DNA from: Ancylobacter tetraedralis | GTDB lineage: Bacteria > Pseudomonadota > Alphaproteobacteria > Rhizobiales > Xanthobacteraceae | DNA length: 64,000 nt | Reading direction: 5' to 3' | NCBI RefSeq assembly: GCF_014195655.1 | Contig: NZ_JACICD010000014.1 | Span: 1 to 64,000 of the forward strand | Shown: one piece after another, positions 1-64,000 of the stretch | Position numbering within the stretch: the stretch's first letter is position 1 | How the letters are laid out: each line of letters begins with the position of its first letter | Position numbers and translations under genes: made by a program | The notes under the pieces: model-generated | Seen by the model: only the letters and a program-made list of their open reading frames with translations | What the model was told of the DNA's origin: nothing | Databases searched by the model: none

Positions 1-276
1 CTGCCGGTGCCCGCACCACAGGAGAGTAAGGCCGGGAGCACCGCGGACGAAGGTCGAGACGATGACCCGACCGGCTCCGAGCACAGGTATCAGCCCGAGC
101 TCAGCCGCGTGAACGCTGTCGAGAAAATGCAGCCCATCGAGAATGAGTTCGAGTTCGACACGGATCGCGACGACGAGATGGAGGACGTCGCCACCCGGAA
201 CCGCCGCATGACCGGACTGATGCAAGGTGTCGCGCGGCAGGTCAGCCTCAATCCCAACGACGGCATGGAGCTGTGA
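1..276 (+). CDS. traG: Conjugal transfer coupling protein TraG (VirD4-like), C-terminal end
   Basis: The reading frame is open from the first base and ends at a TGA at 274-276, so only about the last 91 residues are present. The tail is acidic and ends with GVARQVSLNPNDGMEL. That is close to the C-terminus I recall for TraG coupling proteins of alphaproteobacterial tra/trb elements. The ATPase core is outside the window. TraG couples the relaxosome to the mating channel at the inner membrane. It lies directly before a copG gene, the usual order traG-copG-trbB. Identification rests on the tail and on context. Confidence 0.7.
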   Translation: MPVPAPQESKAGSTADEGRDDDPTGSEHRYQPELSRVNAVEKMQPIENEFEFDTDRDDEMEDVATRNRRMTGLMQGVARQVSLNPNDGMEL

Positions 277-281
277 TCGCC

Positions 282-728
282 ATGGCTGGCCTAAAGAAAA
301 AGGCGCAGATTTCCGTCTATCTCGAACCCGACACCATGGACATGCTGGCGCACTACGCCGCCCAGCGCGACCAGTCCATGTCCCTGATCGCCCAGGCCGC
401 GATCGCCTCTTTCCTGTCGCCCGACAGTGCCGAGCGCCAGGAGGCCGCTCTTGCCCGGCGACTCGGTCAGATCGGTCGCCGCCTCTCGCGGCTGGAGCGG
501 GATCTCGGCATCTCGACAGAGGCCTTCGCCACATTCATCCGCTTTTGGCTCGCCACCACCCCCGCGCTGCCCGAACCGGCCGCCCGGGCAGCGCGGGCCA
601 AGGTCTCCGAGCGCTATTCCGCTTACACCACCGCGCTCGGTCGGCGCCTGGCGAAAGGGCCACAGCTGCGGCAGGAGATCGCCGAGGATGTGGCAGGACC
701 GGAGAAAGACGGGGGCGGCCGGAGTTGA
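282..728 (+). CDS. CopG-family ribbon-helix-helix protein of the conjugation module
   Basis: About 148 residues. The N-terminus (KKKAQISVYLEP, then a helix with SMSLIAQAAIASFL) fits a ribbon-helix-helix DNA-binding fold. The rest is helical and charged and ends EIAEDVAGPEKDGGG. The ATG at 282 gives the usual MAGLKKK start with GGAG upstream; a GTG at 273 would overlap the traG stop. In related elements this gene sits between traG and trbB and is presumed to regulate transfer. Here trbB is more than 21 kb downstream because foreign cargo separates them. A decayed copy of the C-terminus occurs at about 54630-54690, outside the element. Confidence 0.75.
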   Translation: MAGLKKKAQISVYLEPDTMDMLAHYAAQRDQSMSLIAQAAIASFLSPDSAERQEAALARRLGQIGRRLSRLERDLGISTEAFATFIRFWLATTPALPEPAARAARAKVSERYSAYTTALGRRLAKGPQLRQEIAEDVAGPEKDGGGRS

Positions 729-834
729 GCCATCACTCCCGGACTCATCTATACAACGACATCTCCTCAGGTTCTTCAGCCGCTGCCTGGGTCGGCGTGC
801 CCCGTCCTTTCAACAGCTTCCATTTGTACGGCGC

Positions 835-986
835 GCACGGCACCTCAAACGCATCTTGAGGCTCGATCGGCTACGCCTGAGGAGACCAACGGGGCTCGGG
901 ACGAGTTCTACCTCTCCGCCACCGCCCAGAACCTCCGGAAGCTCGCCAAGCTCCTCCCGAGCGGACCACAGATCAGCCCGGCATGA
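835..986 (+). pseudogene. Transposase C-terminal remnant (IS1182/IS5-like)
   Basis: A short frameshifted stretch reads RLRLRRPTG and then, in another frame, ARDEFYLSATAQNLRKLAK, with a stop at 984-986. This matches the C-terminal end of IS1182/IS5-like transposases (LxATAxNLRxLAK). No start, catalytic core or terminal repeats are visible, so it is a scar. It lies in the gap between copG and the first cargo gene, where the conjugation operon was interrupted. The rest of 729-1200 shows nothing I can identify. Confidence 0.5.
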
Positions 987-1214
987 CCGGAAGACATCCG
1001 CCGGCGAAGTCCGTCTTCGTGCCAGCACGCCTCACAGCCCGGCGTTTCAACGGAATCGACCCTTAGCAGAAGTTCGGACGGCTCGATTTTGGGCAGATGG
1101 GTACTCAATTCGACGTTGCCATCGCCGACCTTCCGCCGCCCATCCAACTGCCAACATCGTGGGTTCTCGAACGAAGCCTGAGAAAGTTAATGTCACGACA
1201 GCGCCGTTCATCGG

Positions 1215-1368
1215 CATGGTCAGGCCCTGATAGAATAGGGAATAGGCCATAAAAAATATTTTAAAATCAAAGATTTAAAAATTAATGGTAGATTTTTATT
1301 TCTCTCAATTGGAAAATCTTCCACCCCATTGTATGCTGCCTTTCGCTTTGAGTTGGAGTAAACGGCGC
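1215..1368 (+). promoter_or_regulatory. AT-rich leader upstream of the AAA-protease operon
   Basis: Around 1240-1310 the sequence turns sharply AT-rich (runs such as TAAAAAATATTTTAAAATC) in an otherwise GC-rich region, consistent with a promoter and a possible silencing target. An in-frame ATG at 1285 would add 28 residues of low-GC sequence to the ATPase. GGAG at 1355-1358 fits better with the GTG at 1369. Promoter assignment is inference from composition. Confidence 0.4.
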
Positions 1369-2505
1369 GTGGCAACGGCAGACAACAAGCTCGAAAAAGA
1401 CATGGTGCATCTGGCGCGCGTAGCGCTGTCAGGGCGGCCGCAGGATGTGATGGCGCTTCTCCACCGTTTTGCCAAAGGCTATCGGGATAACGCACCTGAC
1501 ATGGCGACGGCTCTGGCCTTGCTGTTGCGCGAGTCGCCGACGCGCGCCTCGCCGTTGCGGCGGCAGACGGAGGCCGTCCTTCCCGTCGACATTGACACTC
1601 GCTTCCATCTGTTGCGGATCGAAGAACATCCGGCGCTGGACCACGAGCCGGTGTATTCAGGTTCGGTGAAAGCGGCGCTTGATGCGCTGGTGGCCGAACG
1701 CAAAGGTATAGAGAGCCTTCAAAAGGCCGGTCTTGAACCTAGCCGGACCGTTCTGTTCACCGGGGCTCCCGGCGTGGGCAAGACGCTTGCGGCGCGCTGG
1801 CTTGCCCGCGAACTCAACAGGCCTCTTCTCATTCTTGACCTGGCTGCGGTGATGAGCAGCTATCTGGGCCGTACAGGCACCAACCTGCGGCACGTTCTCG
1901 ATTATGCGAAGACGCTCGACTGCGTGCTGCTGCTGGATGAGCTTGATGCCATCGCCAAGCGTCGCGACGACCGCGGAGAAATAGGGGAACTGAAGCGCCT
2001 AGTCACCGTGCTTATCCAGCAAATCGACGACTGGCCGTCCACAGGCCTTCTGGTTTCGGCGACCAATCACCCGGACCTGCTGGACCCGGCGATCTGGAGA
2101 CGTTTCGATCTGGCGCTGGAGTTTCCTCTTCCGGACCGCGATGCGATCCATGCATATCTTATGTCCGCACTCGCGCCGCTGAGCACGCAGACAGAGAGTT
2201 GGGCGCGCGTGCTTACGATCGCGCTTGAAGGACAATCATTCAGCGACATCGACCGCGAGCTGAAATCGGTGCGCCGCAAGGCGGCGCTATTGGGCGAGCC
2301 TCTTGACGACCATCTGGTCGGGCTCGTCAACGGCAAGTCGGGCAGCAAGAACGATCGCATCGCGCTTGCGGCAGAGCTTGTCAGTGCGGGGGTCCTTTCG
2401 CAGCGCGCGGCCCATGAAGTTACCGGCGTCGCGCGGGAAACCATTCGCGCCCGCACTGCCAAGAAGCCTTCCGGAAAAATAAGCGGGCGTGGGCGCGATG
2501 GTTAA
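1369..2505 (+). CDS. AAA+ ATPase paired with a subtilisin-like protease
   Basis: About 378 residues from GTG 1369, chosen because GGAG lies 10 bases upstream; ATG 1285 is the alternative. An N-terminal helical region is followed by one AAA+ module: Walker A GAPGVGKT near residues 132-139, Walker B LLLDELD near 187-193, a sensor-1 SATNHPD and an arginine-finger WRRFD near 243-247. The fold resembles FtsH/spastin-like ATPases. It overlaps the next gene, a serine protease, by 8 bases, so the two are translationally coupled. Such AAA/S8 pairs recur in defence islands to my knowledge; a role in unfolding or presenting substrates to the protease is inference. Confidence 0.8.
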   Translation: MATADNKLEKDMVHLARVALSGRPQDVMALLHRFAKGYRDNAPDMATALALLLRESPTRASPLRRQTEAVLPVDIDTRFHLLRIEEHPALDHEPVYSGSVKAALDALVAERKGIESLQKAGLEPSRTVLFTGAPGVGKTLAARWLARELNRPLLILDLAAVMSSYLGRTGTNLRHVLDYAKTLDCVLLLDELDAIAKRRDDRGEIGELKRLVTVLIQQIDDWPSTGLLVSATNHPDLLDPAIWRRFDLALEFPLPDRDAIHAYLMSALAPLSTQTESWARVLTIALEGQSFSDIDRELKSVRRKAALLGEPLDDHLVGLVNGKSGSKNDRIALAAELVSAGVLSQRAAHEVTGVARETIRARTAKKPSGKISGRGRDG

Positions 2506-4720
2506 ACAGAATTTCCTTCTCGGCAGGGGCGAGCGGCTCACGCAGGACGTCGTAGTGCGTTCTGGTGGCGGGCCCAAGATCGCGCCCTATACGTTCCAGC
2601 AGGCGCGCAGCCGTCTTGCGCCTATGCTCGATGACACTGTTAGCCAGATCAGGGCCCTGCCGGATCAGGCCTGCCCACAGGGTCAGGCCGTTGCCGCCGT
2701 AGTGATGAACCCGGAATTTATTGCCAAATCCTATTTCCCGTCGGAGCTATTCCGCCAGACAGGCCTGACTCCCGTCGGTAGTAAGCCGCGGCGCATCACG
2801 CCCGCGCAGCGCTCCAAAGGGCGACCGCCGGAAGAAGCCCTGACCACCGAACTTTTCGTCATGGGGACCAAGCAGGCGTTCGCAAATTGGCAGTCGTCGA
2901 TGGGCCGCCTTGTGGAAGGAACGCAGGTCGCAAAGGATCTGATGACGCTGGAGGCGATCAAGGCGCAAAGCGTCGCGGACAAGATCAAGGGGATCATCCC
3001 CGCGCGCGGCGATAGCGTCTTTGAAGTCGTCCTTCACACCGAGGGCATGGATGGCGAGCGTGCCATGCTTCCGGAGTTCCGCAGTTATCTGCGGGGCCTT
3101 GGCGTCAACGCCCGTCTGGACCACCGCTTCTATGCAGGCGGCCTATGCTTCGTCGAGCTGGAGGCCCCGGCCGCGCTCGCTGAATCGATTGCCTTGTTCT
3201 CCATTGTCCGCGCCGTCCGGCAGATGCCGGAATTGCGTGTCCTGCAACCGGCGTTCCGCACCTCCGGCATTCCTTCTGTCGCCGTCGAGCTGCCGCCGGT
3301 CGCCGCTATGGACCCCTCAATCAATGTCGCCATCTTCGACGGCGGCCTGCCGCCGTCGCATCCCCTGTCGGCCTGGGCAACGCCTTACGAAATCATCGGC
3401 ACCGGTCCCGCCGTCGGCGATTTCCTCAATCACGGAACCGGGGTGACATCGGCGTTTTTGTTCGGCTCGATCGACCCGTCAAAGTCGCTCCCGCAGCCCT
3501 ATTCCAATGTCGACCACTACCGGGTCCTCGACGGCGATCCCAGCCAGAACCTGCACGAGCTGTATGAAGTGCTCGGTCGCATTACGAGCGCGCTGGACCA
3601 AAAACACTATGACTTCGTCAATCTGAGCATCGGGCCGTCTCTCACCATCGAAGACGATGACGTTCACGCGTGGACCGCTGTTCTTGATGGCCGCTTCGCG
3701 CGCACAGACACGCTTGCCGCCGTTGCGGTCGGCAACAACGGCGAAGGCGATGAAGAGCTGAGCCTCAACCGCGTGCAGGTGCCGTCTGACTGCGTGAACG
3801 CCCTGGCTGTCGGTGCCGCCGATTCACCGGGCGAGACATGGGCCAGAGCACCTTACAGTTCGGTCGGACCGGGACGAAGCCCCGGCCTGATGAAACCCGA
3901 CCTCGTGCAGTTCGGTGGGTCGCTGCAAAGACCGTTCCTCGTGGTCGGTGGCGGCAACAAGCTTGCCCTTGAAGCCACTGGCGGCACATCCTTCGCGGCA
4001 CCCAGCACATTGCGCCTGGGTGCAGGTATCAGGGCGCACTTCGGCAACAGCATTGGCCTCCTCGCCGTGCGCACGCTTCTGATCCATTCGACCGAAGCGT
4101 CGGACCATCCCCACCGAGAGATAGGCTGGGGCCGCGTCGCGCAGACGCTCGAAGACATTGTCGTCTGCGACGACGATACGATCAGGGTCATCTATCAGGG
4201 TGACATTTCGCCGACGAAATACATCCGGGCACCGATCCCGCTGCCGGAGGGCGGAATTACCGGTAACGCCGAAATCACCGCCACGCTGTCCTACAAGTGC
4301 CTCACCGATCCCCACCACCCGGGCAACTACACGCGGGCGGGTCTCGACGTCACGTTCCGGCCTCACGACGGAAAGTTCAAAAGCGACGAGCAGCTGCACG
4401 CCGATTCCAAGAGCTTTTTTTCCAGCGTCCGTACCGGTGGCGATGAAGAGGAACTGCGGCGGGATGCGTGGAAGTGGGAAAACTGCCTGCATGCCACCCG
4501 CAAGTTCCGGGGGGCGAGCCTGCAAAATCCGTGCTTTGACATCCACTACAATGCCCGCCTGGAGGGCCGAAACTTCACGCCTGCTGAGAAGCTTCCCTAC
4601 GCGCTGGCGGTCACGGTGCGGGCAAAGGGCATCGCCGACTTTTACGACCAGGTGGTTCGTAAATACGCGACCCAGCTGGAGCCGCTGCGCCCGGTGATCG
4701 AAATCCCGGTCAGGACCTAG
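2498..4720 (+). CDS. Subtilisin-like serine protease (S8 family), partner of the AAA+ ATPase
   Basis: About 740 residues from ATG 2498, inside the end of the ATPase gene; GTG 2489 is possible. The catalytic triad is visible: Asp in VAIFDGG (about 281), His in NHGTG (about 312) and Ser in GGTSFAAP (about 498), with the oxyanion Asn in VGNNGEG (about 413). No signal peptide or membrane segment is seen, so it should act in the cytoplasm. About 275 residues precede the Asp and 240 follow the Ser, large extensions for a subtilase. The stop codon forms a CTAG shared tail to tail with the opposing metallopeptidase gene. Target unknown; a toxin-like protease gated by the ATPase is plausible. Confidence 0.8.
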   Translation: MVKQNFLLGRGERLTQDVVVRSGGGPKIAPYTFQQARSRLAPMLDDTVSQIRALPDQACPQGQAVAAVVMNPEFIAKSYFPSELFRQTGLTPVGSKPRRITPAQRSKGRPPEEALTTELFVMGTKQAFANWQSSMGRLVEGTQVAKDLMTLEAIKAQSVADKIKGIIPARGDSVFEVVLHTEGMDGERAMLPEFRSYLRGLGVNARLDHRFYAGGLCFVELEAPAALAESIALFSIVRAVRQMPELRVLQPAFRTSGIPSVAVELPPVAAMDPSINVAIFDGGLPPSHPLSAWATPYEIIGTGPAVGDFLNHGTGVTSAFLFGSIDPSKSLPQPYSNVDHYRVLDGDPSQNLHELYEVLGRITSALDQKHYDFVNLSIGPSLTIEDDDVHAWTAVLDGRFARTDTLAAVAVGNNGEGDEELSLNRVQVPSDCVNALAVGAADSPGETWARAPYSSVGPGRSPGLMKPDLVQFGGSLQRPFLVVGGGNKLALEATGGTSFAAPSTLRLGAGIRAHFGNSIGLLAVRTLLIHSTEASDHPHREIGWGRVAQTLEDIVVCDDDTIRVIYQGDISPTKYIRAPIPLPEGGITGNAEITATLSYKCLTDPHHPGNYTRAGLDVTFRPHDGKFKSDEQLHADSKSFFSSVRTGGDEEELRRDAWKWENCLHATRKFRGASLQNPCFDIHYNARLEGRNFTPAEKLPYALAVTVRAKGIADFYDQVVRKYATQLEPLRPVIEIPVRT

Positions 4721-5274
4721 CGCGCGCCAAGCAGATACGCACCGGAACGGCTGTACCGGGTTTGCGCGCCGCTCACGCGCAGACGGTAATTGAGCATCGC
4801 GCCGCTGACGCCATAGAGATGCTGTGCTTCGACAGCGAGCTGGCGGCACATCACGTGCCATGCGCCCTCATTGGTCAGCAGCAGCGTGCCCGCGAGATAG
4901 TTGGCTTCTGCCTCGATGCTGCCGTCACGGGCGCGTTCGCCTTCAGGCGTCAGCGGCGGGGTGCATTCGTGGCCCAGAAAACAGTGCGCGAGTTCGTGAC
5001 AGATATTGCTGCGCTGGCGATAGGGATGATGCGAGTCGTTGTGCACGATCGCGGTGGTGAGGCCGCAGGGCACCGTCACGGCGGAAAAGCAGGAGCTGTC
5101 GGTTCTGAGGAACGGCGACTGTCTGTCGTGGTCGCTGAGCTTGATGAGCTGAATGTCATAGCGTTCGCAGACCAGCACCGGATCGATAGGCGCTTCCGGC
5201 GGCAAGCCCATCTGCGCACGCACCCGCAGTGCGATGCGATTGGCTTCCGTTTTGAATCCGCGTCGCCAGCTCAA
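4717..5274 (-). CDS. ImmA/IrrE-family metallopeptidase (CapP-like)
   Basis: About 185 residues. A zinc-protease motif HELAH lies in NICHELAHCFLGH, and a downstream IEAEANYLAG helix supplies the third ligand. ImmA/IrrE proteases cleave a cognate XRE repressor after a stress signal; in CBASS loci the equivalent pair is CapP/CapH. The start appears to be TTG at 5274, one base after the stop of the XRE gene (TGAGTTG), which suggests re-initiation. The N-terminus RRGFKTEANRIALRVR is typical of the family. It faces the S8 protease gene and shares the four bases CTAG for both stop codons. Confidence 0.85.
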   Translation of the reverse strand: MSWRRGFKTEANRIALRVRAQMGLPPEAPIDPVLVCERYDIQLIKLSDHDRQSPFLRTDSSCFSAVTVPCGLTTAIVHNDSHHPYRQRSNICHELAHCFLGHECTPPLTPEGERARDGSIEAEANYLAGTLLLTNEGAWHVMCRQLAVEAQHLYGVSGAMLNYRLRVSGAQTRYSRSGAYLLGAR

Positions 5275-5275
5275 C

Positions 5276-5620
5276 TCATTTATCCCGCAGGTTATTATAG
5301 GTGCTGATCACGATCTCCTCGATCAATTTGGCATTGTTCGACGATAGTTTCGGGTCCGCGCGGAGCAGGGCCGTGATCTTGGCGATTGGCTCGGCTTCCT
5401 GCTGCTCCCCGCCCCGGATGAACAATTCTGCCTTGAGGTTCGACCAGGACAAAAGCGCCGCGAGGCCGTTGACGTCCGGCTTCGCGCCCTGACCGATTCT
5501 GGACAGGGTGGACGCATTGACCCCGGCCTCCTCGGCTACGTCCTTCCACGTTTTTTGACGGCTGAGGCGCGTGGCGTTCAGGGCCACATAGAAGGCGTCG
5601 CTGTCAAAACGGTCGGTCAT
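5276..5620 (-). CDS. XRE-family helix-turn-helix repressor (CapH-like)
   Basis: About 114 residues. The HTH is visible in TWKDVAEEAGVNASTLSRIGQG, near residues 24-45. The C-terminal helices may hold the cleavage site for the ImmA-type protease encoded immediately downstream. The start ATG at 5620 has GGAGAG just upstream. The gene is divergent from the ubiquitin-like operon at 5756, and two matching inverted repeats lie between them, so it probably represses both its own promoter and the Ubl operon. Proteolytic derepression by the neighbouring gene product is inferred from the CapH/CapP precedent. Confidence 0.85.
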   Translation of the reverse strand: MTDRFDSDAFYVALNATRLSRQKTWKDVAEEAGVNASTLSRIGQGAKPDVNGLAALLSWSNLKAELFIRGGEQQEAEPIAKITALLRADPKLSSNNAKLIEEIVISTYNNLRDK

Positions 5621-5646
5621 GCTCTCTCCGTTGCGAAAATTAAATC

Positions 5647-5664
5647 AATTGCGAACTTGCAATT
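5647..5664. promoter_or_regulatory. Putative XRE operator 1 (ATTGC-N6-GCAAT)
   Basis: The sequence AATTGCGAACTTGCAATT is a perfect 6+6 inverted repeat around a 6-base spacer. It lies 27 bases upstream of the XRE start, in an AT-rich divergent promoter region. A second copy with the same core and spacer length lies 45 bases away. Twin dyads of this size suit a dimeric HTH repressor. Confidence 0.55.
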
Positions 5665-5692
5665 TCGCTCTAAAGATCATAATATCAAATTG

Positions 5693-5708
5693 ATTGCTAG
5701 ATCGCAAT
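5693..5708. promoter_or_regulatory. Putative XRE operator 2 (ATTGC-N6-GCAAT)
   Basis: ATTGC, a 6-base spacer TAGATC, then GCAAT repeats the core of the first dyad at 5647-5664. Centre-to-centre distance is 45 bases, about four helical turns. The site lies 48 bases upstream of the ubiquitin-like protein start at 5756. Confidence 0.55.
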
Positions 5709-5755
5709 TGCAACCGAGCATCCCACCGGCGGCTGTCCGCCAGAAAGGCTAACCC

Positions 5756-6025
5756 ATGAATGCTCCCCGCCCCGAAGAACGGCCGAAAACCGTCACCATC
5801 ATCGTCAATGGCCGCCCGAAGACGCTGCCGAAGAAGGAAGTGCTGACCTTCGAAGAGGTCATCGCCCTGGCCTTCGAGAACCCGCCGACCGGCGACGGCA
5901 TCCAGTACACGGTCCAGTACACGCGCGGCCACGGCAACAAGCCCGCAGGCACGCTGGTCGAAGGCCAGTCCGTCAAGATCAAGGAAGGGATGGAATTCGA
6001 TGTCACGTCGACCAATCGCTCTTAG
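5756..6025 (+). CDS. Ubiquitin-like protein (Multi_ubiq family, single domain)
   Basis: 89 residues. After a short N-terminal tail, a single beta-grasp-like domain runs from VTIIVNGRPKTLP to VKIKEGMEFDVT and ends in STNRS. This pattern (NG-R-K core, E-x-I-T-F-E-V-I-x-L-A helix, C-terminal F-x-V-T) is that of the Pfam Multi_ubiq family, of which this is a one-domain member. The C-terminus is Ser, not the di-Gly of classical ubiquitin. AAAGG lies just before the ATG. The last 26 bases overlap the E1 gene. It is presumed to be the conjugated modifier of this operon. Confidence 0.75.
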   Translation: MNAPRPEERPKTVTIIVNGRPKTLPKKEVLTFEEVIALAFENPPTGDGIQYTVQYTRGHGNKPAGTLVEGQSVKIKEGMEFDVTSTNRS

Positions 6026-7172
6026 TCCGGACCTCCTCCGGCTTCAGAACGAGGGTTATGACCTCGACATACGGGGCGGCTACCTGCTCGTCAGGGACGT
6101 TCCGTATGTCGATTCGTCGGCAACCATTCGTCTGGGTGTTCTGATTTCGCGGCTGGAGCTGTCCGGCGACAAGACCGTCAAGCCGACGGATCATGTCGCC
6201 TACTGGACCGGCGCGCACCCTTGTCACAGTGATGGCAGCAAGATCACGGCCATCCAGAACAGCTCCGTCGCCCAGGATTTTGGCGACGGCATCCGGGCCG
6301 AGCATACGTTTTCGGCGAAGGCCGATTACCGTGACTATCACCACAAGATGACGAGCTATATCGCCCGCATCGCGGGGGAGGCCCACAAGCTCGACGACCG
6401 CGTCGGTGCGCGCACCTATCCGGCCATTCCTGCGGACGATGACACTTGCGTCTTCAGGTATGTCGACACGGCGACGAGCCGTGCCGGTATCGGGGCGGTC
6501 AACGGCAAGATCGCCGGTCAGCGCATCGGCATCGCCGGACTCGGCGGAACGGGCGCATACATTCTCGACCTCGTCGCGAAAACGGCTGCGGCCGAAATCC
6601 GGATCATCGACGGCGATGTTTTTTCCCAGCACAACGCGTTCCGCGCGCCGGGAGCGCCGTCGCTCGGGGACCTTGAGAACAAGCCGCAGAAGGTATCCTA
6701 TTTCGCGGCCCTGTACTCGAACATGCACAAGGGCATCGTCGCGCACCATGTTTTCCTCGACGAGTCGAATGTCGCGCTGCTCGACGGGCTGGACTTTGTG
6801 TTCGTCTGCCTCGACCGGGGACCCGTCAAGCGTGCCGTCGTGCACCGTCTGGTGGCCAATGGCACCCCGTTCGTGGACGTCGGCATGGGCGTGCTGCTCA
6901 ATGACGGGCAGCTCGGCGGGATCGTGCGCCTGACGACCAGCACGGCGGAAACCCGCGAAGAGGCGGCCCCTCATATTTCCTATGCCGATGATGATGGCGG
7001 GGCCAACGAGTACGCCACGAATATCCAGATCGCCGAGCTGAACGCGTTCAACGCTGCCCTTGCCGTCATGCGGTGGAAGCAGCTGTTCGGGGTCTATCGC
7101 GAGGCGCGCGGTCACTTCTACACCGGCTACTCGATCGGGTCCGGGGAGATCGTGCATGAAGGTGCCGAATGA
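6000..7172 (+). CDS. ThiF/E1-like adenylyltransferase with N-terminal DUF6791-type domain
   Basis: 390 residues. The first 150 or so form a separate domain (SPDLLRLQNEGYDLDIRGG, then YWTGAHPCHSDG with Cys75) that I recognise as the DUF6791 type found before ThiF domains. The second half is an E1 fold: IAGLGGTGAYILDLV (residues 178-192), acidic RIIDGDVF, then HNAFRAPG and a VFVCLDRG strand. It should adenylate the C-terminus of the small Ubl protein encoded just upstream. It overlaps that gene by 26 bases and the next by 4 (ATGA). No separate E2 or JAB-type deubiquitinase is encoded nearby, so the N-terminal domain may supply the transfer function; that is inference. Confidence 0.8.
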   Translation: MSRRPIALSPDLLRLQNEGYDLDIRGGYLLVRDVPYVDSSATIRLGVLISRLELSGDKTVKPTDHVAYWTGAHPCHSDGSKITAIQNSSVAQDFGDGIRAEHTFSAKADYRDYHHKMTSYIARIAGEAHKLDDRVGARTYPAIPADDDTCVFRYVDTATSRAGIGAVNGKIAGQRIGIAGLGGTGAYILDLVAKTAAAEIRIIDGDVFSQHNAFRAPGAPSLGDLENKPQKVSYFAALYSNMHKGIVAHHVFLDESNVALLDGLDFVFVCLDRGPVKRAVVHRLVANGTPFVDVGMGVLLNDGQLGGIVRLTTSTAETREEAAPHISYADDDGGANEYATNIQIAELNAFNAALAVMRWKQLFGVYREARGHFYTGYSIGSGEIVHEGAE

Positions 7173-7600
7173 CAGGCGCATCGCACCTCAGGCCGGAATT
7201 CGTCGAATTCATTCCGGGCCGGCTGGAACCGGGTGTCCTGTATATTTCGCGGCGCTACGCGACCGCATCGCATCTGTGCTGCTGCGGGTGTGAGCGCGAA
7301 GTCGTGACGCCTCTTAACCCGGCGAAGTGGCGCATCACCGAGCGTGCGGGCAAGGTGTCTTTGGCACCGTCGGTCGGCAACTGGAGCTTTCCTTGCCGCT
7401 CGCATTACTGGATCAACGGCAACCGTATTCAATGGGCAACGGCGATGGCTCCCGAGGTCATCCAGGCGGTGCAGGCGCGCGATCGTCGCGACGCGGAACT
7501 TTGCGTGCCGAAGCAGCGTGGCTGGATTTCGAGGGTGGTTGATAAAATGAGAGGAGCGTCGTCACTACTGCTTTCGAAACTGAAATCGTGGTGGCGTTAA
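7169..7600 (+). CDS. DUF6527-type cysteine-rich protein of the ubiquitin-like operon
   Basis: 143 residues. It carries a clustered cysteine motif HLCCCGC (Cys37-39, Cys41) and a second ligand pair PCRSHYW (Cys76, His79), suggesting a zinc site. The pattern (PGVLYIS, C-x-C, SFPCRSHYWI) matches my memory of DUF6527 proteins that follow ThiF genes in bacterial ubiquitin-like operons. The C-terminus is basic and hydrophobic. Its start overlaps the E1 stop as ATGA, so all three genes form one translational unit. Its biochemical role is not clear from sequence: a protease or a transfer factor are both possible. Confidence 0.7.
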   Translation: MTGASHLRPEFVEFIPGRLEPGVLYISRRYATASHLCCCGCEREVVTPLNPAKWRITERAGKVSLAPSVGNWSFPCRSHYWINGNRIQWATAMAPEVIQAVQARDRRDAELCVPKQRGWISRVVDKMRGASSLLLSKLKSWWR

Positions 7601-8093
7601 TCCTAGATGGTCCTTCCACACGCTGGTCTCAGACTGAGAGCTTCTGAACATTTTTGAAATGGGTTCCGGTGGGATCGTAATGGCGCCCCGCGCCACGGCC
7701 ACACGCGCCCGATTGCGGGGGGGCAATGTCGGCGTCGCACCCTAAGAGGGCTTTGGGAAACTCCGCTATCCGATATGGCAGTCGCGAGCATCGCCTTGGA
7801 GCTGTTGAGCCTCGTGGGCCGTCTGCTTTCTTGGGTCACCGCATTTTTTCGACGCCCCTCACACCGCCGGTAGCTTAGGCACATCCTGACGATCATGCTC
7901 GCCATGGACGAAGGCCCAGCGATTGCCGAGGCCTTTGTCGAACTGAACACCCCGTTGCTGCGCGGCGACCTGATGCGGTCGACCCAGAAATTGGTCCAGG
8001 AGGAAATGGCCGACTACACTCCGTTGTTGGCACGCCGGGCTATATAGGGGTCACCGGCGGCAATGCTGCAGCAAGCCTGAATCCAGGATGACC
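7601..8093. other. Intergenic stretch with one short ORF (7895-8047)
   Basis: Nearly 500 bases separate the ubiquitin-like operon from the Lit-like gene. The only in-frame signal is a 50-codon plus-strand ORF, 7895-8047 (MLAMDEGPAIAEAFVEL at its start). It has no clear ribosome-binding site and no recognisable homology, and may be a fragment of a lost gene. No terminator or repeat stands out. Confidence 0.35.
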
Positions 8094-8951
8094 ATGCCCG
8101 ACATGCGCAACGACAAGGCCGTGCAAACCGCCGCACTGAACCTGTTCGTCGGGTGCGCTCCCGAGCGCAGGGCCGAACTCGAAGCCATGGTCAAGGACCT
8201 GCAGCTCGAGTTCCAGGTCCACGACGACAACCACGAAGACGGCAAGTTCATCTTCGACGCGGGGGCCTATCGCTACCTCCGCTTCAATCCCCGCGCGATG
8301 CGCCTGTTCTGGCTTGGGGCCTACATCGCCTGGGAAGGCTACCGCGCAATCCAGACGCAACACAGCCAGCCGGCCGACCTGTCGCGGTTCAAAGCCCTGT
8401 TGGACACCTTCGAGCAGATTCTCGACGCCGACGACACGGAAGGCGTCGCCTGGCCCGCCAGCGTGCCCGAGCCCGGGACCTATCCCGGCAAGGAAGTGGA
8501 CATCGAAGTTCGGGCCACCGCCGAGCTGGCGACCATCGCCGCCGGCTGGGGGCTGCTTCATGAGATCCGCCACGCCCGCCACCAGCAGGAGGGGACGGCG
8601 ACGAACTCCGACGACCACAGCCCCGAAGAGGTCCGGGCCGAGGAAGTCAGCTGCGACGCGTTCGCCACGACATTCTTGACCGAGCGGATCGGCGACTACG
8701 CCACACAGCTCCACGTCGCCGAGGACAAGGTGTGGCAGAAGCGCCAGCTCGGCATCTACATGGGCCTGTTCACCATCGCCCTGGTCGGCAAGGACAACTG
8801 GCAGACCACGGCCACCCATCCGGCCTTAGCCGAACGCCTAGCAGCGGCGAAGGCGGCCTTTGCCGGCCACCGCAGCGCTGCGGCCGAAAACGCAGCCGAA
8901 CTCGCCTTCCAGGCGCTGGGCGCGGTCTGGTCTGGTGCGCCGCGGTTCTAG
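8094..8951 (+). CDS. Lit-like metallopeptidase (U49 family), phage-exclusion candidate
   Basis: About 285 residues from ATG 8094, preferred over ATG 8088 because AGGA lies 5 bases upstream. A zinc motif HEIRH lies at about residues 156-160, and an acidic helix VRAEEVSCDAFA about 23 residues later can give the third ligand. Length and motif layout fit the Lit family (E. coli Lit is close to 300 residues). E. coli Lit cleaves EF-Tu during T4 infection and blocks translation; whether this protein shares that target is unknown. Assignment rests on motif spacing and defence context. Confidence 0.6.
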   Translation: MPDMRNDKAVQTAALNLFVGCAPERRAELEAMVKDLQLEFQVHDDNHEDGKFIFDAGAYRYLRFNPRAMRLFWLGAYIAWEGYRAIQTQHSQPADLSRFKALLDTFEQILDADDTEGVAWPASVPEPGTYPGKEVDIEVRATAELATIAAGWGLLHEIRHARHQQEGTATNSDDHSPEEVRAEEVSCDAFATTFLTERIGDYATQLHVAEDKVWQKRQLGIYMGLFTIALVGKDNWQTTATHPALAERLAAAKAAFAGHRSAAAENAAELAFQALGAVWSGAPRF

Positions 8952-9032
8952 GGCTGCACGCCGACTTGTTTGCTGCTTCAACAGGGCGAGAGGCGACCTT
9001 AGGGCGGCGGTTCGCGACGGATCAAGGCGGCG

Positions 9033-10505
9033 ATGATGACGGCGAGCGAACGTGTGAATGCCCACCTCGAGGCGCGGCTGGGCCCGCGCCACACGCTGTT
9101 CGGACGCATGACCCTGGTGCGGTTCAACGCCCTGGCCGAGTGGAGCATGCCGTCGGCGATGCGCGCCGACACCCTGCCGACCTCGGCCATGACCGACGCC
9201 GACGAACGGATCGCCGTCGCGGTGCTGCACCTGAAGAAGACCCGCGAGTTCATGTGCGTCGCCTTCGCCCGAGACGGCGCCGGACGCTGGCGGGGGTTCG
9301 AGCGGTCGATCTTCTTCCCAAGCGCGCGGGCGGCCGAGGAAGCCATCGCCCGCGACTTCGGCCGCCAGCTGCTGGCGACGACGCCGACCTTCGCCGAACT
9401 GCAGGACCAACCGCCGGGGATCGATCTCTTCGCCCCGATAGACGGGGTAACCCGGTACGAAGACGCCTACGTCCTGCTGCGCGATGGCTTCAGCCACGCC
9501 GCCGCCAAGGCAATGCTGCAGGAGATCGCGCGCTGGTTCCCTGACCTCGACGGGCACTTCGTGCGCGAAACCCAGACGACCGGCTTCAGCGCCCGGATCT
9601 GGGAGCTCTACCTCTGGACGGCGTTCCGCGCGCTGGACTTCGACCTTGACTACGGATCGTCCGTGCCAGACTTCGCCCTCAGAAAGGACGGCCAGCGCCT
9701 TTACGTAGAGGCGACGACGGTGAGCGCCAAGCAGCCCTTCACCACCTCAATGGGCCCCGGCGTGCCCAAGGATCCGCCCGATCCGCTCTTCACCTACCTC
9801 GAGCACGAGATGGCGCAGAAATTCGGCTCGCCGCTGTTCTCGAAGCTCAAGAAGCGCGACTGGGAAAAGCCCCACGTCGCCGGCCACCCCTACCTCCTCG
9901 CCCTAGCCGATTTTCATGCGCCTGGCTCGATGCGCTGGTCGGCCGGCGCGCTGCCGCAATACCTATTTGGCCTCAAGTCGGTCCTGACGCCGGACGCCGA
10001 CAACAAACTGATGGAGATGTTCATCCCCAGCGACGACCACGTCGTCGGCGACAAGCGGGTGCCGACGAACTTCTTCGCCCAGCCGGGCGCCGAGAATGTC
10101 TCCGGTGTGCTGTTCTCGAACGCCGGCACCGTCGCGAAATTCAACCGGATGGGCGTGCGCGCCGGGTTTGGCGATGCGTGGGTAAGCATGGTGCGGGAAG
10201 GCGTGCTCGCACACCCTCAGCAATTCGGCTCCGAAGAGCGCTTCAAGATCGATGTCGAGAGCCCGACCTATCGGGAAGGCTGGGCGGACGAGCTGATCCT
10301 CTTCCACAATCCGAACGCGCTGCACCCCGTCGACCCAGCCCTGTTCCCCGGCATCTGCCATGTCCGCATAGCCAACGGCGAATACCTCGAACGCGGCCCG
10401 ATGCGGGTGCTCTGGTCACGGACCACGGTCATCGACTTCTTGGACCGCAAGGATGGGCGACCCAGCTGGGCCGCGAGCCCGTCTGACGACGAGGCCCTAG
10501 GTTGA
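9033..10505 (+). CDS. Unrecognised protein with a PD-(D/E)XK-like motif
   Basis: 490 residues, starting at tandem ATG codons (9033/9036). The central part has IWELYLWTAFRALDFDL, then VPDFALRKDGQRLYVEATT. That is the shape of a PD-(D/E)XK core (helix, then D, then E-x-[KT]), but the usual Lys is Thr. If it is a nuclease the active site is non-canonical. No membrane segment or ATPase motif is seen. It follows the Lit-like gene on the same strand after 81 bases and precedes another nuclease-like gene. I do not know the family. Confidence 0.5.
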   Translation: MMTASERVNAHLEARLGPRHTLFGRMTLVRFNALAEWSMPSAMRADTLPTSAMTDADERIAVAVLHLKKTREFMCVAFARDGAGRWRGFERSIFFPSARAAEEAIARDFGRQLLATTPTFAELQDQPPGIDLFAPIDGVTRYEDAYVLLRDGFSHAAAKAMLQEIARWFPDLDGHFVRETQTTGFSARIWELYLWTAFRALDFDLDYGSSVPDFALRKDGQRLYVEATTVSAKQPFTTSMGPGVPKDPPDPLFTYLEHEMAQKFGSPLFSKLKKRDWEKPHVAGHPYLLALADFHAPGSMRWSAGALPQYLFGLKSVLTPDADNKLMEMFIPSDDHVVGDKRVPTNFFAQPGAENVSGVLFSNAGTVAKFNRMGVRAGFGDAWVSMVREGVLAHPQQFGSEERFKIDVESPTYREGWADELILFHNPNALHPVDPALFPGICHVRIANGEYLERGPMRVLWSRTTVIDFLDRKDGRPSWAASPSDDEALG

Positions 10506-10557
10506 GGGCGCCGCCAGTGCCGCTTCCGCCAGGGTGAGAGCGCGGGTATAACCCAGC

Positions 10558-11523
10558 ATGGCCGACGCTAAGAAGCAGTCTGAGCAGCACATCATCGACC
10601 GCGAAGGCGAGAAGCTCCTGCGTGCAAAACTGCCGCAGCACTGGTTGTTGCGGGACTACCGGCCGGACTACGGCCTCGACTTCACTATAGAGACGTTCAA
10701 GACCGGGGTGGCAGCGGACGGCAAGCTGAAGACCTACGAGACGCTGGGCGAGCACGTCTTTGTTCAGCTGAAGAGCGTGGCGGAACCGGCGCCCGCGTCG
10801 TTGACCCTCTACGGGCGCGGCAATGTTGAGAAAGCCCCCGAACAGCTCGACCGCAAGGACAAGGTGGCCGACGTCGATACCTACCGCTTTTCGTTGGAGA
10901 CCTCCGAGCTGGTGACCGTCGAGCGGATGGGCATCGGCGTGCCCGTGCTTCTGGTCATCGCGGACTTGGCCAACGAACGCTGCTCGTTCGTCTGCCTGAA
11001 CGACTACATCGACAAGATCTTGATCCCGCGCCACGCTGACTACCGCGACAAGGCGAGCCGGACGATACACGTGCCCGTGCGCAACGAAATCGGCAGCGAT
11101 AAGGGCCAGGTCGCCCTGCGTTGGTACGCCAAGCGGCCGAAGCTCCTGGCGGCCTTCCAGCGGTTCACCTACCAATATTCCGAACTGCAGTGGGCCGAGG
11201 ACGGCAACTGGCGGGGCCTCGCCAACTACTTCGCCCGTCGCATCGCCGCCTACGACTTCTGGGACGACACCGAGATGTGCGTGCCCATCGCCTATGACGC
11301 CGCGGGCCTTCGGCGCTTCATAAAAACGGGGCACCCTGGCTTCTTCAATCAGCCGGCGGAGACGCCGGGCGGTTTCGACGAGGCCGTCCTTACAGCCCAT
11401 TTCGAGAAGCTCGACGTCTTCGAGCTATGGCGCCAACTGTCCCTGCTGCCGAAGACCTACGAGGACGTCTGGCGTGAGTGGTTCCTGCCCACCGCGTTGG
11501 GCGAGTGGACCTCGGCGCCCTAG
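10558..11523 (+). CDS. DUF4365 domain protein, PD-(D/E)XK-like nuclease
   Basis: 321 residues. The first 130 match the DUF4365 pattern: RDYRPDYGLDFTIE supplies the Asp, and GEHVFVQLKSV supplies the Q-x-K of a PD-(D/E)XK fold. The C-terminal half has no recognised domain. DUF4365 proteins are common in defence islands and are presumed nucleases. Its stop shares the bases CTAG (11520-11523) with the stop of the convergent helicase gene. It may work with the preceding 490-residue protein, but the spacing of 52 bases does not prove an operon. Confidence 0.65.
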   Translation: MADAKKQSEQHIIDREGEKLLRAKLPQHWLLRDYRPDYGLDFTIETFKTGVAADGKLKTYETLGEHVFVQLKSVAEPAPASLTLYGRGNVEKAPEQLDRKDKVADVDTYRFSLETSELVTVERMGIGVPVLLVIADLANERCSFVCLNDYIDKILIPRHADYRDKASRTIHVPVRNEIGSDKGQVALRWYAKRPKLLAAFQRFTYQYSELQWAEDGNWRGLANYFARRIAAYDFWDDTEMCVPIAYDAAGLRRFIKTGHPGFFNQPAETPGGFDEAVLTAHFEKLDVFELWRQLSLLPKTYEDVWREWFLPTALGEWTSAP

Positions 11524-13250
11524 AGCTGGGTCACGACAACGCCCGCGCCCAGGCCAATCATCAGGGACCGCAGACGATCGGCCTGGGTGCTGGGGAGCGC
11601 GATCATCAACAGTCGCTGCGCACGTGATGCGCCCACGTAGATTTTGCGGGCATCTTCGTTGTCGTCGCCCGCGGCAACGGCCGAAAGGGTGTCGAGGATC
11701 CTCTTTGCCGTCGCCGTCGTCATCACCACGCAAACAGCTGGAAACTCCATGCCCTTCACACTGTGGATCGTGCGCGCGGGATGACCGCCCGTCGGATTGG
11801 CCGCGAGCGCCGCCGCAAGACCATCGTTCCACCTGAGCTTCTGCTTGATCGTACCGCCCTCCGCCGGGAGGAGCGGCTCGAGAAGACGCCGAGCCTCGTC
11901 AAGCCAGAGCTGCGCCGTCCCAAAGCGCTCGGCGGTGAACCTCAGGGCGTCGGCCACTGCCAGGGCTTCGGGCCTCCAATTGTGGGCCTCCGTCCCGGTC
12001 TCGCTGAGGTGCTGGTAATAGGTCTTCGCTCCCAGACGGCCCCCGACCTGCAGCATAATTCGATGTATCGCTTCGAGCGCCTCCTTGCGGCCGCCAAGCT
12101 CAAAGGAAAAGTGGAAGTCGCTGACGGCGACGGCGAGACGGTAGCTCAAATCCTGGACCCCGCCATCGGGGGGATGACCCAGGGCATTTGCCGCGGTTCG
12201 GCGGGTCGCAGCCACCACGGGACAGTCCTCCGCGACCAGGCCCATGAAGTCAGTCAGCTGACGGAACTTGACCCCGATGGCTGCGGGGACTCCGCCTTTG
12301 CTGGGATAGGAAAGAATCTGCACCGGAGTTGGCTCGTCGCGAAACTCGCCCAAGGCGTCGTCGACGACCGCCCGCTGCGACGGCGGGCGGAGCGCCACGA
12401 CCGCTCGCGCGATGTGCTGGCTGGAGCGGAAGTTGCCGGACATAGGCATGCGTTCGTCGGCGATGAAGGTCGCAGCGAACGCCGTCAACTCCCGTGTAAC
12501 CCCGCCGCGAAAGCCGTAGATCGCCTGGTTTGGGTCGCAGATGACCTTCACGGGCGTGCCCGCGTTGCGGAACCAGGTGATGATCTCAAGGTCGACGGGA
12601 TTGCAGTCCTGCGCCTCGTCGACCACAAGTTCCTGGAAGCGCCCAGCAAGGGCCGGGGCCAGGACCGCACCGCAGGCCGGGTCGCGCAGACGCGCCAAGG
12701 CGATCTCGCGGGCATCGGCGAAGTCGAGTTCGCCCCGCTCGAGCAGCCCCTTGCGCAGGTTTCGCGCGGCCGTTTCGTGCGCCTTCACGCTGCCGCGAAA
12801 GTTGGCGCGCCTCAGCTTGTCCTCGACGGCCGCCCCAGTCGTCCGGTCGAAGCACTCCAGCTTCAGGATCTGGGCCCGGTCGTAGGGCTGGACGTCCCGG
12901 GCGTCCTTGTCCGGGATCAAGCGGGGCTTCTCGGCGCATCCATCGATGCCGAACGGCGCGATGAGCAACTGCCACAAGAAGGAATCGAACGTGCCGATGA
13001 AGTGAGGGAATGGGGGCGTGTCGATCAGACCCTCGCGGCGAAGCCGGTCTTCCAATTCCGACACCGCCGCCAGGGTGAAGGACAGGAAGGCGACGCCACG
13101 CCCTGTTCCCGGCCCTGACAGGCTCGAGCGTGCCCGCTCGACCATGACCCGGGTCTTGCCTGCGCCGGGACACGCGGCGATGAAAGCCGATCCGCCGTGG
13201 GCGATGATCAACTTCTGCTGATCCGTCGGGGTGAACGGCTTGGTGCTCAC
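11520..13250 (-). CDS. gajB: Gabija helicase GajB (UvrD-like)
   Basis: 576 residues from GTG 13250, which overlaps the upstream gene's stop as GTGA; an upstream in-frame extension is antisense to nothing useful and is rejected. SF1 helicase motifs are present: Walker A ACPGAGKT at residues 26-33, Walker B VVDEAQDC, a GNFRSS motif, and TIHSVKGMEF. Gabija consists of GajA, a DNA-sensing OLD-family nuclease, and GajB, a UvrD-like helicase that senses DNA ends. Gene order (gajA then gajB, overlapping) is the normal one. It would act in the cytoplasm against phage DNA. Confidence 0.8.
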   Translation of the reverse strand: MSTKPFTPTDQQKLIIAHGGSAFIAACPGAGKTRVMVERARSSLSGPGTGRGVAFLSFTLAAVSELEDRLRREGLIDTPPFPHFIGTFDSFLWQLLIAPFGIDGCAEKPRLIPDKDARDVQPYDRAQILKLECFDRTTGAAVEDKLRRANFRGSVKAHETAARNLRKGLLERGELDFADAREIALARLRDPACGAVLAPALAGRFQELVVDEAQDCNPVDLEIITWFRNAGTPVKVICDPNQAIYGFRGGVTRELTAFAATFIADERMPMSGNFRSSQHIARAVVALRPPSQRAVVDDALGEFRDEPTPVQILSYPSKGGVPAAIGVKFRQLTDFMGLVAEDCPVVAATRRTAANALGHPPDGGVQDLSYRLAVAVSDFHFSFELGGRKEALEAIHRIMLQVGGRLGAKTYYQHLSETGTEAHNWRPEALAVADALRFTAERFGTAQLWLDEARRLLEPLLPAEGGTIKQKLRWNDGLAAALAANPTGGHPARTIHSVKGMEFPAVCVVMTTATAKRILDTLSAVAAGDDNEDARKIYVGASRAQRLLMIALPSTQADRLRSLMIGLGAGVVVTQL

Positions 13251-15118
13251 ACGACAAGGGCCTCGATAGCCTGTTTGAGATAGGGCGGGACCATGAATGC
13301 GCCGCCCTGATTGATTGCGTCGGCCAGAACCTGCGCGAAGTCGCCCTTGCGGGTGGTCTCGAACAGCTTTTGGATCGCAACCGCCTGCGCGGCGTCCGCC
13401 TGGCCGACGGCGGTGTCCCACTTGGGGCCGGAGTTTTGGTGAAGCACCAGGTATGCCGTCTTCATGATGTCGGCGTTTCCAGCCCGGACCAGCTCGCTTT
13501 CCAGTGAGTAGTCGCCGACGATGACGTCCAGCAGGTCCTGCGCGCCAAGCGCCGTCGCGGCAGCCGTCAGCCGCCGTTTGCGTCCCGCGCCCGGCGTCTC
13601 CTCGCCGGGTTGCACGTCGCCGCCGTCGCCATCGGTCAGGACGACAAGACGGTCGGCGATCCGCACCTCCTCGTAGGGGGTCAAGAGCAGCTTCGTGTAG
13701 GGTTCGAAGTCGACCCCGTCGATCGGCACGAACACGGCGGACCGGAACAGGCGCAGCTTCTCGACATCATCCTTCAGCACGATCTTCTTGGCGATGACAG
13801 GGAGCAATAGGGCCTCGGCGATGCCCTCCACCAACAAGACGCGCCCGCCGAACAGAAACGCTGACTTGGTCACGTCGAGGTAGCGGTCAATCTTCCGGCG
13901 CTCGATGTCGGTGAGCGTCAGCGCGGCGAGAGGAATACAGCGCGTCACCCGTCTCGGTCGTCCGGCCGCGATGACCGGGTTCGGCTCGATCTCCGGCAAG
14001 ATTTCGGCGGGCACGCCGGCCAGGGGCTCGGCCGGCGCCTCATCGCCGGGAGTGTCAACCCCGACCGGTGGCCGGGGCAGGTGGGAACGGAAGAACACCA
14101 GCTTGCGGCTCTCGACCCAGGCAGACAGGTTCGGGGAGTGGGTGGCGACGATGATCTGCAGCTCGCCGGTCGGGCCTTGGTGGCCTTCCCGCGGAAGCCG
14201 CGACTTGGCCGCCTGCTCATCCAGGAAGCTCAGGACTGCCGCCTGGAGTTGCGGATGCAGATGGGCCTCGGGCTCCTCGACCAGGAAGAGGGTCAGGTCC
14301 GCGTCGTTCACCTTCTCCAGTTCGACGGCGATCGTGGCCATGTAGAGCAGGTTGGCGTAGCCGTGCCCGGAGTAGCGCAAGTCCTCGGGCTCGATGCCGT
14401 GATCGGCCAGTTTAAACCGCAGGTCCCTGGCGATATCGATCAGCTTCTCATCGTTGGCGAAGCCAAGGGAGGCCGACTGGCGGCGGACGCCAGCGGTCAA
14501 GGCCGAGAGGCCGATCTCTACGGCGCCTCCAACCTTCGTCAAGATGTCGGCGTCAGCCCCTCGGCGCAGGGCCTTGGCCACTTCCTCCGGCGCGCCACCT
14601 TCCAGGAAGTGGTTTAGCAAGGCGTAGATGCGGGTGGGATTGCCGGAGGCGAGGGCGCGCTTGGCATCCCTCAAGGGCGGCAGATAGACGTGGCGAACGC
14701 TCTCGTGGCACCCCGGTTCGGGGTTGCCCCGCTGGGCGCCGGCCCAGAGCTGGGGGCGGATGGGAAAGCGGCCCGTGGTCTCGTCGTACTTCACGCCGAA
14801 CACACAACCCGAGATGGCGGCGTCGGTCGCGGCGGTGATCAACCGCCCACGCTGGCCGGGGTTCAGATCGGTGAAGGCCGCGCTGAGCTCGAACATCCGG
14901 TTGGCGCTGCCGAAACGGATGTCTGTCGTCTCGCAATAGATTTCACGGCGTCCGCCTAGCGGTTGGGTCAGGAGGCGGATCGCGTCGATCGCGTTGCTCT
15001 TCCCGCCGTTATTCTCCCCGACCAGGATCGTCAGGTCCTTACACAGTGGAATTGCGGCTTCTTCGAAGGAGCGGAAGTTTTGGAGCCCCAGTTTCTCTAA
15101 ATACACCAAGACCTCCAC
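13247..15118 (-). CDS. gajA: Gabija nuclease GajA (OLD-family ATPase-TOPRIM)
   Basis: 623 residues. The N-terminal ABC-type ATPase has Walker A VGENNGGKS (33-41), Walker B LFLVEEPEAHLH (277-288) and H-loop ATHSPN (His327). A TOPRIM nuclease domain follows, with LLVEGIAEALLL (Glu431) and LTDGDGGD (496-498). This is the class 2 OLD architecture, which pairs with a UvrD helicase, exactly the neighbour here. GajA of Gabija nicks DNA when nucleotide levels drop. The protein is somewhat longer than the Bacillus cereus founder. The stop overlaps the GajB start by four bases. Confidence 0.8.
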   Translation of the reverse strand: MEVLVYLEKLGLQNFRSFEEAAIPLCKDLTILVGENNGGKSNAIDAIRLLTQPLGGRREIYCETTDIRFGSANRMFELSAAFTDLNPGQRGRLITAATDAAISGCVFGVKYDETTGRFPIRPQLWAGAQRGNPEPGCHESVRHVYLPPLRDAKRALASGNPTRIYALLNHFLEGGAPEEVAKALRRGADADILTKVGGAVEIGLSALTAGVRRQSASLGFANDEKLIDIARDLRFKLADHGIEPEDLRYSGHGYANLLYMATIAVELEKVNDADLTLFLVEEPEAHLHPQLQAAVLSFLDEQAAKSRLPREGHQGPTGELQIIVATHSPNLSAWVESRKLVFFRSHLPRPPVGVDTPGDEAPAEPLAGVPAEILPEIEPNPVIAAGRPRRVTRCIPLAALTLTDIERRKIDRYLDVTKSAFLFGGRVLLVEGIAEALLLPVIAKKIVLKDDVEKLRLFRSAVFVPIDGVDFEPYTKLLLTPYEEVRIADRLVVLTDGDGGDVQPGEETPGAGRKRRLTAAATALGAQDLLDVIVGDYSLESELVRAGNADIMKTAYLVLHQNSGPKWDTAVGQADAAQAVAIQKLFETTRKGDFAQVLADAINQGGAFMVPPYLKQAIEALVV

Positions 15119-15314
15119 CGCCAGGCAAAGCCGTCGACCTAGGTCGATTCCGAGTCATGTGTTAGATGCAGGGTAAAGCCTGGGTTGTATTCGAGCAATG
15201 CGATCCGACCAGCAAGACGCCGCTGAACAGGGATATGTCGCTAGCTAACGGCCACCATTTTTCCGCAGCGGCGATTTGCCGGTGGCTCTTGGCCGCGCTT
15301 GGTCATGTCATCGT

Positions 15315-16703
15315 CTAGGACATCCTCGGGTCAGGCTCGCTGGCGAGCACGTCGAGCAGCGCTCGCATTTTCGCCGCGAGTTCGTCGAACGTGAAAATCC
15401 GCACATCTCGAAGGCCGCTCCGGAAGAGCTCGAAGCTCTTCATCGCTGCAGGCTCTTGGGGGGTCATCCCGGCGATCACGATGCAGTCGATCCCATAAGC
15501 CTCCGCGCTCCGCAAATCCGGGTCTTCACTCTGCAAAAGCGGCAGGCTTTTTTGCAGCTTGAGCCGTTGGTCAAGCACCTGCATGACCGCGCCGGTCAAC
15601 TTCGCGGAGATGCCCGGCACGCCCTTCCGATAGTCGCCGACGACGAGATCGGTCTTCGGCGTTTTCAGCTCGACCAGGGCGATGGATCGGGTGAGCTGGT
15701 TCTTGACCACATAGTCGGCGACCTTGCCGCCGCCGCCTGAGAGCCGCCAGCCGCCGACTGCGCCCTGGCGCGCTAGCCGGACGATCGGATAGCCGAACAC
15801 GAGCGTCAAGATGAACGGGTTCTGATCGAGCAGGCTCTGCCATTGAGCCTCGCTGCCGGCCTTGGTCAGCAGCGCCTCGAATCGCTGGAGCATCACCTCT
15901 AGGCTGACCCGCTCGACTTCCTGACCCAGCGCGAACAATTGTTCGGCGTCCTGGGCGAGCCCTGGCGTGGCCGCCTTGAGGATTTTAATCAGCGCCTTGC
16001 CATCGTCACGCGAAAGTTTTGAGGCCTCGCCGCGGCGCGACAGGAGTTTGAACACCGTCCCCGGCGCGTAGGCCCGGGTCGCCTTCGGATACTTGACGGG
16101 GTCGAGGGCGGTCAGGATCTCGTTGTGCGCGAGGATTGTGCGATCGATACGGGCCTCGGCGCGGTAGCGCTGGGTCACCCTGTGGATCGCCCGGCGCACG
16201 TCGTCGTAGTCGTCGTAGGTCAGGTAGAAGAGGCTCTCGTCAGGACCCGTCTTATGACTGCGCGTCAGGACAAGGCAAGTGACGCCACGGACCCGGCGGA
16301 CCGCCTCGATGATCGGCAGGTACTCCTTCTCGACGCCCAGCCCGAACTCGAAGCTGGTGCTGAACCCGGTCGGCAAGCCCCGGAGCAGATCGCTTACATC
16401 CTGCTCGGTCTCGGGCAGCGACGCGCGAAAGTCTTCGAACACCAGTTCGGTGATCGGCCCATGTTTGGGCTCCAGGAACCGCGTCGACAGGTTGGTGACG
16501 AGCGGGCGGATGATAAGCGTCGAGCAAGTCGCATCATAGCTCAATAGCGAGCCGGACGGTCGCGGGTCGGTCGGCGATCGGCCCGCGAAGATCGCCCATT
16601 CGGGCCGCCAGAGCGGCTCAATATGCGCTTCGACATGACCCGGATGGACCTCGCTGAAGGTGAGGCGCGGAGAGAGCGGGGCCTGGTCGTCGGCGTTCGT
16701 CAT
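15315..16703 (-). CDS. sduA: Shedu nuclease SduA (DUF4263)
   Basis: 462 residues. The C-terminal third carries the DUF4263 nuclease: helix EAQWQSLLDQNPFIL (Glu285), then KVADYVV (Asp330) and ALVELKTP (Glu345, Lys347). These are the PD-(D/E)XK residues of the Shedu family. The first 280 residues are the regulatory N-terminal part. Shedu is normally a one-gene defence that cuts foreign DNA. Here the start overlaps by 4 bases the stop of a HEPN-like gene, so this copy is expressed with a partner. Confidence 0.8.
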   Translation of the reverse strand: MTNADDQAPLSPRLTFSEVHPGHVEAHIEPLWRPEWAIFAGRSPTDPRPSGSLLSYDATCSTLIIRPLVTNLSTRFLEPKHGPITELVFEDFRASLPETEQDVSDLLRGLPTGFSTSFEFGLGVEKEYLPIIEAVRRVRGVTCLVLTRSHKTGPDESLFYLTYDDYDDVRRAIHRVTQRYRAEARIDRTILAHNEILTALDPVKYPKATRAYAPGTVFKLLSRRGEASKLSRDDGKALIKILKAATPGLAQDAEQLFALGQEVERVSLEVMLQRFEALLTKAGSEAQWQSLLDQNPFILTLVFGYPIVRLARQGAVGGWRLSGGGGKVADYVVKNQLTRSIALVELKTPKTDLVVGDYRKGVPGISAKLTGAVMQVLDQRLKLQKSLPLLQSEDPDLRSAEAYGIDCIVIAGMTPQEPAAMKSFELFRSGLRDVRIFTFDELAAKMRALLDVLASEPDPRMS

Positions 16704-17554
16704 GTGGTCCCTTCGGGTGCCCGGCTCCGCGCCGTCGCCAGGAGTTCAGCGAGTTGCTCAAGGTAGGAAGCAACCGCGTTGTGGACGCGGTCGGCCTCGG
16801 CCAGGGTGTAGCTCCGGTTCGGGTGCATGACGTCGTTCCGCCACGCCTGCTTCACGTGGTAGAGAAGGCTGTGGTTCTCGGACCACGCGTCTCGCGCCTT
16901 GCCCTTCGGCATGACTTCGATTTCCCGCTTCATGTCGCTGAGCAGCTTGCCCCATTCACGGGTCAAGCCCCCGATCCCGAGGTGCGCGGCGAGCGTCTGC
17001 ACCGCCGCCTCCATCGCGCGCATCAGATGGAAGACGCAGGCGGTCGGGCGCGCCAAGGCTCGGCAAGCTGCCGCCTCCGCGAGATCATCTTGAATGTCAG
17101 GGAACTCCGTCGCCACCCGTCGGCCCAAGGGCGGCCCGTCCGCTGCAAGCAGCGCGCTTCTCGAGGCGTCCAGGCCGATCACATGGCGCTCACCAAGCTC
17201 ATCGACCAAGCAGGTCAACATGTGGTTCAATGCCCCGATCAAGGGACCTAGGATCTCGGTCCCATATTGTCCATGACCTCGAAAGCCTGCCTGTAAGGCG
17301 GTTTGCGCGCGCTGCGCGGCGGCGATCGCGGATGGTAACTTTAGCTGTTTGCCAACTGTCTCGATTAGCTGCGCGAACTTCAGAATCCGCGCGTAGTCAT
17401 CGGTCGCGATCGACATAAAGGCCACCTGACCCATGAGGATATGGGTCCGATTAACCTCCATCATCTTCACCGTGCCGCCGATATAGCTCATCGATGCGGC
17501 TAGGGCCTGTAAATCGAGGCGTTGCAAAGAATCGAATCCCCCAAATGTCCACAA
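16700..17554 (-). CDS. HEPN-like protein coupled to Shedu
   Basis: 284 residues if started at TTG 17554; ATG 17491 is an alternative. The second half is helical (ACVFHLMRAMEAAVQTLAA) and contains RNDVMH at residues 239-244, an Rx4H pattern as in HEPN ribonucleases, followed by NRSYTLAEADRVHNAV. No other catalytic motif is seen. Its stop overlaps the Shedu start by four bases (ATGA), so the two are one operon with this gene first. It may be an RNase effector, a sensor or an inhibitor; the family is not one I can name. Confidence 0.55.
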   Translation of the reverse strand: MWTFGGFDSLQRLDLQALAASMSYIGGTVKMMEVNRTHILMGQVAFMSIATDDYARILKFAQLIETVGKQLKLPSAIAAAQRAQTALQAGFRGHGQYGTEILGPLIGALNHMLTCLVDELGERHVIGLDASRSALLAADGPPLGRRVATEFPDIQDDLAEAAACRALARPTACVFHLMRAMEAAVQTLAAHLGIGGLTREWGKLLSDMKREIEVMPKGKARDAWSENHSLLYHVKQAWRNDVMHPNRSYTLAEADRVHNAVASYLEQLAELLATARSRAPEGTT

Positions 17555-17898
17555 GGATAGAGCGCTTCCGATAGACCGGAAACCACAGGTCTCTCGGGCG
17601 CGACAACGCGTCGATGGACGGTGGGACTAAAGGGCGTCGTCCCAGCGCGAACCGTGGAATGCCGACCTAATCGTCGGTGCAAAGGCTGCATTTAAACCCA
17701 AGCACATTTGAGCACTACGCACCCGGTTGCAGATCGGGAATCTGTATGCGCTATCTCGCCATCGAGGTCGATGACGCCTTGAGCCTATCAGAGCAGACCG
17801 AGATCTGAGGCTTGGCGCCGGCAGTTCAAGGATTGCCGGTACCGCTGCCCCTTCTCGGACCTCCAGAATGCCCCGCTCGGGTAAAATAGACCAAGCCG
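17555..17898. other. Intergenic stretch with an integrase scar (17715-17808, plus strand)
   Basis: A short plus-strand piece reads MRYLAIEVDDALSLSEQTEI with a stop at 806-808 of the 17 kb block (17806-17808). This resembles the C-terminal tail of alphaproteobacterial tyrosine recombinases (TVRYLGVEVDDAL). A one-base shift disrupts the sequence just upstream. It marks a probable join between the Shedu module and the next one. The rest of the stretch shows nothing recognisable. Confidence 0.4.
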
Positions 17899-18255
17899 TC
17901 AGTCCTGCACTTTTGCCCATGACTTGCCCCAGACGGTCACGGACTTGCGCGAACGGGATCGTTCAAGCGGCATGAAGTGGCGCCGATACTTTTGACCTTC
18001 GTACTCCACAATCTCCTTGCTCCGCGCATTCGGAAACGTCCGGTCGAGCGTATCTTCCAGTTTCTCGTGTTCGGTTTTCGGAATAACGCCGGCATCTTTA
18101 AGGGCCAATTCAATCTCGCGAACTCTTTCGCGTGCAGATCGTATGTCGGCCTGATATTTGTCGGGATTGTTGCCGGTGTATTCGTCAAATCTCTCGTTCC
18201 AGGCTGCCAGTTTGGCCTTCGCCTGTTCGAGGTCCACGATGGTAAAATTCGTCAT
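17899..18255 (-). CDS. Small charged helical protein downstream of the CoiA/DUF6035-like gene
   Basis: 118 residues. It is mostly helical and charged (DIRSARERVREIELALKDAG), with a likely short coiled coil in the first half and a basic C-terminus. I do not recognise the family. The ATG overlaps the stop of the preceding gene on the same strand (18252-18255, ATGA), so it is co-translated with the nuclease-like protein and is probably its partner or immunity factor. Confidence 0.55.
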   Translation of the reverse strand: MTNFTIVDLEQAKAKLAAWNERFDEYTGNNPDKYQADIRSARERVREIELALKDAGVIPKTEHEKLEDTLDRTFPNARSKEIVEYEGQKYRRHFMPLERSRSRKSVTVWGKSWAKVQD

Positions 18256-19742
18256 GCGACAGCCCCTTTTTCTGACGACGGAGCTCTACCGGCGGCGTTC
18301 GCCTTCGCTATCAGGGTTTGCAGCTTTCTGCCCACCTCAGGGATCACCAGCATAAGAAGAGGAAGGCTCGTGATATCCGGGATGAAGTCTCGGTCTCCTC
18401 TCTCCAGGGATGCGCGGATCGCCGCTCGGCGCCGATTCCATTTCCCGGTGCTGTCCTCGGCCTCCATCGCTTCTGCCGACCCGAAATGCCGGAGCGCATG
18501 TCCGAACGCCACCACGTGCTGAGGATGGCCTTCCGCCAGCCGATGACCGACCTCTATCAGCTTCTTGTAATTCCAGCCGACCGGGCGGCCCTCCTTTGCG
18601 CTGGCCAGCGCGTTCAGCAGCGCGATGAAGCTGCTGTCCTCGTCAGACGTGGCCGGGAGGAAAATGCCGCGCCCGTTGAATCCGCTTCGCAGCGACGCCC
18701 ACCTCGCGCGTTCAGCGTCATCCGGCAACAGACGTGGGTTCCGCGAAATCCAGAACCGGAACAACTCCTCGCGCAGCGCCTCGGCAACTTCGTTCTCGCG
18801 CTGCAGCCGATCTTGCGCGATCGCGGCACGGATTGCCGCCGCCTCACCCTCATAGTCGAAATGCCAGCAGCGTTGTCCTTCGTCATCCCGGTGGAGGTCG
18901 GCGAAGGCAACGATGGTAGATTCCCAGCAGTCGATGAGTTCGTCCCCCTCGCGAACTGGCCGTCGGTAGTGGCAGGCCACATGAAACCTGCCGGCGCTTT
19001 CGGACAGGATGGTCGTCTCTTCGTTCACCACGAGAATATTCGAATTGTTGGAGAAGAGCAGGTCATCTGTCGTCAGCCGCCGGTATTCCGGGTCGAACCA
19101 GCCCATCACCCAAACCAGTAGCGCTCCTTCCTGCCGATAGAAGCAGCGTCGGGCAGCGACGACGTCAAGAAATGTGGTCGATAACTGAACCTCGAACGCG
19201 GCCCTGCCCATAGGGCCTATTGCTTGCACATCAGGCCGGCGGCCGTTGCGCGGATCGCTCGACGAGCGCCATTGACGCTCTACGAGGACCTCCGAAAACG
19301 CCGGATCGGCCGTTAGGCTGCGCGCGACCAGCGCCTTGATCCGGCGGTGCGGCTCGCTTTCACGCAGCCCGTGATACTTGCGGGCGAGAATTTCATCTCG
19401 CGACAGAGGACTGCGTGTCTGCGCCGGGCACGATCCGTCTTCCCGGTCATGCCGGAAAAAGAACCGCTTGTGCTGGTTGGCGATCAGATAGACGGGAACC
19501 GAGCACAAGGAACAACGGAACCGCGGCGCCGTTCCAATGCGCTCCTTGATGTCCAAGCGCTGCGGGACGAGCAGTTCATAGCGCCAGCTGCCGATCCATT
19601 GCCGCACATCGCGATAGTCGCCCGTATCGCAGTCAAGAACGTATTCGATCGCGGGTATGTCGACCGCAACAGCCTGCGACAGGGGAGCTACGGTAGTGTT
19701 CCCCTGAACTGTTCTGCTTTGCGCTCCGTTCGGCTCGTCCAT
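18252..19742 (-). CDS. CoiA/DUF6035-like nuclease with zinc knuckle
   Basis: About 496 residues from ATG 19742, chosen over TTG 19766 because GGAG precedes it. A CxxC ribbon (CSLC near 77-80) followed by KRFFFRHDREDGSC suggests a zinc knuckle like that of CoiA. Then come EPHRRIKALVARSL, RPDVQA (Asp171) and AFEVQLS (Glu184, Gln186), a PD-(D/E)XK core with Q in place of the usual Lys. The C-terminal 230 residues are helical and unassigned. I recall such proteins as DUF6035. Overlap with the 118-residue gene suggests a two-gene system. Confidence 0.55.
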   Translation of the reverse strand: MDEPNGAQSRTVQGNTTVAPLSQAVAVDIPAIEYVLDCDTGDYRDVRQWIGSWRYELLVPQRLDIKERIGTAPRFRCSLCSVPVYLIANQHKRFFFRHDREDGSCPAQTRSPLSRDEILARKYHGLRESEPHRRIKALVARSLTADPAFSEVLVERQWRSSSDPRNGRRPDVQAIGPMGRAAFEVQLSTTFLDVVAARRCFYRQEGALLVWVMGWFDPEYRRLTTDDLLFSNNSNILVVNEETTILSESAGRFHVACHYRRPVREGDELIDCWESTIVAFADLHRDDEGQRCWHFDYEGEAAAIRAAIAQDRLQRENEVAEALREELFRFWISRNPRLLPDDAERARWASLRSGFNGRGIFLPATSDEDSSFIALLNALASAKEGRPVGWNYKKLIEVGHRLAEGHPQHVVAFGHALRHFGSAEAMEAEDSTGKWNRRRAAIRASLERGDRDFIPDITSLPLLMLVIPEVGRKLQTLIAKANAAGRAPSSEKGAVA

Positions 19743-19878
19743 TGGGCTTCGACTCCGCTGCACCAAGCATAGCAGGATTCGGTTGCTTTTTGAGTGCAGC
19801 CGCTTGACAGCATCAGATCGCCCAAGGGCCGCAAATGCCGTGCAGCGAGCCTCCCGGGCTGGTCAGCGTGCCACCAGC

Positions 19879-21000
19879 TCACGACTTTACAGCATGTCCC
19901 TGCAGGTTCAGGTGGTATCGCGTGTATCGGCGCTCGCCGGTTCGCGTCAGGGCAGCCTTCTCGACCAGATCGTGCAGGTCGCGCGTGGCGGTGGGGCGTG
20001 AGGTGCCGCTGATCGCGAGGTAGTTCTCCGCGCTCAGGCCGCCCGTGAAGCCACCGGGTCCCTCACGGAATAGGCGGGCGATCACCTTCTCCTGCCGTTC
20101 GTTCATCATGTTGCGGAAGCGATCGTAGAAACGCGCCTTGGCGATGTGGAAGGCGACGCGGTCGAGCGTCGTTTGCTGGGCCGCGATGATCGTTTCGGCA
20201 AAATAGACCAGCCAGTCCGTGACATCGAGCGTCCGCTGATGGATCTCGAGCTGGTCGTAATAGGCCTTGCGATGCTGCTCGATGGTATGGGCGAGCGCGA
20301 TCAGGGTCGGTTGCCCGATGTTCTGGGCAAGGGATTTTTCAGCGAGGGTTCGTCCGATACGACCATTGCCGTCCTCGAAGGGATGGATGCTCTCGAAATA
20401 GAGATGCCCAATCCCGGCCCGCGTAAGTGGAAGCAAGGGCGCGTCCCCGTTCGGGGCCGAGCCATTGAACCAGGTGAGATAGGCGGCCATCTCGTCCCGA
20501 ACCCGAGAGGATGGCGGCGCCTCGAAATGCACGGTCGGCCGATCCTGGCGGCCGGACACGATCTGCATCGCGTCTTCATGGCGACGGTAGCCGCCGATGG
20601 TCTCCAGATGCCGGCTATCCGCCATCAGCATGCGGTGCCAGCGGAACAGCGTATCGGCGTCGAGGGGATCGGCCCAGCTCCGATAGAGATCGACCATCAT
20701 CTCCGCGATGCCCCGCTCCTTCGGCTTCACGTTGCGATTGTCGGTGTCGAGGCCGAGCTGACGGCGTAGGGAGGATTGCACGCTGAGGCGATCCAGTGTC
20801 TCCCCTTCGATCGCGCTGGTCTTGACGGCCTCGTCGCTGAGGAGTTCGATCCGCAGCAGGTCCCGCTCACCCTCGCCGACATGCCGGACCGCGCCGATCA
20901 CCTCGCCGGTGAGCAGCAGGAACCGCCGCTCCAGCGGTTCGAGGGCAACCGGATCATAGGCAAAATGCGGCCAGCCGTGCTGCGTCCAGTTCCACGCCAT
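19879..21000 (-). CDS. Fic-family AMP transferase with N-terminal inhibitory helix
   Basis: 373 residues. The Fic core HPFEDGNGRIGR lies at 206-217 with all catalytic residues intact. A SAIEGE motif at 62-67 matches the (S/T)xxxE(G/N) inhibitory helix, making this an auto-inhibited class II Fic protein. The N-terminus (WPHFAYD, then EPLERRFLLLTGEV) fits the DUF4172 type. A C-terminal winged-helix segment (NYLAISGTSRPTATRDL) suggests DNA binding or self-regulation. Fic enzymes add AMP to Tyr, Ser or Thr of target proteins. It is monocistronic here and divergent from the HNH gene. Confidence 0.85.
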   Translation of the reverse strand: MAWNWTQHGWPHFAYDPVALEPLERRFLLLTGEVIGAVRHVGEGERDLLRIELLSDEAVKTSAIEGETLDRLSVQSSLRRQLGLDTDNRNVKPKERGIAEMMVDLYRSWADPLDADTLFRWHRMLMADSRHLETIGGYRRHEDAMQIVSGRQDRPTVHFEAPPSSRVRDEMAAYLTWFNGSAPNGDAPLLPLTRAGIGHLYFESIHPFEDGNGRIGRTLAEKSLAQNIGQPTLIALAHTIEQHRKAYYDQLEIHQRTLDVTDWLVYFAETIIAAQQTTLDRVAFHIAKARFYDRFRNMMNERQEKVIARLFREGPGGFTGGLSAENYLAISGTSRPTATRDLHDLVEKAALTRTGERRYTRYHLNLQGHAVKS

Positions 21001-21207
21001 GAGCGACAGGACTCCTTTCTATAGCTCATATAATAGTGGATTTGTGATTGATAGATAGCGATCCTATCGCTCATGGTAGAACGAAGGGGAGCTGAGAGCG
21101 TGATGCCTGATCGATCGCGCGCCGCGCGCAACAGGGGATGAATGGTCCCCCTGCTGCCGAATGCTTTCCAATCTGCGATACGATCGAATGGGGATCAGGG
21201 ATGGCAC

Positions 21208-22107
21208 ATGGGATTCGGCGTCTTCATTCACCGCTCGGACTCGATCTATGACGACAGCCCGGCTGAGCGGTATCAGTTCCCGCGCCCATATCTGGGACGT
21301 GTCGAGGCCTGCGTCGGCGACTGGATCGTTTATTACGAACCCCGGAAAGTGGCGGAGACCCGCGGCTATTTCGCGATCGCCAGGGTCGAGCGCGTCGTTC
21401 CCGATCCCACCGCTCCGGGCATGTATCTCGCTCTCATCGAACCGGGCAGCTATCTCGATTTTGCCAGCCCGGTGCCGTTCACCGATGCGGACGGCGTGGT
21501 CGAGCGCGGTGTGCTGAACCCGGACGGGCGCATTTCGGGGCGTGCGCAAGCCGCCGTGCGTTCGCTGGCGCCAGACGATTTCAACCGGATCGTGACTCTC
21601 GGGCTGGATGACAGCGAGCCGCTGCTGCCCCGCGTCGACGAGGTTGCGTCCCTCTCAGGCTTTGAAGAAGAGCAGGCGCCATTCGCGTTCGAGCAGCCCC
21701 GCGAGCGCGTGGACATTCTGTCCTCTCGCATCGTCCGCGACCGCATCTTCCGGCGCGTCGTGCTGAGGGCCTATGACGAGCGCTGTGCCATCAGCGGGCT
21801 AAAGCTGATCAATGGCGGCGGGCGCGCCGAGGTGGCTGCGGCGCATATCCGCCCGGTGGAAGCGAATGGCCCCGACATTGTCAGCAACGGACTGGCACTG
21901 TCGGGCACGGCCCACTGGATGTTCGATCGTGGGCTGATCAGCCTCTCGGATGATCTGGACATCCTCATTTCCCGGCAGACCAACGATCCCGACGGCGTGC
22001 GCGCCTTCATCAACAAAGACGGCCGCGCCATCGCGCCCCGCAGGCTGATCGAGCGGCCCCATCCCCATTTCCTGCGCTGGCACAGGGAGCATTGCTTCAA
22101 GCCGTGA
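21208..22107 (+). CDS. HNH endonuclease with an N-terminal PUA/EVE-like domain
   Basis: 299 residues from ATG 21208, preceded by CAGGGA; an ATG at 21142 would add 22 unlikely residues. The N-terminal 150 residues (MGFGVFIHR, VGDWIVYYEPRK, GYFAIARV) look like an EVE/PUA-type modified-base reader. The C-terminal HNH is clear: CAISGLKL, AAHIRP (His213), SNGLALSGTAHWMFD (Asn227, His236). This matches restriction-type HNH nucleases that sense modified DNA. It is the last cargo gene before trbB. The reader assignment is inference. Confidence 0.7.
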   Translation: MGFGVFIHRSDSIYDDSPAERYQFPRPYLGRVEACVGDWIVYYEPRKVAETRGYFAIARVERVVPDPTAPGMYLALIEPGSYLDFASPVPFTDADGVVERGVLNPDGRISGRAQAAVRSLAPDDFNRIVTLGLDDSEPLLPRVDEVASLSGFEEEQAPFAFEQPRERVDILSSRIVRDRIFRRVVLRAYDERCAISGLKLINGGGRAEVAAAHIRPVEANGPDIVSNGLALSGTAHWMFDRGLISLSDDLDILISRQTNDPDGVRAFINKDGRAIAPRRLIERPHPHFLRWHREHCFKP

Positions 22108-22230
22108 AGAAGAAGCTCACTATGCCGCTTCCGGTCACTGCAGCAGTTCCGCCGTTCGCCTGTCATTGCACGCCAGACTGCGATGCGGATGGAAACCTGT
22201 TGAACCGACCCAATATCGGGCTCTTTTAAT

Positions 22231-22276
22231 CATCCCCACCCGGGATGAGATCGTCATGACCCCGGCACGTCGGGGT
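22231..22276 (+). promoter_or_regulatory. Two hairpins immediately upstream of trbB
   Basis: CATCCC/GGGATG (22231-22247, 5-base loop) is followed by ACCCCG/CGGGGT (22259-22276, 6-base loop). The second stem contains the only G-rich Shine-Dalgarno-like run (GGGG, 22272-22275) before the trbB ATG at 22281. It could mask translation of the first trb gene. No T-run follows, so these are not terminators. Function is inference. Confidence 0.35.
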
Positions 22277-22280
22277 TCGC

Positions 22281-23252
22281 ATGGCGGCATCACATCATCA
22301 TCGGGGTTTTGCTCGTGGCGCGCGGATGCTGCGCACGGCGCTGGGTCCGGCGATCGCTCGGCATCTGGAAGACCCGGCCGTCGTCGAGGTGATGCTGAAC
22401 CCGGACGGGCGGCTGTGGATCGACCGGCTCTCGGAGGGACTATCCGACACGGGTGAGCGGCTCTTGCCCGCTGACGGCGAGCGCATCGTGCGGCTAGTCG
22501 CCCACCATGTCGGTGCCGAGGTCCATGCGGGAGCTCCGCGTGTTTCAGCCGAGCTGCCCGAGACGGGAGAACGTTTCGAGGGATTGTTGCCGCCGGTCGT
22601 GGCGGCCCCGACTTTCGCCATCCGTAAGCCCGCCGTCGCGGTGTTCACGCTCGCCGATTACGTAGCGACCGGGATCATGTCGGCTGGCCAGGCCGAAGCC
22701 TTGCGCTTGGCCGTGGCGTCCCGCGCCAACATCCTGGTGGCCGGCGGCACATCGACGGGCAAGACCACGCTAACCAATGCGCTGCTCGCCGAGGTCGCGA
22801 AGACAATAGATCGCGTCGTCCTCATCGAGGATACGCGCGAGCTGCAATGCGCGGCGCCCAACCTCGTCGCCCTGCGCACCAAGGACGGCGTCGCCTCGCT
22901 TTCCGAGCTCGTCCGGTCAGCGCTGCGCCTGCGCCCCGACCGTATCCCCATTGGTGAGGTGCGCGGCGCGGAGGCACTGGACCTGTTGAAGGCCTGGGGC
23001 ACCGGCCATCCCGGTGGCATCGGCACAATCCATGCCGGCAGCGCCATCGGCGCGCTACGCCGGATGGAGCAGCTTATCCAGGAAGCCGTCGTCACCGTCC
23101 CGCGCGCACTGATCGCCGAGACCATCAGTCTCGTGGCCGTGCTCTCGGGCCGCGGCGCGGCGCGCCGGCTAACCGAACTCGCTCATGTCGAGGGCCTTAG
23201 CCCCGATGGCGACTACCGCGTCACCCCTGTCCTTACCGGAGACCATCAATGA
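22281..23252 (+). CDS. trbB: Conjugal transfer ATPase TrbB (VirB11-like)
   Basis: 323 residues. The secretion-ATPase motifs are visible: Walker [11 protein letters not shown], the Asp-box IEDTRELQC, Walker B region [19 protein letters not shown], and the His-box [10 protein letters not shown]. TrbB is a hexameric traffic ATPase at the inner-membrane base of the mating-pair channel. It is the first gene of a compact trb operon; its stop overlaps the trbC start. In related elements it follows copG directly, but here defence cargo lies in between. Confidence 0.9.
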
Positions 23253-23581
23253 TCCGATCGCTCCTTCGCACCCGCAGCGCGGCCCACCTGGCCGTATCTG
23301 TCACCTGCATCAGCCTGATGGCGACGGCCAGCGCTCATGCCTCCGGCTCCTCCATGCCGTGGGAGGCGCCGCTGCAATCCATCCTCCAGTCGATCGAGGG
23401 GCCGGTCGCCAAGATCATCGCCGTCATCGTCATCATCTCGACCGGGCTGGCGCTAGCTTTCGGCGACACGTCGGGCGGCTTCCGCCGGCTGATCCAGATC
23501 GTATTCGGCCTCTCGATCGCTTTTGCCGCATCGAGCTTCTTCCTGTCCTTCTTCTCCTTCGGCGGTGGAGCGCTGGTCTGA
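23249..23581 (+). CDS. trbC: Conjugal pilin TrbC (VirB2-like)
   Basis: 110 residues: a signal peptide (ending near ASAHAS) and two hydrophobic helices around IIAVIVIISTGLALAF and LSIAFAASSFFLSFF, the layout of VirB2/TrbC pilin precursors. It provides the pilus subunit of the mating apparatus. It overlaps trbB by 4 bases and trbD by 1 base (TGATG). Confidence 0.88.
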   Translation: MIRSLLRTRSAAHLAVSVTCISLMATASAHASGSSMPWEAPLQSILQSIEGPVAKIIAVIVIISTGLALAFGDTSGGFRRLIQIVFGLSIAFAASSFFLSFFSFGGGALV

Positions 23582-23850
23582 TGGGCGAGCCGATTGAAGT
23601 CGCCGGCTTCAGCGTACCGGTCCACCGAGCGCTGACCGAGCCGATCCTGCTCGGCGGGGCACCGCGTGCCATTGCCATCGTCAATGGGACGCTCGCCGGG
23701 GCCGTGGGTCTCGGCCTGCGCCTCTGGCTGGTCGGCCTTGCCTTCGGGGTGATTGGCCACGTCGCAGCCGTGTGGGCGGCGAAGCGCGATCCTCTTTTTG
23801 TCGAGGTGGTGCGCCGGCATCTGCTCATCCCCGCGCATCTCTCGATCTGA
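23581..23850 (+). CDS. trbD: Conjugal transfer protein TrbD (VirB3-like)
   Basis: 89 residues with the VirB3 pattern: a short N-terminal VPVHRALTEPILLGGAPR, then two membrane helices (AIVNGTLAGAVGLGLRLWLVGLAFGVIGHVAAVWAA is split here across positions 34-66) and RDPLFVEVVRRHL at the end. It is an inner-membrane part of the mating channel. The start ATG shares one base with the trbC stop. Confidence 0.88.
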   Translation: MGEPIEVAGFSVPVHRALTEPILLGGAPRAIAIVNGTLAGAVGLGLRLWLVGLAFGVIGHVAAVWAAKRDPLFVEVVRRHLLIPAHLSI

Positions 23851-23859
23851 GGGGGTGCC

Positions 23860-26343
23860 ATGATGATGAACCTCGCCGAGTATCGCAGCCGCAACCGCCG
23901 CCTTGCCGATTTCCTGCCCTGGGCGGCACTGGTCGCGCCGGGCATCGTGCTGAACAAGGACGGCTCGTTTCAGCGCACAGCTCGTTTTCGTGGGCCGGAC
24001 CTCGACAGCGCCGTGCCCGCCGAGCTCGTCGCGGTCGCCGGGCGGCTGAACAATGCCTTCCGCCGTCTCGGCTCAGGATGGGCCATCTTCGTGGAGGCGC
24101 AGCGCCATGTCGCGGCGACCTATCCGACGAGCACGTTCCCTGATGCGGCCTCGGCTCTGGTCGATGCCGAGCGGAGGGCCGATTTTGAAGGTGAGGACGA
24201 TGAGCGAACGCCCCAGTGGGACGTTCGCCGGCCGAACGGAAGCCATTTCGAGTCGAGCTATTTCCTGACCTTCACCTTCCTGCCGCCCGCCGAGGATGCA
24301 GCACGTACCGAAGGCTGGCTTTATGAAGGGCGGGACAAGGCCGGGCTTGATCCCCACGAAACATTGCGTGGCTTTGCCGATCGAACTGACCGGCTCCTCA
24401 ACCTCATCGACGCCTTCATGCCGGAATGCGGCTGGCTCGATGACGGCGAAACGCTGAGATATCTGCATGGCTGCGTCTCGACGCACCGCCAACGCGTCCG
24501 CGTGCCGGAGACACCTATCTATCTTGACGCGCTGCTTGCCGATCAGCCTCTTTCGGGCGGGCTGGAGCCGCGCCTTGGCGACCAGCATCTGCGGGTATTG
24601 ACCATCACCGGCTTTCCCACGGTGACGACGCCGGGCCTGCTCGATGAGCTCAACCGCCTGGCCTTTCCCTATCGTTGGTCAACCCGGGCAATCCTGCTCG
24701 ACAAGACGGATGCCGTCCGGCTGTTGACCAAGATCCGACGCCAGTGGTTCGCCAAGCGCAAATCCATCGCAGCGATCCTGAAGGAGGTGATGACCAACGA
24801 AGCCTCCGTGCTCGTGGACAGCGATGCTGCGAACAAGGCAGCGGATGCCGACCTCGCGCTGCAGGAACTCGGCGCGGATCACGCCGGCATAGCCTATGTC
24901 ACCGCGACGGTGACGGTGTGGGACGCCGATCCGCGCATCGCCGACGAGAAGCTGCGACGGGTCGAGAAGGTGATCCAGGGCCGCGATTTCACGGTGATGA
25001 CCGAGACCATCAACGCCGTCGACGCCTGGCTCGGTTCTTTGCCCGGACAGACTTACGCCAATGTCCGCCAGCCCCCAATCTCGACGCTCAATCTCGCCCA
25101 CATGATCCCGCTCTCAGCGGTGTGGGCCGGCGAGAGCCGCGACGCGCATTTCGACGCGCCGCCGCTGCTGTTCGGCAAGACCGAAGGCTCCACCCCCTTT
25201 CGGTTCTGCCTTCATGTCGGCGATGTCGGCCATACCCTCGTGGTGGGCCCCACCGGAGCGGGCAAGTCCGTGCTGCTGGCGCTGATGGCGCTGCAGTTCC
25301 GGCGCTATCCGGGTTGCCAAGTCTTCGCTTTCGACTTCGGCGGTTCGATCCGGGCCGCGGCGCTGGCTTGTGGAGCGGACTGGCACGATCTCGGTGGCGG
25401 GCTCAGCGAGGGGAGCGCGGAGAGCGTTTCGCTCCAGCCGCTCGCGCGCATCAATGAAGCCGCCGAGCGCGCCTGGGCCGCCGACTGGCTGAACGCCATC
25501 CTCACCCGCGAAGGCGTTTCCATCATGCCCCAGGTGAAGGAGCACATCTGGACGGCGCTAACATCGCTCGCCTCCGCGCCGGTCGAGGAACGCACCCTCA
25601 CCGGTCTTTGCGTTCTCCTACAGTCCAACGACCTCAAGCAGGCGCTGCGTCCTTATTGCCTTGGCGGGGCGTGGGGCCGGCTGTTGGATGCTGAGAGCGA
25701 GCATCTGGGATCGGCCACGGTCCAAGCCTTCGAGACCGAGGGATTGATCGGGACGGAGGCCGCGCCCGCCGTGCTGGCCTATCTGTTCCACCGGATCGAG
25801 GACCGACTCGATGGATCACCGACCCTCATCATCATCGATGAAGGCTGGCTGGCGCTGGACGACGAGGGCTTCGCCGGCCAGCTCCGGGAATGGCTGAAGA
25901 CCCTGCGCAAGAAGAACGCCAGCGTCATCTTCGCCACGCAGTCGCTCTCCGACATCGATGGCAGCGCCATTGCGCCCGCCATCATCGAGAGCTGCCCGAC
26001 ACGTCTCCTGCTCCCCAACGAGCGGGCCATCGAGCCACAGATCACGGCCATCTACCGCCGCTTCGGCCTGAACGACCGCCAGATCGAGATCCTCGCGCGG
26101 GCCATGCCGAAGCGCGACTACTACTGCCAGTCGCGGCGCGGCAACCGGCTGTTCGAGCTGGGTCTCTCCGAGGTGGCGCTGGCGCTGTGCGCCGCGTCCT
26201 CCAAGACCGACCAGCAGGCCATCGGCAATATCTTCGCCGCGCACGGCCGCGACGGCTTCCTTGAGGCCTGGCTGCGTCATCGCGGCCTCGGCTGGGCCGC
26301 CGACCTCATTCCCAACCTCACCAATCTGGAGACGCAGCCATGA
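23860..26343 (+). CDS. trbE: Conjugal transfer ATPase TrbE (VirB4-like)
   Basis: 827 residues, full length for TrbE/VirB4. Walker A GPTGAGKS and Walker B LIIIDEGWLAL lie in the second half, with ATQSLSDID as a later conserved motif. It energises pilus assembly and DNA transfer at the inner membrane. Three tandem ATG codons (23860, 23863, 23866) leave the exact start open. It overlaps the trbJ start by 4 bases. Confidence 0.92.
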   Translation: MMMNLAEYRSRNRRLADFLPWAALVAPGIVLNKDGSFQRTARFRGPDLDSAVPAELVAVAGRLNNAFRRLGSGWAIFVEAQRHVAATYPTSTFPDAASALVDAERRADFEGEDDERTPQWDVRRPNGSHFESSYFLTFTFLPPAEDAARTEGWLYEGRDKAGLDPHETLRGFADRTDRLLNLIDAFMPECGWLDDGETLRYLHGCVSTHRQRVRVPETPIYLDALLADQPLSGGLEPRLGDQHLRVLTITGFPTVTTPGLLDELNRLAFPYRWSTRAILLDKTDAVRLLTKIRRQWFAKRKSIAAILKEVMTNEASVLVDSDAANKAADADLALQELGADHAGIAYVTATVTVWDADPRIADEKLRRVEKVIQGRDFTVMTETINAVDAWLGSLPGQTYANVRQPPISTLNLAHMIPLSAVWAGESRDAHFDAPPLLFGKTEGSTPFRFCLHVGDVGHTLVVGPTGAGKSVLLALMALQFRRYPGCQVFAFDFGGSIRAAALACGADWHDLGGGLSEGSAESVSLQPLARINEAAERAWAADWLNAILTREGVSIMPQVKEHIWTALTSLASAPVEERTLTGLCVLLQSNDLKQALRPYCLGGAWGRLLDAESEHLGSATVQAFETEGLIGTEAAPAVLAYLFHRIEDRLDGSPTLIIIDEGWLALDDEGFAGQLREWLKTLRKKNASVIFATQSLSDIDGSAIAPAIIESCPTRLLLPNERAIEPQITAIYRRFGLNDRQIEILARAMPKRDYYCQSRRGNRLFELGLSEVALALCAASSKTDQQAIGNIFAAHGRDGFLEAWLRHRGLGWAADLIPNLTNLETQP

Positions 26344-27092
26344 CGCTGTCCCGTCCGCGCGCGCTCATCGTCACCGTCGCGCTGCTGTCCGTGCCGCTCG
26401 CACTGCCACTCGTGCTGTGCCCCCCTGCGCAGGCCGTCACGGTCTATGACCCGTGGAACTACGCCCAGAACATGATGTCGGCCGCCCGCGCGCTGGAGCA
26501 GATCAACAACCAGATCACCTCGCTGCAGAACGAAGCGCAGATGCTGATCAACCAGGCGCGCAATCTCGCCAGCCTGCCGCACTCCTCGCTTCAACAGATC
26601 CAGCAATCGGTGCAGCGCACCCAGCAGCTTCTGGGACAGGCGCAGAGCATTGCCTTCGATGTCGGCCAGATCGACCAGGTTTTCCAGCAGCGCTACGGCA
26701 ACATCCCGCTCTCGGCCTCCGATGCTGATCTCGTCGCCGGTGCGCGCTCGCGCTGGCAGACCACGGTCGGGGGCCTGCAGGACGCGCTGCGCGTGCAAGC
26801 CGGCGTCGTCGGCAATGTCGACACCAATCGGGCCGAGATGGCGACGCTTGTCGGCCAGAGCCAGGGCGCCACGGGCGCGCTTCAGGCCACCCAGGCCGGC
26901 AACCAGTTGCTCGCTTTGCAGTCGCAGCAGCTCTCCGACCTGATCGCGGTGATGTCCGCCAACGGACGCGCTGAGGCGCTCTCCGAGGCGGAACGCGCGA
27001 CTGCAGCCGAGCAGGGACGCGAGCAGCGCCGGCGCTTCCTCACTCCGGGCGCCGGCTACCAGGCCGGCACTGCCCGCATGTTCAGCAACTGA
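26340..27092 (+). CDS. trbJ: Conjugal transfer protein TrbJ (VirB5-like)
   Basis: 250 residues. An N-terminal signal peptide (ALLSVPLALPLVLC to PPAQA) is followed by VTVYDPWNYAQNMMSAARALEQINNQI, the signature of TrbJ. The rest is a glutamine-rich helical periplasmic domain. It is the minor pilus component thought to sit at the tip. It overlaps trbE by 4 bases and is followed by trbK after 11 bases. Confidence 0.9.
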   Translation: MTLSRPRALIVTVALLSVPLALPLVLCPPAQAVTVYDPWNYAQNMMSAARALEQINNQITSLQNEAQMLINQARNLASLPHSSLQQIQQSVQRTQQLLGQAQSIAFDVGQIDQVFQQRYGNIPLSASDADLVAGARSRWQTTVGGLQDALRVQAGVVGNVDTNRAEMATLVGQSQGATGALQATQAGNQLLALQSQQLSDLIAVMSANGRAEALSEAERATAAEQGREQRRRFLTPGAGYQAGTARMFSN

Positions 27093-27103
27093 CGGAGGCC
27101 GAC

Positions 27104-27373
27104 ATGGATGGAGCCATGCTGGCACGGCTCAGCGCGGTGATCTTTGCGGTCATTGCCGGCACGGCGGCGGTCGTAGAGATAAGCCGAGACGAGAAGGCGC
27201 CGGAGCCTTCGCCCATGCGGGCGATCGAGACTGAGCGCGATCCGCTGCGCGACGCGCAGCGGCGGTGCCAGCAGCTCGGAGAGGCGGCCGCGCACGACGC
27301 CGCGTGCCTGAAGGTCTGGGCGCAGACACGCGGTAGGTTCCTCGGGCGTCCCGCGCCGAACGAAGGCCGCTGA
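27104..27373 (+). CDS. trbK: TrbK-like entry-exclusion candidate (TrbK-alt type)
   Basis: 89 residues: one N-terminal hydrophobic segment (LSAVIFAVIAGTAAVV) and a charged periplasmic part with CQQLGEAAAHDAACLKVWA, two cysteines 14 residues apart. This is the pattern of the small protein between trbJ and trbL in alphaproteobacterial trb operons, called a putative entry-exclusion protein. Exclusion activity is inferred from position. Confidence 0.75.
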   Translation: MDGAMLARLSAVIFAVIAGTAAVVEISRDEKAPEPSPMRAIETERDPLRDAQRRCQQLGEAAAHDAACLKVWAQTRGRFLGRPAPNEGR

Positions 27374-27374
27374 G

Positions 27375-28604
27375 ATGGGCGGCACCGGCGTCATCGACAC
27401 TTTCCTGGGGGTCTTCACCTCCTATATCGACAGCGGCTTCGGCCTGCTCGGCGGCGAGGTTGCCTTCATCGCCACCACGCTCATCGTCATCGACGTGACG
27501 CTGGCGGCGCTGTTCTGGTCGTGGGGTGCGGATGACGACATCATCGCCCGGCTCATCAAGAAGACCCTGTTCGTCGGCGTCTTCGCCTACATCATCGGCA
27601 ACTGGAACAACCTCGCCCGCATCGTCTTCGAGAGCTTTGCCGGGCTGGGGCTGAAGGGATCGGGTACGGCATTTTCCGTCAGCGACCTGATGCGTCCGGG
27701 CAAGGTGGCGCAGACCGGGCTCGAAGCCGGTCGGCCGCTACTCGACTCCATCTCCGACCTGATGGGCTGGGTCGCCTTCTTCGAGAACTTCATCCAGATC
27801 GCCTGCCTGCTGTTTGCATGGGCGCTGGTGCTGCTCTCCTTCTTCATTCTCGCGGTCCAGCTCTTCGTCACCTTGATCGAGTTCAAGCTGACGACGCTCG
27901 CCGGCTTCGTGCTGATCCCCTTCGGCCTGTTCGGCAAAACCGCCTTCATGGCCGAGCGGGTGCTGGGGAACGTCGTCTCCTCCGGCATCAAGGTCATGGT
28001 GCTCGCGGTCATCATCGGCATCGGCTCCACCCTGTTTGGCCAGTTCACCGCGGGGTTTGGGGGACAGACGCCCACCATCGATGACGCCATGGCCATCGTG
28101 CTGGCTGCCCTTTCCCTGCTCGGCCTCGGCATCTTCGGCCCTGGCATTGCCGCGGGCCTTGTCTCCGGCGGCCCGCAGCTGAGCGCGGGGGCCGCGGTCG
28201 GCACGGGCCTCGCCGCCGGTGGCGCGCTGATGGCGGCCGGCGGTGCGGCCAGCCTCGCCGTCCGAGGCGGTGGGGCGGCGCTCTCCGCGACGGCGGCCGC
28301 GGCGCGGGGCGGTGCGACGGCCTACAGCATCGGCGCGGCAGGCCAGTCCGGCATGGCGGGTGTCGCCTCGGGACTGGGTGGCGTCGCGCGGGCTGCGGGC
28401 TCCGCCGCCATCTCACCGCTCGCGAATGCCGTCGGCGGTACCGCCTCGGCTTCCTCGGCCGGCGAGATCCCCTATTGGGCCAAGCGCATGAAGCGCGGCC
28501 AGTCGCTTCGCCATGGCGTCTCCGCCGCCGCCCATGCTGTGCGCTCCGGTGACAGCCATGCCGGCGGCTCTTCCGTCTCCCTGTCTGAGAGCGACCGCAC
28601 ATGA
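27375..28604 (+). CDS. trbL: Conjugal transfer protein TrbL (VirB6-like)
   Basis: 409 residues. A polytopic N-terminal part with several membrane helices (for example FFILAVQLFVTLIEF and VMVLAVIIGIGSTLF) is followed by a low-complexity Ala/Gly-rich tail of about 130 residues. This is the standard TrbL build. It forms part of the inner-membrane DNA channel. The stop overlaps the trbF start (ATGA). Confidence 0.9.
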   Translation: MGGTGVIDTFLGVFTSYIDSGFGLLGGEVAFIATTLIVIDVTLAALFWSWGADDDIIARLIKKTLFVGVFAYIIGNWNNLARIVFESFAGLGLKGSGTAFSVSDLMRPGKVAQTGLEAGRPLLDSISDLMGWVAFFENFIQIACLLFAWALVLLSFFILAVQLFVTLIEFKLTTLAGFVLIPFGLFGKTAFMAERVLGNVVSSGIKVMVLAVIIGIGSTLFGQFTAGFGGQTPTIDDAMAIVLAALSLLGLGIFGPGIAAGLVSGGPQLSAGAAVGTGLAAGGALMAAGGAASLAVRGGGAALSATAAAARGGATAYSIGAAGQSGMAGVASGLGGVARAAGSAAISPLANAVGGTASASSAGEIPYWAKRMKRGQSLRHGVSAAAHAVRSGDSHAGGSSVSLSESDRT

Positions 28605-29290
28605 GCCTCTTCAAGCGACCCGCGACCCATTACGGCACCTCGCCCGAGCCGGTCACGCCCTATCAGAAGGCAGCACAAGTCTGGGACGAGCGCATCGGTT
28701 CGGCCCGGGTGCAGGCCAAGAACTGGCGGCTGATGGCCTTTGGCAGCCTGTTCCTCTCGGCTGGCTTTGCCTCGGCGCTGATCTGGCAGTCGACGAGGGG
28801 CACCGTCGTGCCCTGGGTGGTCGAGGTCGATCGTCTCGGCCAGACGCAGGCCGTAGGGCCTGCAACCGGCGATTATCGCCCAACCGATCCGCAGATCGCG
28901 TGGCATCTCGCCCGTTTCATCGAGCAGGTGCGCAGCTTGCCGGCCGATCCCGTGATCGTGCGGCAGAACTGGCTCAGGGCCTATGAGTTCACCACCGATC
29001 GGGGCGCCGCCGCGCTCAACGATTATGCCCGCGCCAATGACCCCTTCACCCGGGTGGGCAAGCAGCAGATCGCGGTTGAGGTCTCCAGCGTGATCCGGGC
29101 CTCGCCGGATTCCTTCCGTCTCGCCTGGGTCGAGCGGCGCTATGAGAACGGTCAGCTTGCCGCCACCGAGCGCTGGAGCGCGATCCTGACCCTGGTGATC
29201 CAGCCGCCGCGCGATGCCGAGCGCCTGCGCACCAATCCGCTCGGCATCTATGTCAACGCCATCAGCTGGTCGCGGGAGATGAGTCAGTGA
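28601..29290 (+). CDS. trbF: Conjugal transfer protein TrbF (VirB8-like)
   Basis: 229 residues: a cytoplasmic N-terminus, one membrane helix (FGSLFLSAGFASALIW) and a periplasmic VirB8-like domain (VPWVVEVDRLGQTQAVGP, ERWSAILTLVIQPPRDAERLRTNPLGIYV in parts). It is an assembly factor of the mating channel. It overlaps trbL and trbG by 4 bases each. Confidence 0.9.
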   Translation: MSLFKRPATHYGTSPEPVTPYQKAAQVWDERIGSARVQAKNWRLMAFGSLFLSAGFASALIWQSTRGTVVPWVVEVDRLGQTQAVGPATGDYRPTDPQIAWHLARFIEQVRSLPADPVIVRQNWLRAYEFTTDRGAAALNDYARANDPFTRVGKQQIAVEVSSVIRASPDSFRLAWVERRYENGQLAATERWSAILTLVIQPPRDAERLRTNPLGIYVNAISWSREMSQ

Positions 29291-30270
29291 AAACGTCTTT
29301 CCGTGAATCCACATCTCCGGCTCTGCGCCGATCCGCCTTTGCGGTTCTTCTGCTCTCGGCGACGATGTTGGGCGGCTGCGCATCGGCTCCGAAGCCGCCG
29401 CAGATCAGCTATGACAGTGACGTTCCGGCGCTACCGGTGGTGCCCGCCGTCGTCACTGATGAGCGGCCGCGTCCGCTCCACACGCCGCCCACCTGGACGC
29501 CGGCCAAGGGCGGCACGGACGCGGAAACCCCGGTTGCACGCGTCGAGAACGCCAATGCGGCGGCCCGCGTGGAGCCGCGTCGCGAGGGCTATTACAATGC
29601 CATCCAGATCTATCCGTGGAGCGAGGGCGCGCTCTATCAAGTCTATGCCGCGCCCGGCCAGATCACCAACATCGCGTTGGAGCCGGGTGAGAGCCTGACC
29701 GGCAGCGGGCCGATCGCGGCGGGCGACACCGCCCGCTGGATCATCGGCGACACCGAGAGTGGCGAAGGGGCGAACCGGCGCGTGCATGTGCTGGTGAAGC
29801 CGACGCGGGCGGACATCTCCACCAACCTCGTCATCACCACCGACCGGCGCAGCTACATGATCGAGCTGCGCGCCGGTGAGAAGCCCTATATGCCGGCCGT
29901 CGCCTGGGCCTATCCGCAGGTTCCGGGAGCGCAGCGCCCCAGTGTTCCGCCAACGCCGGTTATCCCGGGCTTCGCGGCCCGCAACTACCGCTATTCACTC
30001 ACCGGAGACACTCCGCCCTGGCGGCCGATTGCCGTCTATGACGACGGGCGCAAGGTCTATGTCGAGTTCCCGCGCGGGGTCATTCAGGGCGAAATGCCGC
30101 CGCTCTTCGTCATCGGCGCGGATGGCGAAGCCCATATCGTCAATAGCCGCATCCACCAGAACATCCTGATCGTCGACCGGCTGTTCGGCGTGGCCGAGCT
30201 GCGCCTCGGCGGCGGCGAGCGTCCGCAGAAGGTGCGGATCGAGCGCACGGACGGGAGGCCGGCATCATGA
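29287..30270 (+). CDS. trbG: Conjugal transfer protein TrbG (VirB9-like)
   Basis: 327 residues. A lipoprotein-type signal (LLSATMLGGCASAP) suggests outer-membrane anchoring. The VirB9/CagX fold follows, with YNAIQIYPWSEGALYQVYA and FNIALEPGE-like beta strands, then YRYSLTGDTPPWRPIAVYDDG near the C-terminus. It forms the outer ring of the core complex together with TrbI. It overlaps trbF and trbI by 4 bases each. Confidence 0.9.
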   Translation: MKTSFRESTSPALRRSAFAVLLLSATMLGGCASAPKPPQISYDSDVPALPVVPAVVTDERPRPLHTPPTWTPAKGGTDAETPVARVENANAAARVEPRREGYYNAIQIYPWSEGALYQVYAAPGQITNIALEPGESLTGSGPIAAGDTARWIIGDTESGEGANRRVHVLVKPTRADISTNLVITTDRRSYMIELRAGEKPYMPAVAWAYPQVPGAQRPSVPPTPVIPGFAARNYRYSLTGDTPPWRPIAVYDDGRKVYVEFPRGVIQGEMPPLFVIGADGEAHIVNSRIHQNILIVDRLFGVAELRLGGGERPQKVRIERTDGRPAS

Positions 30271-31439
30271 GCAACTCCGACAATCATGACCTCGAGGCCG
30301 ATCTTGCCGCTCCGGCCGTCGATCACGCGGCCGCCATGCGGCTGCGTCCCGAGCCGCCGCGCGTCACGCGTCTCTCGCGCAAGGTGCTGGCCGGCGCCGG
30401 GCTGGTCGTCAGCCTCGGCATTGGTGGCGCGTTGATCTATGCGCTGCAGGGTCGCGACAGAGGAACCGGCGGCGAGGAACTTTATTCCACCCAGAACCGC
30501 TCCACCGCCGATGGCCTTGCCGGCCTGCCGCGGGATTACACTGGCCCCATCCTGGGACCGCCGCTGCCCGGCGATCTCGGCCGGCCGATCCTTGATGCAC
30601 AGAACCGCGGCCAGCCCGTCGTGCCGCCGACGATGACGGCGCCGCAGGTCGACCCCGAACAGCAGCGGCGTCTTGCGGAACAGGAAGCCGCGCGCACCAG
30701 TCGCGTGTTCTTCCAGGCTGCGCAGGCTCGCGCGACGGGGGCGAGTGCTTCCGGCTTCAGCGGCCCTGGCTCGGCAGGAACGGGCGCCACGTCCTCACCC
30801 CAGGATCGCCAGCTTGCTTTCCTTAATGCCCCCGTTGATCGGCGCGTGGTCGTATCCGATCGCGTCATGGCGCCGGCATCGCCCTATGTGCTGCAAGCGG
30901 GCGCCGTCATCCCCGCCGCGCTCATCACCGGCATCCGCTCCGACCTGCCGGGCCAGATCACCGCGCAGGTGACAGAGAACGTCTATGACAGCCCGACCGG
31001 CCGAATCCTGATCATCCCGCAGGGGACCCGGCTGCTCGGCCAATACGACAATGGCGTCGGCTTCGGCCAGCGCCGCATCCTGCTGGTCTGGAACCGGCTG
31101 ATCTTCACCAATGGTCGCTCCATCGTGCTGGATCGCCAGCCCGGCACGGACGCGCAGGGCTATGCCGGCCTCGAGGACGGCGTCGACATGCACTGGTGGG
31201 ACCTCGCCAAGGCGGTCGGGCTATCGACGCTGCTCTCCATCAGTGCCGAACTCGCCATGGATGACGAGGACGAACTGATCCAGGCGCTCCAAAGCGGGGC
31301 GCAGGACACCATCAACGATGCCGGCCAAGAGATCGTCCGTCGGCAACTGCAGGTCGCCCCGACCCTGACCATCCGGCCCGGCTTCCCGGTGCGGGTCATG
31401 GTCACGCGCGACCTGGTGCTCGAACCCTACAGGTACTGA
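30267..31439 (+). CDS. trbI: Conjugal transfer protein TrbI (VirB10-like)
   Basis: 390 residues: a cytoplasmic N-terminus, one membrane helix near 35-55 (GAGLVVSLGIGGALIYAL), a Pro-rich linker and the VirB10 beta-barrel domain (QAGAVIPAALITGIRSDLPG, IIPQGTRLLGQYD). It spans both membranes as the scaffold of the mating channel. It overlaps trbG by 4 bases and is followed by a DUF2274 gene after 2 bases. Confidence 0.92.
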   Translation: MSNSDNHDLEADLAAPAVDHAAAMRLRPEPPRVTRLSRKVLAGAGLVVSLGIGGALIYALQGRDRGTGGEELYSTQNRSTADGLAGLPRDYTGPILGPPLPGDLGRPILDAQNRGQPVVPPTMTAPQVDPEQQRRLAEQEAARTSRVFFQAAQARATGASASGFSGPGSAGTGATSSPQDRQLAFLNAPVDRRVVVSDRVMAPASPYVLQAGAVIPAALITGIRSDLPGQITAQVTENVYDSPTGRILIIPQGTRLLGQYDNGVGFGQRRILLVWNRLIFTNGRSIVLDRQPGTDAQGYAGLEDGVDMHWWDLAKAVGLSTLLSISAELAMDDEDELIQALQSGAQDTINDAGQEIVRRQLQVAPTLTIRPGFPVRVMVTRDLVLEPYRY

Positions 31440-31441
31440 CC

Positions 31442-31720
31442 ATGGCGAAGCTGAAACTCGGACCCATCGCTAACGACAAGCCGGTGAAGGTGGCACTTTC
31501 CTTGCCCGGCGCGCTGCACCGTGACCTTATCGCCTATGCTGAGGTGCTCGCGCGGGCAACCGGCGAGCCGGCCCCGGATCCCGTGAAGCTCGTGGTGCCC
31601 ATGCTGGAGCGCTTCATCGCCACCGACCGCGAGTTCGCAAAGGCGCGAAGGGCCATGAATGCCAATCAGATTGCTACGTCTTCAGCCGCCTCGCTCGCAT
31701 CATTGAGCGGGCAATGCTGA
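31442..31720 (+). CDS. DUF2274 protein with an altered C-terminus
   Basis: 92 residues. The first 72 or so follow the DUF2274 pattern (KLKLGPIANDKPVKVALSLP, HRDLIAYAEVLAR, PVKLVVPMLERFIATDREFAKARR). DUF2274 proteins normally stop soon after this point, as far as I recall. The last 20 residues here (NANQIATSSAASLASLSGQC) are read through sequence that is also the antisense of the LysR gene end (31674-31720). The tail is probably a by-product of the cargo join. It closes the trb operon. Confidence 0.75.
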   Translation: MAKLKLGPIANDKPVKVALSLPGALHRDLIAYAEVLARATGEPAPDPVKLVVPMLERFIATDREFAKARRAMNANQIATSSAASLASLSGQC

Positions 31721-32630
31721 GCAGCGTTCGGACGGCCGGGTTATCGTTTTTGGGAGAATAGATTACTGAGAATGGCACAACGTCGTCTGCTAAAGGGCGA
31801 TACGTCACCCCCGGCACGTTAATGATGAGTTCCGACTGAAGTACAGGCACGATTCCTTTGCCCATCGCAACGAGACCCAGCAAGGTGAGCCGTCCCACCC
31901 GCTGTGCGCTGATGACGGGGTGAATATCGAAGCGCAAGAGGCACCGCTCAACGAAGGCTCGGATGTCCAGCCCGCATCCTTCAATCCGCGTAAGAAGGAT
32001 CTCATCGGCTAGGTCGAACCAAGTCACCTTCGACCTGCTGGCTAATGGATGAGATCGAGGAAGCGCAATGAAAAATGGCTCACTCCAAAGCTCGATGCTA
32101 TCGAGCTCCGGCCATTTTGATCTCCCAATAACAAATGCGGCATCAATATCGAAATGGCGAATTGCAGCGACATGTCTTTCCGCCGACGATTCGACGAATT
32201 CAATCTGGACGTTCGCATGGCGCCGGTCATAGGTGTCGAATAACTCGGTCAAAAAATTGGAGGCTAATGTCGAGAACAACCCGATCTTTAGGTGTCCCTT
32301 CTCCACACGGCCGATCGCGGCAGCCTCTTCTGCGCCATCCTGGATATGTTCAAGGGCTTGGCGTGCACGGTTCAAAAATCGCTTCCCTGCCAGCGTCGGT
32401 ATTACCCCGCTGGGCTGACGAATAAACAGAGAAACGCCGATACTATCCTCCAAATCGCGGATGCCGCGACTAACCGCGGGCTCTCCACTCCCTAAAACCT
32501 CTGCCGCTTTCCGAAAGCTACCGCTCTCGGCGGCGGCGATTACATATCGGAGGTGTTTGAGCTTGATAGACAATAGATTGCACTGTCCCTGGCAGGGGGA
32601 GGCAGCTATCTTGCTGTCCGCCCGCAACAA
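31674..32630 (-). CDS. LysR-family regulator next to the microcompartment genes
   Basis: 318 residues from ATG 32630; a TTG at 32573 would start nearer the HTH and may be the true start. The winged HTH (LKHLRYVIAAAESGSFRKAAEVLG) and a LysR substrate-binding domain are clear. It lies downstream of the microcompartment operon on the same strand and tail-on to the trb operon. It probably responds to the amino-alcohol substrate or an intermediate, but the ligand cannot be read from sequence. Confidence 0.8.
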   Translation of the reverse strand: MLRADSKIAASPCQGQCNLLSIKLKHLRYVIAAAESGSFRKAAEVLGSGEPAVSRGIRDLEDSIGVSLFIRQPSGVIPTLAGKRFLNRARQALEHIQDGAEEAAAIGRVEKGHLKIGLFSTLASNFLTELFDTYDRRHANVQIEFVESSAERHVAAIRHFDIDAAFVIGRSKWPELDSIELWSEPFFIALPRSHPLASRSKVTWFDLADEILLTRIEGCGLDIRAFVERCLLRFDIHPVISAQRVGRLTLLGLVAMGKGIVPVLQSELIINVPGVTYRPLADDVVPFSVIYSPKNDNPAVRTLLSIARSMMRARRLKT

Positions 32631-32935
32631 ATGTCCGCCATCGGCCGCATAGTACGCTTGGTAATCTCACACTGACCGAATTTACCAATCGCCGCGCTCA
32701 ACAACCACAACAGGGCGGAGCGCTGAGCTACGCGCCGCCCCTCCGCGCCTCGCCCCGTTGCTCGACCGTGCCCCTCGGGCACAAATGTTAACGTGACTCC
32801 GCTCATCGCTGGATGAACCGCGGGGCCCAGACCAGCGTCTCAAGCTGTCCGAGGAGTTTTCTCATAATCGATTGTAGAGCAGGTGTCGCGGCCAGCTTGC
32901 TACAGTCGCCGCTTTCAAGTAGCCGAAGAGCGGCT
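32631..32935. other. Intergenic gap between kinase and LysR genes
   Basis: About 305 bases without a gene. A short hairpin GTGCCC/GGGCAC with a 3-base loop lies at 32768-32782; no T-run follows on either strand, so I do not call it a terminator. Nothing else recognisable is seen. Confidence 0.4.
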
Positions 32936-33949
32936 TCATCCAGTCATGTATCGGTCACGGAGATAAAGTTCAGACAGCATCACTGTTTGTTCGGTGAATA
33001 AGCCCCCAATTTCCTTCGACAGCGGAATTTCTCGATGGGAAGCCAGCCAGGCCATGAGCAAAATACGCCGCGTCATGACCATCGTTGGGATTATATTGCG
33101 ATCCTGTGAGGTGACCGGTGCCTTTTTCGAATAACCGTCAAGCCACGCATCTCTTAGTTCTGGAATGTTCGGCAGATGTTCGATGAAGGAGACAGCCGCG
33201 GCAAAATCATACATGTGCCAGGAAAATCCGCTATCATCGAAGTCGATGACCTTCAGTCGATCTCCATCTATCAGCAAATTTGCCAGCCTCAGATCTGCAT
33301 GTACCAGCCCGAACCGATCCGGGCTTTGGCCGTATTCGCCAAGCTCGTGACGGATTTTGTCGACGGCCAGCCCGATGATCGCTTTACCGTCATTCCCGAG
33401 ATCGATGGCACTCTGCCACGCCCCCCAGAGCTTGCGCGCCCCATGCATCGCGTCGGCATCCCATACGTGCCGGACAAACCATTTCGGAGGAGTCCAAGCC
33501 ATCGAATGTCGGTGAAGGCGGGCTGTCACTTCGCCCAACACGGTGAACCAATGTGGGAGGTTCTCCTCCACCGAGGGAGCCTTGCCGGGCAGGTAGGAAA
33601 ACATGACGGCGTGCCGGCCCGGAACGCCGCCGTGGGATGGCAGGGTTTGGATCGTGGTGCCGTGCTCATCCGAGAGTGCGACCGGTACTTCGACGATTCC
33701 AGAACTGCGGATGTCCTCCATCCATGCAAGTTCGGATGATATCTCAGTGAACGTATGGTAATTCTGGCGATGAACTCGAAGAATCGATTGATGGTGTCCG
33801 CTGCCGATCCGAAAGGTGGCGTTTTCTGATATATTTAGCAGAGCGACTTCTGCATCCGCATTAAATCCGTAAGAAGGTATCAGGCCGCGCACGTGTATGA
33901 TGAGGCCATCCAAGACGTCCTGCGTAAATTCAAGTCCGGCATCAGACAT
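32936..33949 (-). CDS. APH-fold kinase, probable amino-alcohol kinase of the microcompartment
   Basis: 337 residues. The phosphotransferase motifs are HADLRLANLL (His217, Asp219) and KVIDFDDSG (Asp236, Asp238). AAGGTGA precedes the ATG. In RMM-type microcompartments an APH-fold enzyme phosphorylates (S)-1-amino-2-propanol before a PLP phospho-lyase acts on it, and the neighbours here fit that route. An aminoglycoside-resistance role is possible from fold alone but unlikely given the shell genes. It follows the second BMC-T gene by 80 bases. Confidence 0.75.
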   Translation of the reverse strand: MSDAGLEFTQDVLDGLIIHVRGLIPSYGFNADAEVALLNISENATFRIGSGHHQSILRVHRQNYHTFTEISSELAWMEDIRSSGIVEVPVALSDEHGTTIQTLPSHGGVPGRHAVMFSYLPGKAPSVEENLPHWFTVLGEVTARLHRHSMAWTPPKWFVRHVWDADAMHGARKLWGAWQSAIDLGNDGKAIIGLAVDKIRHELGEYGQSPDRFGLVHADLRLANLLIDGDRLKVIDFDDSGFSWHMYDFAAAVSFIEHLPNIPELRDAWLDGYSKKAPVTSQDRNIIPTMVMTRRILLMAWLASHREIPLSKEIGGLFTEQTVMLSELYLRDRYMTG

Positions 33950-34029
33950 GACGTCACCTTTCGCCTGATTACGATTAATGCATCCGGAAATGCGTCTTTG
34001 GGAGGCTTGGAAGGTCGGTCGGCGACATT

Positions 34030-34737
34030 CTAACCGTGGTCTCGACCTTCGACCTGATTCAGTACTGTTTCGATGCGCAGGAGAGCCCGATCGACGTCGT
34101 CGGAATTTCCCGACATGTAGACACGGCCCGCCGCTCCGATCATTTGGACGTCGACGAGGGTCAATCCTGGGCTGACCTTCTCCGCTTCGTTCGCCGCAAG
34201 CGTCGCGAACAGCGCCGGGACCATTTCGAAGACCAGAAGCGTTTCACCTGGCAGGGCCATGGAAGCCTGACGATTTCGATTGATGATAATGGCGTGCTGA
34301 TCGGCAATCCTCTCGATCTTGTCTGTATAGAGAACGCGCGGCCGAAGTTGCTGGTCTGCCGAAAGACCCAAGCCGTCGAGTATCGCCTGTCCGGCCCTCT
34401 CCAGCCTCGCATCGTCGTCGCCATGGATCTCGAGGACGCCGAATTGACGTTCGACGAAGAGGATGCCGGGCTCGAGCTCCGGATCCTGCTTGAGCGCCAG
34501 ATCGATCACGCGCTCGATCATCAGACCGGGCGCAACCTCGAGAATAAGGGAGTGCTGGCCCGCGAGGGCAGGATAGCCGCGAGCCCGTGTCGGAGTTCCC
34601 AGATAGGCGGCGAACTGCGGCTGCAGGTTCTTCAGCATCAGATAGACGCGGAGGTCGCCGGCTCGCACAGGAGCCGGCGGCTTCGCGGCGTCCGTTCGCG
34701 GCCGAATAGCCTCTTTGGTCGTGTGGGCCGTCTTCAC
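34030..34737 (-). CDS. Tandem-domain BMC shell protein (BMC-T), with N-terminal extension
   Basis: 235 residues from GTG 34737. Two BMC repeats are visible: the first with HSLILEVAPGLMIERVIDLAL and ILFVERQFGVLEIHG, the second with ALPGETLLVFEMVPALFATLAANEAEK and LVDVQMIGAAGRVYMSG. It is similar in layout to the other BMC-T gene at 35767 but has about 30 extra N-terminal residues rich in Pro and Ala. BMC-T trimers form pseudohexameric tiles, often with a gated pore for larger metabolites. It is the third shell gene after BMC-P and BMC-H. Confidence 0.85.
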   Translation of the reverse strand: MKTAHTTKEAIRPRTDAAKPPAPVRAGDLRVYLMLKNLQPQFAAYLGTPTRARGYPALAGQHSLILEVAPGLMIERVIDLALKQDPELEPGILFVERQFGVLEIHGDDDARLERAGQAILDGLGLSADQQLRPRVLYTDKIERIADQHAIIINRNRQASMALPGETLLVFEMVPALFATLAANEAEKVSPGLTLVDVQMIGAAGRVYMSGNSDDVDRALLRIETVLNQVEGRDHG

Positions 34738-34752
34738 TGGCTTTGTCCCGGC

Positions 34753-35031
34753 TTACTTCGCGGGCGTGGCGAAGAATTTCGTGACGTCCGCATGCGGGCG
34801 CGGAATGACGTGAACGGAAACGACCGTTCCGACCTGACCCGCGACTTCCGCGCCGGCTTCGGTCGCGGCTTTGACGGCACCTACGTCACCGTTGATGACG
34901 ACGGCGACAAGTCCGTCGCCGACTTCCTCGCGACCGACGATGGAAACATTGGCGGCTTTGACCATCGCGTCCGCCGCTGCGAGGGCTGCGACATATCCCC
35001 TAGTTTCGATCATCCCGATTGCGTTCGACAT
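34753..35031 (-). CDS. Hexameric BMC shell protein (BMC-H)
   Basis: 92 residues from ATG 35031 with GGAGA upstream; a longer in-frame reading through the intergenic region is rejected. The single BMC domain is textbook: [38 protein letters not shown]. Hexamers make up most of the shell facets. It ends in a short tail ([12 protein letters not shown]). It lies between BMC-P and BMC-T in one operon. Confidence 0.92.
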
Positions 35032-35099
35032 TTTTGTCTCCGTTTCCTCAATTGCATGAAAAGTGAAGGGCATCCGCCTGCGTGGCGGCTTATCCCGCG

Positions 35100-35354
35100 T
35101 CAGGCTTCGGAAGGCGTGTCTTCGTCGATAGAGCCGATGATGAGTGCATCGATCGGTGGGCTTGGCCCTTTGAACCAGGCAGCTGCGACCGAGCCGGTCG
35201 CAATGATGACCCGTTCTCCCGCCCCGCAACCAAGCGGGTCGAAGGCGAGCAGACGAGCCCCGGCATCGACTTCGACCTCAAGTATTGAGCCCGGGGGGAC
35301 GTCGTCGAGGCGCTTTGTGGACCAGACGCTGCCGACAATTGTCGCTTTCAGCAT
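35100..35354 (-). CDS. Pentameric vertex protein (EutN/CcmL family, BMC-P)
   Basis: 84 residues. The EutN/CcmL fold is clear: [48 protein letters not shown]. Pentamers cap the vertices of the icosahedral shell. It overlaps the upstream 140-residue gene by 7 bases. Confidence 0.9.
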
Positions 35355-35770
35355 GTCGGCCTCCGGACCAGCGATATGCCGCGCTCGCGGGCGCGGTCGC
35401 GAGCTATCGGGGTCACGACTGCGTTTGGGGCGAGGACCAGTTCTTTCCCGCGGGTGGCGCTGTTGATGGTCTTCTCGCCGATAACTCCCGAGAGCGGCGG
35501 GGTATGATGTGGGGCGGTCAGTCCGGACGGAATGACCGAACCGTCGTCACGGTCGCGATCCAGTGCGAACCTGATCTGTCCGGAACTCAATCGCGCGGCG
35601 GTAATGGGATTCTCCATCAGTGCGACCACTCGGCCAACCAGACGCTGCAAATCAACGTCGGTCGCGATCGACACCAGCTCCAGATTTGAAGACTGGCGTT
35701 CCGCAATCGCCTCGCGCACGGCGTCGCTGACAATTTGGCGAAGTAGATTCGGGTCGAGCGTCCCCATCAC
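35348..35770 (-). CDS. Microcompartment-associated protein of unknown function
   Basis: 140 residues. The N-terminus NLLRQIVSDAVREAIAERQ is an amphipathic helix of the kind used as an encapsulation peptide, followed by a Ser/Asp linker. The C-terminal part ends with NAVVTPIARDRARERGISLVR, a segment I have seen in other microcompartment-associated proteins. It overlaps BMC-T by 4 bases and BMC-P by 7, so it is part of the shell operon. It may be a cargo adaptor; no catalytic motif is seen. Confidence 0.6.
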   Translation of the reverse strand: MMGTLDPNLLRQIVSDAVREAIAERQSSNLELVSIATDVDLQRLVGRVVALMENPITAARLSSGQIRFALDRDRDDGSVIPSGLTAPHHTPPLSGVIGEKTINSATRGKELVLAPNAVVTPIARDRARERGISLVRRPTC

Positions 35771-36369
35771 GCAATTTCCAGGGCAGCCCGCGCTGCCGAG
35801 GCCGCCGCCTGCACGCTCGCCTCGGTGCCGGACAGATATACCCGGCCGGTCGCACCGATCATCCGGAAGTCGATGACCTTGATGTCGGCCGCTTTCTCGG
35901 CCTCGTTGGTGGCCAGTATCGCATACGCCGCCGGTTCCATTTCCAGGACGAAAAGCGTTTCGCCGGCTAACGCCATGGATCCACCCTTGTTCCTGTTGAT
36001 TAGATACGAGTGCAGCGGATCGAGGCGGGTTACGATGCGCGACGCCAATATCTTTGGCTTCATGGCTTGATCGCTCGAAACCTGTATGTCCCTGAGCACC
36101 GCCGCGCCGGCCGCCCGCACCGCCGCGGTCGATCGCGAATGAATCTCAAGGTAGCCGAACTGGCGTTCCACGACGAGAATGCCGGCCTGCACCTCGGCTT
36201 CCTTCAACGCCACATCCGTCAGAGCCTCGATGTCGAGCCCGGGAGCCACCTCGATGATCTGAGCGGCCATATTTGTTCGCGGAAGAGAGCCGCGAACCCA
36301 TGAACCCATGAAACACATGGTCTGGGGCTGCAGCTGATCGATGAATATAAAAGAGCGCAACTTTGCCAT
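35767..36369 (-). CDS. Tandem-domain BMC shell protein (BMC-T), RMM type
   Basis: 200 residues. The order SFIFIDQLQPQTMCFMG, AAQIIEVAPGLDIEAL, ILVVERQFGYLEIHS, INRNKGGSMALAGETLFVLEM in two repeats and the end VIDFRMIGATGRVYLSGTEA match my memory of BMC-T proteins from RMM-type loci of mycobacteria. It forms trimeric shell tiles. It starts 4 bases after the aldehyde dehydrogenase gene ends. This protein gives the best support for the RMM assignment. Confidence 0.88.
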   Translation of the reverse strand: MAKLRSFIFIDQLQPQTMCFMGSWVRGSLPRTNMAAQIIEVAPGLDIEALTDVALKEAEVQAGILVVERQFGYLEIHSRSTAAVRAAGAAVLRDIQVSSDQAMKPKILASRIVTRLDPLHSYLINRNKGGSMALAGETLFVLEMEPAAYAILATNEAEKAADIKVIDFRMIGATGRVYLSGTEASVQAAASAARAALEIA

Positions 36370-36372
36370 GAT

Positions 36373-37902
36373 TTACGTCCGGCCAAGGGCTGAGTTGAGT
36401 TCGTCGCGAACGAGCGCGCGAATTTTTTCCCGAAGGTCCGCCATCTCGTCGAATGCGGACACAGATGAGGGCTGCTCGTCCGGGATCGTCGAGTTCGGGG
36501 TTTTCCACGGCGTCAGCCCCTCGAAATTGCCGAAGGGCATTCGCGGATCGGTCGGATACGCGATGCTGCTCCAGTTGATGAGCGAAGCCGGCGTGAGATT
36601 TTCGCCGAGCGCACTGCCGCCCATGAAACCTGTCCCGATTGTCATCGTCGGGCCCAGATTGGAACCGAAACCAGCGGCACCCTGAGAGCATGGAGCATTC
36701 ACGACGATGCGGAGAGCCGGCACTCCTGCAGCGTAGGTCATGATCGTCATTTCATTCTGGGAATGGATCGCCGCCGAATGGCCGCCTCCGGATTTCCGGT
36801 TCATCATGCGAGCGGCGCGTATCGCTTCATCCGTTCCGGTCACGACCGCGAAGCCGAGAACCGGACAGAGCTTCTCCCGGGTGAAATGCTCTTCAGGCAG
36901 AACCCGATCGATCGGCACCAGCAGAATCCTGGTGTTGCCAGGAACGTCAAAACCGCAGGCTCTGGCTATGACCGATGCGTCCTTGCCGATGGCGCCGATG
37001 TTGAAGCCCCCGTCCCTCCAAAGAAATGCACGCAGCTTTTCGCGCTCCCCAGGAGAGCAGACATGCGCTCCCGATGTCTGCAGCGCGCGAAGGAGACGGT
37101 CGGCGATGGCCTCCTCCGCGAGCACGACCGATTCATTGGTGCACAAGATCGAGTTGTCGAACGACTTGCTCTCGACAATCCTGGTAGCCGCTGCGGCAAG
37201 ATCCGCGCTCGAATCCACGTACACCGGCCCATTGCCCGGCCCCACGCCAAAAGAAGGGGTTCCCGAGCGATATGCGGCGCGCACCACTGCCGGCCCGCCG
37301 GTCGCGACAACGAGATCTATACGCTCGTCGCTCATCAATCCTTCGAGCGCCGGGATCGATGGTTCGCGCACCACCTGGATCACCCCGTCGGGGGCGCCCG
37401 CCCTCACGGCTTCAGCCGCGATCAGGTCGGCCGCATCGGCACAACACGCTTTCGCAGCCGGATGCGGACAGATCACGATCGCATTGCGCGTCAGAAGGGC
37501 AAGGATCGTCTTGAAAAAGACCGTTGCGACAGGGTTTGTCGACGGGGTCAGCGCCAGAATGACGCCGGCAGGTCGAGCGATACGGACAGTTTTCCGACTC
37601 TGATCGATGACTGGGCCAATATAGTCGGTGTCCCTATAGGTTTCGAATACCCCCAGTGAACACAACTCATTCTTGAGCCGCTTGTCTTCGACCACCCCGA
37701 AGCTGGTTTCCCGTACCGCCCATTCGGCGTAGTGAGCGGCCTTTCCGTATGCGGCCCGAGCCACGGCGCCGGCGATCTTCAGCGTCGTCGCGCGATCGTA
37801 TCGAGAAAATGTCGTCGCGGCCCACCCGGCGCGATCGAGCATTGCCCCGTAAGTGTCTCGATACGATGAAAAATTCAACGTTTCTGGTGTCTCGGGAGCC
37901 AT
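36373..37902 (-). CDS. CoA-acylating aldehyde dehydrogenase with C-terminal encapsulation peptide
   Basis: 509 residues. The fold is that of EutE/PduP enzymes: LTPSTNPVATVFFK, GVGPGNGPVYVD, and the catalytic Cys254 in NSILCTNESVV. It would convert propionaldehyde or acetaldehyde to the acyl-CoA with NAD. After the enzyme core a linker of about 15 residues (STIPDEQPSSVSAFDE) leads to the amphipathic helix MADLREKIRALVRDELNSAL, the expected targeting tag for shell loading. It lies between the PLP enzyme and the BMC-T gene. Confidence 0.85.
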   Translation of the reverse strand: MAPETPETLNFSSYRDTYGAMLDRAGWAATTFSRYDRATTLKIAGAVARAAYGKAAHYAEWAVRETSFGVVEDKRLKNELCSLGVFETYRDTDYIGPVIDQSRKTVRIARPAGVILALTPSTNPVATVFFKTILALLTRNAIVICPHPAAKACCADAADLIAAEAVRAGAPDGVIQVVREPSIPALEGLMSDERIDLVVATGGPAVVRAAYRSGTPSFGVGPGNGPVYVDSSADLAAAATRIVESKSFDNSILCTNESVVLAEEAIADRLLRALQTSGAHVCSPGEREKLRAFLWRDGGFNIGAIGKDASVIARACGFDVPGNTRILLVPIDRVLPEEHFTREKLCPVLGFAVVTGTDEAIRAARMMNRKSGGGHSAAIHSQNEMTIMTYAAGVPALRIVVNAPCSQGAAGFGSNLGPTMTIGTGFMGGSALGENLTPASLINWSSIAYPTDPRMPFGNFEGLTPWKTPNSTIPDEQPSSVSAFDEMADLREKIRALVRDELNSALGRT

Positions 37903-37909
37903 CGGTCAC

Positions 37910-39205
37910 CTAAGCGGCAGAGCGTGCGGAGGGGGCCCGCGCGATGAGTTCGCGCATGCGTGGGATGGCGACGCGGAACCGATCCACGACCTCCTCGGCC
38001 AGGGCGGACGACATGAGGACGCCGGGCTTGAACTGCAGAACGCGCTTGTCGAGCGACGAGAAGATTGCCCAGACGCCATTCTCGTAAAGCGCGCGCGACG
38101 CGTGGACACCGCCTTCGTGATGGGCGAATTCCACTCCGATGACGACGCCCTTCTGACGCAGGCCTACGACGACATCGCCGTCGCTTCGGATGATGTCGTG
38201 GAACGCATCGCTGAAGTAGCGGGTGAGATACTGGACATTGGCGCGGACCTCGGGGCGCTGCAGGATTTCGAGTACCTTCAGGGCGACGAAACAGCCGGGC
38301 TCGGCGCCACCCGATGTCGAAATATGTGCCGCGCCATCCTCCTCCATCCACGCACCGGTTTTCTTGGTGAGCATCGTCACGGCGAATGGATAGATGCCAC
38401 CGCTGATCCCCTTTGCACTGACGAAGATGTCAGGCTGCACGCCGTAAGACTGCCAGCCCCACATCTCGCCCGTGCGCAACAATCCGGTCTGCACTTCGTC
38501 GGCGATGTAGAGTGCGCCATATTTCTCGCATAGCGCCTTGACGGACCGATTGTAACCTTCATGCGGCATGGGAAAGCCGTAGGTCGCGGGTATGGTCTCC
38601 AAAATTACGGCCGCGATATCCTGTGCCGAAAGCGCACGCTCCATTGCCCCGAGGTCATTGAACGGCACTTGGGTGAACTCGTCCGGTCGATCGGACAGAA
38701 ATATCTTCGAGAAGCGGGAATCTCCGGTCGCGACGGAAAGGCCCGAATGGCCATGGTAGCCTTTGATTATCGAAATGACCTTGCGTCTTTGGGTAGTATA
38801 ACGCGCCGACTTGATCGCGACATCGATTGCCTCTGCGCCGCCCGGCGCGAAAAAAGCATAATCGAAACCCGGGCAGACTTTCACCAGCGCTTCAGCCAGC
38901 GCCGTGCGAGCGACCGACGGGAACCAGTGATTGCCAATGTCAAAACGATCGAGGGCGGTCTTCAACGCGCCGACGAGCTCGGTATTGCGGTGGCCGAAAT
39001 TGAACGTGCCGCCGTTGATGTGGAGATCTATCAGGCGCTTTCCGTTCATGTCGTAGATCAGGTAGCCTTCTCTTCTGTCGATCACGAGATCGATGCCCGC
39101 GTCTCTCCAGAACTTCGTTTTTCCTGGGTTCCAGCACGCGATCGACTTCTCGATCACCTCTTCCTTGGAAGAAAATTGGAACATGCCGTAATCGAACATT
39201 GGCAT
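37910..39205 (-). CDS. Class III PLP enzyme, probable amino-alcohol-phosphate phospho-lyase
   Basis: 431 residues. Class III aminotransferase fold: GHRNTELVGAL, APGGAEAIDVAIK, the PLP-pyridine Asp236 in IADEVQTG and the Schiff-base Lys265 in FVSAKGISGG. In RMM loci this member is thought to remove phosphate and ammonia from phosphorylated amino-2-propanol, giving propionaldehyde, rather than to transfer an amino group. Position first in the operon, with kinase and aldehyde dehydrogenase following, supports that. A true transaminase cannot be excluded from sequence. GGGG precedes the ATG. Confidence 0.75.
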   Translation of the reverse strand: MPMFDYGMFQFSSKEEVIEKSIACWNPGKTKFWRDAGIDLVIDRREGYLIYDMNGKRLIDLHINGGTFNFGHRNTELVGALKTALDRFDIGNHWFPSVARTALAEALVKVCPGFDYAFFAPGGAEAIDVAIKSARYTTQRRKVISIIKGYHGHSGLSVATGDSRFSKIFLSDRPDEFTQVPFNDLGAMERALSAQDIAAVILETIPATYGFPMPHEGYNRSVKALCEKYGALYIADEVQTGLLRTGEMWGWQSYGVQPDIFVSAKGISGGIYPFAVTMLTKKTGAWMEEDGAAHISTSGGAEPGCFVALKVLEILQRPEVRANVQYLTRYFSDAFHDIIRSDGDVVVGLRQKGVVIGVEFAHHEGGVHASRALYENGVWAIFSSLDKRVLQFKPGVLMSSALAEEVVDRFRVAIPRMRELIARAPSARSAA

Positions 39206-39242
39206 CCCCTGCCGATGCCTTTCTCAGGGCATCGATAAAAAC

Positions 39243-39285
39243 AACATTTCCAACATTTCAAACATTACGAAGCGATTGTCAACGG
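39243..39285 (-). promoter_or_regulatory. Microcompartment operon promoter with three 9-base direct repeats
   Basis: Three adjacent repeats AACATTTCC, AACATTTCA and AACATTACG (39243-39269, plus strand) lie 38-64 bases upstream of the PLP enzyme ATG. On the minus strand a perfect TTGACA -35 box (39282-39277) sits just upstream and its spacer runs into the repeats; the -10 is weak. A regulator bound here would control the whole operon. The DeoR or LysR neighbour is the likely ligand-sensing protein. Confidence 0.5.
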
Positions 39286-39770
39286 GCCTTTGTCGGCCGC
39301 GGGAGCGACTATCAGGCCGTGCTGCTGTTTTGGCCCGACTGAAGCGTGTCCAGTGGGCTCCAAAAAATACGAAGAAAGCAAATACTTCAGCCACCCCGGC
39401 ATCGTGGGCATCCATCGCGGTGACTGGGAGACTGGCCTTCGATAACCGCCGCAAGGACCTTAACTTCCCCGCCGCAACCGGTTCCGTCGTGATGCAGATG
39501 GTGACGTATCGGTGAAGGCTTCTGGCGGGTGTTGGAATGATGCTGCTTCAATGGCATCACTCTCGCTCGTGCGGTAAGGCCCGATGTGGTCAGTTTCTGC
39601 GACCTACCCTCGACGCTGGGCTATCCCTCGCCCGTCGGATACGAAGGGTTTCATCGTCAATTTGATTCGGTCCATCATGGCCGCCGACAATCCACGAAAG
39701 TGTGCGAATTCCTTGTCTGGTCGTCGAAATCCATCGATGGTGTTGCGCTCGGAGAGTGCCCGAACTGAGT
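39286..39770. other. Divergent intergenic region between PLP enzyme and DeoR regulator
   Basis: About 485 bases without a convincing gene. Short open frames on both strands lack family signatures and good start sites. GGAGAG near 39751 lies upstream of the DeoR ATG at 39771. It probably holds the DeoR promoter; nothing more can be supported. Confidence 0.4.
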
Positions 39771-40556
39771 ATGAGAATGTCGTCTAGTTATCGTCACGAA
39801 GAAATACGCAAGCAGTTGGCAACCACAGGGCGCGTCCGGGTCGATGCGATTGCCGCTAAGCTGGGCGTTACGACGGAGACGATCCGTCGGGACCTGACGG
39901 AGTTAGAAAATCGCAGCCTTTTACGTAGGGTTCACGGCGGCGCCATCCCATTCAATACTGGAAATGAACCTCCAATATCGGATCGCACACGAATTCGGGC
40001 GCGTGAAAAATCTGAAATCGGCGTTGTTGCGACAACCTTGTTATCGGACGGCATGTCCATATTCGTCGACGCCGGCTCGACGCAGTCTGCGTTTGTCCGA
40101 GCCTTCCGCGACCGATCCAATTTAACGGTGACGACCAATTCGCTGGATATCGCCTCAACTCTTGTTGCCTCTCCGGGGATCGTAGTTCGCCTTACCCCCG
40201 GTATCCTGCGTCGTAGCGACAACGCGACCATCGGTCATGATACTGTCAGCTATGTGGAACGCTTTGCGTTCGATCTGGCATTTCTTGGAATTGGCGCCTG
40301 CGACTCCGTTCTGGGTTGGATGGATTTCGACGAGGACGAAGCCGCGTTGAGGAGGGCAGCGTATAAACTCTCGGCGCGCTCCGTTGTGCTGATCGACAGC
40401 AGCAAATTCGGCAGAAGGGCCGCTGTGCGAACCTTCGATATCGATCAATCCTTGATTGTCGTGACCGAGAAGACGCCTACGTCGGACTTTTTCGAGGTTT
40501 TCACAAAGAAAGGACTTAAGATTCTAACGCCGGAGGAGCGCGGGATTTCGTCATAA
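39771..40556 (+). CDS. DeoR-family regulator, divergent from the microcompartment operon
   Basis: 261 residues from ATG 39771; ATG 39777 is an alternative and an upstream in-frame GTG/ATG extension is unlikely. The DeoR HTH (RHEEIRKQLATTGRVRVDAIAAKLGVTTETIRRDL in two parts, residues 8-45) and the sugar-phosphate-type sensor domain (IFVDAGSTQSAFV, FLGIGACD) are clear. DeoR proteins usually repress a divergent catabolic operon and sense a phosphorylated intermediate. A phosphorylated amino alcohol would be a natural ligand here; that is inference. Confidence 0.8.
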   Translation: MRMSSSYRHEEIRKQLATTGRVRVDAIAAKLGVTTETIRRDLTELENRSLLRRVHGGAIPFNTGNEPPISDRTRIRAREKSEIGVVATTLLSDGMSIFVDAGSTQSAFVRAFRDRSNLTVTTNSLDIASTLVASPGIVVRLTPGILRRSDNATIGHDTVSYVERFAFDLAFLGIGACDSVLGWMDFDEDEAALRRAAYKLSARSVVLIDSSKFGRRAAVRTFDIDQSLIVVTEKTPTSDFFEVFTKKGLKILTPEERGISS

Positions 40557-40724
40557 GCGACTGCCAGGATGTGCGCATTGTCGTATGCGCTGTGTCGGTT
40601 ATGAGCGCCGTGGCCGCGGACGGCATGCAGAATCACTTTGTAGGCGGTTGAAGAAGTCTCTCATCCGCAACCGCGCGGCGCGATTCACTCTGATGCGGGT
40701 AGCGAGAGTTGGTTGTGCGGTCGT

Positions 40725-41480
40725 CGGATGAGAGAGCAGATGCGCTGTTCAGCTACTTCGACGTTGAGGTTCGTCCAAAAGGACCGTCCGCTTCGGTCGA
40801 TCCGAGTGGTGGTCGACGAAGCCCCGGAAACACGAGAGCCGGCTTTGCGGCTCTGCATTCCCGCACGGGGCGCCCATTGATTGCACCCGAGACACTGCTG
40901 CGGCCGAGACTGCAGCAGGCCTTCTATTTGACCAGGTTCGAGGCAGTTGATGAGCGGCCGGGGCTCGATGTGCTGTTGCGGTGGTTTGTTGGGTTCGGGA
41001 TTGATGACCCCGCCTGGGATCATTCGACCTTCTCCAAGAACCGGCGACGCTGAAGCCAATTTCCTGGGCGAGGCGCGCTCCAATGCCACCCATATCAACA
41101 ACACCTATCCCAATACGGAGTTGGGTCGTAAAGATCCGGGCAGGGGGCGCGACTGTGCTTTTTCCGACCACGCCCTGATGGAGGAACCGGTCTGGCCTGC
41201 TCGTGGGACCTGTCGGACGCCAGACAAAGGACATGCCGACCGGATCGCTGTGCTAGCCATGACCGAGGCCTGCTCCAATCGTCCCGTCGCCGTGACGCTC
41301 GAGCCCGACAAAAGCTAGGATGCCTCCGACTTCGTCAAGGAGTTGCGCACCAGGAATGCGCGGCTCCATATCCCACAGAATACAACGCGCCGTGGACGCT
41401 GGGCTATCGACGGGAAGACGCCCCGCCGTCCCGGCTATGGGGTCAGCCCGCGCGTGCGCGAGAGAATCGAAGATGCTTTC
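40725..41480 (+). pseudogene. IS5-family transposase, decayed
   Basis: Fragments in several frames read ERADALFSYFDVEVR, then ALHSRTGRPLIAPETLLRP, LQQAFYLTRFEAVDE, LLRWFVGFGIDDPAWDHSTF, LGEARSNATHINNT, ADRIAVLAMTEACSNRPVAVT and SDFVKELRTRNARLHIPQN. Together they cover most of an IS5-like transposase with frameshifts and internal stops. No intact terminal repeats are seen. It lies between the microcompartment and phosphonate modules and marks the join. Confidence 0.7.
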
Positions 41481-41725
41481 GTCTGATGCATGGCCGCGGG
41501 ATGCGCTGGCCGATGGTGTGGGGCGTCGAGCGGATGGGATGGGCCTTTCAATATGGTTCCCGGGACGAAGCGCCCCGCGCCGAGTTCTCATGGCAGGGCA
41601 TCGACGACGTCGATGAAGCTTGCGGGTCGCAGATGGGTCACGCTCCCCACCGCCGGCCACCTCGTTGGCCACATCTTCATCCACCCGGCCGATGATTCAG
41701 GCTTCGTCTGCCGCCGGGAATAAGT
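41481..41725 (+). pseudogene. Decayed fragment of an unidentified small protein
   Basis: Two frames give RMGWAFQYG, EFSWQGIDDVDEACG and, shifted, GHLVGHIFIHPADDSGFVC before a stop. The pieces read as one broken protein of perhaps 80-90 residues. I do not recognise a function. It directly follows the IS5-like remnant. Confidence 0.35.
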
Positions 41726-41800
41726 TCTTCAATGCCTTGGTAGGCAGGGCTTGCGCAGGTTCGACCATTGTCGGATCCAGACGCTCATCTCGTCGAGCGC

Positions 41801-42760
41801 TCACGGCCTCTCAGCCCGCACCTCCCTCTGGTGCGCCGGGGGCGTATTGTCCAGATCGTGCAGATCCGTTGCGCTCGCGGGTTGGCGCTGCATGGCGAGC
41901 CAATCAGCGAACAGCGCTTCCGGAGAGCTGCTGCCTGCTCCTTGCGGATACGCTGCAAGATATTGCGGACCGTCGATCCGCGCCGAAGGCACCGGTTCGA
42001 CCAGCACCCCTCTGCCGAGCAGATCGTCGATAACGATCATGGGACTGACGAGGCCGCCACGGCCTGCGAGAGCGGCTTCCAGCGCCGTGTAAAAATGCGG
42101 ATAGATGATCGCGCTGCTCGCGATCCTGATCGAAAAGCCTGCGGCCTGCAGCCAGCTCTCCAATTCGCCCGTGCGGGTCTCGGCCATCAGGAGAGGCATC
42201 GAACCGATCCATCGGTCGAGATCTGCGTCCAGCGGTGCTTTCAGTCCAGGCGTGCAGACGAGGCCGAGCTTTTCCCTCATGAAGGGTACGGCCCTGAAAT
42301 GCGGAGGGACGGGGCCGCCGCGGCGGATCGCCACGTCGAACGGCATCTCCAGCCAGTTTTCGGGGGTGTGCGTCTGCGTGACGCGTACACGGATGTCCTC
42401 GTGCCGCGCCTGGAAGTCCGGCAGGCGCGGCAGCAGCCAGCGCATCGCGAAGGTCGAGGGCGCGAGCACGCGCAGAAGGTGCTCGCCGGCTCGCGCCGAG
42501 AATTGATCGAAGGACGTTCCTATCAGTTTGAGCGCCATACCGATTCCGTCCGCGAGACGGGCCGCGGCGGCCGTGGGAACCATAACGCGCCGGTTTTCCG
42601 CGAACAGAGGTTCGCCGACCCATTCTTCTAGGATGGCGATTTGCTTGCTGACGGCGCTGTGCGTGACGAGCAACTCCTCGGCTGCGGCGCCGACACCGCC
42701 GCACCGCACGACACTTTCGAATGCGACCAAGGCGCGGAGGGGTGGCAGCCTGTGACGCAT
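41801..42760 (-). CDS. LysR-family (GcvA-like) regulator of the phosphonate operon
   Basis: 319 residues. The HTH (LPPLRALVAFESVVRCGG, AAAEELLVTHSAVSKQIAILEE) and GcvA-type effector domain (RVTQTHTPENWLEMPFDVAIRRG) are clear. It is divergent from the phosphonoacetate hydrolase gene with 159 bases between. In Pseudomonas fluorescens 23F a LysR protein (PhnR) controls phnA in response to phosphonoacetate; the same logic is likely here. Confidence 0.8.
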   Translation of the reverse strand: MRHRLPPLRALVAFESVVRCGGVGAAAEELLVTHSAVSKQIAILEEWVGEPLFAENRRVMVPTAAAARLADGIGMALKLIGTSFDQFSARAGEHLLRVLAPSTFAMRWLLPRLPDFQARHEDIRVRVTQTHTPENWLEMPFDVAIRRGGPVPPHFRAVPFMREKLGLVCTPGLKAPLDADLDRWIGSMPLLMAETRTGELESWLQAAGFSIRIASSAIIYPHFYTALEAALAGRGGLVSPMIVIDDLLGRGVLVEPVPSARIDGPQYLAAYPQGAGSSSPEALFADWLAMQRQPASATDLHDLDNTPPAHQREVRAERP

Positions 42761-42823
42761 CTGTTCCTCTTTCTCACCTCACCGAGGAGATTAAGTCAAT
42801 TTACTCGGGATAGTGGAATAAAT

Positions 42824-42885
42824 ACGCTCTGTATTAAGACGAGATTGCTGAACAATTCAGCGAAATCGATCTCTTTACAGAGCGT
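42824..42885. promoter_or_regulatory. Concentric dyads in the LysR-phnA divergent promoter
   Basis: ACGCTCTGTA (42824-42833) and TACAGAGCGT (42876-42885) are perfect 10-base inverted arms, 52 bases centre to centre. Exactly between them lies a second dyad GCTGAA-CAA-TTCAGC (42847-42861). Both share a centre at about 42854. The arrangement suits a LysR tetramer contacting inner and outer sites, with the start of phnA 35 bases beyond the right arm. Confidence 0.55.
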
Positions 42886-42919
42886 TTGTTACGCGCCCAT
42901 GACAGCGTGGAGAAAGAAT

Positions 42920-44191
42920 ATGACCACTTTGCCAGCCGAGCAAGGCGACCGAAAAATCGTGGCACTGAACGGTCGGGACTACCGCTGGCCTTCGCGCACG
43001 AGTGTCGTGGTCTGCTTCGACGGATGCGATCCGGATTATATCGCGGCCGCGAGCGCCGCCGGGCTCGTGCCGACCCTCGACCGCATGAGACGTGACGGCT
43101 TCGCTGAGATCGCGCTCGCCGCGATGCCGACGACGACCAATACCAACAATGTCTCGATCGTTTGCGGCGTGCCGCCGGCGATCCATGGCGTGTCTGGGAA
43201 TTACTATATCGACCGCGCGACCGGCGAAGAGATCATGATGCTCGACGACAGGCCCATGACGGCGGAGACGATCCTCTCGGCGTTTTCGCAGGAAGGTGCG
43301 GCGGTCGTCGCGATCACGGCCAAGGACAAGCTGCGCAAGGCGCTTGCCCGCAATCTCCGCGGGATCGCCTTTTCGAGCCAGCATGCCGACGAGACGACGA
43401 TGGGAGAACACGGCATCATCGACGTGCCGGGCTTGGTAGGGCGCGCGGTGCCGGACCAATATTCGGAGGATCTATCGCTCTACGTTCTGGATGCCGGCAT
43501 CGCGCTCGTCGCCGCGAAGCGGCCGGATCTCGTCTATCTCTCGCTGTCCGATTACGTTCAGCACAAGCACGCGCCGGGCACGCCCGAGGCCGACGCCTTC
43601 ATGGTGGCAGTCGACGAACGCTTGGCCAAACTGCTCGATCTCGGAGCCGTGGTCGGTGTTGTCGCCGACCACGGCATGTCCGACATGTCGACTGCCGAAG
43701 GCACGCCGAACGTCATCTATGTCGGCGACCGGCTAGAAGACGCATTCGGGCGCGGCTGCGCCAAGGTGATCTGCCCGATCGCCGACCCGTTCGTCCGTCA
43801 TCATGGTGCGCTCGGTGGCTTTGTGCGAGTTCATATGCAGCGTCCCGATCTGGACCCGGCGGAAGTTGCGGCTTTCCTGAAGGGTATCGACGGCATTGAC
43901 GACGCCTTGCTCGCGCAGGAGGCCTGCTCGCGCTTCGATCTGCCAATGGACAAGGAAGGCGACGTCGCCGTCATCGCCCACAAGGGCGTGGCGCTCGGCG
44001 CCCGCGCCGCGGATCACGACCTGTCCGCGCTGGCTGGCAAGCGGCTGCGCTCGCATGGCGGGCTCGCCGAGCAGCCAGTTCCATTCCTCGTCTCGCATCC
44101 GCTCGATGCGGCCTTCACCGCGCGTGCTCGTGCAGGAACGCTACGCAATTATGACATCTTCGATGCCGTGCTCAATGGTGTGGAGGCCTGA
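42920..44191 (+). CDS. phnA: Phosphonoacetate hydrolase
   Basis: 423 residues from ATG 42920 with GGAG about 8 bases upstream; in-frame ATG 42899 is an alternative. Alkaline-phosphatase-superfamily metal ligands and nucleophile are visible: CFDGCDPDY (Asp34), TTTNTNN (Thr near 73), LSDYVQHKHAPG, VVADHGMSD and RSHGG. The pattern matches the zinc enzyme that cleaves the C-P bond of phosphonoacetate to acetate and phosphate. It heads an operon with a second hydrolase and an importer. Confidence 0.85.
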   Translation: MTTLPAEQGDRKIVALNGRDYRWPSRTSVVVCFDGCDPDYIAAASAAGLVPTLDRMRRDGFAEIALAAMPTTTNTNNVSIVCGVPPAIHGVSGNYYIDRATGEEIMMLDDRPMTAETILSAFSQEGAAVVAITAKDKLRKALARNLRGIAFSSQHADETTMGEHGIIDVPGLVGRAVPDQYSEDLSLYVLDAGIALVAAKRPDLVYLSLSDYVQHKHAPGTPEADAFMVAVDERLAKLLDLGAVVGVVADHGMSDMSTAEGTPNVIYVGDRLEDAFGRGCAKVICPIADPFVRHHGALGGFVRVHMQRPDLDPAEVAAFLKGIDGIDDALLAQEACSRFDLPMDKEGDVAVIAHKGVALGARAADHDLSALAGKRLRSHGGLAEQPVPFLVSHPLDAAFTARARAGTLRNYDIFDAVLNGVEA

Positions 44192-44192
44192 G

Positions 44193-45485
44193 ATGAAACG
44201 GGCCGTCGTTGTCATGCTGGACGGACTGCGGCGCGACTGTGTCGAGCCCCAGCACATGCCAAATCTTTCGCGCTTCCGCGACGTCGCGACCGTCTTCGAG
44301 CATCATCGCAGCGTCGTGCCGTCCGTCACCCGCGTCTGTTCGTCCTCCTTCACGACCGGATGCCGCCCAATGCGGCACGGTATCGAGGGTAACAGCTTCG
44401 CCCTGCGCGAGGGCGGCGGGTTCACGGTCCATGATACCGGCAAGCCGGGTTTCCTCGACGCCAAGCGCCGCCTCACCGGCGCGGCGTTGGAGCAGGCCGG
44501 GCTCGCCGAGCTCCTGCGCGACTGCGGCGGCTCGATAGTTTATTCGAACGTCTCGCCCGGCGCAGCCTATCTGCACGATCCCGACGGGCACGGCCATGTC
44601 TATCACCGGGCGGGCTGCTTCGGGCCGGGCCGAGTACCTTTGCCTGAGACGGAAGCGCTCGATATCGACGAAAGCCTCGCCGGTGATGCCGCGATGACGG
44701 AACGTTTCGTGGCGGATCCGCTCGAGCGGCGCCGACCAGCCTTCGCCCTTCTCTGGCTCGGACATCCCGATACGACCCAGCATAAGGTTCCGCTCGGCTC
44801 TCCTGCGCATCTGGCGGCGCTGCGCGAAGCGGACCGGAATGTCGGGCTGGTTATCGAGCGGGTCGAGGCCCTGCGGAAGGAGGGCGACGACATCCTGTTT
44901 GTCATCGGCTCGGATCACGGCCACCAGACGGTCAGCGAAGTGGTCGACGTGGAGACCGCCATCGCCGATATCGGCTTCGCCGATGCGCTCGACAAAAGCG
45001 AACTTGTCGTCGTCCCGAACGGAACGGCCGTGCTGATCTATGCCAGTGAAGCGGGCCGCTCCCGGTTGCACGACCTCGTTGCGGCGCTACGCGCGCAGCA
45101 ATGGGTCGGCGAGGTGGTCTTCGGCCCGGCTCTAGCCGAACTCGGTCAGTGCGACGCGCGCGGTCTTGGCGTCTTCGTCGCCATGACGTCCAGCGAGGAC
45201 CCCAACGCCTTCGGCATGCCGGGACTGAGCCATGCCGCAAAGCCGGTCGCCGGCAAGCCGGACCGGCTCGGCTGCGGCCAGCACGGCGGCCTCGGCCGCT
45301 ACGAGCAATCCCCCTTTCTGGCGATTCAAGGGGGAGACTTCGTGCCTGGCGGAAAGCGGGACGAAGACACCTCCCTCGTGGATCTAGCGCCGACCGTTCT
45401 GGGGCATTTCGGCCTTTCCGTTGCGGCGATGGACGGTCGCCCGCTGCAGCCGGCCCGGGCGCGCCCGCCCGTTTCCAAGAAGTAG
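44193..45485 (+). CDS. Alkaline-phosphatase-superfamily hydrolase (second of the phosphonate operon)
   Basis: 430 residues from ATG 44193, one base after the phnA stop. Metal-site motifs: VVVMLDGLRRD, the nucleophile region PSVTRVCSSSFTTG, LLWLGHPDTTQH and IGSDHGHQTVSE. It resembles nucleotide pyrophosphatase/phosphodiesterase-like members. It may process a phosphonate ester or a related precursor before PhnA acts, but the substrate cannot be read from sequence. Confidence 0.7.
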   Translation: MKRAVVVMLDGLRRDCVEPQHMPNLSRFRDVATVFEHHRSVVPSVTRVCSSSFTTGCRPMRHGIEGNSFALREGGGFTVHDTGKPGFLDAKRRLTGAALEQAGLAELLRDCGGSIVYSNVSPGAAYLHDPDGHGHVYHRAGCFGPGRVPLPETEALDIDESLAGDAAMTERFVADPLERRRPAFALLWLGHPDTTQHKVPLGSPAHLAALREADRNVGLVIERVEALRKEGDDILFVIGSDHGHQTVSEVVDVETAIADIGFADALDKSELVVVPNGTAVLIYASEAGRSRLHDLVAALRAQQWVGEVVFGPALAELGQCDARGLGVFVAMTSSEDPNAFGMPGLSHAAKPVAGKPDRLGCGQHGGLGRYEQSPFLAIQGGDFVPGGKRDEDTSLVDLAPTVLGHFGLSVAAMDGRPLQPARARPPVSKK

Positions 45486-45561
45486 TCGCTTGCGTCGATA
45501 TTAATGCTTCGACTGGCCAACGATTGAACAGCAGATCATCCCATAACGTCAGGAGCCCTTC

Positions 45562-47136
45562 ATGACGATGTCGACACGACCTCACAGTCTGACTCTGTCG
45601 CGCCGGTCGATCCTTCAGGGAGCGGCGGCCGCGAGCGGGAGCCTTCTGCTTTCGGGCCTCCAGCCTGCCCGTGCCGCGACACCGGCTCGCGGGGGCCAGG
45701 CACTGATCGCGTTCCAGTCGGCCGGGCCGGCGGACACGCTGGATCCCGTACGTCAAACAAGCGACATCGACGTCAATCGCGCCACCCAGATTTACGACAC
45801 GCTGACCCGGCTCGATCCGGCGCGTCGCCCACAGCCGCTCCTGGCCGAGGCATTCGAGCCCGGCAAGCCGGATGCGACCGAATGGATTTTTCGGCTGCGC
45901 AAGGGCGCGACGTTTCATAACGGCAAGACCGTGGATGCCGACGACGTCGCCTATAGCCTGAAGCGCCATGTCGGGCCGGACTCCCCGTCGGCGATCAAGA
46001 GTGCGATGGCTCAGATCGCCGAGATCCGGCCCGAAGGCGAAAGCGGCGTCCGCATCATCCTGTCCGCGCCGAACGCTGAGTTTCCGGCCTTGCTCTGCGA
46101 TCCGCGCGCGGCGATCGTCCCGGCCGGCCAGGTCGACTTCCTGAAGCCGATCGGCTCGGGCCCGTTCAAGGTGGAGGAGTTCCGCCCGGGGGAGCGCGCC
46201 CGGTTCGTGCGATTTGCCGATTATTGGGCGGCTGACCATATCCATCTCGATGCGATCGAGACATTCTCCATTCCCGATCCGTTGTCGCGCCTCAACGCGC
46301 TGCTTGCCGGCGAGATTCACTTCGCCGTTGGCATCGACATCAAATCGCTGGCACTACTCGAGAAATCACCTGTGGCGAAGCCGGTTCTGGCCCGTAGCGG
46401 CCAAGTCGTCGACATAGCGATGATGATCGACCACGCGCCGTTCGATAACGTCGATTTCCGCACCGCGCTTAAGCTGCTGCAGGATCGGCAGAAGGTCGTC
46501 GACACCGTCTACAAGGGTTATGCACAGATCGGTAACGACCACGAGGTCGCGCCCAACGACCCAGTTTATTGCGCTGACATTCCCGTGCGCGCCTATGATC
46601 CCGACAAAGCCCGATTCCACTTGCAGAAAGCCGGGCTGACGAATGTCGAGCTCGACCTCTACACTTCCACCGGTTCGGGCCCCGGCGCGGTCGAGCAGGC
46701 GCTCCTGCTGCAGCAGACGGCGAGGCCCGCCGGCGTCAAGCTCAACATCAAGCAGGTCCCGGCCGACGGGTACTGGAAGTCGACCTGGATGAAGCATCCG
46801 CTATTCTCATCGCAATGGAACGTGCGGCCGAACTCCGACACGCTCTGGAGCACGCTTCACCACAGCGGCTCATCTTCCAATGAGACCCAGTTCAAGAGCG
46901 AGCGGCTCGACAACCTGCTGGCGACGGCGCGCGCAGAACTCGATGAGACCAAGCGGCGTGGGCATTGGTGCGACCTCCAGCGCCTGGTCCACGAAGAAGG
47001 CGGCAACCTCGTTTCGGCCTTTCCGGACTATCTGCATGCCCGCGCCACGGCACTGATCGGTGAAATCCTCTCGCACCCCATGGGCAATCGTGGCGGCTTC
47101 CTGAGCGGCTTCGACCTCTGGCTCGGCAAGGCGTAG
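45562..47136 (+). CDS. ABC transporter substrate-binding protein (Dpp/Opp type, Tat-exported)
   Basis: 524 residues. A twin-arginine signal (LSRRSILQGAAAASGSLLLSG to PARA) precedes a family 5 solute-binding protein (TQIYDTLTRLDP, WIFRLRKGATFHNGK, DDVAYSLKRHV). Such proteins bind peptides or small organic ligands. In this operon the ligand may be a phosphonate or a phosphonopeptide. It is followed by two permeases and a fused ATPase. Confidence 0.85.
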   Translation: MTMSTRPHSLTLSRRSILQGAAAASGSLLLSGLQPARAATPARGGQALIAFQSAGPADTLDPVRQTSDIDVNRATQIYDTLTRLDPARRPQPLLAEAFEPGKPDATEWIFRLRKGATFHNGKTVDADDVAYSLKRHVGPDSPSAIKSAMAQIAEIRPEGESGVRIILSAPNAEFPALLCDPRAAIVPAGQVDFLKPIGSGPFKVEEFRPGERARFVRFADYWAADHIHLDAIETFSIPDPLSRLNALLAGEIHFAVGIDIKSLALLEKSPVAKPVLARSGQVVDIAMMIDHAPFDNVDFRTALKLLQDRQKVVDTVYKGYAQIGNDHEVAPNDPVYCADIPVRAYDPDKARFHLQKAGLTNVELDLYTSTGSGPGAVEQALLLQQTARPAGVKLNIKQVPADGYWKSTWMKHPLFSSQWNVRPNSDTLWSTLHHSGSSSNETQFKSERLDNLLATARAELDETKRRGHWCDLQRLVHEEGGNLVSAFPDYLHARATALIGEILSHPMGNRGGFLSGFDLWLGKA

Positions 47137-47170
47137 TCTGTTGGCCCTAATTAACTGAGGATACCACGCG

Positions 47171-48130
47171 ATGTGGCTCCGCATTTTCACGCGTGTGGCG
47201 AGCGCCTTCGCCACCCTCGCGATCGTGTCCTTGCTGATCTTCTCCAGTACGCAGCTTCTGCCCGGCGACGCCGCCGAGGCGCTGCTCGGTCAGCAGGCCA
47301 CGCCCGAAAGCCTTGCCGCCTTGCGTGCGCAGATGGGGCTCGATCAGCCTGCCGCGTTAAGATACCTGCATTGGATTGAGGGTCTTTCGCGGGGCGATCT
47401 CGGCACGTCGATCGGAAGTGGCGTTCCCGTTGCCAGCCTAATCAGGGAACCGTTCCTCAACTCGTTGAAACTTGCAGCACTCGCGGCCTTTATCAGCATT
47501 CCGCTCGCGCTCAGCCTCGGCCTGCTGAGTGTCCTGCGCCTCGGCTCGATCTGGGATCGCGGCATCAATCTCGGCGCCCTTTGCGCCGTTTCCGTCCCCG
47601 AGTTCTTCGTGGCCGTCCTGCTCACCTATCTTTTCGCCGTCCAGCTCGGCTGGCTCCCGGCGACGGCGACGATCCGCCCGTCTCAATCCATTGAGCAGCA
47701 GCTACGCGCTCTCATTCTGCCGACTGCCGTGCTCACCTTGGTCGTCACTGCCCATATGGCGCGCATGACGCGTAGCGCCGTCCTGAACGTGCTGACATTG
47801 CCCTATATCGAAACGGCATTGCTCAAGGGCGTCAGGCGCCGCGAAATCATCCTGCGGCACGCCTTGCCGAACGTCGTGGCGCCGATCGTCAGCGTGATCG
47901 CGGTCGTCATCGCCTATCTCGTCGCCGGCGTCGTCGTCGTCGAGGTCGCCTTCGCCTATCCCGGGCTCGGCCGTCTCATGGTCGACAGCGTCGCGATCCG
48001 CGATCTCCCCCTTATCCAAGCATGCGGATTGATCTTCTGTGCTGTCTACCTGCTGGTCAATCTGTTGGCGGACATCGTCACCACCGTGACGAATCCGAGG
48101 CTGCGTAGCGCCGGTCGAGGCCAATCATGA
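47171..48130 (+). CDS. ABC transporter permease (DppB-like)
   Basis: 319 residues with about six membrane helices and the permease EAA loop (ALLKGVRRREIILRHALPN). The N-terminus (MWLRIFTRVASAFATLAIVSLLIF) is typical of the first permease of Dpp/Opp systems. It overlaps the second permease by 4 bases and serves the phosphonate-module importer. Confidence 0.88.
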   Translation: MWLRIFTRVASAFATLAIVSLLIFSSTQLLPGDAAEALLGQQATPESLAALRAQMGLDQPAALRYLHWIEGLSRGDLGTSIGSGVPVASLIREPFLNSLKLAALAAFISIPLALSLGLLSVLRLGSIWDRGINLGALCAVSVPEFFVAVLLTYLFAVQLGWLPATATIRPSQSIEQQLRALILPTAVLTLVVTAHMARMTRSAVLNVLTLPYIETALLKGVRRREIILRHALPNVVAPIVSVIAVVIAYLVAGVVVVEVAFAYPGLGRLMVDSVAIRDLPLIQACGLIFCAVYLLVNLLADIVTTVTNPRLRSAGRGQS

Positions 48131-48996
48131 GCATGCTTTCTCCACCCGCGACGGCTGCCGCGCGGGCGCGTCCAGGCACGACCGTCCGCAACGCCGCCCT
48201 CGGCATTCTCGCATTCTGGCTTGTGATCGCCGTGATCGGACCCTCGATCTCACCCCATCCGCCCGACGCCCTGCTGTCGTCGGAGAGTTTTGCGAGAGTA
48301 GAGGGAGCCGGCTTCCTGGGGACAGACTATCTGGGACGTGATCTGCTGTCGCGGCTGCTCAACGGGGCGCGCACGACGCTCGGCCTCGCGCTGGTCGCCA
48401 GCGTCGCCGCGTTCGTCGTCGGGATTGCTTTCGGTTTTCTTGCCGGGCTCACGGGCGCAGGGCGGCCGGTCGACGTGATCCTCAGCCGCATCGTCGACGT
48501 GCTGATGTCATTTCCCGCTCTCATTCTCGCCCTCGTCGTACTCGGTACGATCGGAACGTCGACCACGGCCGTGGTCTCGATCGTCGCGGTCGTCGAGGCG
48601 ACGCGCGTCTTCAGGCTGTCGCGGGCGCTTTGCATCGATCTGGGCGTGGTGGATTTCGTCCAGGTCGCCCGCGCCCGCGGCGAGGGTCTGTATTGGCTAG
48701 CGACGCGTGAAATTCTGCCGAACTGCTCGGTGCCGCTCATGGCGGAATTCGGACTGCGCTACACCTATTCAATCCTGATGATCTCCTCGCTCTCCTTTCT
48801 CGGCCTTGGCGTCCAGCCGCCCGAAGCGGATTGGGGTGTGATGGTGCATGAGAACATCCAGGGGCTGCTGTACGGGTCTCCGGCCGCACTCGTTCCGGCC
48901 GCGTGCATTGCCTCCGTCACGATCGCTCTCAATCTTCTCGTCGACCATCTGATTCACCAGGCGAACATCCGTCTGCCGCGGGAGATCGCCCGATGA
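48127..48996 (+). CDS. ABC transporter permease (DppC-like)
   Basis: 289 residues. It has the DppC pattern: FLGTDYLGRDLLSRLLNGARTTL near residue 60, several membrane helices and the EAA loop (ARARGEGLYWLATREILPN). It pairs with the preceding permease. Its stop overlaps the start of the ATPase gene (ATGA). Confidence 0.88.
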   Translation: MSMLSPPATAAARARPGTTVRNAALGILAFWLVIAVIGPSISPHPPDALLSSESFARVEGAGFLGTDYLGRDLLSRLLNGARTTLGLALVASVAAFVVGIAFGFLAGLTGAGRPVDVILSRIVDVLMSFPALILALVVLGTIGTSTTAVVSIVAVVEATRVFRLSRALCIDLGVVDFVQVARARGEGLYWLATREILPNCSVPLMAEFGLRYTYSILMISSLSFLGLGVQPPEADWGVMVHENIQGLLYGSPAALVPAACIASVTIALNLLVDHLIHQANIRLPREIAR

Positions 48997-50618
48997 GCCC
49001 GATCCTGTCGATGCGAAGCCTGACGGTCCACACGGACTCTTTGGACGGCAGCGTTCCGAAACAGATCCTTCACGGCGTCGACTTCGATCTCGCGCCGGGC
49101 GAGATCCTGGGGGTGATCGGCGAATCCGGATCGGGGAAATCCACTGTCGGCCTAGCGGGCCTGGGTTATACCCGCCCCGGCATGCACATCTCCGGCGGCA
49201 GCATCAGGTTTCGCGACACCGACTTGCTCGGGCTCAGACCTGAGGCACTGCGCCGGCTGCGCGGAGCCGAGATCGCCTATGTGCCGCAAAGTGCCGCCGC
49301 GGCCTTCAATCCCAATCTGCGCATCGGCGATCAGGTCGTCGAGGTGCAGCGCGTCCACCGGCTCGCCGACGCCGGATCCGCCCGGCTGGCGGCGATGGAG
49401 ACTTATCGCGAACTCGGGCTTCCCCAGCCCGAGACCATAGGTCGCCGCTATCCGCACGCGGTCAGTGGCGGCCAACTTCAGCGCCTCGCGGCCGCGATGG
49501 CCTTCGCGGCCGGCCCGAAGCTCGTGGTCTTTGACGAGCCGACGACGGCTCTCGACGTCACGACGCAGATCGGGGTTCTGCGGGCATTCCGTGACGTGCT
49601 GCGCGCACATCGCGCTGCGGCCCTATACATCTCGCACGATCTCGCCGTTGTGGCCCAGCTGGCCGACCGTGTCATGGTGATGGACAAGGGGAGCGTCGTC
49701 GAAATCGGCCCGGCGGAGGAGCTTCTTTCCAGTCCACGGCATCCGACGACGCGCGCGCTACTCGACAGCGCAGCAGGACAACAAGGTTCGCTCGCATCCA
49801 CAGGGCGCGTTGCCGAGGTGCGTGCACCGCTGCTGCAGATTCGTCGCGTTTCCGCCACCTATGGTAGCCTACTTGCGCTTCGGGACGTCGATCTGGAGCT
49901 CGGAAAAGGCGAAATCGTCGCCGTGGTCGGGGAATCGGGCAGCGGCAAGAGCACCTTGTCCAAAGTCGCGGCCGGCTTGGTGAGGCCGCTGACGGGCGAC
50001 ATCATGCTGCACGGCCGCCGCCTCGCTGAGACCATCGCGGGCCGCAGCCGCGACGATCTCAGACGAATTCAGATCGTGTTTCAGTCGGCGGATACGGCGC
50101 TCAACCCCCGGCAAAGGGTCGGAGATATTCTGAAGCGGCCGCTTGATTTCTATGGCATCCCGACGGCGGGACTGCCCGAGAGCAGGATCGCAGAGCTGCT
50201 ATCTCTTGTCAGCCTGCCGGCCGATCTCGCCTTGCGCCGCTCGCCCGAACTCTCCGGCGGCCAGAAGCAGCGCCTCAATCTGGCCCGCGCGCTTGCCGCC
50301 CAACCGGAGCTGGTGATCTGCGACGAGGTCACATCGGCGCTCGACGTCGTCACGCGTGGGGAGATCGTCGCGATGCTGCGAGATCTGCGGGATCGATGCG
50401 GAACGGCCTTCCTATTCATCACTCACGACCTCGCCACCGCGGGCTCCCTGGCAGACCGGATCGTCGTCATGAAGGACGGTGCCATCGTCGAAGTGGGGCC
50501 ATCGGACAGCATAATGAGCCAGCCGACCGAACCCTATACGAAACGTCTCCTCGCAAGCGTTCCAGCTGCGAGAAGGGGCTGGCTCGACGAAGCGTTGGCC
50601 TCGATGGCGACGGTGTGA
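48993..50618 (+). CDS. Fused ABC transporter ATPase (DppD-DppF-like)
   Basis: 541 residues from ATG 48993. Two complete nucleotide-binding domains are fused: Walker A GESGSGKST at 43-51 and again in the second half, signatures VSGGQLQR and LSGGQKQR, Walker B VFDEPTTALD and ICDEVTSALD. This is the fused form of the DppD/DppF pair and powers the importer. A longer upstream reading is antisense to the permease end and rejected. Confidence 0.9.
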   Translation: MSPILSMRSLTVHTDSLDGSVPKQILHGVDFDLAPGEILGVIGESGSGKSTVGLAGLGYTRPGMHISGGSIRFRDTDLLGLRPEALRRLRGAEIAYVPQSAAAAFNPNLRIGDQVVEVQRVHRLADAGSARLAAMETYRELGLPQPETIGRRYPHAVSGGQLQRLAAAMAFAAGPKLVVFDEPTTALDVTTQIGVLRAFRDVLRAHRAAALYISHDLAVVAQLADRVMVMDKGSVVEIGPAEELLSSPRHPTTRALLDSAAGQQGSLASTGRVAEVRAPLLQIRRVSATYGSLLALRDVDLELGKGEIVAVVGESGSGKSTLSKVAAGLVRPLTGDIMLHGRRLAETIAGRSRDDLRRIQIVFQSADTALNPRQRVGDILKRPLDFYGIPTAGLPESRIAELLSLVSLPADLALRRSPELSGGQKQRLNLARALAAQPELVICDEVTSALDVVTRGEIVAMLRDLRDRCGTAFLFITHDLATAGSLADRIVVMKDGAIVEVGPSDSIMSQPTEPYTKRLLASVPAARRGWLDEALASMATV

Positions 50619-50642
50619 GCCGGAGAAAGAACTGAATCCGAG

Positions 50643-52370
50643 ATGAACGCGAGCGAGAGCGCTACCACCATTCTGATCCATCTCGCCGGTGGCGTCGCGC
50701 TGCTGATCTGGGCGGTCAGGCTGGTGCGAACGGGCGCGATGCGCGCCTTCGGCTCCCAGCTTCGTCAGGCCCTGCAGAGCTTCACGCGCAACCGCTTCGC
50801 CGCCTTCGGCAGTGGCATCGCGGTGACGATGGTGTTGCAGAGTTCGACCGCCACGACGCTGCTGGTCTCCTCCTTCGCGGGCCAGGCGCTGATCGTGCCA
50901 TGCATGGCGCTCGCCGTCCTGCTCGGCGCCAATCTCGGCACGGCACTGGCCGCCTTTGTCATCTCGCTCGATCTCGGCTGGATCTGGGGGGTCTGCGTCG
51001 CCATCGGCGTCGCTATGTATCTGTCCAGCGAGGCGATGGAGCGCTCGCGTAATATCGGGCGCGTTCTCGTCGGCATCGGCCTGATCCTGCTTTCTCTGAT
51101 CGAGCTCAACACGGCGGCTGCCCCGCTCGCCCAGTCGCAGACGTTCCGCGTCGTGCTCGGCGCGATCGGCTCTGAGCCGTTGCTCGGCATCCTCGTCGCC
51201 ATCGCCGCGACTTGGATGGTGCATTCGTCCATCGCGATCATCCTGCTGGTTTCCACCTTCGGGGCGTCCGGCCTATTCCCGCCCGCGACCGCGCTGACAC
51301 TCGTCATCGGCGCCAATCTCGGCAACGCGTTGATACCAGTGCTGGATCAGCTTGGCGCGCCTGTGGCCCAGCGCCGCGCTGCCATCGCCAATCTCGCGAC
51401 CAGGCTCGTGCTTGCGCTCGCCGTGCTGCCTTTCGTCAGGCCGCTTTCGCAAGGCCTGCTCGCGCTACCTTCGCCGAACGGGCGCCTAGCTATCGAGTTC
51501 CACGTCCTGCTTAACATCATCGGTGCGGTGGTCTTCCTGCCGTTCGTCAAGCCAATTGTGGCCTTGGTCGAGCGCCTTCTGCCGGGCCGTGAGGAGAAGG
51601 CCCAGGCCGTCGCCCCGCGCTATCTCGATATGAGAGCGCTTGATGCACCAACCACGGCGCTCGCCTGTGCCATGCGGGAAGCGCTGAGGTTGGGCGATCG
51701 CGTCGAGGCCATGCTGCGCGACACTATGACCCTGCTGGAGAAGGACGAGCTCAAGCTCTCACGCGCCATCGCCCAGGCCGACGACGGCGTCGATACGATC
51801 CACGAAGCGATCAAGCTCTACCTCGTGAAGGTCTCGCGCAACGAGCTGACTGAGGAGGACAGCCGCCGCCTGTTCGAGATAATCACGCTGATCACCAATC
51901 TCGAGCATATCGGTGACATCATCGACAAGAACCTGCGCGAGCTCGCGGAGAAGAGGATCCTCAAGCGTTATTCCTTCTCGCCTGAGGGGTTGGCCGAAAT
52001 CCGCGACTTTCACCATCGTGTCGCCGCCGCGCTGGCTCTGGCGCTGAACGTCTTCGCCACGCGCGATCTCGATCTCGCCCGCCAGCTCTTCGCCGACAAG
52101 GCGACGATGCGGGACGCCGAGCGCCGCGCCGCCGACAGTCATTTCCAGCGCCTGCGCTCGGGACGGCCGGAATCGATCGAGACCAGCGCGATCCATCTCG
52201 ACATCATCCGCGACTTGAAGCGCATCCACGGTCATATCGTCTCGATCGCTTACCCTATCCTGGAGACCGCCAACGAATTGCGCGAGAGCCGCCTGCGCGA
52301 GCGCAAGGACGCCGCCCGCGAGCGCGACGCGCCGGCGAGCCTCCTCCCAGCAGCGCAGGTCGGAGATTGA
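50643..52370 (+). CDS. Na/Pi cotransporter family protein with PhoU domain
   Basis: 575 residues. The N-terminal half has two inverted Na/Pi repeats, the first with QSSTATT (residues 66-72), the second with the degenerate HSSIAIIL. The C-terminal half is a PhoU-like helical domain (ITLITNLEHIGDIIDKNLREL). Related proteins can export phosphate. Placed last in a phosphonate-cleavage operon, it could release excess Pi freed by PhnA. Start is 24 bases after the ATPase stop. Confidence 0.82.
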   Translation: MNASESATTILIHLAGGVALLIWAVRLVRTGAMRAFGSQLRQALQSFTRNRFAAFGSGIAVTMVLQSSTATTLLVSSFAGQALIVPCMALAVLLGANLGTALAAFVISLDLGWIWGVCVAIGVAMYLSSEAMERSRNIGRVLVGIGLILLSLIELNTAAAPLAQSQTFRVVLGAIGSEPLLGILVAIAATWMVHSSIAIILLVSTFGASGLFPPATALTLVIGANLGNALIPVLDQLGAPVAQRRAAIANLATRLVLALAVLPFVRPLSQGLLALPSPNGRLAIEFHVLLNIIGAVVFLPFVKPIVALVERLLPGREEKAQAVAPRYLDMRALDAPTTALACAMREALRLGDRVEAMLRDTMTLLEKDELKLSRAIAQADDGVDTIHEAIKLYLVKVSRNELTEEDSRRLFEIITLITNLEHIGDIIDKNLRELAEKRILKRYSFSPEGLAEIRDFHHRVAAALALALNVFATRDLDLARQLFADKATMRDAERRAADSHFQRLRSGRPESIETSAIHLDIIRDLKRIHGHIVSIAYPILETANELRESRLRERKDAARERDAPASLLPAAQVGD

Positions 52371-52609
52371 GCGCAGACAAAGTTAAGATAATCGTGCGCC
52401 CGGCTCCAGCTCGAACCCTTCTTCACGACGAACCGCCGCCGCGATCGCCGGCTACGGCATAACCTCGACCAGCATGTGGGCCTGCCGGCGTGCGTTGGAG
52501 GAAGGAGCGCTTGTTCGACTTTCAAAGACTGGACCATGGCCGGCATCCCGGTGCACGCCTATTTCCCCATGGGCCGCGCGACACGGACTACGGCGCTCCC
52601 TGGTCTGCG

Positions 52610-53899
52610 TCACCGGACGCCGTACGACTGGAGCGCGCCCCGTCGAGAAGGACGCGCGGCCGCCGCCTTGCCGTCAAGGATGTCGGCCATCTCGTCCGCG
52701 ACGCGGTCGGCCGCGAGCCGCAACGCCTCGTCGATATGGATATAGCGCTGCGTCACGCCGCGCGACGCGTGGCCGAGAAGCGCCGCGATCGTCAGTTCGG
52801 AAAAGCCGAGGTCGCCGGCGACGCTCGCGAAGGTGTGGCGCAAGGTATGCGGGGTGACGTCCTCCAGTCGCGCCGTTGCACAGACGCGATCGAGCACGCG
52901 TACGATCCCGACGAAATGCCCTTCACCCCAATCGGCCGGGAAGAAGAAGCGCGATCCGGCCTGTGGCTGAGCCAGCAGCAAGTCGACGGCGGCGCGGCCG
53001 ATGACCCGTGTCTGCGCGCCGCTCTTCGTGTCGGGAAATCGGATCGAGCCTTCCTCGTCATGGAGCCAGGCACGCTCCAAAGCGAGCCCCTCCATACGGC
53101 GCAGCCCCGTCATCAGAAAGAAGCGGATCGCCGCAAGGCCGGTCGGGTGCTCGCCGTCCTGCTCCGCAATCCGAATCGCCTTGCCGAGCTTCTCGATCTC
53201 GGCGCGGCTCAGCCGGCGTTCGCGTGGCGTACTAGCGAGGCGACGGACACCCTTTGCCGGGTTGCTCGTGATTTTCCCCAGCCGCACCGCGTGCTCAAAA
53301 ATGGAGTGCAGGGTCGACATGGTGCGTGCAGCGACCCCTTCGCCGCCTGTGGTGGCACCGCCGCGGCTACCGACGCGCGCTTTGGACGTCTTACCGGCCG
53401 CGATATCGGCCTGGGCACCTTCGATGTCGCCCAACTTAAGTGTGTCTATGATCCGTTTGCCGAGCAGCGGCTTGATATGCGCATCAATTCGGCTGCGATC
53501 CATGGCAAGCGTCGACGCCTTGATAGGCCGGCGTCGCCTGCCAAGAATTCGTCCGGCCTCCGCCTCGCCCAGATACCAGTCGCAGACCGCACCGACGGTT
53601 AGATCGTCCGTTCGCGTGGCGGCCTCCTCCGGATCGCATCCCTTTGCGACCGAAATCAGGATGTCTCTTGCCGCGTCCCGCGCCTGCTCCACGGTCATGA
53701 GACCATACCGCCCGATGACCCTGCGGCGATGGCGTCCTTCCGGCGTTCGGTACTGCACGATGAAACTCTTGAGGCCCGCTGCGCTGACCCGCACGCCGAA
53801 GCCGCGCAACTCGCCATCCCAGAGGAACTGCTCAGAACCTTCGACCCCAACCTTGGAAGGTTTCAGAGCGTCCAAACGGCGCTTCGTGAGCTTTTCCAT
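52610..53899 (-). CDS. int: Tyrosine integrase of the ICE (DUF4102/P4 type)
   Basis: 429 residues. N-terminal DUF4102 domain (KLTKRRLDAL, LWDGELRGFGVRV) and a catalytic domain with Arg267 (TGLRRMEG), His351/Arg354 (PHTLRHTF), His377 (LLGHAS) and Tyr386 (RYIHID). All catalytic residues are intact. It reads away from the attachment site 200 bases to its right. P4-type integrases commonly use tRNA 3' ends, here tRNA-Gly. Stretch 52371-52609 upstream of its stop holds nothing recognisable. Confidence 0.9.
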   Translation of the reverse strand: MEKLTKRRLDALKPSKVGVEGSEQFLWDGELRGFGVRVSAAGLKSFIVQYRTPEGRHRRRVIGRYGLMTVEQARDAARDILISVAKGCDPEEAATRTDDLTVGAVCDWYLGEAEAGRILGRRRRPIKASTLAMDRSRIDAHIKPLLGKRIIDTLKLGDIEGAQADIAAGKTSKARVGSRGGATTGGEGVAARTMSTLHSIFEHAVRLGKITSNPAKGVRRLASTPRERRLSRAEIEKLGKAIRIAEQDGEHPTGLAAIRFFLMTGLRRMEGLALERAWLHDEEGSIRFPDTKSGAQTRVIGRAAVDLLLAQPQAGSRFFFPADWGEGHFVGIVRVLDRVCATARLEDVTPHTLRHTFASVAGDLGFSELTIAALLGHASRGVTQRYIHIDEALRLAADRVADEMADILDGKAAAARPSRRGALQSYGVR

Positions 53900-54103
53900 T
53901 TCATTCCAACCACTTATAGGAAATCTGCTTCCATTTTTCCCATTTTAACGCTTCCGGAAGCCGAATGGAAGCATCCGAAATCAAATCGTGGCGTCTGGGC
54001 GGCGACGATCGGCGGAGTGAATATGAACTAATTGTCTGATTTACAGTGATTTTTACAATTGCGGCGAAGGGTCGGATATCGTAGCGAATGGCTCTCGGGC
54101 ACG

Positions 54104-54148
54104 TTGCCAAGGTTGGGGTCGTGGGTTCGAATCCCATCGCCCGCTCCA
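54104..54148 (+). other. ICE attachment site: tRNA-Gly 3' fragment (attR)
   Basis: The 45 bases from TTGCCAAGG to CGCTCCA form the anticodon loop with GCC, the variable region, a complete T-arm (GTGGG TTCGAAT CCCAT), the 3' acceptor strand CGCCCGC, the discriminator T and an encoded CCA. The sequence upstream does not supply the D-arm or the 5' acceptor strand GCGGGCG, and the base under the anticodon stem mispairs. So this is a duplicated 3' fragment, not a working tRNA. Confidence 0.75.
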
Positions 54149-54180
54149 AATTTTCCCAATAAAATCGGATAGTTAGCAAG

Positions 54181-54200
54181 CGCCCTTCGGGGCGTTTTCT
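54181..54200 (+). terminator. Rho-independent terminator after the tRNA-Gly fragment
   Basis: CGCCC-TTCG-GGGCG followed by TTTT, a UUCG-tetraloop hairpin with a T-run. It lies 33 bases after the tRNA CCA and is probably the original tRNA terminator, which places chromosomal sequence on this side. Confidence 0.75.
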
Positions 54201-54429
54201 GTTTCCAAAGCTCCACGCTGCGGGCGTTCGAAGCAGAACGGACGCATCCGCGCGGAAAGTCGCCGGATAGCATGGCGACCGCGCCGCACCTTCGCCTCTG
54301 CGAGGCGCGATGCAGATCGAAAACCCCGGAAAATGGCCTCGGCGTCACCTGCCCTGCAGTCCAGGATGCCGGGCGCTCTCAGGCATCGATTCGTCTGGAT
54401 CTGTGACCCATCCGAGATCCGGCGCTCAG

Positions 54430-54695
54430 CCAGGCGGATCGCGCAGCGACTTTCTGCGAAACCGGGGCTTCTCCAAGACCGAGACGGCCAGGATCATCGA
54501 CAACGTGCGGGTCGAGGAAGGGCGCAAGCCCGAGAGCATTTTCGACTTCGTGCAGGGCATCACCGCCGTCGCGCGACAAGCCCCACCAGGATGCGCGGCT
54601 CGATCGGGCCGCCTGATTTCTGGAATGCGGGAGGAGATCGTGGAGGATGTTGGGGGAGCGGAGAAGGACGGAGACAGCCAGAGTGGACCCCAAAG
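54430..54695 (+). pseudogene. Decayed DUF932-like C-terminus joined to a copG-like tail
   Basis: One frame reads SDFLRNRGFSKTETARIID and FDFVQGITAVAR; a shift gives HQDARLDRAA, a stop, then FLEC. This is the C-terminal pattern of DUF932 proteins found on mobile elements. Next, REEIVEDVGGAEKDGD closely follows the copG end at 660-728 (REIAEDV-type); the DNA over about 41 bases matches at about 33. Both genes are broken. The debris lies outside the present element and suggests an earlier related element at the same tRNA. The rest of 54201-54807 is otherwise featureless. Confidence 0.55.
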
Positions 54696-54807
54696 CGGAA
54701 ACCTGGAAGCTCCGCCTCCTGAAGCATTGCGCGTCACCCTGGCTTGTCGCCGAGTGAGCGACGTGACCTATTCTGCTGGACACGAAAGCGGACCGCCCTG
54801 GTGCCTC

Positions 54808-57800
54808 TCACCAGCTTACGCTGATGCCGATACGGCCTCCGACAGCGTGTCCCTGCGCGTTGTCCACCCGCACCTCATAGTCACCGGATGCGAACAGGCT
54901 GACGGTTTCGGAAATCGTCATCGAGGCGTCGAGGCCGAGCTGGACCCATGTGCCGCCAGGGCCTGAATCGAACGACGCCGGGTTGGTGCCGGCCAGGTCG
55001 GCAAATACGACCTCCGTGCCGTCGCCGAAGGCGTGCCACAGGCTAGCCCGTGCCGAGCCGGTCAGCTTGGTGCCGCTTTCCAGCACCCACGCACGGCCGA
55101 CACGTGCGCCGATGCGGCCGAGGACATCCTTCGCCGCGTCGTAGTCGATCGAGCCGAAGCTGTCCGCGCCGTCATCGAAGGACAGGCGCTGATAGACCAG
55201 CTGCGCCTGCGGCTCGATGGCCCAGCCGCCGCCGAGGTCGAAGCGGTAGCCCGCCTCCAGCGAGGCGATCAGGCTGAGGCCGTCCGTATCCAGCGTCTCG
55301 CCGGCAAGCGAGCTCGCACTTGCATCGAAGAAGGTGCCCTGAAGCACGGTGTCGATGGTGAGCCCGCTGGCCTGCGAATGCGTCCAGTAGGCGCCGAGCG
55401 TGTAGCCATCCATCGACACCTTGCCGGCCGAACCGCCATAAACCGCATCGACGCTGCCGCGCGCCTGACCGGCGCCGACATAGAAACCGATGACGTTCTG
55501 GATCGCTTCGCCAGGGTTCGACATCAGAAGATCGTAGCCGGCCTGGAGGCCGGCAAGGTCGATATCGTAGCTCGGACTATTGCTCAGGAAGCGGTTCAGC
55601 TGGGTCGCCGCAGTCCCGCCGCTGGCGCCCTGGCTGCCCGTCTCGCCGAACAGGCGAGCCCAGCCGGCACTTGGGTGCCCGCCGGACGGGTTGGCTCGCG
55701 CGGCCTCACGTTCGGCATGGGTGCCGAGGACCGCCATGCTGTATTGCGACGCGATGGCGGGGAGAGCGGTGTCGACGGCGACTTCCGGCCGCAGGTTCGG
55801 CAGCGCGCCGGGCCCGGTGGCACCCGCCTGCGTCGAGCGCAGGAACCAGTCATCGGCCCCAGACGCGCCGCCGCGGTAAAGGCCGTACTCATAGGCACCG
55901 AGGGCGACGCGACGACCCAGTGAGAAGGCGCCGGGATCGGTCTGTCCGCCATGGATCGCCTGGATCAGGCCGATGCCATCGGCCGAGGTCAGGGCCACAG
56001 TCCCGAGCGGCTGCACGATGATGCTGGTGTGGCCCGTGGCCGTTCCGCCGTCGATGACGAACCGGTCGGCAGCGCCGGCGCCCGCGAAGGCGGCGTTCAT
56101 GACGAGCGTGCCGTTGACGCCCTGATAGTTTCCCACCGTCAGGCTCTGGAACCGCGCCGGCGACGCGCCGACCGGCGGCGCGAACGCGATCGTGCTGTTG
56201 CTGTTGACCAGCTGATCGATCCGCGAGCTCACCGCGATGCCTCCGGCCGGCAGCACCCAGGCGCTGCCGTTCTGGAGCGCAAGGGCGAGGCTGGCATCGC
56301 TGGAGCGGGTTATCGCGCCGATCACCTGCGAATTCGAGGCGGTGAATTGCAGGCTGGTCCCGGCCGCCACCACCGCCGTACCGCTCACGGCGGCGAGCGT
56401 GCCGTCGCTCACGGTGAGGTAGGCGGCACGGCTGGCCGAGGCACCCTCGATCGAGACGGCGGCCACCGCTGCGGCGGCCTCTCCATAGGCGAGCACGCTC
56501 GTTCCGTTCAGATCGACCCGCGCGCCCTCGCCAAGCACGATCGCATGCGCATCGGTGCCGTAGGTGATCACCGAGCTATCCATGAGGGCGACCGCTGCGC
56601 CGTCCCCCTGCGCGAGAATCCCGAAGCTGCCGGCGCCTTGCGTCTCCACCGCGAGGCGCATGCCGAAAAGCGCCGCCGGGCCATGGCCACCGGTGACGTG
56701 CAGGCCACTGCCGGCGCCGCGGAGACGGATGGAGCTGTCGGTCAGTTCGACAGTCCCGTTCGGCTCGACCCACACGCCGTCACCGCTGGTGAGATCGACG
56801 GCGACCTCAACGCCGCCGATCGCGGCCGGCGCGTCGCCGCCCGCATGCAGGCCGGCGAGGGAGCTGCCGGTGATGTTCACACGGTTCAGCATGGCTTGCG
56901 AGTTGTCGCGCGCATCGACGCCGGTGCCGCTGACCTCGTCGCCATTCAGCACGATGCTCACGTCGGTAAGGACGAGCGAGGCGGTGCCGGTCTCGGCGCG
57001 CAGGAAAGCACCGTCACCGCCCGGCGACGCGGTAATGTCGCCGCCAAGGCCCAGTTCGACGCGTCCGCCGCTGCCTATGAAGATGGCGGGCACATAGTCC
57101 TGCAGAGGCGCGAGCGTGACCCGGCCATCCGCGACGGCCGATCCGCCATTGGCGGCATAGACCGCGGCACGCGCGCCGAACGGCCCGCTGACAAGCCCGG
57201 TCCACACCGTGCCGGCTTCCACGACCGCGTTGGCGCCGTCCGCCGCCACTTGAATCTGGCCGGACGGCGTCCAGCCGAGGATGGCCAGCAATTGCTTGAA
57301 CAGATGCGCCGGCGCGTCGGGATCATCCGGATTGCTGGCGTTGATGAGGATGGTGATCGTGCGGTCGTTCGCCCGGTCATACATGACCAGCGCCTCGAAC
57401 CCGAGGCCGTTGCCGGTGTGGCCGATGAAGCCCGAGATCTCGCCCATGCCGAAGCCGTAGCTGTCATATTCCGGGCTTAGCGGATCGGGCTTGGTGGAGC
57501 CGAAGGACTTCAGCCGCTCGACGAAGTCGCGCTTGCTCAGCAGTTCGCCGGTGCCTACCGCCTTGCCCCAGCGCTCGGCATCGGCGATGACGCCGACCAG
57601 CGCGCCCGAGGCGCCTGCGCCGGTGGCGTTGAAGGCGGCGAGCGATTCCGGGCCGGTGCCGTCATTGACGTCGATATAGCCGACCGCGTTCGGTGTCGGC
57701 ATCAGGCCGGCGCCCTGATTGATCACCGAAGTCAGGCCGAGCGGGCCTGTCAGGCGACGACTTACCTCGTCCGACCAGTCATTTCCCGTCGCGGCCGCAA

Positions 57801-58455
57801 TGACCTCGCCGAGCAGGATCGTGTTGCTGTTGGAATACTGGTAGGAGGCGCCGGGCGTGAACTGCAGCGGCTCGGCGAAGGCGAAGGCGAGCAGCTCGCG
57901 CGCGGTCCATGCCTTGCTCGGATCGACGCCGAACTGCGCGGCGAAAGCCGACGACTCGGTATAGTTGAACAGGCCGGATCGCATCTGCGCGAGCTGGCGG
58001 ATCGTCATCACCTCGCCGCCGGGCACGCCGTCCACATAATTGCCGACCGGATCATCCAGCCCGATGCGTCCCTCTTCCGCCAGCTGCATGATGACCGTGG
58101 TCACGAACGACTTGGTGATGCTGCGATAGCCGAAATAGGTGTCTGCGGTGGGCGGTGTGCCGGTGGCGACATCGGCGAGGCCGGAATTCGACGTCCAGCG
58201 AATGTCGCCCTGCCGGATGGAGACCGAGGCGCCCGGAATGCGCTTCTCGATCAGGGCCTGATCGATGGCGGCCTGAAGCTGCGCCGCGGTCGTCGAATTG
58301 TCCCACGGCACGCTGCCGGAAGGGGTCTGGGCGAGCGCGATCGTGCCATGGGAGGCGAAGATCAGGAGGGCGGCAAGCCGCGAGAGCCGACGGGTCTTAC
58401 TTTTAGAAATGTCGCTCAATGCCCATCCCCCATGACTTGCTCGCCGGTGGCCCAT
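54808..58455 (-). CDS. Serine hydrolase (beta-lactamase fold) fused to an autotransporter barrel
   Basis: 1215 residues; TTG 58419 with a G-rich site upstream is an alternative start. A signal peptide (LAALLIFASHGTIALA) precedes a class C beta-lactamase-like domain with SITKS (Ser-x-x-Lys) and YSN (Tyr-x-Asn), then a pertactin-like repeat passenger (about 450-850) and a C-terminal autotransporter barrel ending ISVSW. It would be exported and displayed on or released from the cell surface as a peptidase or esterase. It lies 9 bases downstream of another serine hydrolase gene. Confidence 0.85.
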   Translation of the reverse strand: MGHRRASHGGWALSDISKSKTRRLSRLAALLIFASHGTIALAQTPSGSVPWDNSTTAAQLQAAIDQALIEKRIPGASVSIRQGDIRWTSNSGLADVATGTPPTADTYFGYRSITKSFVTTVIMQLAEEGRIGLDDPVGNYVDGVPGGEVMTIRQLAQMRSGLFNYTESSAFAAQFGVDPSKAWTARELLAFAFAEPLQFTPGASYQYSNSNTILLGEVIAAATGNDWSDEVSRRLTGPLGLTSVINQGAGLMPTPNAVGYIDVNDGTGPESLAAFNATGAGASGALVGVIADAERWGKAVGTGELLSKRDFVERLKSFGSTKPDPLSPEYDSYGFGMGEISGFIGHTGNGLGFEALVMYDRANDRTITILINASNPDDPDAPAHLFKQLLAILGWTPSGQIQVAADGANAVVEAGTVWTGLVSGPFGARAAVYAANGGSAVADGRVTLAPLQDYVPAIFIGSGGRVELGLGGDITASPGGDGAFLRAETGTASLVLTDVSIVLNGDEVSGTGVDARDNSQAMLNRVNITGSSLAGLHAGGDAPAAIGGVEVAVDLTSGDGVWVEPNGTVELTDSSIRLRGAGSGLHVTGGHGPAALFGMRLAVETQGAGSFGILAQGDGAAVALMDSSVITYGTDAHAIVLGEGARVDLNGTSVLAYGEAAAAVAAVSIEGASASRAAYLTVSDGTLAAVSGTAVVAAGTSLQFTASNSQVIGAITRSSDASLALALQNGSAWVLPAGGIAVSSRIDQLVNSNSTIAFAPPVGASPARFQSLTVGNYQGVNGTLVMNAAFAGAGAADRFVIDGGTATGHTSIIVQPLGTVALTSADGIGLIQAIHGGQTDPGAFSLGRRVALGAYEYGLYRGGASGADDWFLRSTQAGATGPGALPNLRPEVAVDTALPAIASQYSMAVLGTHAEREAARANPSGGHPSAGWARLFGETGSQGASGGTAATQLNRFLSNSPSYDIDLAGLQAGYDLLMSNPGEAIQNVIGFYVGAGQARGSVDAVYGGSAGKVSMDGYTLGAYWTHSQASGLTIDTVLQGTFFDASASSLAGETLDTDGLSLIASLEAGYRFDLGGGWAIEPQAQLVYQRLSFDDGADSFGSIDYDAAKDVLGRIGARVGRAWVLESGTKLTGSARASLWHAFGDGTEVVFADLAGTNPASFDSGPGGTWVQLGLDASMTISETVSLFASGDYEVRVDNAQGHAVGGRIGISVSW

Positions 58456-58464
58456 CGCACGCGG

Positions 58465-60024
58465 TTACTTCCGCGCGAACGTGCCCAGCCCGTTCTCATC
58501 GAGAGATTCGAGGGTCACGGAACCGAAGCTCGAGGCTTGCTTCTTGAAGGTGGCGAGAGAGATGGAGCCGTCGGTCGCATTCTCGCTGGACGGCTCGAAC
58601 GTGAAGGCGTCGCCGTCCCAATGCGCCAGCTTATATGGCTTGCCCGCCGGACCGAGCCTTACCGCCAGCCCCTCTCCGCTCCGAACGATGTCGAGGGTGC
58701 CGTAATAGTCGCTGCTGTAGGTGCCGACATAATCCGAAAGCCTGGCGGCCGGTGCCGGGTTTCTCGGCCGCTCCTTGCCGACGAGGCTGCCCGTTGGCCG
58801 GTTCACCGCCGCCAGTCTGGCGCCGTAGGCCGCCAGCCAGTCCCGCTCGATCTTGCCGAACTGCACGAGGTCCGTGAACTCCGCCGCCAGCGCCTCCGGT
58901 GCCCCGAGGGGCCATGCATTGGTGAGCACGATGATGCCCACGCCTGCCGACGGAAGCATGGTGAAGGCGGTGGCGGCGCCACTGGAGAAGGCGCCGGAAT
59001 GGGAGAGCTGGACCCGGCCTGCGGGGTTGATGCTCACATTGAAGCCGTAGCCATAGAAACCGGGCCGGGCGGCGACGGCCGACGACGGGCCGGAGATCAT
59101 CTGCGCCGAGATCGCCGGCAGGAGCGCCTCGGCGTCGATGATCGGCTTGCCCTCATAGGTGCCTCCCTCGAGCACCATGGCCATCCAGCGGGCCATGTCG
59201 TTCACCGAGGAACTGACCCCGCCAGCCGGCGATTGCGCATCGGGCTGGCGCTGATATTTGGGCGCGAAGCTGCCATTCACCGGGACGTGGTTCACGACCT
59301 TGTTGGCGCGTGTGTCGAAATCGGCGAAGCGCGAGCTGGTCGAGGCCATGCCCAGCGGCTTGTAGAGCGCGTCTTCGGAAAGCGTCGCCCAGTCCTTGCC
59401 GGCGGACACCGCCACCGCTTCGGCGCCAGAGGTAAAGCCGAAATTCGTGTAGGCGTAGGAGATCCGGAAGGGGTCCAGCGGCAGTAGACGCAGCCGCTCC
59501 ATCACCGCGCGCCGGTCGAAGCCGATATCCTCCAGATTGTCGCCGCCATGGTCCGGCAGGCCGGAACGATGCGACATCAGATCGGCGATGGTGACGTGCT
59601 CGCTGACCCATGGGTCCTTCAAGCGGAACCAGGGCAGATATTCGATGACCGGCGTCTCCCAGCTTACCCTGCCGGCGCCCACCTCATGGGCGACGACCGT
59701 GCCGGCAACTGCCTTCGACAGCGAGGCCAGTTGGAACACCGTATCGGCGTCCACCTTGTCCGGCGCGCCCACCCGGCGGATGCCGAAGCCCTTCGCGTAG
59801 ACGGTCTTGCCCTCCTTCACCACAGCGACCGCCATGCCCGGAATGCCGGTCTTCTTCATCAGGGCCTCGGCGAGGCTGTCGAGCCGAGTGACGGCCGCGT
59901 CGATCTGACCATCGGAAATGGCAACGGCGGAGATGAAGGGAGGCGGCGGAAGATCTTCGGCGCTCGCGGGCAAGGCAGCGAACATCAGTGCAGACCCGAC
60001 CGCCACGACGCTAAGTTTCTTCAT
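58465..60024 (-). CDS. Secreted serine hydrolase (beta-lactamase-related)
   Basis: 519 residues. A signal peptide (VVAVGSALMFAALPASA) is followed by SLSK (Ser-x-x-Lys), YTN (Tyr-x-Asn) and HSGAFSSG (the third motif region) of class C beta-lactamase/DD-peptidase-like enzymes. A C-terminal DUF3471-like beta domain (DYVGTYSSDYYGTLDIV) follows. It should act in the periplasm or outside. It is the first gene of a two-gene operon with the autotransporter-fused hydrolase. Confidence 0.85.
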   Translation of the reverse strand: MKKLSVVAVGSALMFAALPASAEDLPPPPFISAVAISDGQIDAAVTRLDSLAEALMKKTGIPGMAVAVVKEGKTVYAKGFGIRRVGAPDKVDADTVFQLASLSKAVAGTVVAHEVGAGRVSWETPVIEYLPWFRLKDPWVSEHVTIADLMSHRSGLPDHGGDNLEDIGFDRRAVMERLRLLPLDPFRISYAYTNFGFTSGAEAVAVSAGKDWATLSEDALYKPLGMASTSSRFADFDTRANKVVNHVPVNGSFAPKYQRQPDAQSPAGGVSSSVNDMARWMAMVLEGGTYEGKPIIDAEALLPAISAQMISGPSSAVAARPGFYGYGFNVSINPAGRVQLSHSGAFSSGAATAFTMLPSAGVGIIVLTNAWPLGAPEALAAEFTDLVQFGKIERDWLAAYGARLAAVNRPTGSLVGKERPRNPAPAARLSDYVGTYSSDYYGTLDIVRSGEGLAVRLGPAGKPYKLAHWDGDAFTFEPSSENATDGSISLATFKKQASSFGSVTLESLDENGLGTFARK

Positions 60025-60117
60025 CCAGGCATCCCCCTGCCATCATTATAAAAACGCCGAGTATATCTCCTCGCACGACGTGTCAGGCCGTTGAGGGACA
60101 ACAACACGTACCGGGTA

Positions 60118-60240
60118 TCAGAACCTCCAGGTCCGACTGGCCTGCGCGCTGTTCTCGCAGGCGTCGGAGCCGTATTGGCCGGAGTCTGTCACGCGGAGAG
60201 CGGCATTGGCGCTGAGTGCGTAATCGACGCCCAGTTCCGG
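60118..60240 (-). pseudogene. Remnant of an autotransporter barrel C-terminus
   Basis: On the minus strand the piece reads GVDYALSANAALRVTDSGQ and QYGSDACENSAQASRTWRF before a stop at 60118-60120. This is the last strand pattern of autotransporter barrels (GxDYAxSxNAxLxVxYSGQ ... F). No upstream gene remains in frame. The rest of 60025-60635 shows nothing recognisable. Confidence 0.6.
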
Positions 60241-60686
60241 AGGCGCCGCCGGCGTCGATCGCCGGGGCGACGGCAGGATCGCGCCACTCATCCGCAGGCT
60301 GCGGCGATGACGCGTCGAACATCCACCCGGTCGCCGATCATTGCTCGGGACCTGCGCCGACCTGACGAGAGGCTTGATCTGACGGTTCGTCGACGGCGCC
60401 ATAGCTTCATCCGGTTGAAGGTGGTCTTTGTGCGCAGATGGATGATTGGTCTGGCCGGACACATGCCTCTGCGGCCATTGCCGGCTCGGATCGCCTATAG
60501 CAGGCGATTGTTTGCCTGATATTTGAAGACGCGATTATTCGGCGGGCGACCCGGACACGCGGCTGGGCATGGCAGGACGCCTACCTTACCTTACGGAATG
60601 TACCGAAGGTCAAGCTTGGGCCATTCTGGTATCGTGTGTTTTCGCGATTATATGACGTGTCGACCGGCAGTCTGGGGCGAGTTCGG

Positions 60687-62303
60687 ATGAAGCGTGAGAT
60701 GCCGCAGGCGGACGGCTTCGTATTCAATGATGTCGTTCTGGATGAGACGTGCCTGTTCGCCCATCGCAACGGGGAGCAGATTCGCTTCACGCGCAGCGAG
60801 CGCGCCCTCCTTCTCGTGCTTTCCCGGAATCCGCACCGCCTGATGCAGCGCAGTCAGTTGCTCGACGCGATCGCGCCGACCCAGACCGATGCGTCCGACC
60901 GCAATGTCGACTTTCTCGTCAACCGCCTGCGTACCAAGCTCGGTGACAGCGCACGGGCCCCCCGATTCATCGCCACGCAATATGGCGAGGGCTATGTCTG
61001 GATCGCAACGGGCCTGCCGGCCGTCGCCTCCAGGCCCGATCCGACCCCGGTCGGCGGACTTCTGGCGATCGCCCCCGTCGTCGCGCCGCATGACAAGCGC
61101 CTTGCTGACCGTGCAGACGTTGTCACCACGCAGATGCGCGACATGATCGCGGGCCGGCTCGGTGCCGGCGAGACCGTGATCATGCTGGAGCGTGACGAGG
61201 GTACGGCGACGCGCGCGACGCGCTATGTCCTGAAGGTGAGTTTCCAGCACAACGGAGATCGGTTGGATTGCACGGCGACCCTGCGCGAGGGGCCGTCACG
61301 GCGCATTATCCGGGCCTTCCGGCTTGAGTTCGGCAACGCCACCATGGCCTCGCTTGTGCCGGAGGTGGAACGCGCTTCGATCGGCATCATCGAGGCGTTG
61401 CAGCGCAACCTGGCCGAGGCCTCGGAGGGGCTTGGCACGCCCCTCGACCAGCCGCACGAAATCCGCGTGCGCGAGGCGTCGACCCTGTTGTCCGCCTCAA
61501 ACCCGAATTGGCTGGAGAAGGGTCTGCAACTTCGCGAGGCGCGGGCGGAGAATCCGGCCAGTGCGGACATTGCCCTGCAATGGTGCCTCCATCTGTTTTC
61601 GCGCCTCGTCCTCGCCAATCCCTTCACCGGCATAAGCCGCGACGAGCGCGACGAGATCGAGAGCGAGATCGAGGCGACCGTGCTGGATTGCCTGCCACTC
61701 ATCGACACCAACCCGCTGCTGATGCTGACCGCCGCCAAGCTGCTCTATTTCGTCGATCGTGGTCATCTCGAGCTGGCAGAGGATCTCGCGGACAGGGCCT
61801 TCGACCGTATGACGGACTCCGCCGCCGCCCTGCCGGTGCTCGGGCAGCTGCGGCAGGCACGCGGCGACTTCGCCGCTGCGGTGGCCTTCTTCGACCGCGG
61901 CATCGAGATGGCCGATCCCGATTCCGCGTTCGAATTGCACATGCGTGTCCTGAAAAGCATTGCGCTGCTGGCGGCCGGCGACAGCGAGGGGCTGAAGGCG
62001 GCATCGTTCGCCTATGACAGTCCGCATTCGACGCCGGACCTCCGTGTGATGATCGCCACGCTGATCACGCCAGCCGGCCAACAATTGCCGAAGCCTGTCA
62101 CCGATGTCCTGATCGCCGTCGGTTCCGAAGGCGCACGCAACGCGATCGACTACACCTATATGACGTCGGTACGCCATATCACCTCGCTGCAGGCGCGTGC
62201 CAACATCATGCGGGGGCTCGTCGGGCATATGACAAGGCTGCACGGCAAGGATGTGGTCGCGCCGTTCGTGCTTGTGGGAACGGGCCTGATCGCGGTGGCC
62301 TGA
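60687..62303 (+). CDS. Winged-helix transcriptional regulator (OmpR/CadC-type DNA-binding domain)
   Basis: 538 residues from ATG 60687, with GGCGAG upstream; GTG 60636 is an alternative. The N-terminal Trans_reg_C domain is clear (FTRSERALLLVLSRNPHRLM, NVDFLVNRLRTKLGD, ATQYGEGYVW). A long C-terminal part is helical, TPR-like in places (LPVLGQLRQARGDFAAAVAFFDRG). No receiver domain is present. It faces away from the serine hydrolase operon and may control neighbouring autotransporter or hydrolase genes. Confidence 0.8.
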   Translation: MKREMPQADGFVFNDVVLDETCLFAHRNGEQIRFTRSERALLLVLSRNPHRLMQRSQLLDAIAPTQTDASDRNVDFLVNRLRTKLGDSARAPRFIATQYGEGYVWIATGLPAVASRPDPTPVGGLLAIAPVVAPHDKRLADRADVVTTQMRDMIAGRLGAGETVIMLERDEGTATRATRYVLKVSFQHNGDRLDCTATLREGPSRRIIRAFRLEFGNATMASLVPEVERASIGIIEALQRNLAEASEGLGTPLDQPHEIRVREASTLLSASNPNWLEKGLQLREARAENPASADIALQWCLHLFSRLVLANPFTGISRDERDEIESEIEATVLDCLPLIDTNPLLMLTAAKLLYFVDRGHLELAEDLADRAFDRMTDSAAALPVLGQLRQARGDFAAAVAFFDRGIEMADPDSAFELHMRVLKSIALLAAGDSEGLKAASFAYDSPHSTPDLRVMIATLITPAGQQLPKPVTDVLIAVGSEGARNAIDYTYMTSVRHITSLQARANIMRGLVGHMTRLHGKDVVAPFVLVGTGLIAVA

Positions 62304-62344
62304 GCACATGGTCGACGGCCGAGAGCGGCCGGTGCTGCGCCGCC

Positions 62345-62650
62345 GTGGGCGATAATGTGCAGGCCGTCGTCGAGGCGGAGCATCATCGGATCGTGACGCG
62401 CGAGGTCGCCAACATCGGCAACGACCGCGCACAACTGGCGCCCATGGCCAAGGCAGCGCAGCCGGCGCCGAGGATCGCCATGTCATCGCGGACCGCGGCT
62501 ACTTCGACGGCAAACCGATCAAGGAATGCGTGGATGCCGGCCTCCCCGTGACGCGGCCCAGGCCGCCCTTCGCCACGGCGGCAAGAACAAAACCGCGTTC
62601 GATCAGGCGTTTTGACACGGCCAAGACCCTCAGAAGATCTCTATAGGGCT
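62345..62650 (+). pseudogene. IS1182-like transposase, internal fragment
   Basis: One frame reads DNVQAVVEAEHHRIVTREV and ANIGNDRAQLAPMAKAAQ; a shifted frame reads VIADRGYFDGKPIKECVDAG. These are consecutive parts of the IS1182 transposase core with the DRGYF catalytic-region motif. Ends and repeats are missing. The remaining 62651-62914 shows nothing recognisable. Confidence 0.65.
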
Positions 62651-62914
62651 CGCTCTGTGGACAGCCAGGCGTCGCGCTTGGGCACCATCCGCATGATGGT
62701 CGCTTTCAAATACTGGGCAAACAATTGCCTGCTATAGGCCAATACCTACCCGAAATCGCCTCACGGGGCGGTTCGTCCTGCCTCGGCGGGAAAACGCCAA
62801 TGATCGCCATTGAGATAGTGATCGCGAAGCCGGCTCGGTGACCAAGTTGTGGCCCGCGGCATCACGCAGCGGAACGCCGGTCTCATGTCTTTGCAATTCC
62901 ACGGGAGTCTTCCG

Positions 62915-64000
62915 ATGTCCTCGCTCATCAATGACCGCCGCCGGCTCAACCTGAATGCAAAGGCGCTTCTCGGTCAGACATTTCTATCCCGTAGCTTTGC
63001 ACGCATGGCCCCCCGCTTTCTGCTGACGCTGGGGATCAGCATGGCTGCAATGCCCGCGCTGGCGGCGAATTTCGACGTCAGCAACGCGGACCAGTTGTCC
63101 TCTGCGGTCGAGAATGCGCGGAGCGGCGATACGATCACCTTCCGAGCGAACATTACCGTCAGCGAGGCTGGGAAGACCGGCATCATCCGCAACGACATCA
63201 CGATCAATGGCAACGGATTCAAGCTGCAGGGTGAGGCAAAGGCCAACGGCTTCTATGTGGAATCCGGCTCTGTGACGATCAACAATCTCGATCTCTCGAA
63301 CCTGCGCGCCAAGGGCGGCAACGGTGGCGCCGGTTTAGGCGGTGGCGGCGGTGGCGGCGGCGCGGGCATGGGCGGCGCGCTCTTTGTCGGCAAGCGCGCG
63401 CGCGTCGCCCTCAACAATGTAACCCTGCGGAGCAACAGCGCGGTCGGCGGATACGGCGGATACGGAGAGACGTCCAATTGGGGTTACGGAGGCGGCGGTG
63501 GCGGCCATGGACCCTTTCGCGCCGACGGTATTCGCGCTGTCGAATCCGGAGGAGCAGGCGGAAGAGGCAATGGCGGTCATGGGGCGGGGTACAGCCGGGG
63601 CGATGACGGCGGATTGGGCGGAGGCGGCGGCGGCTCGTGGTATGACGGCGGCCATGGCGGCCTGGGGGGCGGCGCAGGCGGGAGCACGGAGGACTCAGCG
63701 GTCACAGGCGGATTTCTTGGGGGGAACGGGGGCGCAGGTTACATAGGCCGCGCGCCCAGCGGGGGACGGGTCGGTTACCCTGGCGGCGGCGGCGGCGGCG
63801 CGGGTCTCGGCGGCGCCATCTTCGTCGAGGATGGCGGAGCCGTTATCATCGGAGGCACGTTCGACCTTCGGGGAAGCACGGTCGCGGGCGGCAAAGCCGG
63901 CGCCGGCAATGCGGGTGCCAAATTCCGTCAAGCCACCGATGGCCAGTCCGCCGGTGCCGGAATGTTCCTCGCCGGCACCGGCAGACTGTACTTGGAATCG
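62915..64000 (+). CDS. Glycine-rich autotransporter-type surface protein, N-terminal part
   Basis: The frame from ATG 62915 stays open to the last base (362 codons), so the protein is cut by the window. A long signal region (RFLLTLGISMAAMPALA) precedes a right-handed beta-helix start (NADQLSSAVENARSGDTITF, TINGNGFKLQG) and then long stretches of Gly with GGNGGAG-type repeats. This is the passenger of an autotransporter or related surface protein. The barrel should be beyond the window. The Gly repeats are visible in the DNA as GGC-rich runs. Confidence 0.75.
   Translation, partial: MSSLINDRRRLNLNAKALLGQTFLSRSFARMAPRFLLTLGISMAAMPALAANFDVSNADQLSSAVENARSGDTITFRANITVSEAGKTGIIRNDITINGNGFKLQGEAKANGFYVESGSVTINNLDLSNLRAKGGNGGAGLGGGGGGGGAGMGGALFVGKRARVALNNVTLRSNSAVGGYGGYGETSNWGYGGGGGGHGPFRADGIRAVESGGAGGRGNGGHGAGYSRGDDGGLGGGGGGSWYDGGHGGLGGGAGGSTEDSAVTGGFLGGNGGAGYIGRAPSGGRVGYPGGGGGGAGLGGAIFVEDGGAVIIGGTFDLRGSTVAGGKAGAGNAGAKFRQATDGQSAGAGMFLAGTGRLYLES

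Follow-up and report, generated by a model that had tools for sequence, protein, structure and literature searches.

Does the microcompartment operon of Ancylobacter tetraedralis encode an organelle of known type, and is it the cargo of a mobile element? In the window (the whole stretch of DNA analysed, 64,000 nucleotides of contig C14), a complete shell and enzyme operon has an integrase, an att repeat and a mating apparatus as neighbours; the host possesses related shell-less chemistry. From sequence comparisons, we consider it rather probable that the locus specifies an RMM/AAUM-related metabolosome carried by a trb-type ICE at tRNA-Gly(GCC), with a pathway proceeding from a kinase via a phospho-lyase to an acyl-CoA. 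The locus may represent a slimmed-down and possibly mobile variant of a known RMM-type organelle, and the probable job of the encoded compartment is the breakdown of amino alcohols.

Operon architecture and shell proteins

The operon (32936-39205, minus strand) runs from AT3 over AldDH, BMC-T1, a small protein, BMC-P, BMC-H and BMC-T2 to the APH-fold kinase (Table 1). The gene set claimed in the preliminary description (BMC-H, BMC-P, two BMC-T, kinase, PLP enzyme and AldDH) is completely present in this one operon with all frames open; overlooked in that inventory was the small protein. Of the 78 related loci having both neighbouring genes, 77 show an ORF at its position (two of the 80 loci lack a neighbour). 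An alignment of 35 rows displays an N-terminal encapsulation-peptide-like helix, a linker and a C-terminal TPxARDRAR motif. The small protein has no Pfam or NCBIfam match, and its predicted fold (pLDDT 75.9, pTM 0.33) retrieved zero PDB matches at E 0.001.

Table 1. Features of the window around the microcompartment operon.
Feature	Position	Strand	Basis
trb conjugation cluster and DUF2274	22281-31720	+	T2SSE, DUF2274 and TrbE-family matches
LysR regulator, probably outside the operon	31674-32630	-	no counterpart in 80 related loci
APH-fold kinase, putative amino-alcohol kinase	32936-33949	-	PF01636 2.1e-26; 6ef6 8.7e-75
BMC-T2, tandem-domain shell protein, GTG start	34030-34737	-	MSM0271 (5suh) 5.3e-84
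BMC-H shell protein, start 35031	34753-35031	-	PF00936 1.1e-26; MSM0272 (5l38) 1.8e-37
BMC-P vertex protein	35100-35354	-	PF03319 1.3e-15; MSM0273 (5l37) 4.1e-29
Conserved small protein, 140 codons	35348-35770	-	ORF between BMC-T1 and BMC-P
BMC-T1, tandem-domain shell protein	35767-36369	-	MSM0275 (5l39) 3.5e-86
CoA-acylating-type AldDH, C-terminal helix after variable linker	36373-37902	-	NCBIfam AdhE and EutE-type matches below model cut-offs
Class III PLP enzyme (AT3), putative phospho-lyase	37910-39205	-	PF00202 1.5e-69
AATGTT x3, 9-bp spacing, putative DeoR operator	39243-39266	-	single copy within the window
DeoR-family regulator, divergent; likely start 39768 or 39774	39702-40556	+	PF00455 and PF08220
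IS5-family-transposase-like DNA	40557-41800	.	resembles rhizobial plasmid sequence
Neighbouring cargo: phosphonoacetate hydrolase, second phosphodiesterase, dipeptide-type ABC transporter, Na/Pi symporter	41801-52370	+ (its LysR -)	
Tyrosine-type integrase	52610-53899	-	PF13356 and PF00589
Attachment-site repeat, 3' part of tRNA-Gly(GCC), 48 bp	54101-54148	+	47/48 vs intact tRNA, contig C11

Among solved proteins, MSM0271, MSM0273 and MSM0275 rank first for BMC-T2, BMC-P and BMC-T1, respectively, the runner-up for BMC-T1 being another microcompartment protein (8e-52); for BMC-H, MSM0272 is second to the designed tandem fusion 6ner. BMC-T2, with zero Pfam matches in the profile search, was named on the basis of its NCBIfam match to CcmP (6.3e-54, under the model cut-off) and of the solved protein MSM0271. 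The three enzymes defining RMM/AAUM, an acylating AldDH, a class III PLP enzyme and an APH-type phosphotransferase, are all present, and the claim of an RMM-type shell and enzymes is supported. The best solved relatives of the shell proteins also speak for RMM as against a non-RMM class of shell genes; the tree described below consists of RMM-like loci only and is therefore silent on the grouping relative to other microcompartment classes.

Related loci and ancestry

Related loci were collected by scanning genome contigs with one protein; 80 of 138 confirmed places were kept, many of them short. The gene order AT3-AldDH-T1-P-H-T2 recurs as far as each locus reaches. A tree was calculated by a quick method without a mixture model for the window and those 78 loci that have four or more of the six genes (two loci were dropped). 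In it, the window falls into a separate alphaproteobacterial clade, clade A (19 rows, 100 by this quick method), beside the actinobacterial clade; two long branches (L084 and L103) meet in this tree. The window thus lies outside the actinobacterial RMM clade and inside an alphaproteobacterial lineage, and a recent actinobacterial origin is disfavoured by the tree. Gene neighbourhoods were counted in loci with full flanks, namely 8 of 18 clade-A, 13 of 19 second-group and 22 of 41 actinobacterial-type loci, the last group including two loci absent from the tree, with L084 and L103 left out.

The nearest loci belong to Phyllobacterium sp. KW56 (L036) and Mesorhizobium tianshanense (L037), with BMC-T1 proteins 98% and 97% identical to that of the window. 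For seven genes compared between the window and L036, dN is 0.015-0.183 and dS 0.67-1.99. Since dN is well below dS, the gene set is not a product of chance and, judged by this ratio, the open frames are under purifying selection. The dS values of 0.7-2 argue against recent exchange with the L036 and L037 lineages, and descent of the operon from Phyllobacterium or Mesorhizobium in recent times is accordingly disfavoured.

Regulators

Two flanking regulators had been attributed to the operon, one of which stands. A DeoR homologue is found in all eight full-flank clade-A loci and, on this comparative evidence, DeoR goes with the operon. LysR as operon regulator is disfavoured because no match was found in any of the 80 related loci and relatives adjoin trb in two plasmids; in two other plasmids they lie away from trb. 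The triple AATGTT, at which DeoR would act, also occurs upstream of AT3 in L036 and L037, in none of the others among the 80 related loci, and was not found in the chromosomal C4 locus discussed below. The intergenic stretch 39206-39773 gave zero matches to plasmids.

The probable mobile element

The trb block resembles annotated trbB-trbI/DUF2274 blocks of plasmids (147 records matched), and the integrase abuts the tRNA-Gly(GCC) repeat. Because the operon is positioned between the trb cluster and the integrase with its repeat on a single contig, it is probably ICE cargo. The earlier claim of a conjugative element is supported as regards the flanking trb cluster, integrase and att repeat, whereas the relaxase arm would extend over a contig break. 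The relaxase and the start of TraG are located on contig C11, where the break interrupts TraG, and contig C21 has another relaxase/TraG arm, together with a TraG end on contig C15; the left arm of the ICE therefore rests on the att pair. We infer that a relaxase/TraG arm of the ICE lies across the break and that the element is mobile. Extra copies of the tRNA-Gly repeat, 46-48 bp long, occur in 8 of the 29 other genus genomes, and related integrases lie beside such copies; the reversed orientation of the backbone relative to the integrase in the genus relative G280 counts against the ICE reading. As no TrbE-family match was obtained on the operon's contig in L036 and L037, ICE carriage is known from the present genome alone. 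For the IS5-like stretch, the best 8 of 68 records show 67-75% identity over 30-53% of its length, and four of these eight are annotated as IS5.

BMC-T1 was matched in one of 30 genus genomes searched, the present one, and the locus is therefore not fixed in relatives, a possibility that had been named as contradicting mobility. Megablast of the operon against plasmids gave no match, and its G+C content is lower than that of the trb cluster (0.586 versus 0.671). The single occurrence within the genus and the deviating G+C content would also suit an operon that the element carries along passively or as a silent relic; however, such an operon would hardly be expected to keep all frames open with dN far below dS and an operator-like repeat along with its regulator, and we regard this explanation as very improbable.

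Enzymes and proposed pathway

The closest solved relative of the kinase is 6ef6, which we take to be an amino-2-propanol kinase, and the motifs HADLRLANLL and IDFDD are retained. The kinase also has a weak match (36 bits, cut-off 973) to PRK06149, an "aminotransferase" model of 972 positions, in the first third of that model, which hints at a kinase-PLP coupling. In AldDH, Cys254 and the LRxxxR..EL helix are conserved in all six aligned sequences; the encapsulation-peptide-type helices on AldDH and the small protein were counted in favour of a metabolosome. AT3 carries Lys265 in 69 of 71 alignment rows, the remaining two being gapped, and Gln391 in 70 of 71, where putrescine aminotransferase has an Arg, presumably the 2-oxoglutarate-binding residue of transaminases. 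AT3 thus keeps the PLP lysine and loses the aligned transaminase Arg, a pattern that may signify a phospho-lyase. Ethanolamine-phosphate phospho-lyase belongs to the class III enzymes according to the available part of PMC8154272. Against a phospho-lyase count the best solved relatives of AT3, which are putrescine aminotransferases, and its top NCBIfam matches, which are transaminases, all under cut-off among the matches listed. The predicted AT3 fold (pLDDT 66.6) was too weak for a structure search.

According to the accessible part of PMC6620236, which predicts such a route, AT3 would instead transaminate 1-amino-2-propanol or a derivative, AldDH would form the CoA ester and the phosphotransferase would act later. 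The aminotransferase kinship of AT3 agrees with this published prediction, but the nearly invariant Gln in place of Arg does not, and the dehydrogenase used in the scheme is missing from the window locus. As the kinase is, moreover, closest to a presumed amino-2-propanol kinase, we rate transamination as quite unlikely.

In the preferred phospho-lyase pathway, the kinase would phosphorylate a small amino alcohol, most likely (S)-1-amino-2-propanol and possibly ethanolamine. Inside the shell, AT3 would convert the phosphorylated amino alcohol into an aldehyde, ammonium and phosphate, and the co-packaged AldDH would generate propionyl-CoA (or acetyl-CoA), which would exit to central metabolism. 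The methylmalonyl-CoA mutase gene of the host genome was counted for this pathway, whose substrate, phospho-lyase chemistry, encapsulation and regulation we infer from sequence data.

The lack of an alcohol dehydrogenase and a phosphotransacylase had been taken to indicate a shorter pathway or reliance on the host. Such a lack is normal for RMM, as stated in the available part of PMC4207490, where the RMM1 locus description includes several hydrolases. All 35 loci with full flanks in the other two lineages (22/22 and 13/13), and five of eight in clade A, encode an amino-alcohol dehydrogenase; the window, Phyllobacterium and Mesorhizobium loci are all three without it. At a threshold of 1e-3, neither contig C14 nor the C11 stretch gave a match for the short-chain amino-2-propanol dehydrogenase, and contig C14 likewise yielded no match for the amino acid permease and GntR, present in 21 and 22, respectively, of the 22 full-flank actinobacterial-type loci, or for diol dehydratase, the RMM2 marker.

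For reliance on the host there is a concrete candidate, a shell-less chromosomal locus on contig C4 encoding a dehydrogenase (55%), an importer (binding protein 56%), a kinase (45%), DeoR (31%) and a class III enzyme (22%). It shares the last three with the operon and adds the dehydrogenase and importer found beside other RMM-type loci; unlike in the operon, no shell genes or acylating AldDH were matched in the 19 kb searched. With these host candidates for dehydrogenase and importer, the contribution of the ICE to a pathway already in place would be containment and CoA activation. A single strain thereby makes the contribution of the shell to such a pathway testable, and the relatives without dehydrogenase, one also without kinase, help to sort out which RMM steps the compartment requires.

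In a variant compatible with the phospho-lyase step, the shell would be fed by an amino-alcohol phosphate, imported or derived from organophosphorus compounds, with the kinase optional and a Na/Pi symporter exporting the freed phosphate. In L036 and L037, a symporter gene lies directly 3' of the operon, and none was found in the 78 other loci (0/6, 0/13 and 0/22 of the other full-flank loci), although short loci are numerous among the 80; that of the window is on the same contig arm but 11 kb off, in a separate operon and 42% identical. The kinase search in the M. tianshanense draft genome returned a fragment alone (3.6e-4), whereas the kinase is intact in the window and L036. A phosphonoacetate hydrolase is encoded near the window operon (PhnA TIGR02335, 571.4 bits, cut-off 407.55) and a phosphonopyruvate-hydrolase-like protein near L036 (369.4 bits, just below the cut-off of 374.4); however, L037 and its extended flanks yielded no homologue of PhnA or PalA, and a shared location on the element can be accidental. 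We judge this variant unlikely. Its extension, in which the ICE would be a portable salvage module for organophosphorus compounds and amino alcohols, combining a stripped RMM-type shell for an already phosphorylated substrate, an optional kinase, phosphate export and C-P hydrolases on top of the resident shell-less pathway, appears unlikely; if true, conjugation would be spreading an organelle that is added to a pathway already resident in the host. Phosphonoacetaldehyde as shell aldehyde, considered with PhnA nearby, was dropped because AldDH is of AdhE/EutE type and the kinase would be left without a role.

Comparison with known systems

The window shares with the RMM1/AAUM systems of Mycobacterium and Rhodococcus (acting on aminoacetone and 1-amino-2-propanol) the AldDH, class III enzyme, kinase, full shell and small protein, as well as an operon without phosphotransacylase, alcohol dehydrogenase or, on its contig, a diol dehydratase match. 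It differs by its alphaproteobacterial lineage, the adjacent trb cluster and integrase, and a DeoR in place of GntR, with no short-chain amino-2-propanol dehydrogenase or amino acid permease. Plasmid pRHL2 of R. jostii RHA1 likewise carries an RMM shell (BMC-T1 68% identical), AldDH, phosphotransferase and an aminotransferase-family gene; unlike the window, it is linear, typed mobilizable and actinobacterial, has several shell genes doubled and GntR and an ethanolamine permease annotated nearby. L036 and L037 agree with the window in gene order, DeoR (60%), triple repeat and the lack of a dehydrogenase match, and differ in the directly downstream symporter, the missing TrbE-family match on their contigs and, in L037, the missing kinase.

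A literature search at the level of titles and abstract beginnings, with most subscription papers outside its scope, showed, among the papers listed, none on microcompartments on mobile elements. The available part of PMC8217296 portrays microcompartment loci as modules that lend themselves to horizontal transfer. The Aut cluster, as far as presented in the accessible part of PMC6620236, contains the same kinds of genes and, unlike the window, also an amino-2-propanol dehydrogenase, GntR and a GabP-type permease. The same part reports Aut clusters in Actinobacteria, Firmicutes and Proteobacteria; proteobacterial RMM-type loci are therefore not new, and both they and the plasmid-borne ones set a precedent for the locus of the window.

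Operon structure and kinship to solved proteins

The microcompartment genes form a compact operon on contig C14 (86.8 kb of a 5.03-Mb genome, the window spanning its bases 1-64000), in which neighbouring genes overlap or are separated by at most 15 bases except for gaps of 68 bases ahead of BMC-H and 80 ahead of the kinase. Its left border is formed by the LysR and DUF2274 genes, which share 31674-31720 tail to tail, and its right border (40557-41800) is similar to rhizobial IS5-family transposase DNA; operon plus DeoR have a G+C content of 0.586, versus 0.671 for trb. Plasmid relatives of the LysR gene lie directly past trb in Paracoccus versutus (trb match ending at 388739, LysR beginning at 388934) and just after trb in Sphingopyxis pMC4, and away from trb in two further plasmids inspected.

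Features around the microcompartment operon in the window
Feature	Position	Remarks
trb cluster with DUF2274	22281-31720	
LysR	31674-32630	after the kinase
Eight-gene operon	39205 -> 32936	minus strand; AT3 (class III PLP enzyme), aldehyde dehydrogenase, BMC-T1, 140-codon gene, BMC-P, BMC-H, BMC-T2, APH-fold kinase
DeoR	39702-40556	divergent from the operon
LysR of the PhnA region	41801-42760	strand opposite the PhnA run
PhnA run	42641-52370	PhnA, second phosphodiesterase, dipeptide-type ABC transporter, Na/Pi symporter
Integrase	52610-53899	abuts the 48-bp repeat
att repeat, 48 bp	54101-54148	3' part of tRNA-Gly(GCC)

The top solved matches of three shell proteins are RMM shell proteins, namely MSM0275 for BMC-T1 (3.5e-86), MSM0271 for BMC-T2 (5.3e-84) and MSM0273 for BMC-P (4.1e-29), and for BMC-H, MSM0272 (1.8e-37) ranked second after a designed fusion; the RMM label itself is borne by entries 5l38 and 5l39 in the structure-search results. 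The kinase matches best to 6ef6 (8.7e-75), which we take to be the (S)-1-amino-2-propanol kinase of M. smegmatis. The 140-aa protein (35348-35770) is conserved, with an ORF at the same place in 77 of 78 loci, and is a possible scaffold.

Related loci and class assignment

A scan of genome contigs with BMC-T1 gave 138 confirmed places, 80 of which constitute the set of related loci; the nearest BMC-T1 among these 80 belong to Phyllobacterium sp. KW56 (locus L036, 98%) and Mesorhizobium tianshanense (L037, 97%). The order AT3, aldehyde dehydrogenase, T1, P, H, T2 is repeated across loci ranging from Mycobacterium to Rhizobiales, over the extent that each locus covers, and the kinase follows T2 in most loci, precedes AT3 in clade B and lies on the opposite strand in three. 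The comparison with actinobacterial RMM loci suggested in the preliminary description was made with a tree of six concatenated proteins, whose 79 rows include no other microcompartment class. The window groups with the Phyllobacterium and Mesorhizobium loci (support 100) and next with a Rhodobacter (99), within a clade A of 19 alphaproteobacterial or unplaced rows. Beside it stand clade B (19 rows, mostly alphaproteobacterial, one gammaproteobacterial) and a third, mostly actinobacterial clade of 39 rows; two long branches meet in the tree. Three MAGs titled Spirochaetaceae or Bifidobacterium breve (L046, L066, L073) have loci within the actinobacterial clade; their titles may be wrong.

Flanking genes in loci with full flanks
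Gene	Actinobacterial-type	Clade B	Clade A
Short-chain dehydrogenase	22/22	13/13	5/8
GntR	22/22	0/13	1/8
Amino acid permease	21/22	0/13	1/8
Diol dehydratase	12/22	3/13	2/8
AraC	0/22	12/13	1/8
DeoR	0/22	0/13	8/8
Kinase	22/22	13/13	6/8

The full-flank clade A loci lacking the short-chain dehydrogenase are L036, L037 and L104, and none is encoded on C14. The claim of an RMM-type compartment is supported by the solved relatives of the shell. The window locus does not match the accessory gene set described for RMM1 (PMC4207490), and we file it as an RMM-related variant rather than RMM1.

Probable integrative and conjugative element

Operon, trb, integrase and att repeat all share contig C14. A 28-base pattern from the end of the att repeat has two genome copies at up to two mismatches, the second of which belongs to an intact tRNA-Gly gene of contig C11 (47 of 48 bases identical). 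Past this tRNA gene, C11 encodes ParB, Toprim, RPA-type RepA, ParA, S26 peptidase, SLT, a DUF3363 relaxase and the start of TraG, which runs into the contig end. The opening of C14 is taken for the end of TraG, because it matches the sequence behind TraG in the genus relative G280. The C11 arm and the C14 part would together measure about 71.6 kb, the gap not included. We can only infer this join, because a second TraG start lies on C21, C15 ends in a 91% copy of the first 0.7 kb of C14, and C9 carries a second TrbE-family match; at least two related conjugative elements are apparently present in the host genome. To the right of the att repeat, 54137-54603 and C14 69494-69704 both resemble the left end of the element itself, and C14 67938-69497 is a 92% copy of 19873-21431; these are probably tandem remnants of related elements.

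Of the 29 other genus genomes searched, 8 carry the tRNA end in an additional copy of 46-48 bp. In one of these, G280, the additional copy adjoins a 75% identical integrase, after which the backbone genes of the window element (relaxase 91% identical) come in the order opposite to that seen here; within 40 kb of the ca. 118-kb tRNA-to-repeat span, the window cargo gave only weak LysR and ABC ATPase matches. BMC-T1 occurs in the host alone among 30 genus genomes, so that the locus is not fixed in relatives, in line with the preliminary description. In the family, 12 of 296 genomes match: the host, one weak fragment and ten at 42-43% identity, which seem to represent a different kind of microcompartment; in the 3.6 kb inspected, three of these ten have an aldehyde dehydrogenase ca. 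41% like that of the window. TrbE-family matches in the two nearest relatives sit on contigs other than the operon's.

The left cargo (1285-21000) is rich in defence-like genes, with a subtilase beside an AAA ATPase, DUF6791-ThiF, Shedu, Fic and a UvrD helicase beside an AAA_15 ATPase, the last pair being presumably Gabija-like. To the right, 54808-58455 joins a Beta-lactamase-family domain and an autotransporter beta-barrel in a single ORF, and 58465-60024 is a second Beta-lactamase-family gene.

Proposed chemistry, regulation and phosphorus link

The best solved relatives of AT3 are transaminases, and a published rival scheme (PMC6620236) has the class III enzyme work as a transaminase. Of the 71 rows in the AT3 alignment, 69 keep the PLP lysine and the other two are gapped there. 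In 70 of the 71, the residue aligned to an arginine close to the C-terminus of putrescine aminotransferase is Gln; we take this arginine to bind 2-oxoglutarate. Ethanolamine-phosphate phospho-lyase also belongs to the class III enzymes (PMC8154272). With AT3 as a phospho-lyase, kinase and lyase would together form an aldehyde, and the acylating dehydrogenase would convert it to a CoA ester; the host genome encodes a methylmalonyl-CoA mutase. The aldehyde dehydrogenase and the 140-aa protein each have one short conserved helix separated by a linker, the form given for encapsulation peptides in PMC12339742.

A shell-less locus on host contig C4 (no shell match in the 19 kb searched) encodes a DeoR, a kinase and a class III enzyme with 31%, 45% and 22% identity to the operon's, the last with Lys at the Gln391 position. 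Its ABC importer (binding protein 56% like those adjoining other RMM-type loci) and dehydrogenase (55% like those of such loci) are therefore host candidates for functions that the preliminary description had found missing, and they may serve the element's operon.

The window, L036 and L037 each have three AATGTT repeats at 9-bp spacing, 43-81 bases ahead of AT3; neither the rest of the window nor any other part of the 80 loci (1.25 Mb) contains a further copy. Since the triple repeat is confined to these three loci and the DeoR proteins of L036 and L037 are 60% like the window's, it is a good operator candidate.

The same two loci carry a Na/Pi symporter directly downstream of the operon; none was matched in the other 78, many of them short. 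The window symporter lies 11 kb from the operon, last in a gene run opening with phosphonoacetate hydrolase PhnA (571.4 bits; curated cut-off 407.55). In L036, an aminotransferase and a LysR gene adjoin a gene resembling phosphonopyruvate hydrolase (369.4 bits; cut-off 374.4). Neither such a hydrolase gene nor PhnA was found in L037, and the M. tianshanense draft genome, with its symporter by the shell genes, yielded no kinase orthologue. These neighbourhoods suggest that the subgroup of window, L036 and L037 may use phosphorylated substrates.

Comparison with known microcompartments

Proteobacteria with RMM-type loci have already been published (PMC6620236), and RMM2 outliers adjoining phage integrases are reported in PMC8217296. 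Among the literature matches listed (20 of 1,666 in the larger set), few of them from subscription journals, none names a microcompartment on an ICE in its title or the opening of its abstract. Carriage on a plasmid is already known for the RMM of R. jostii pRHL2.
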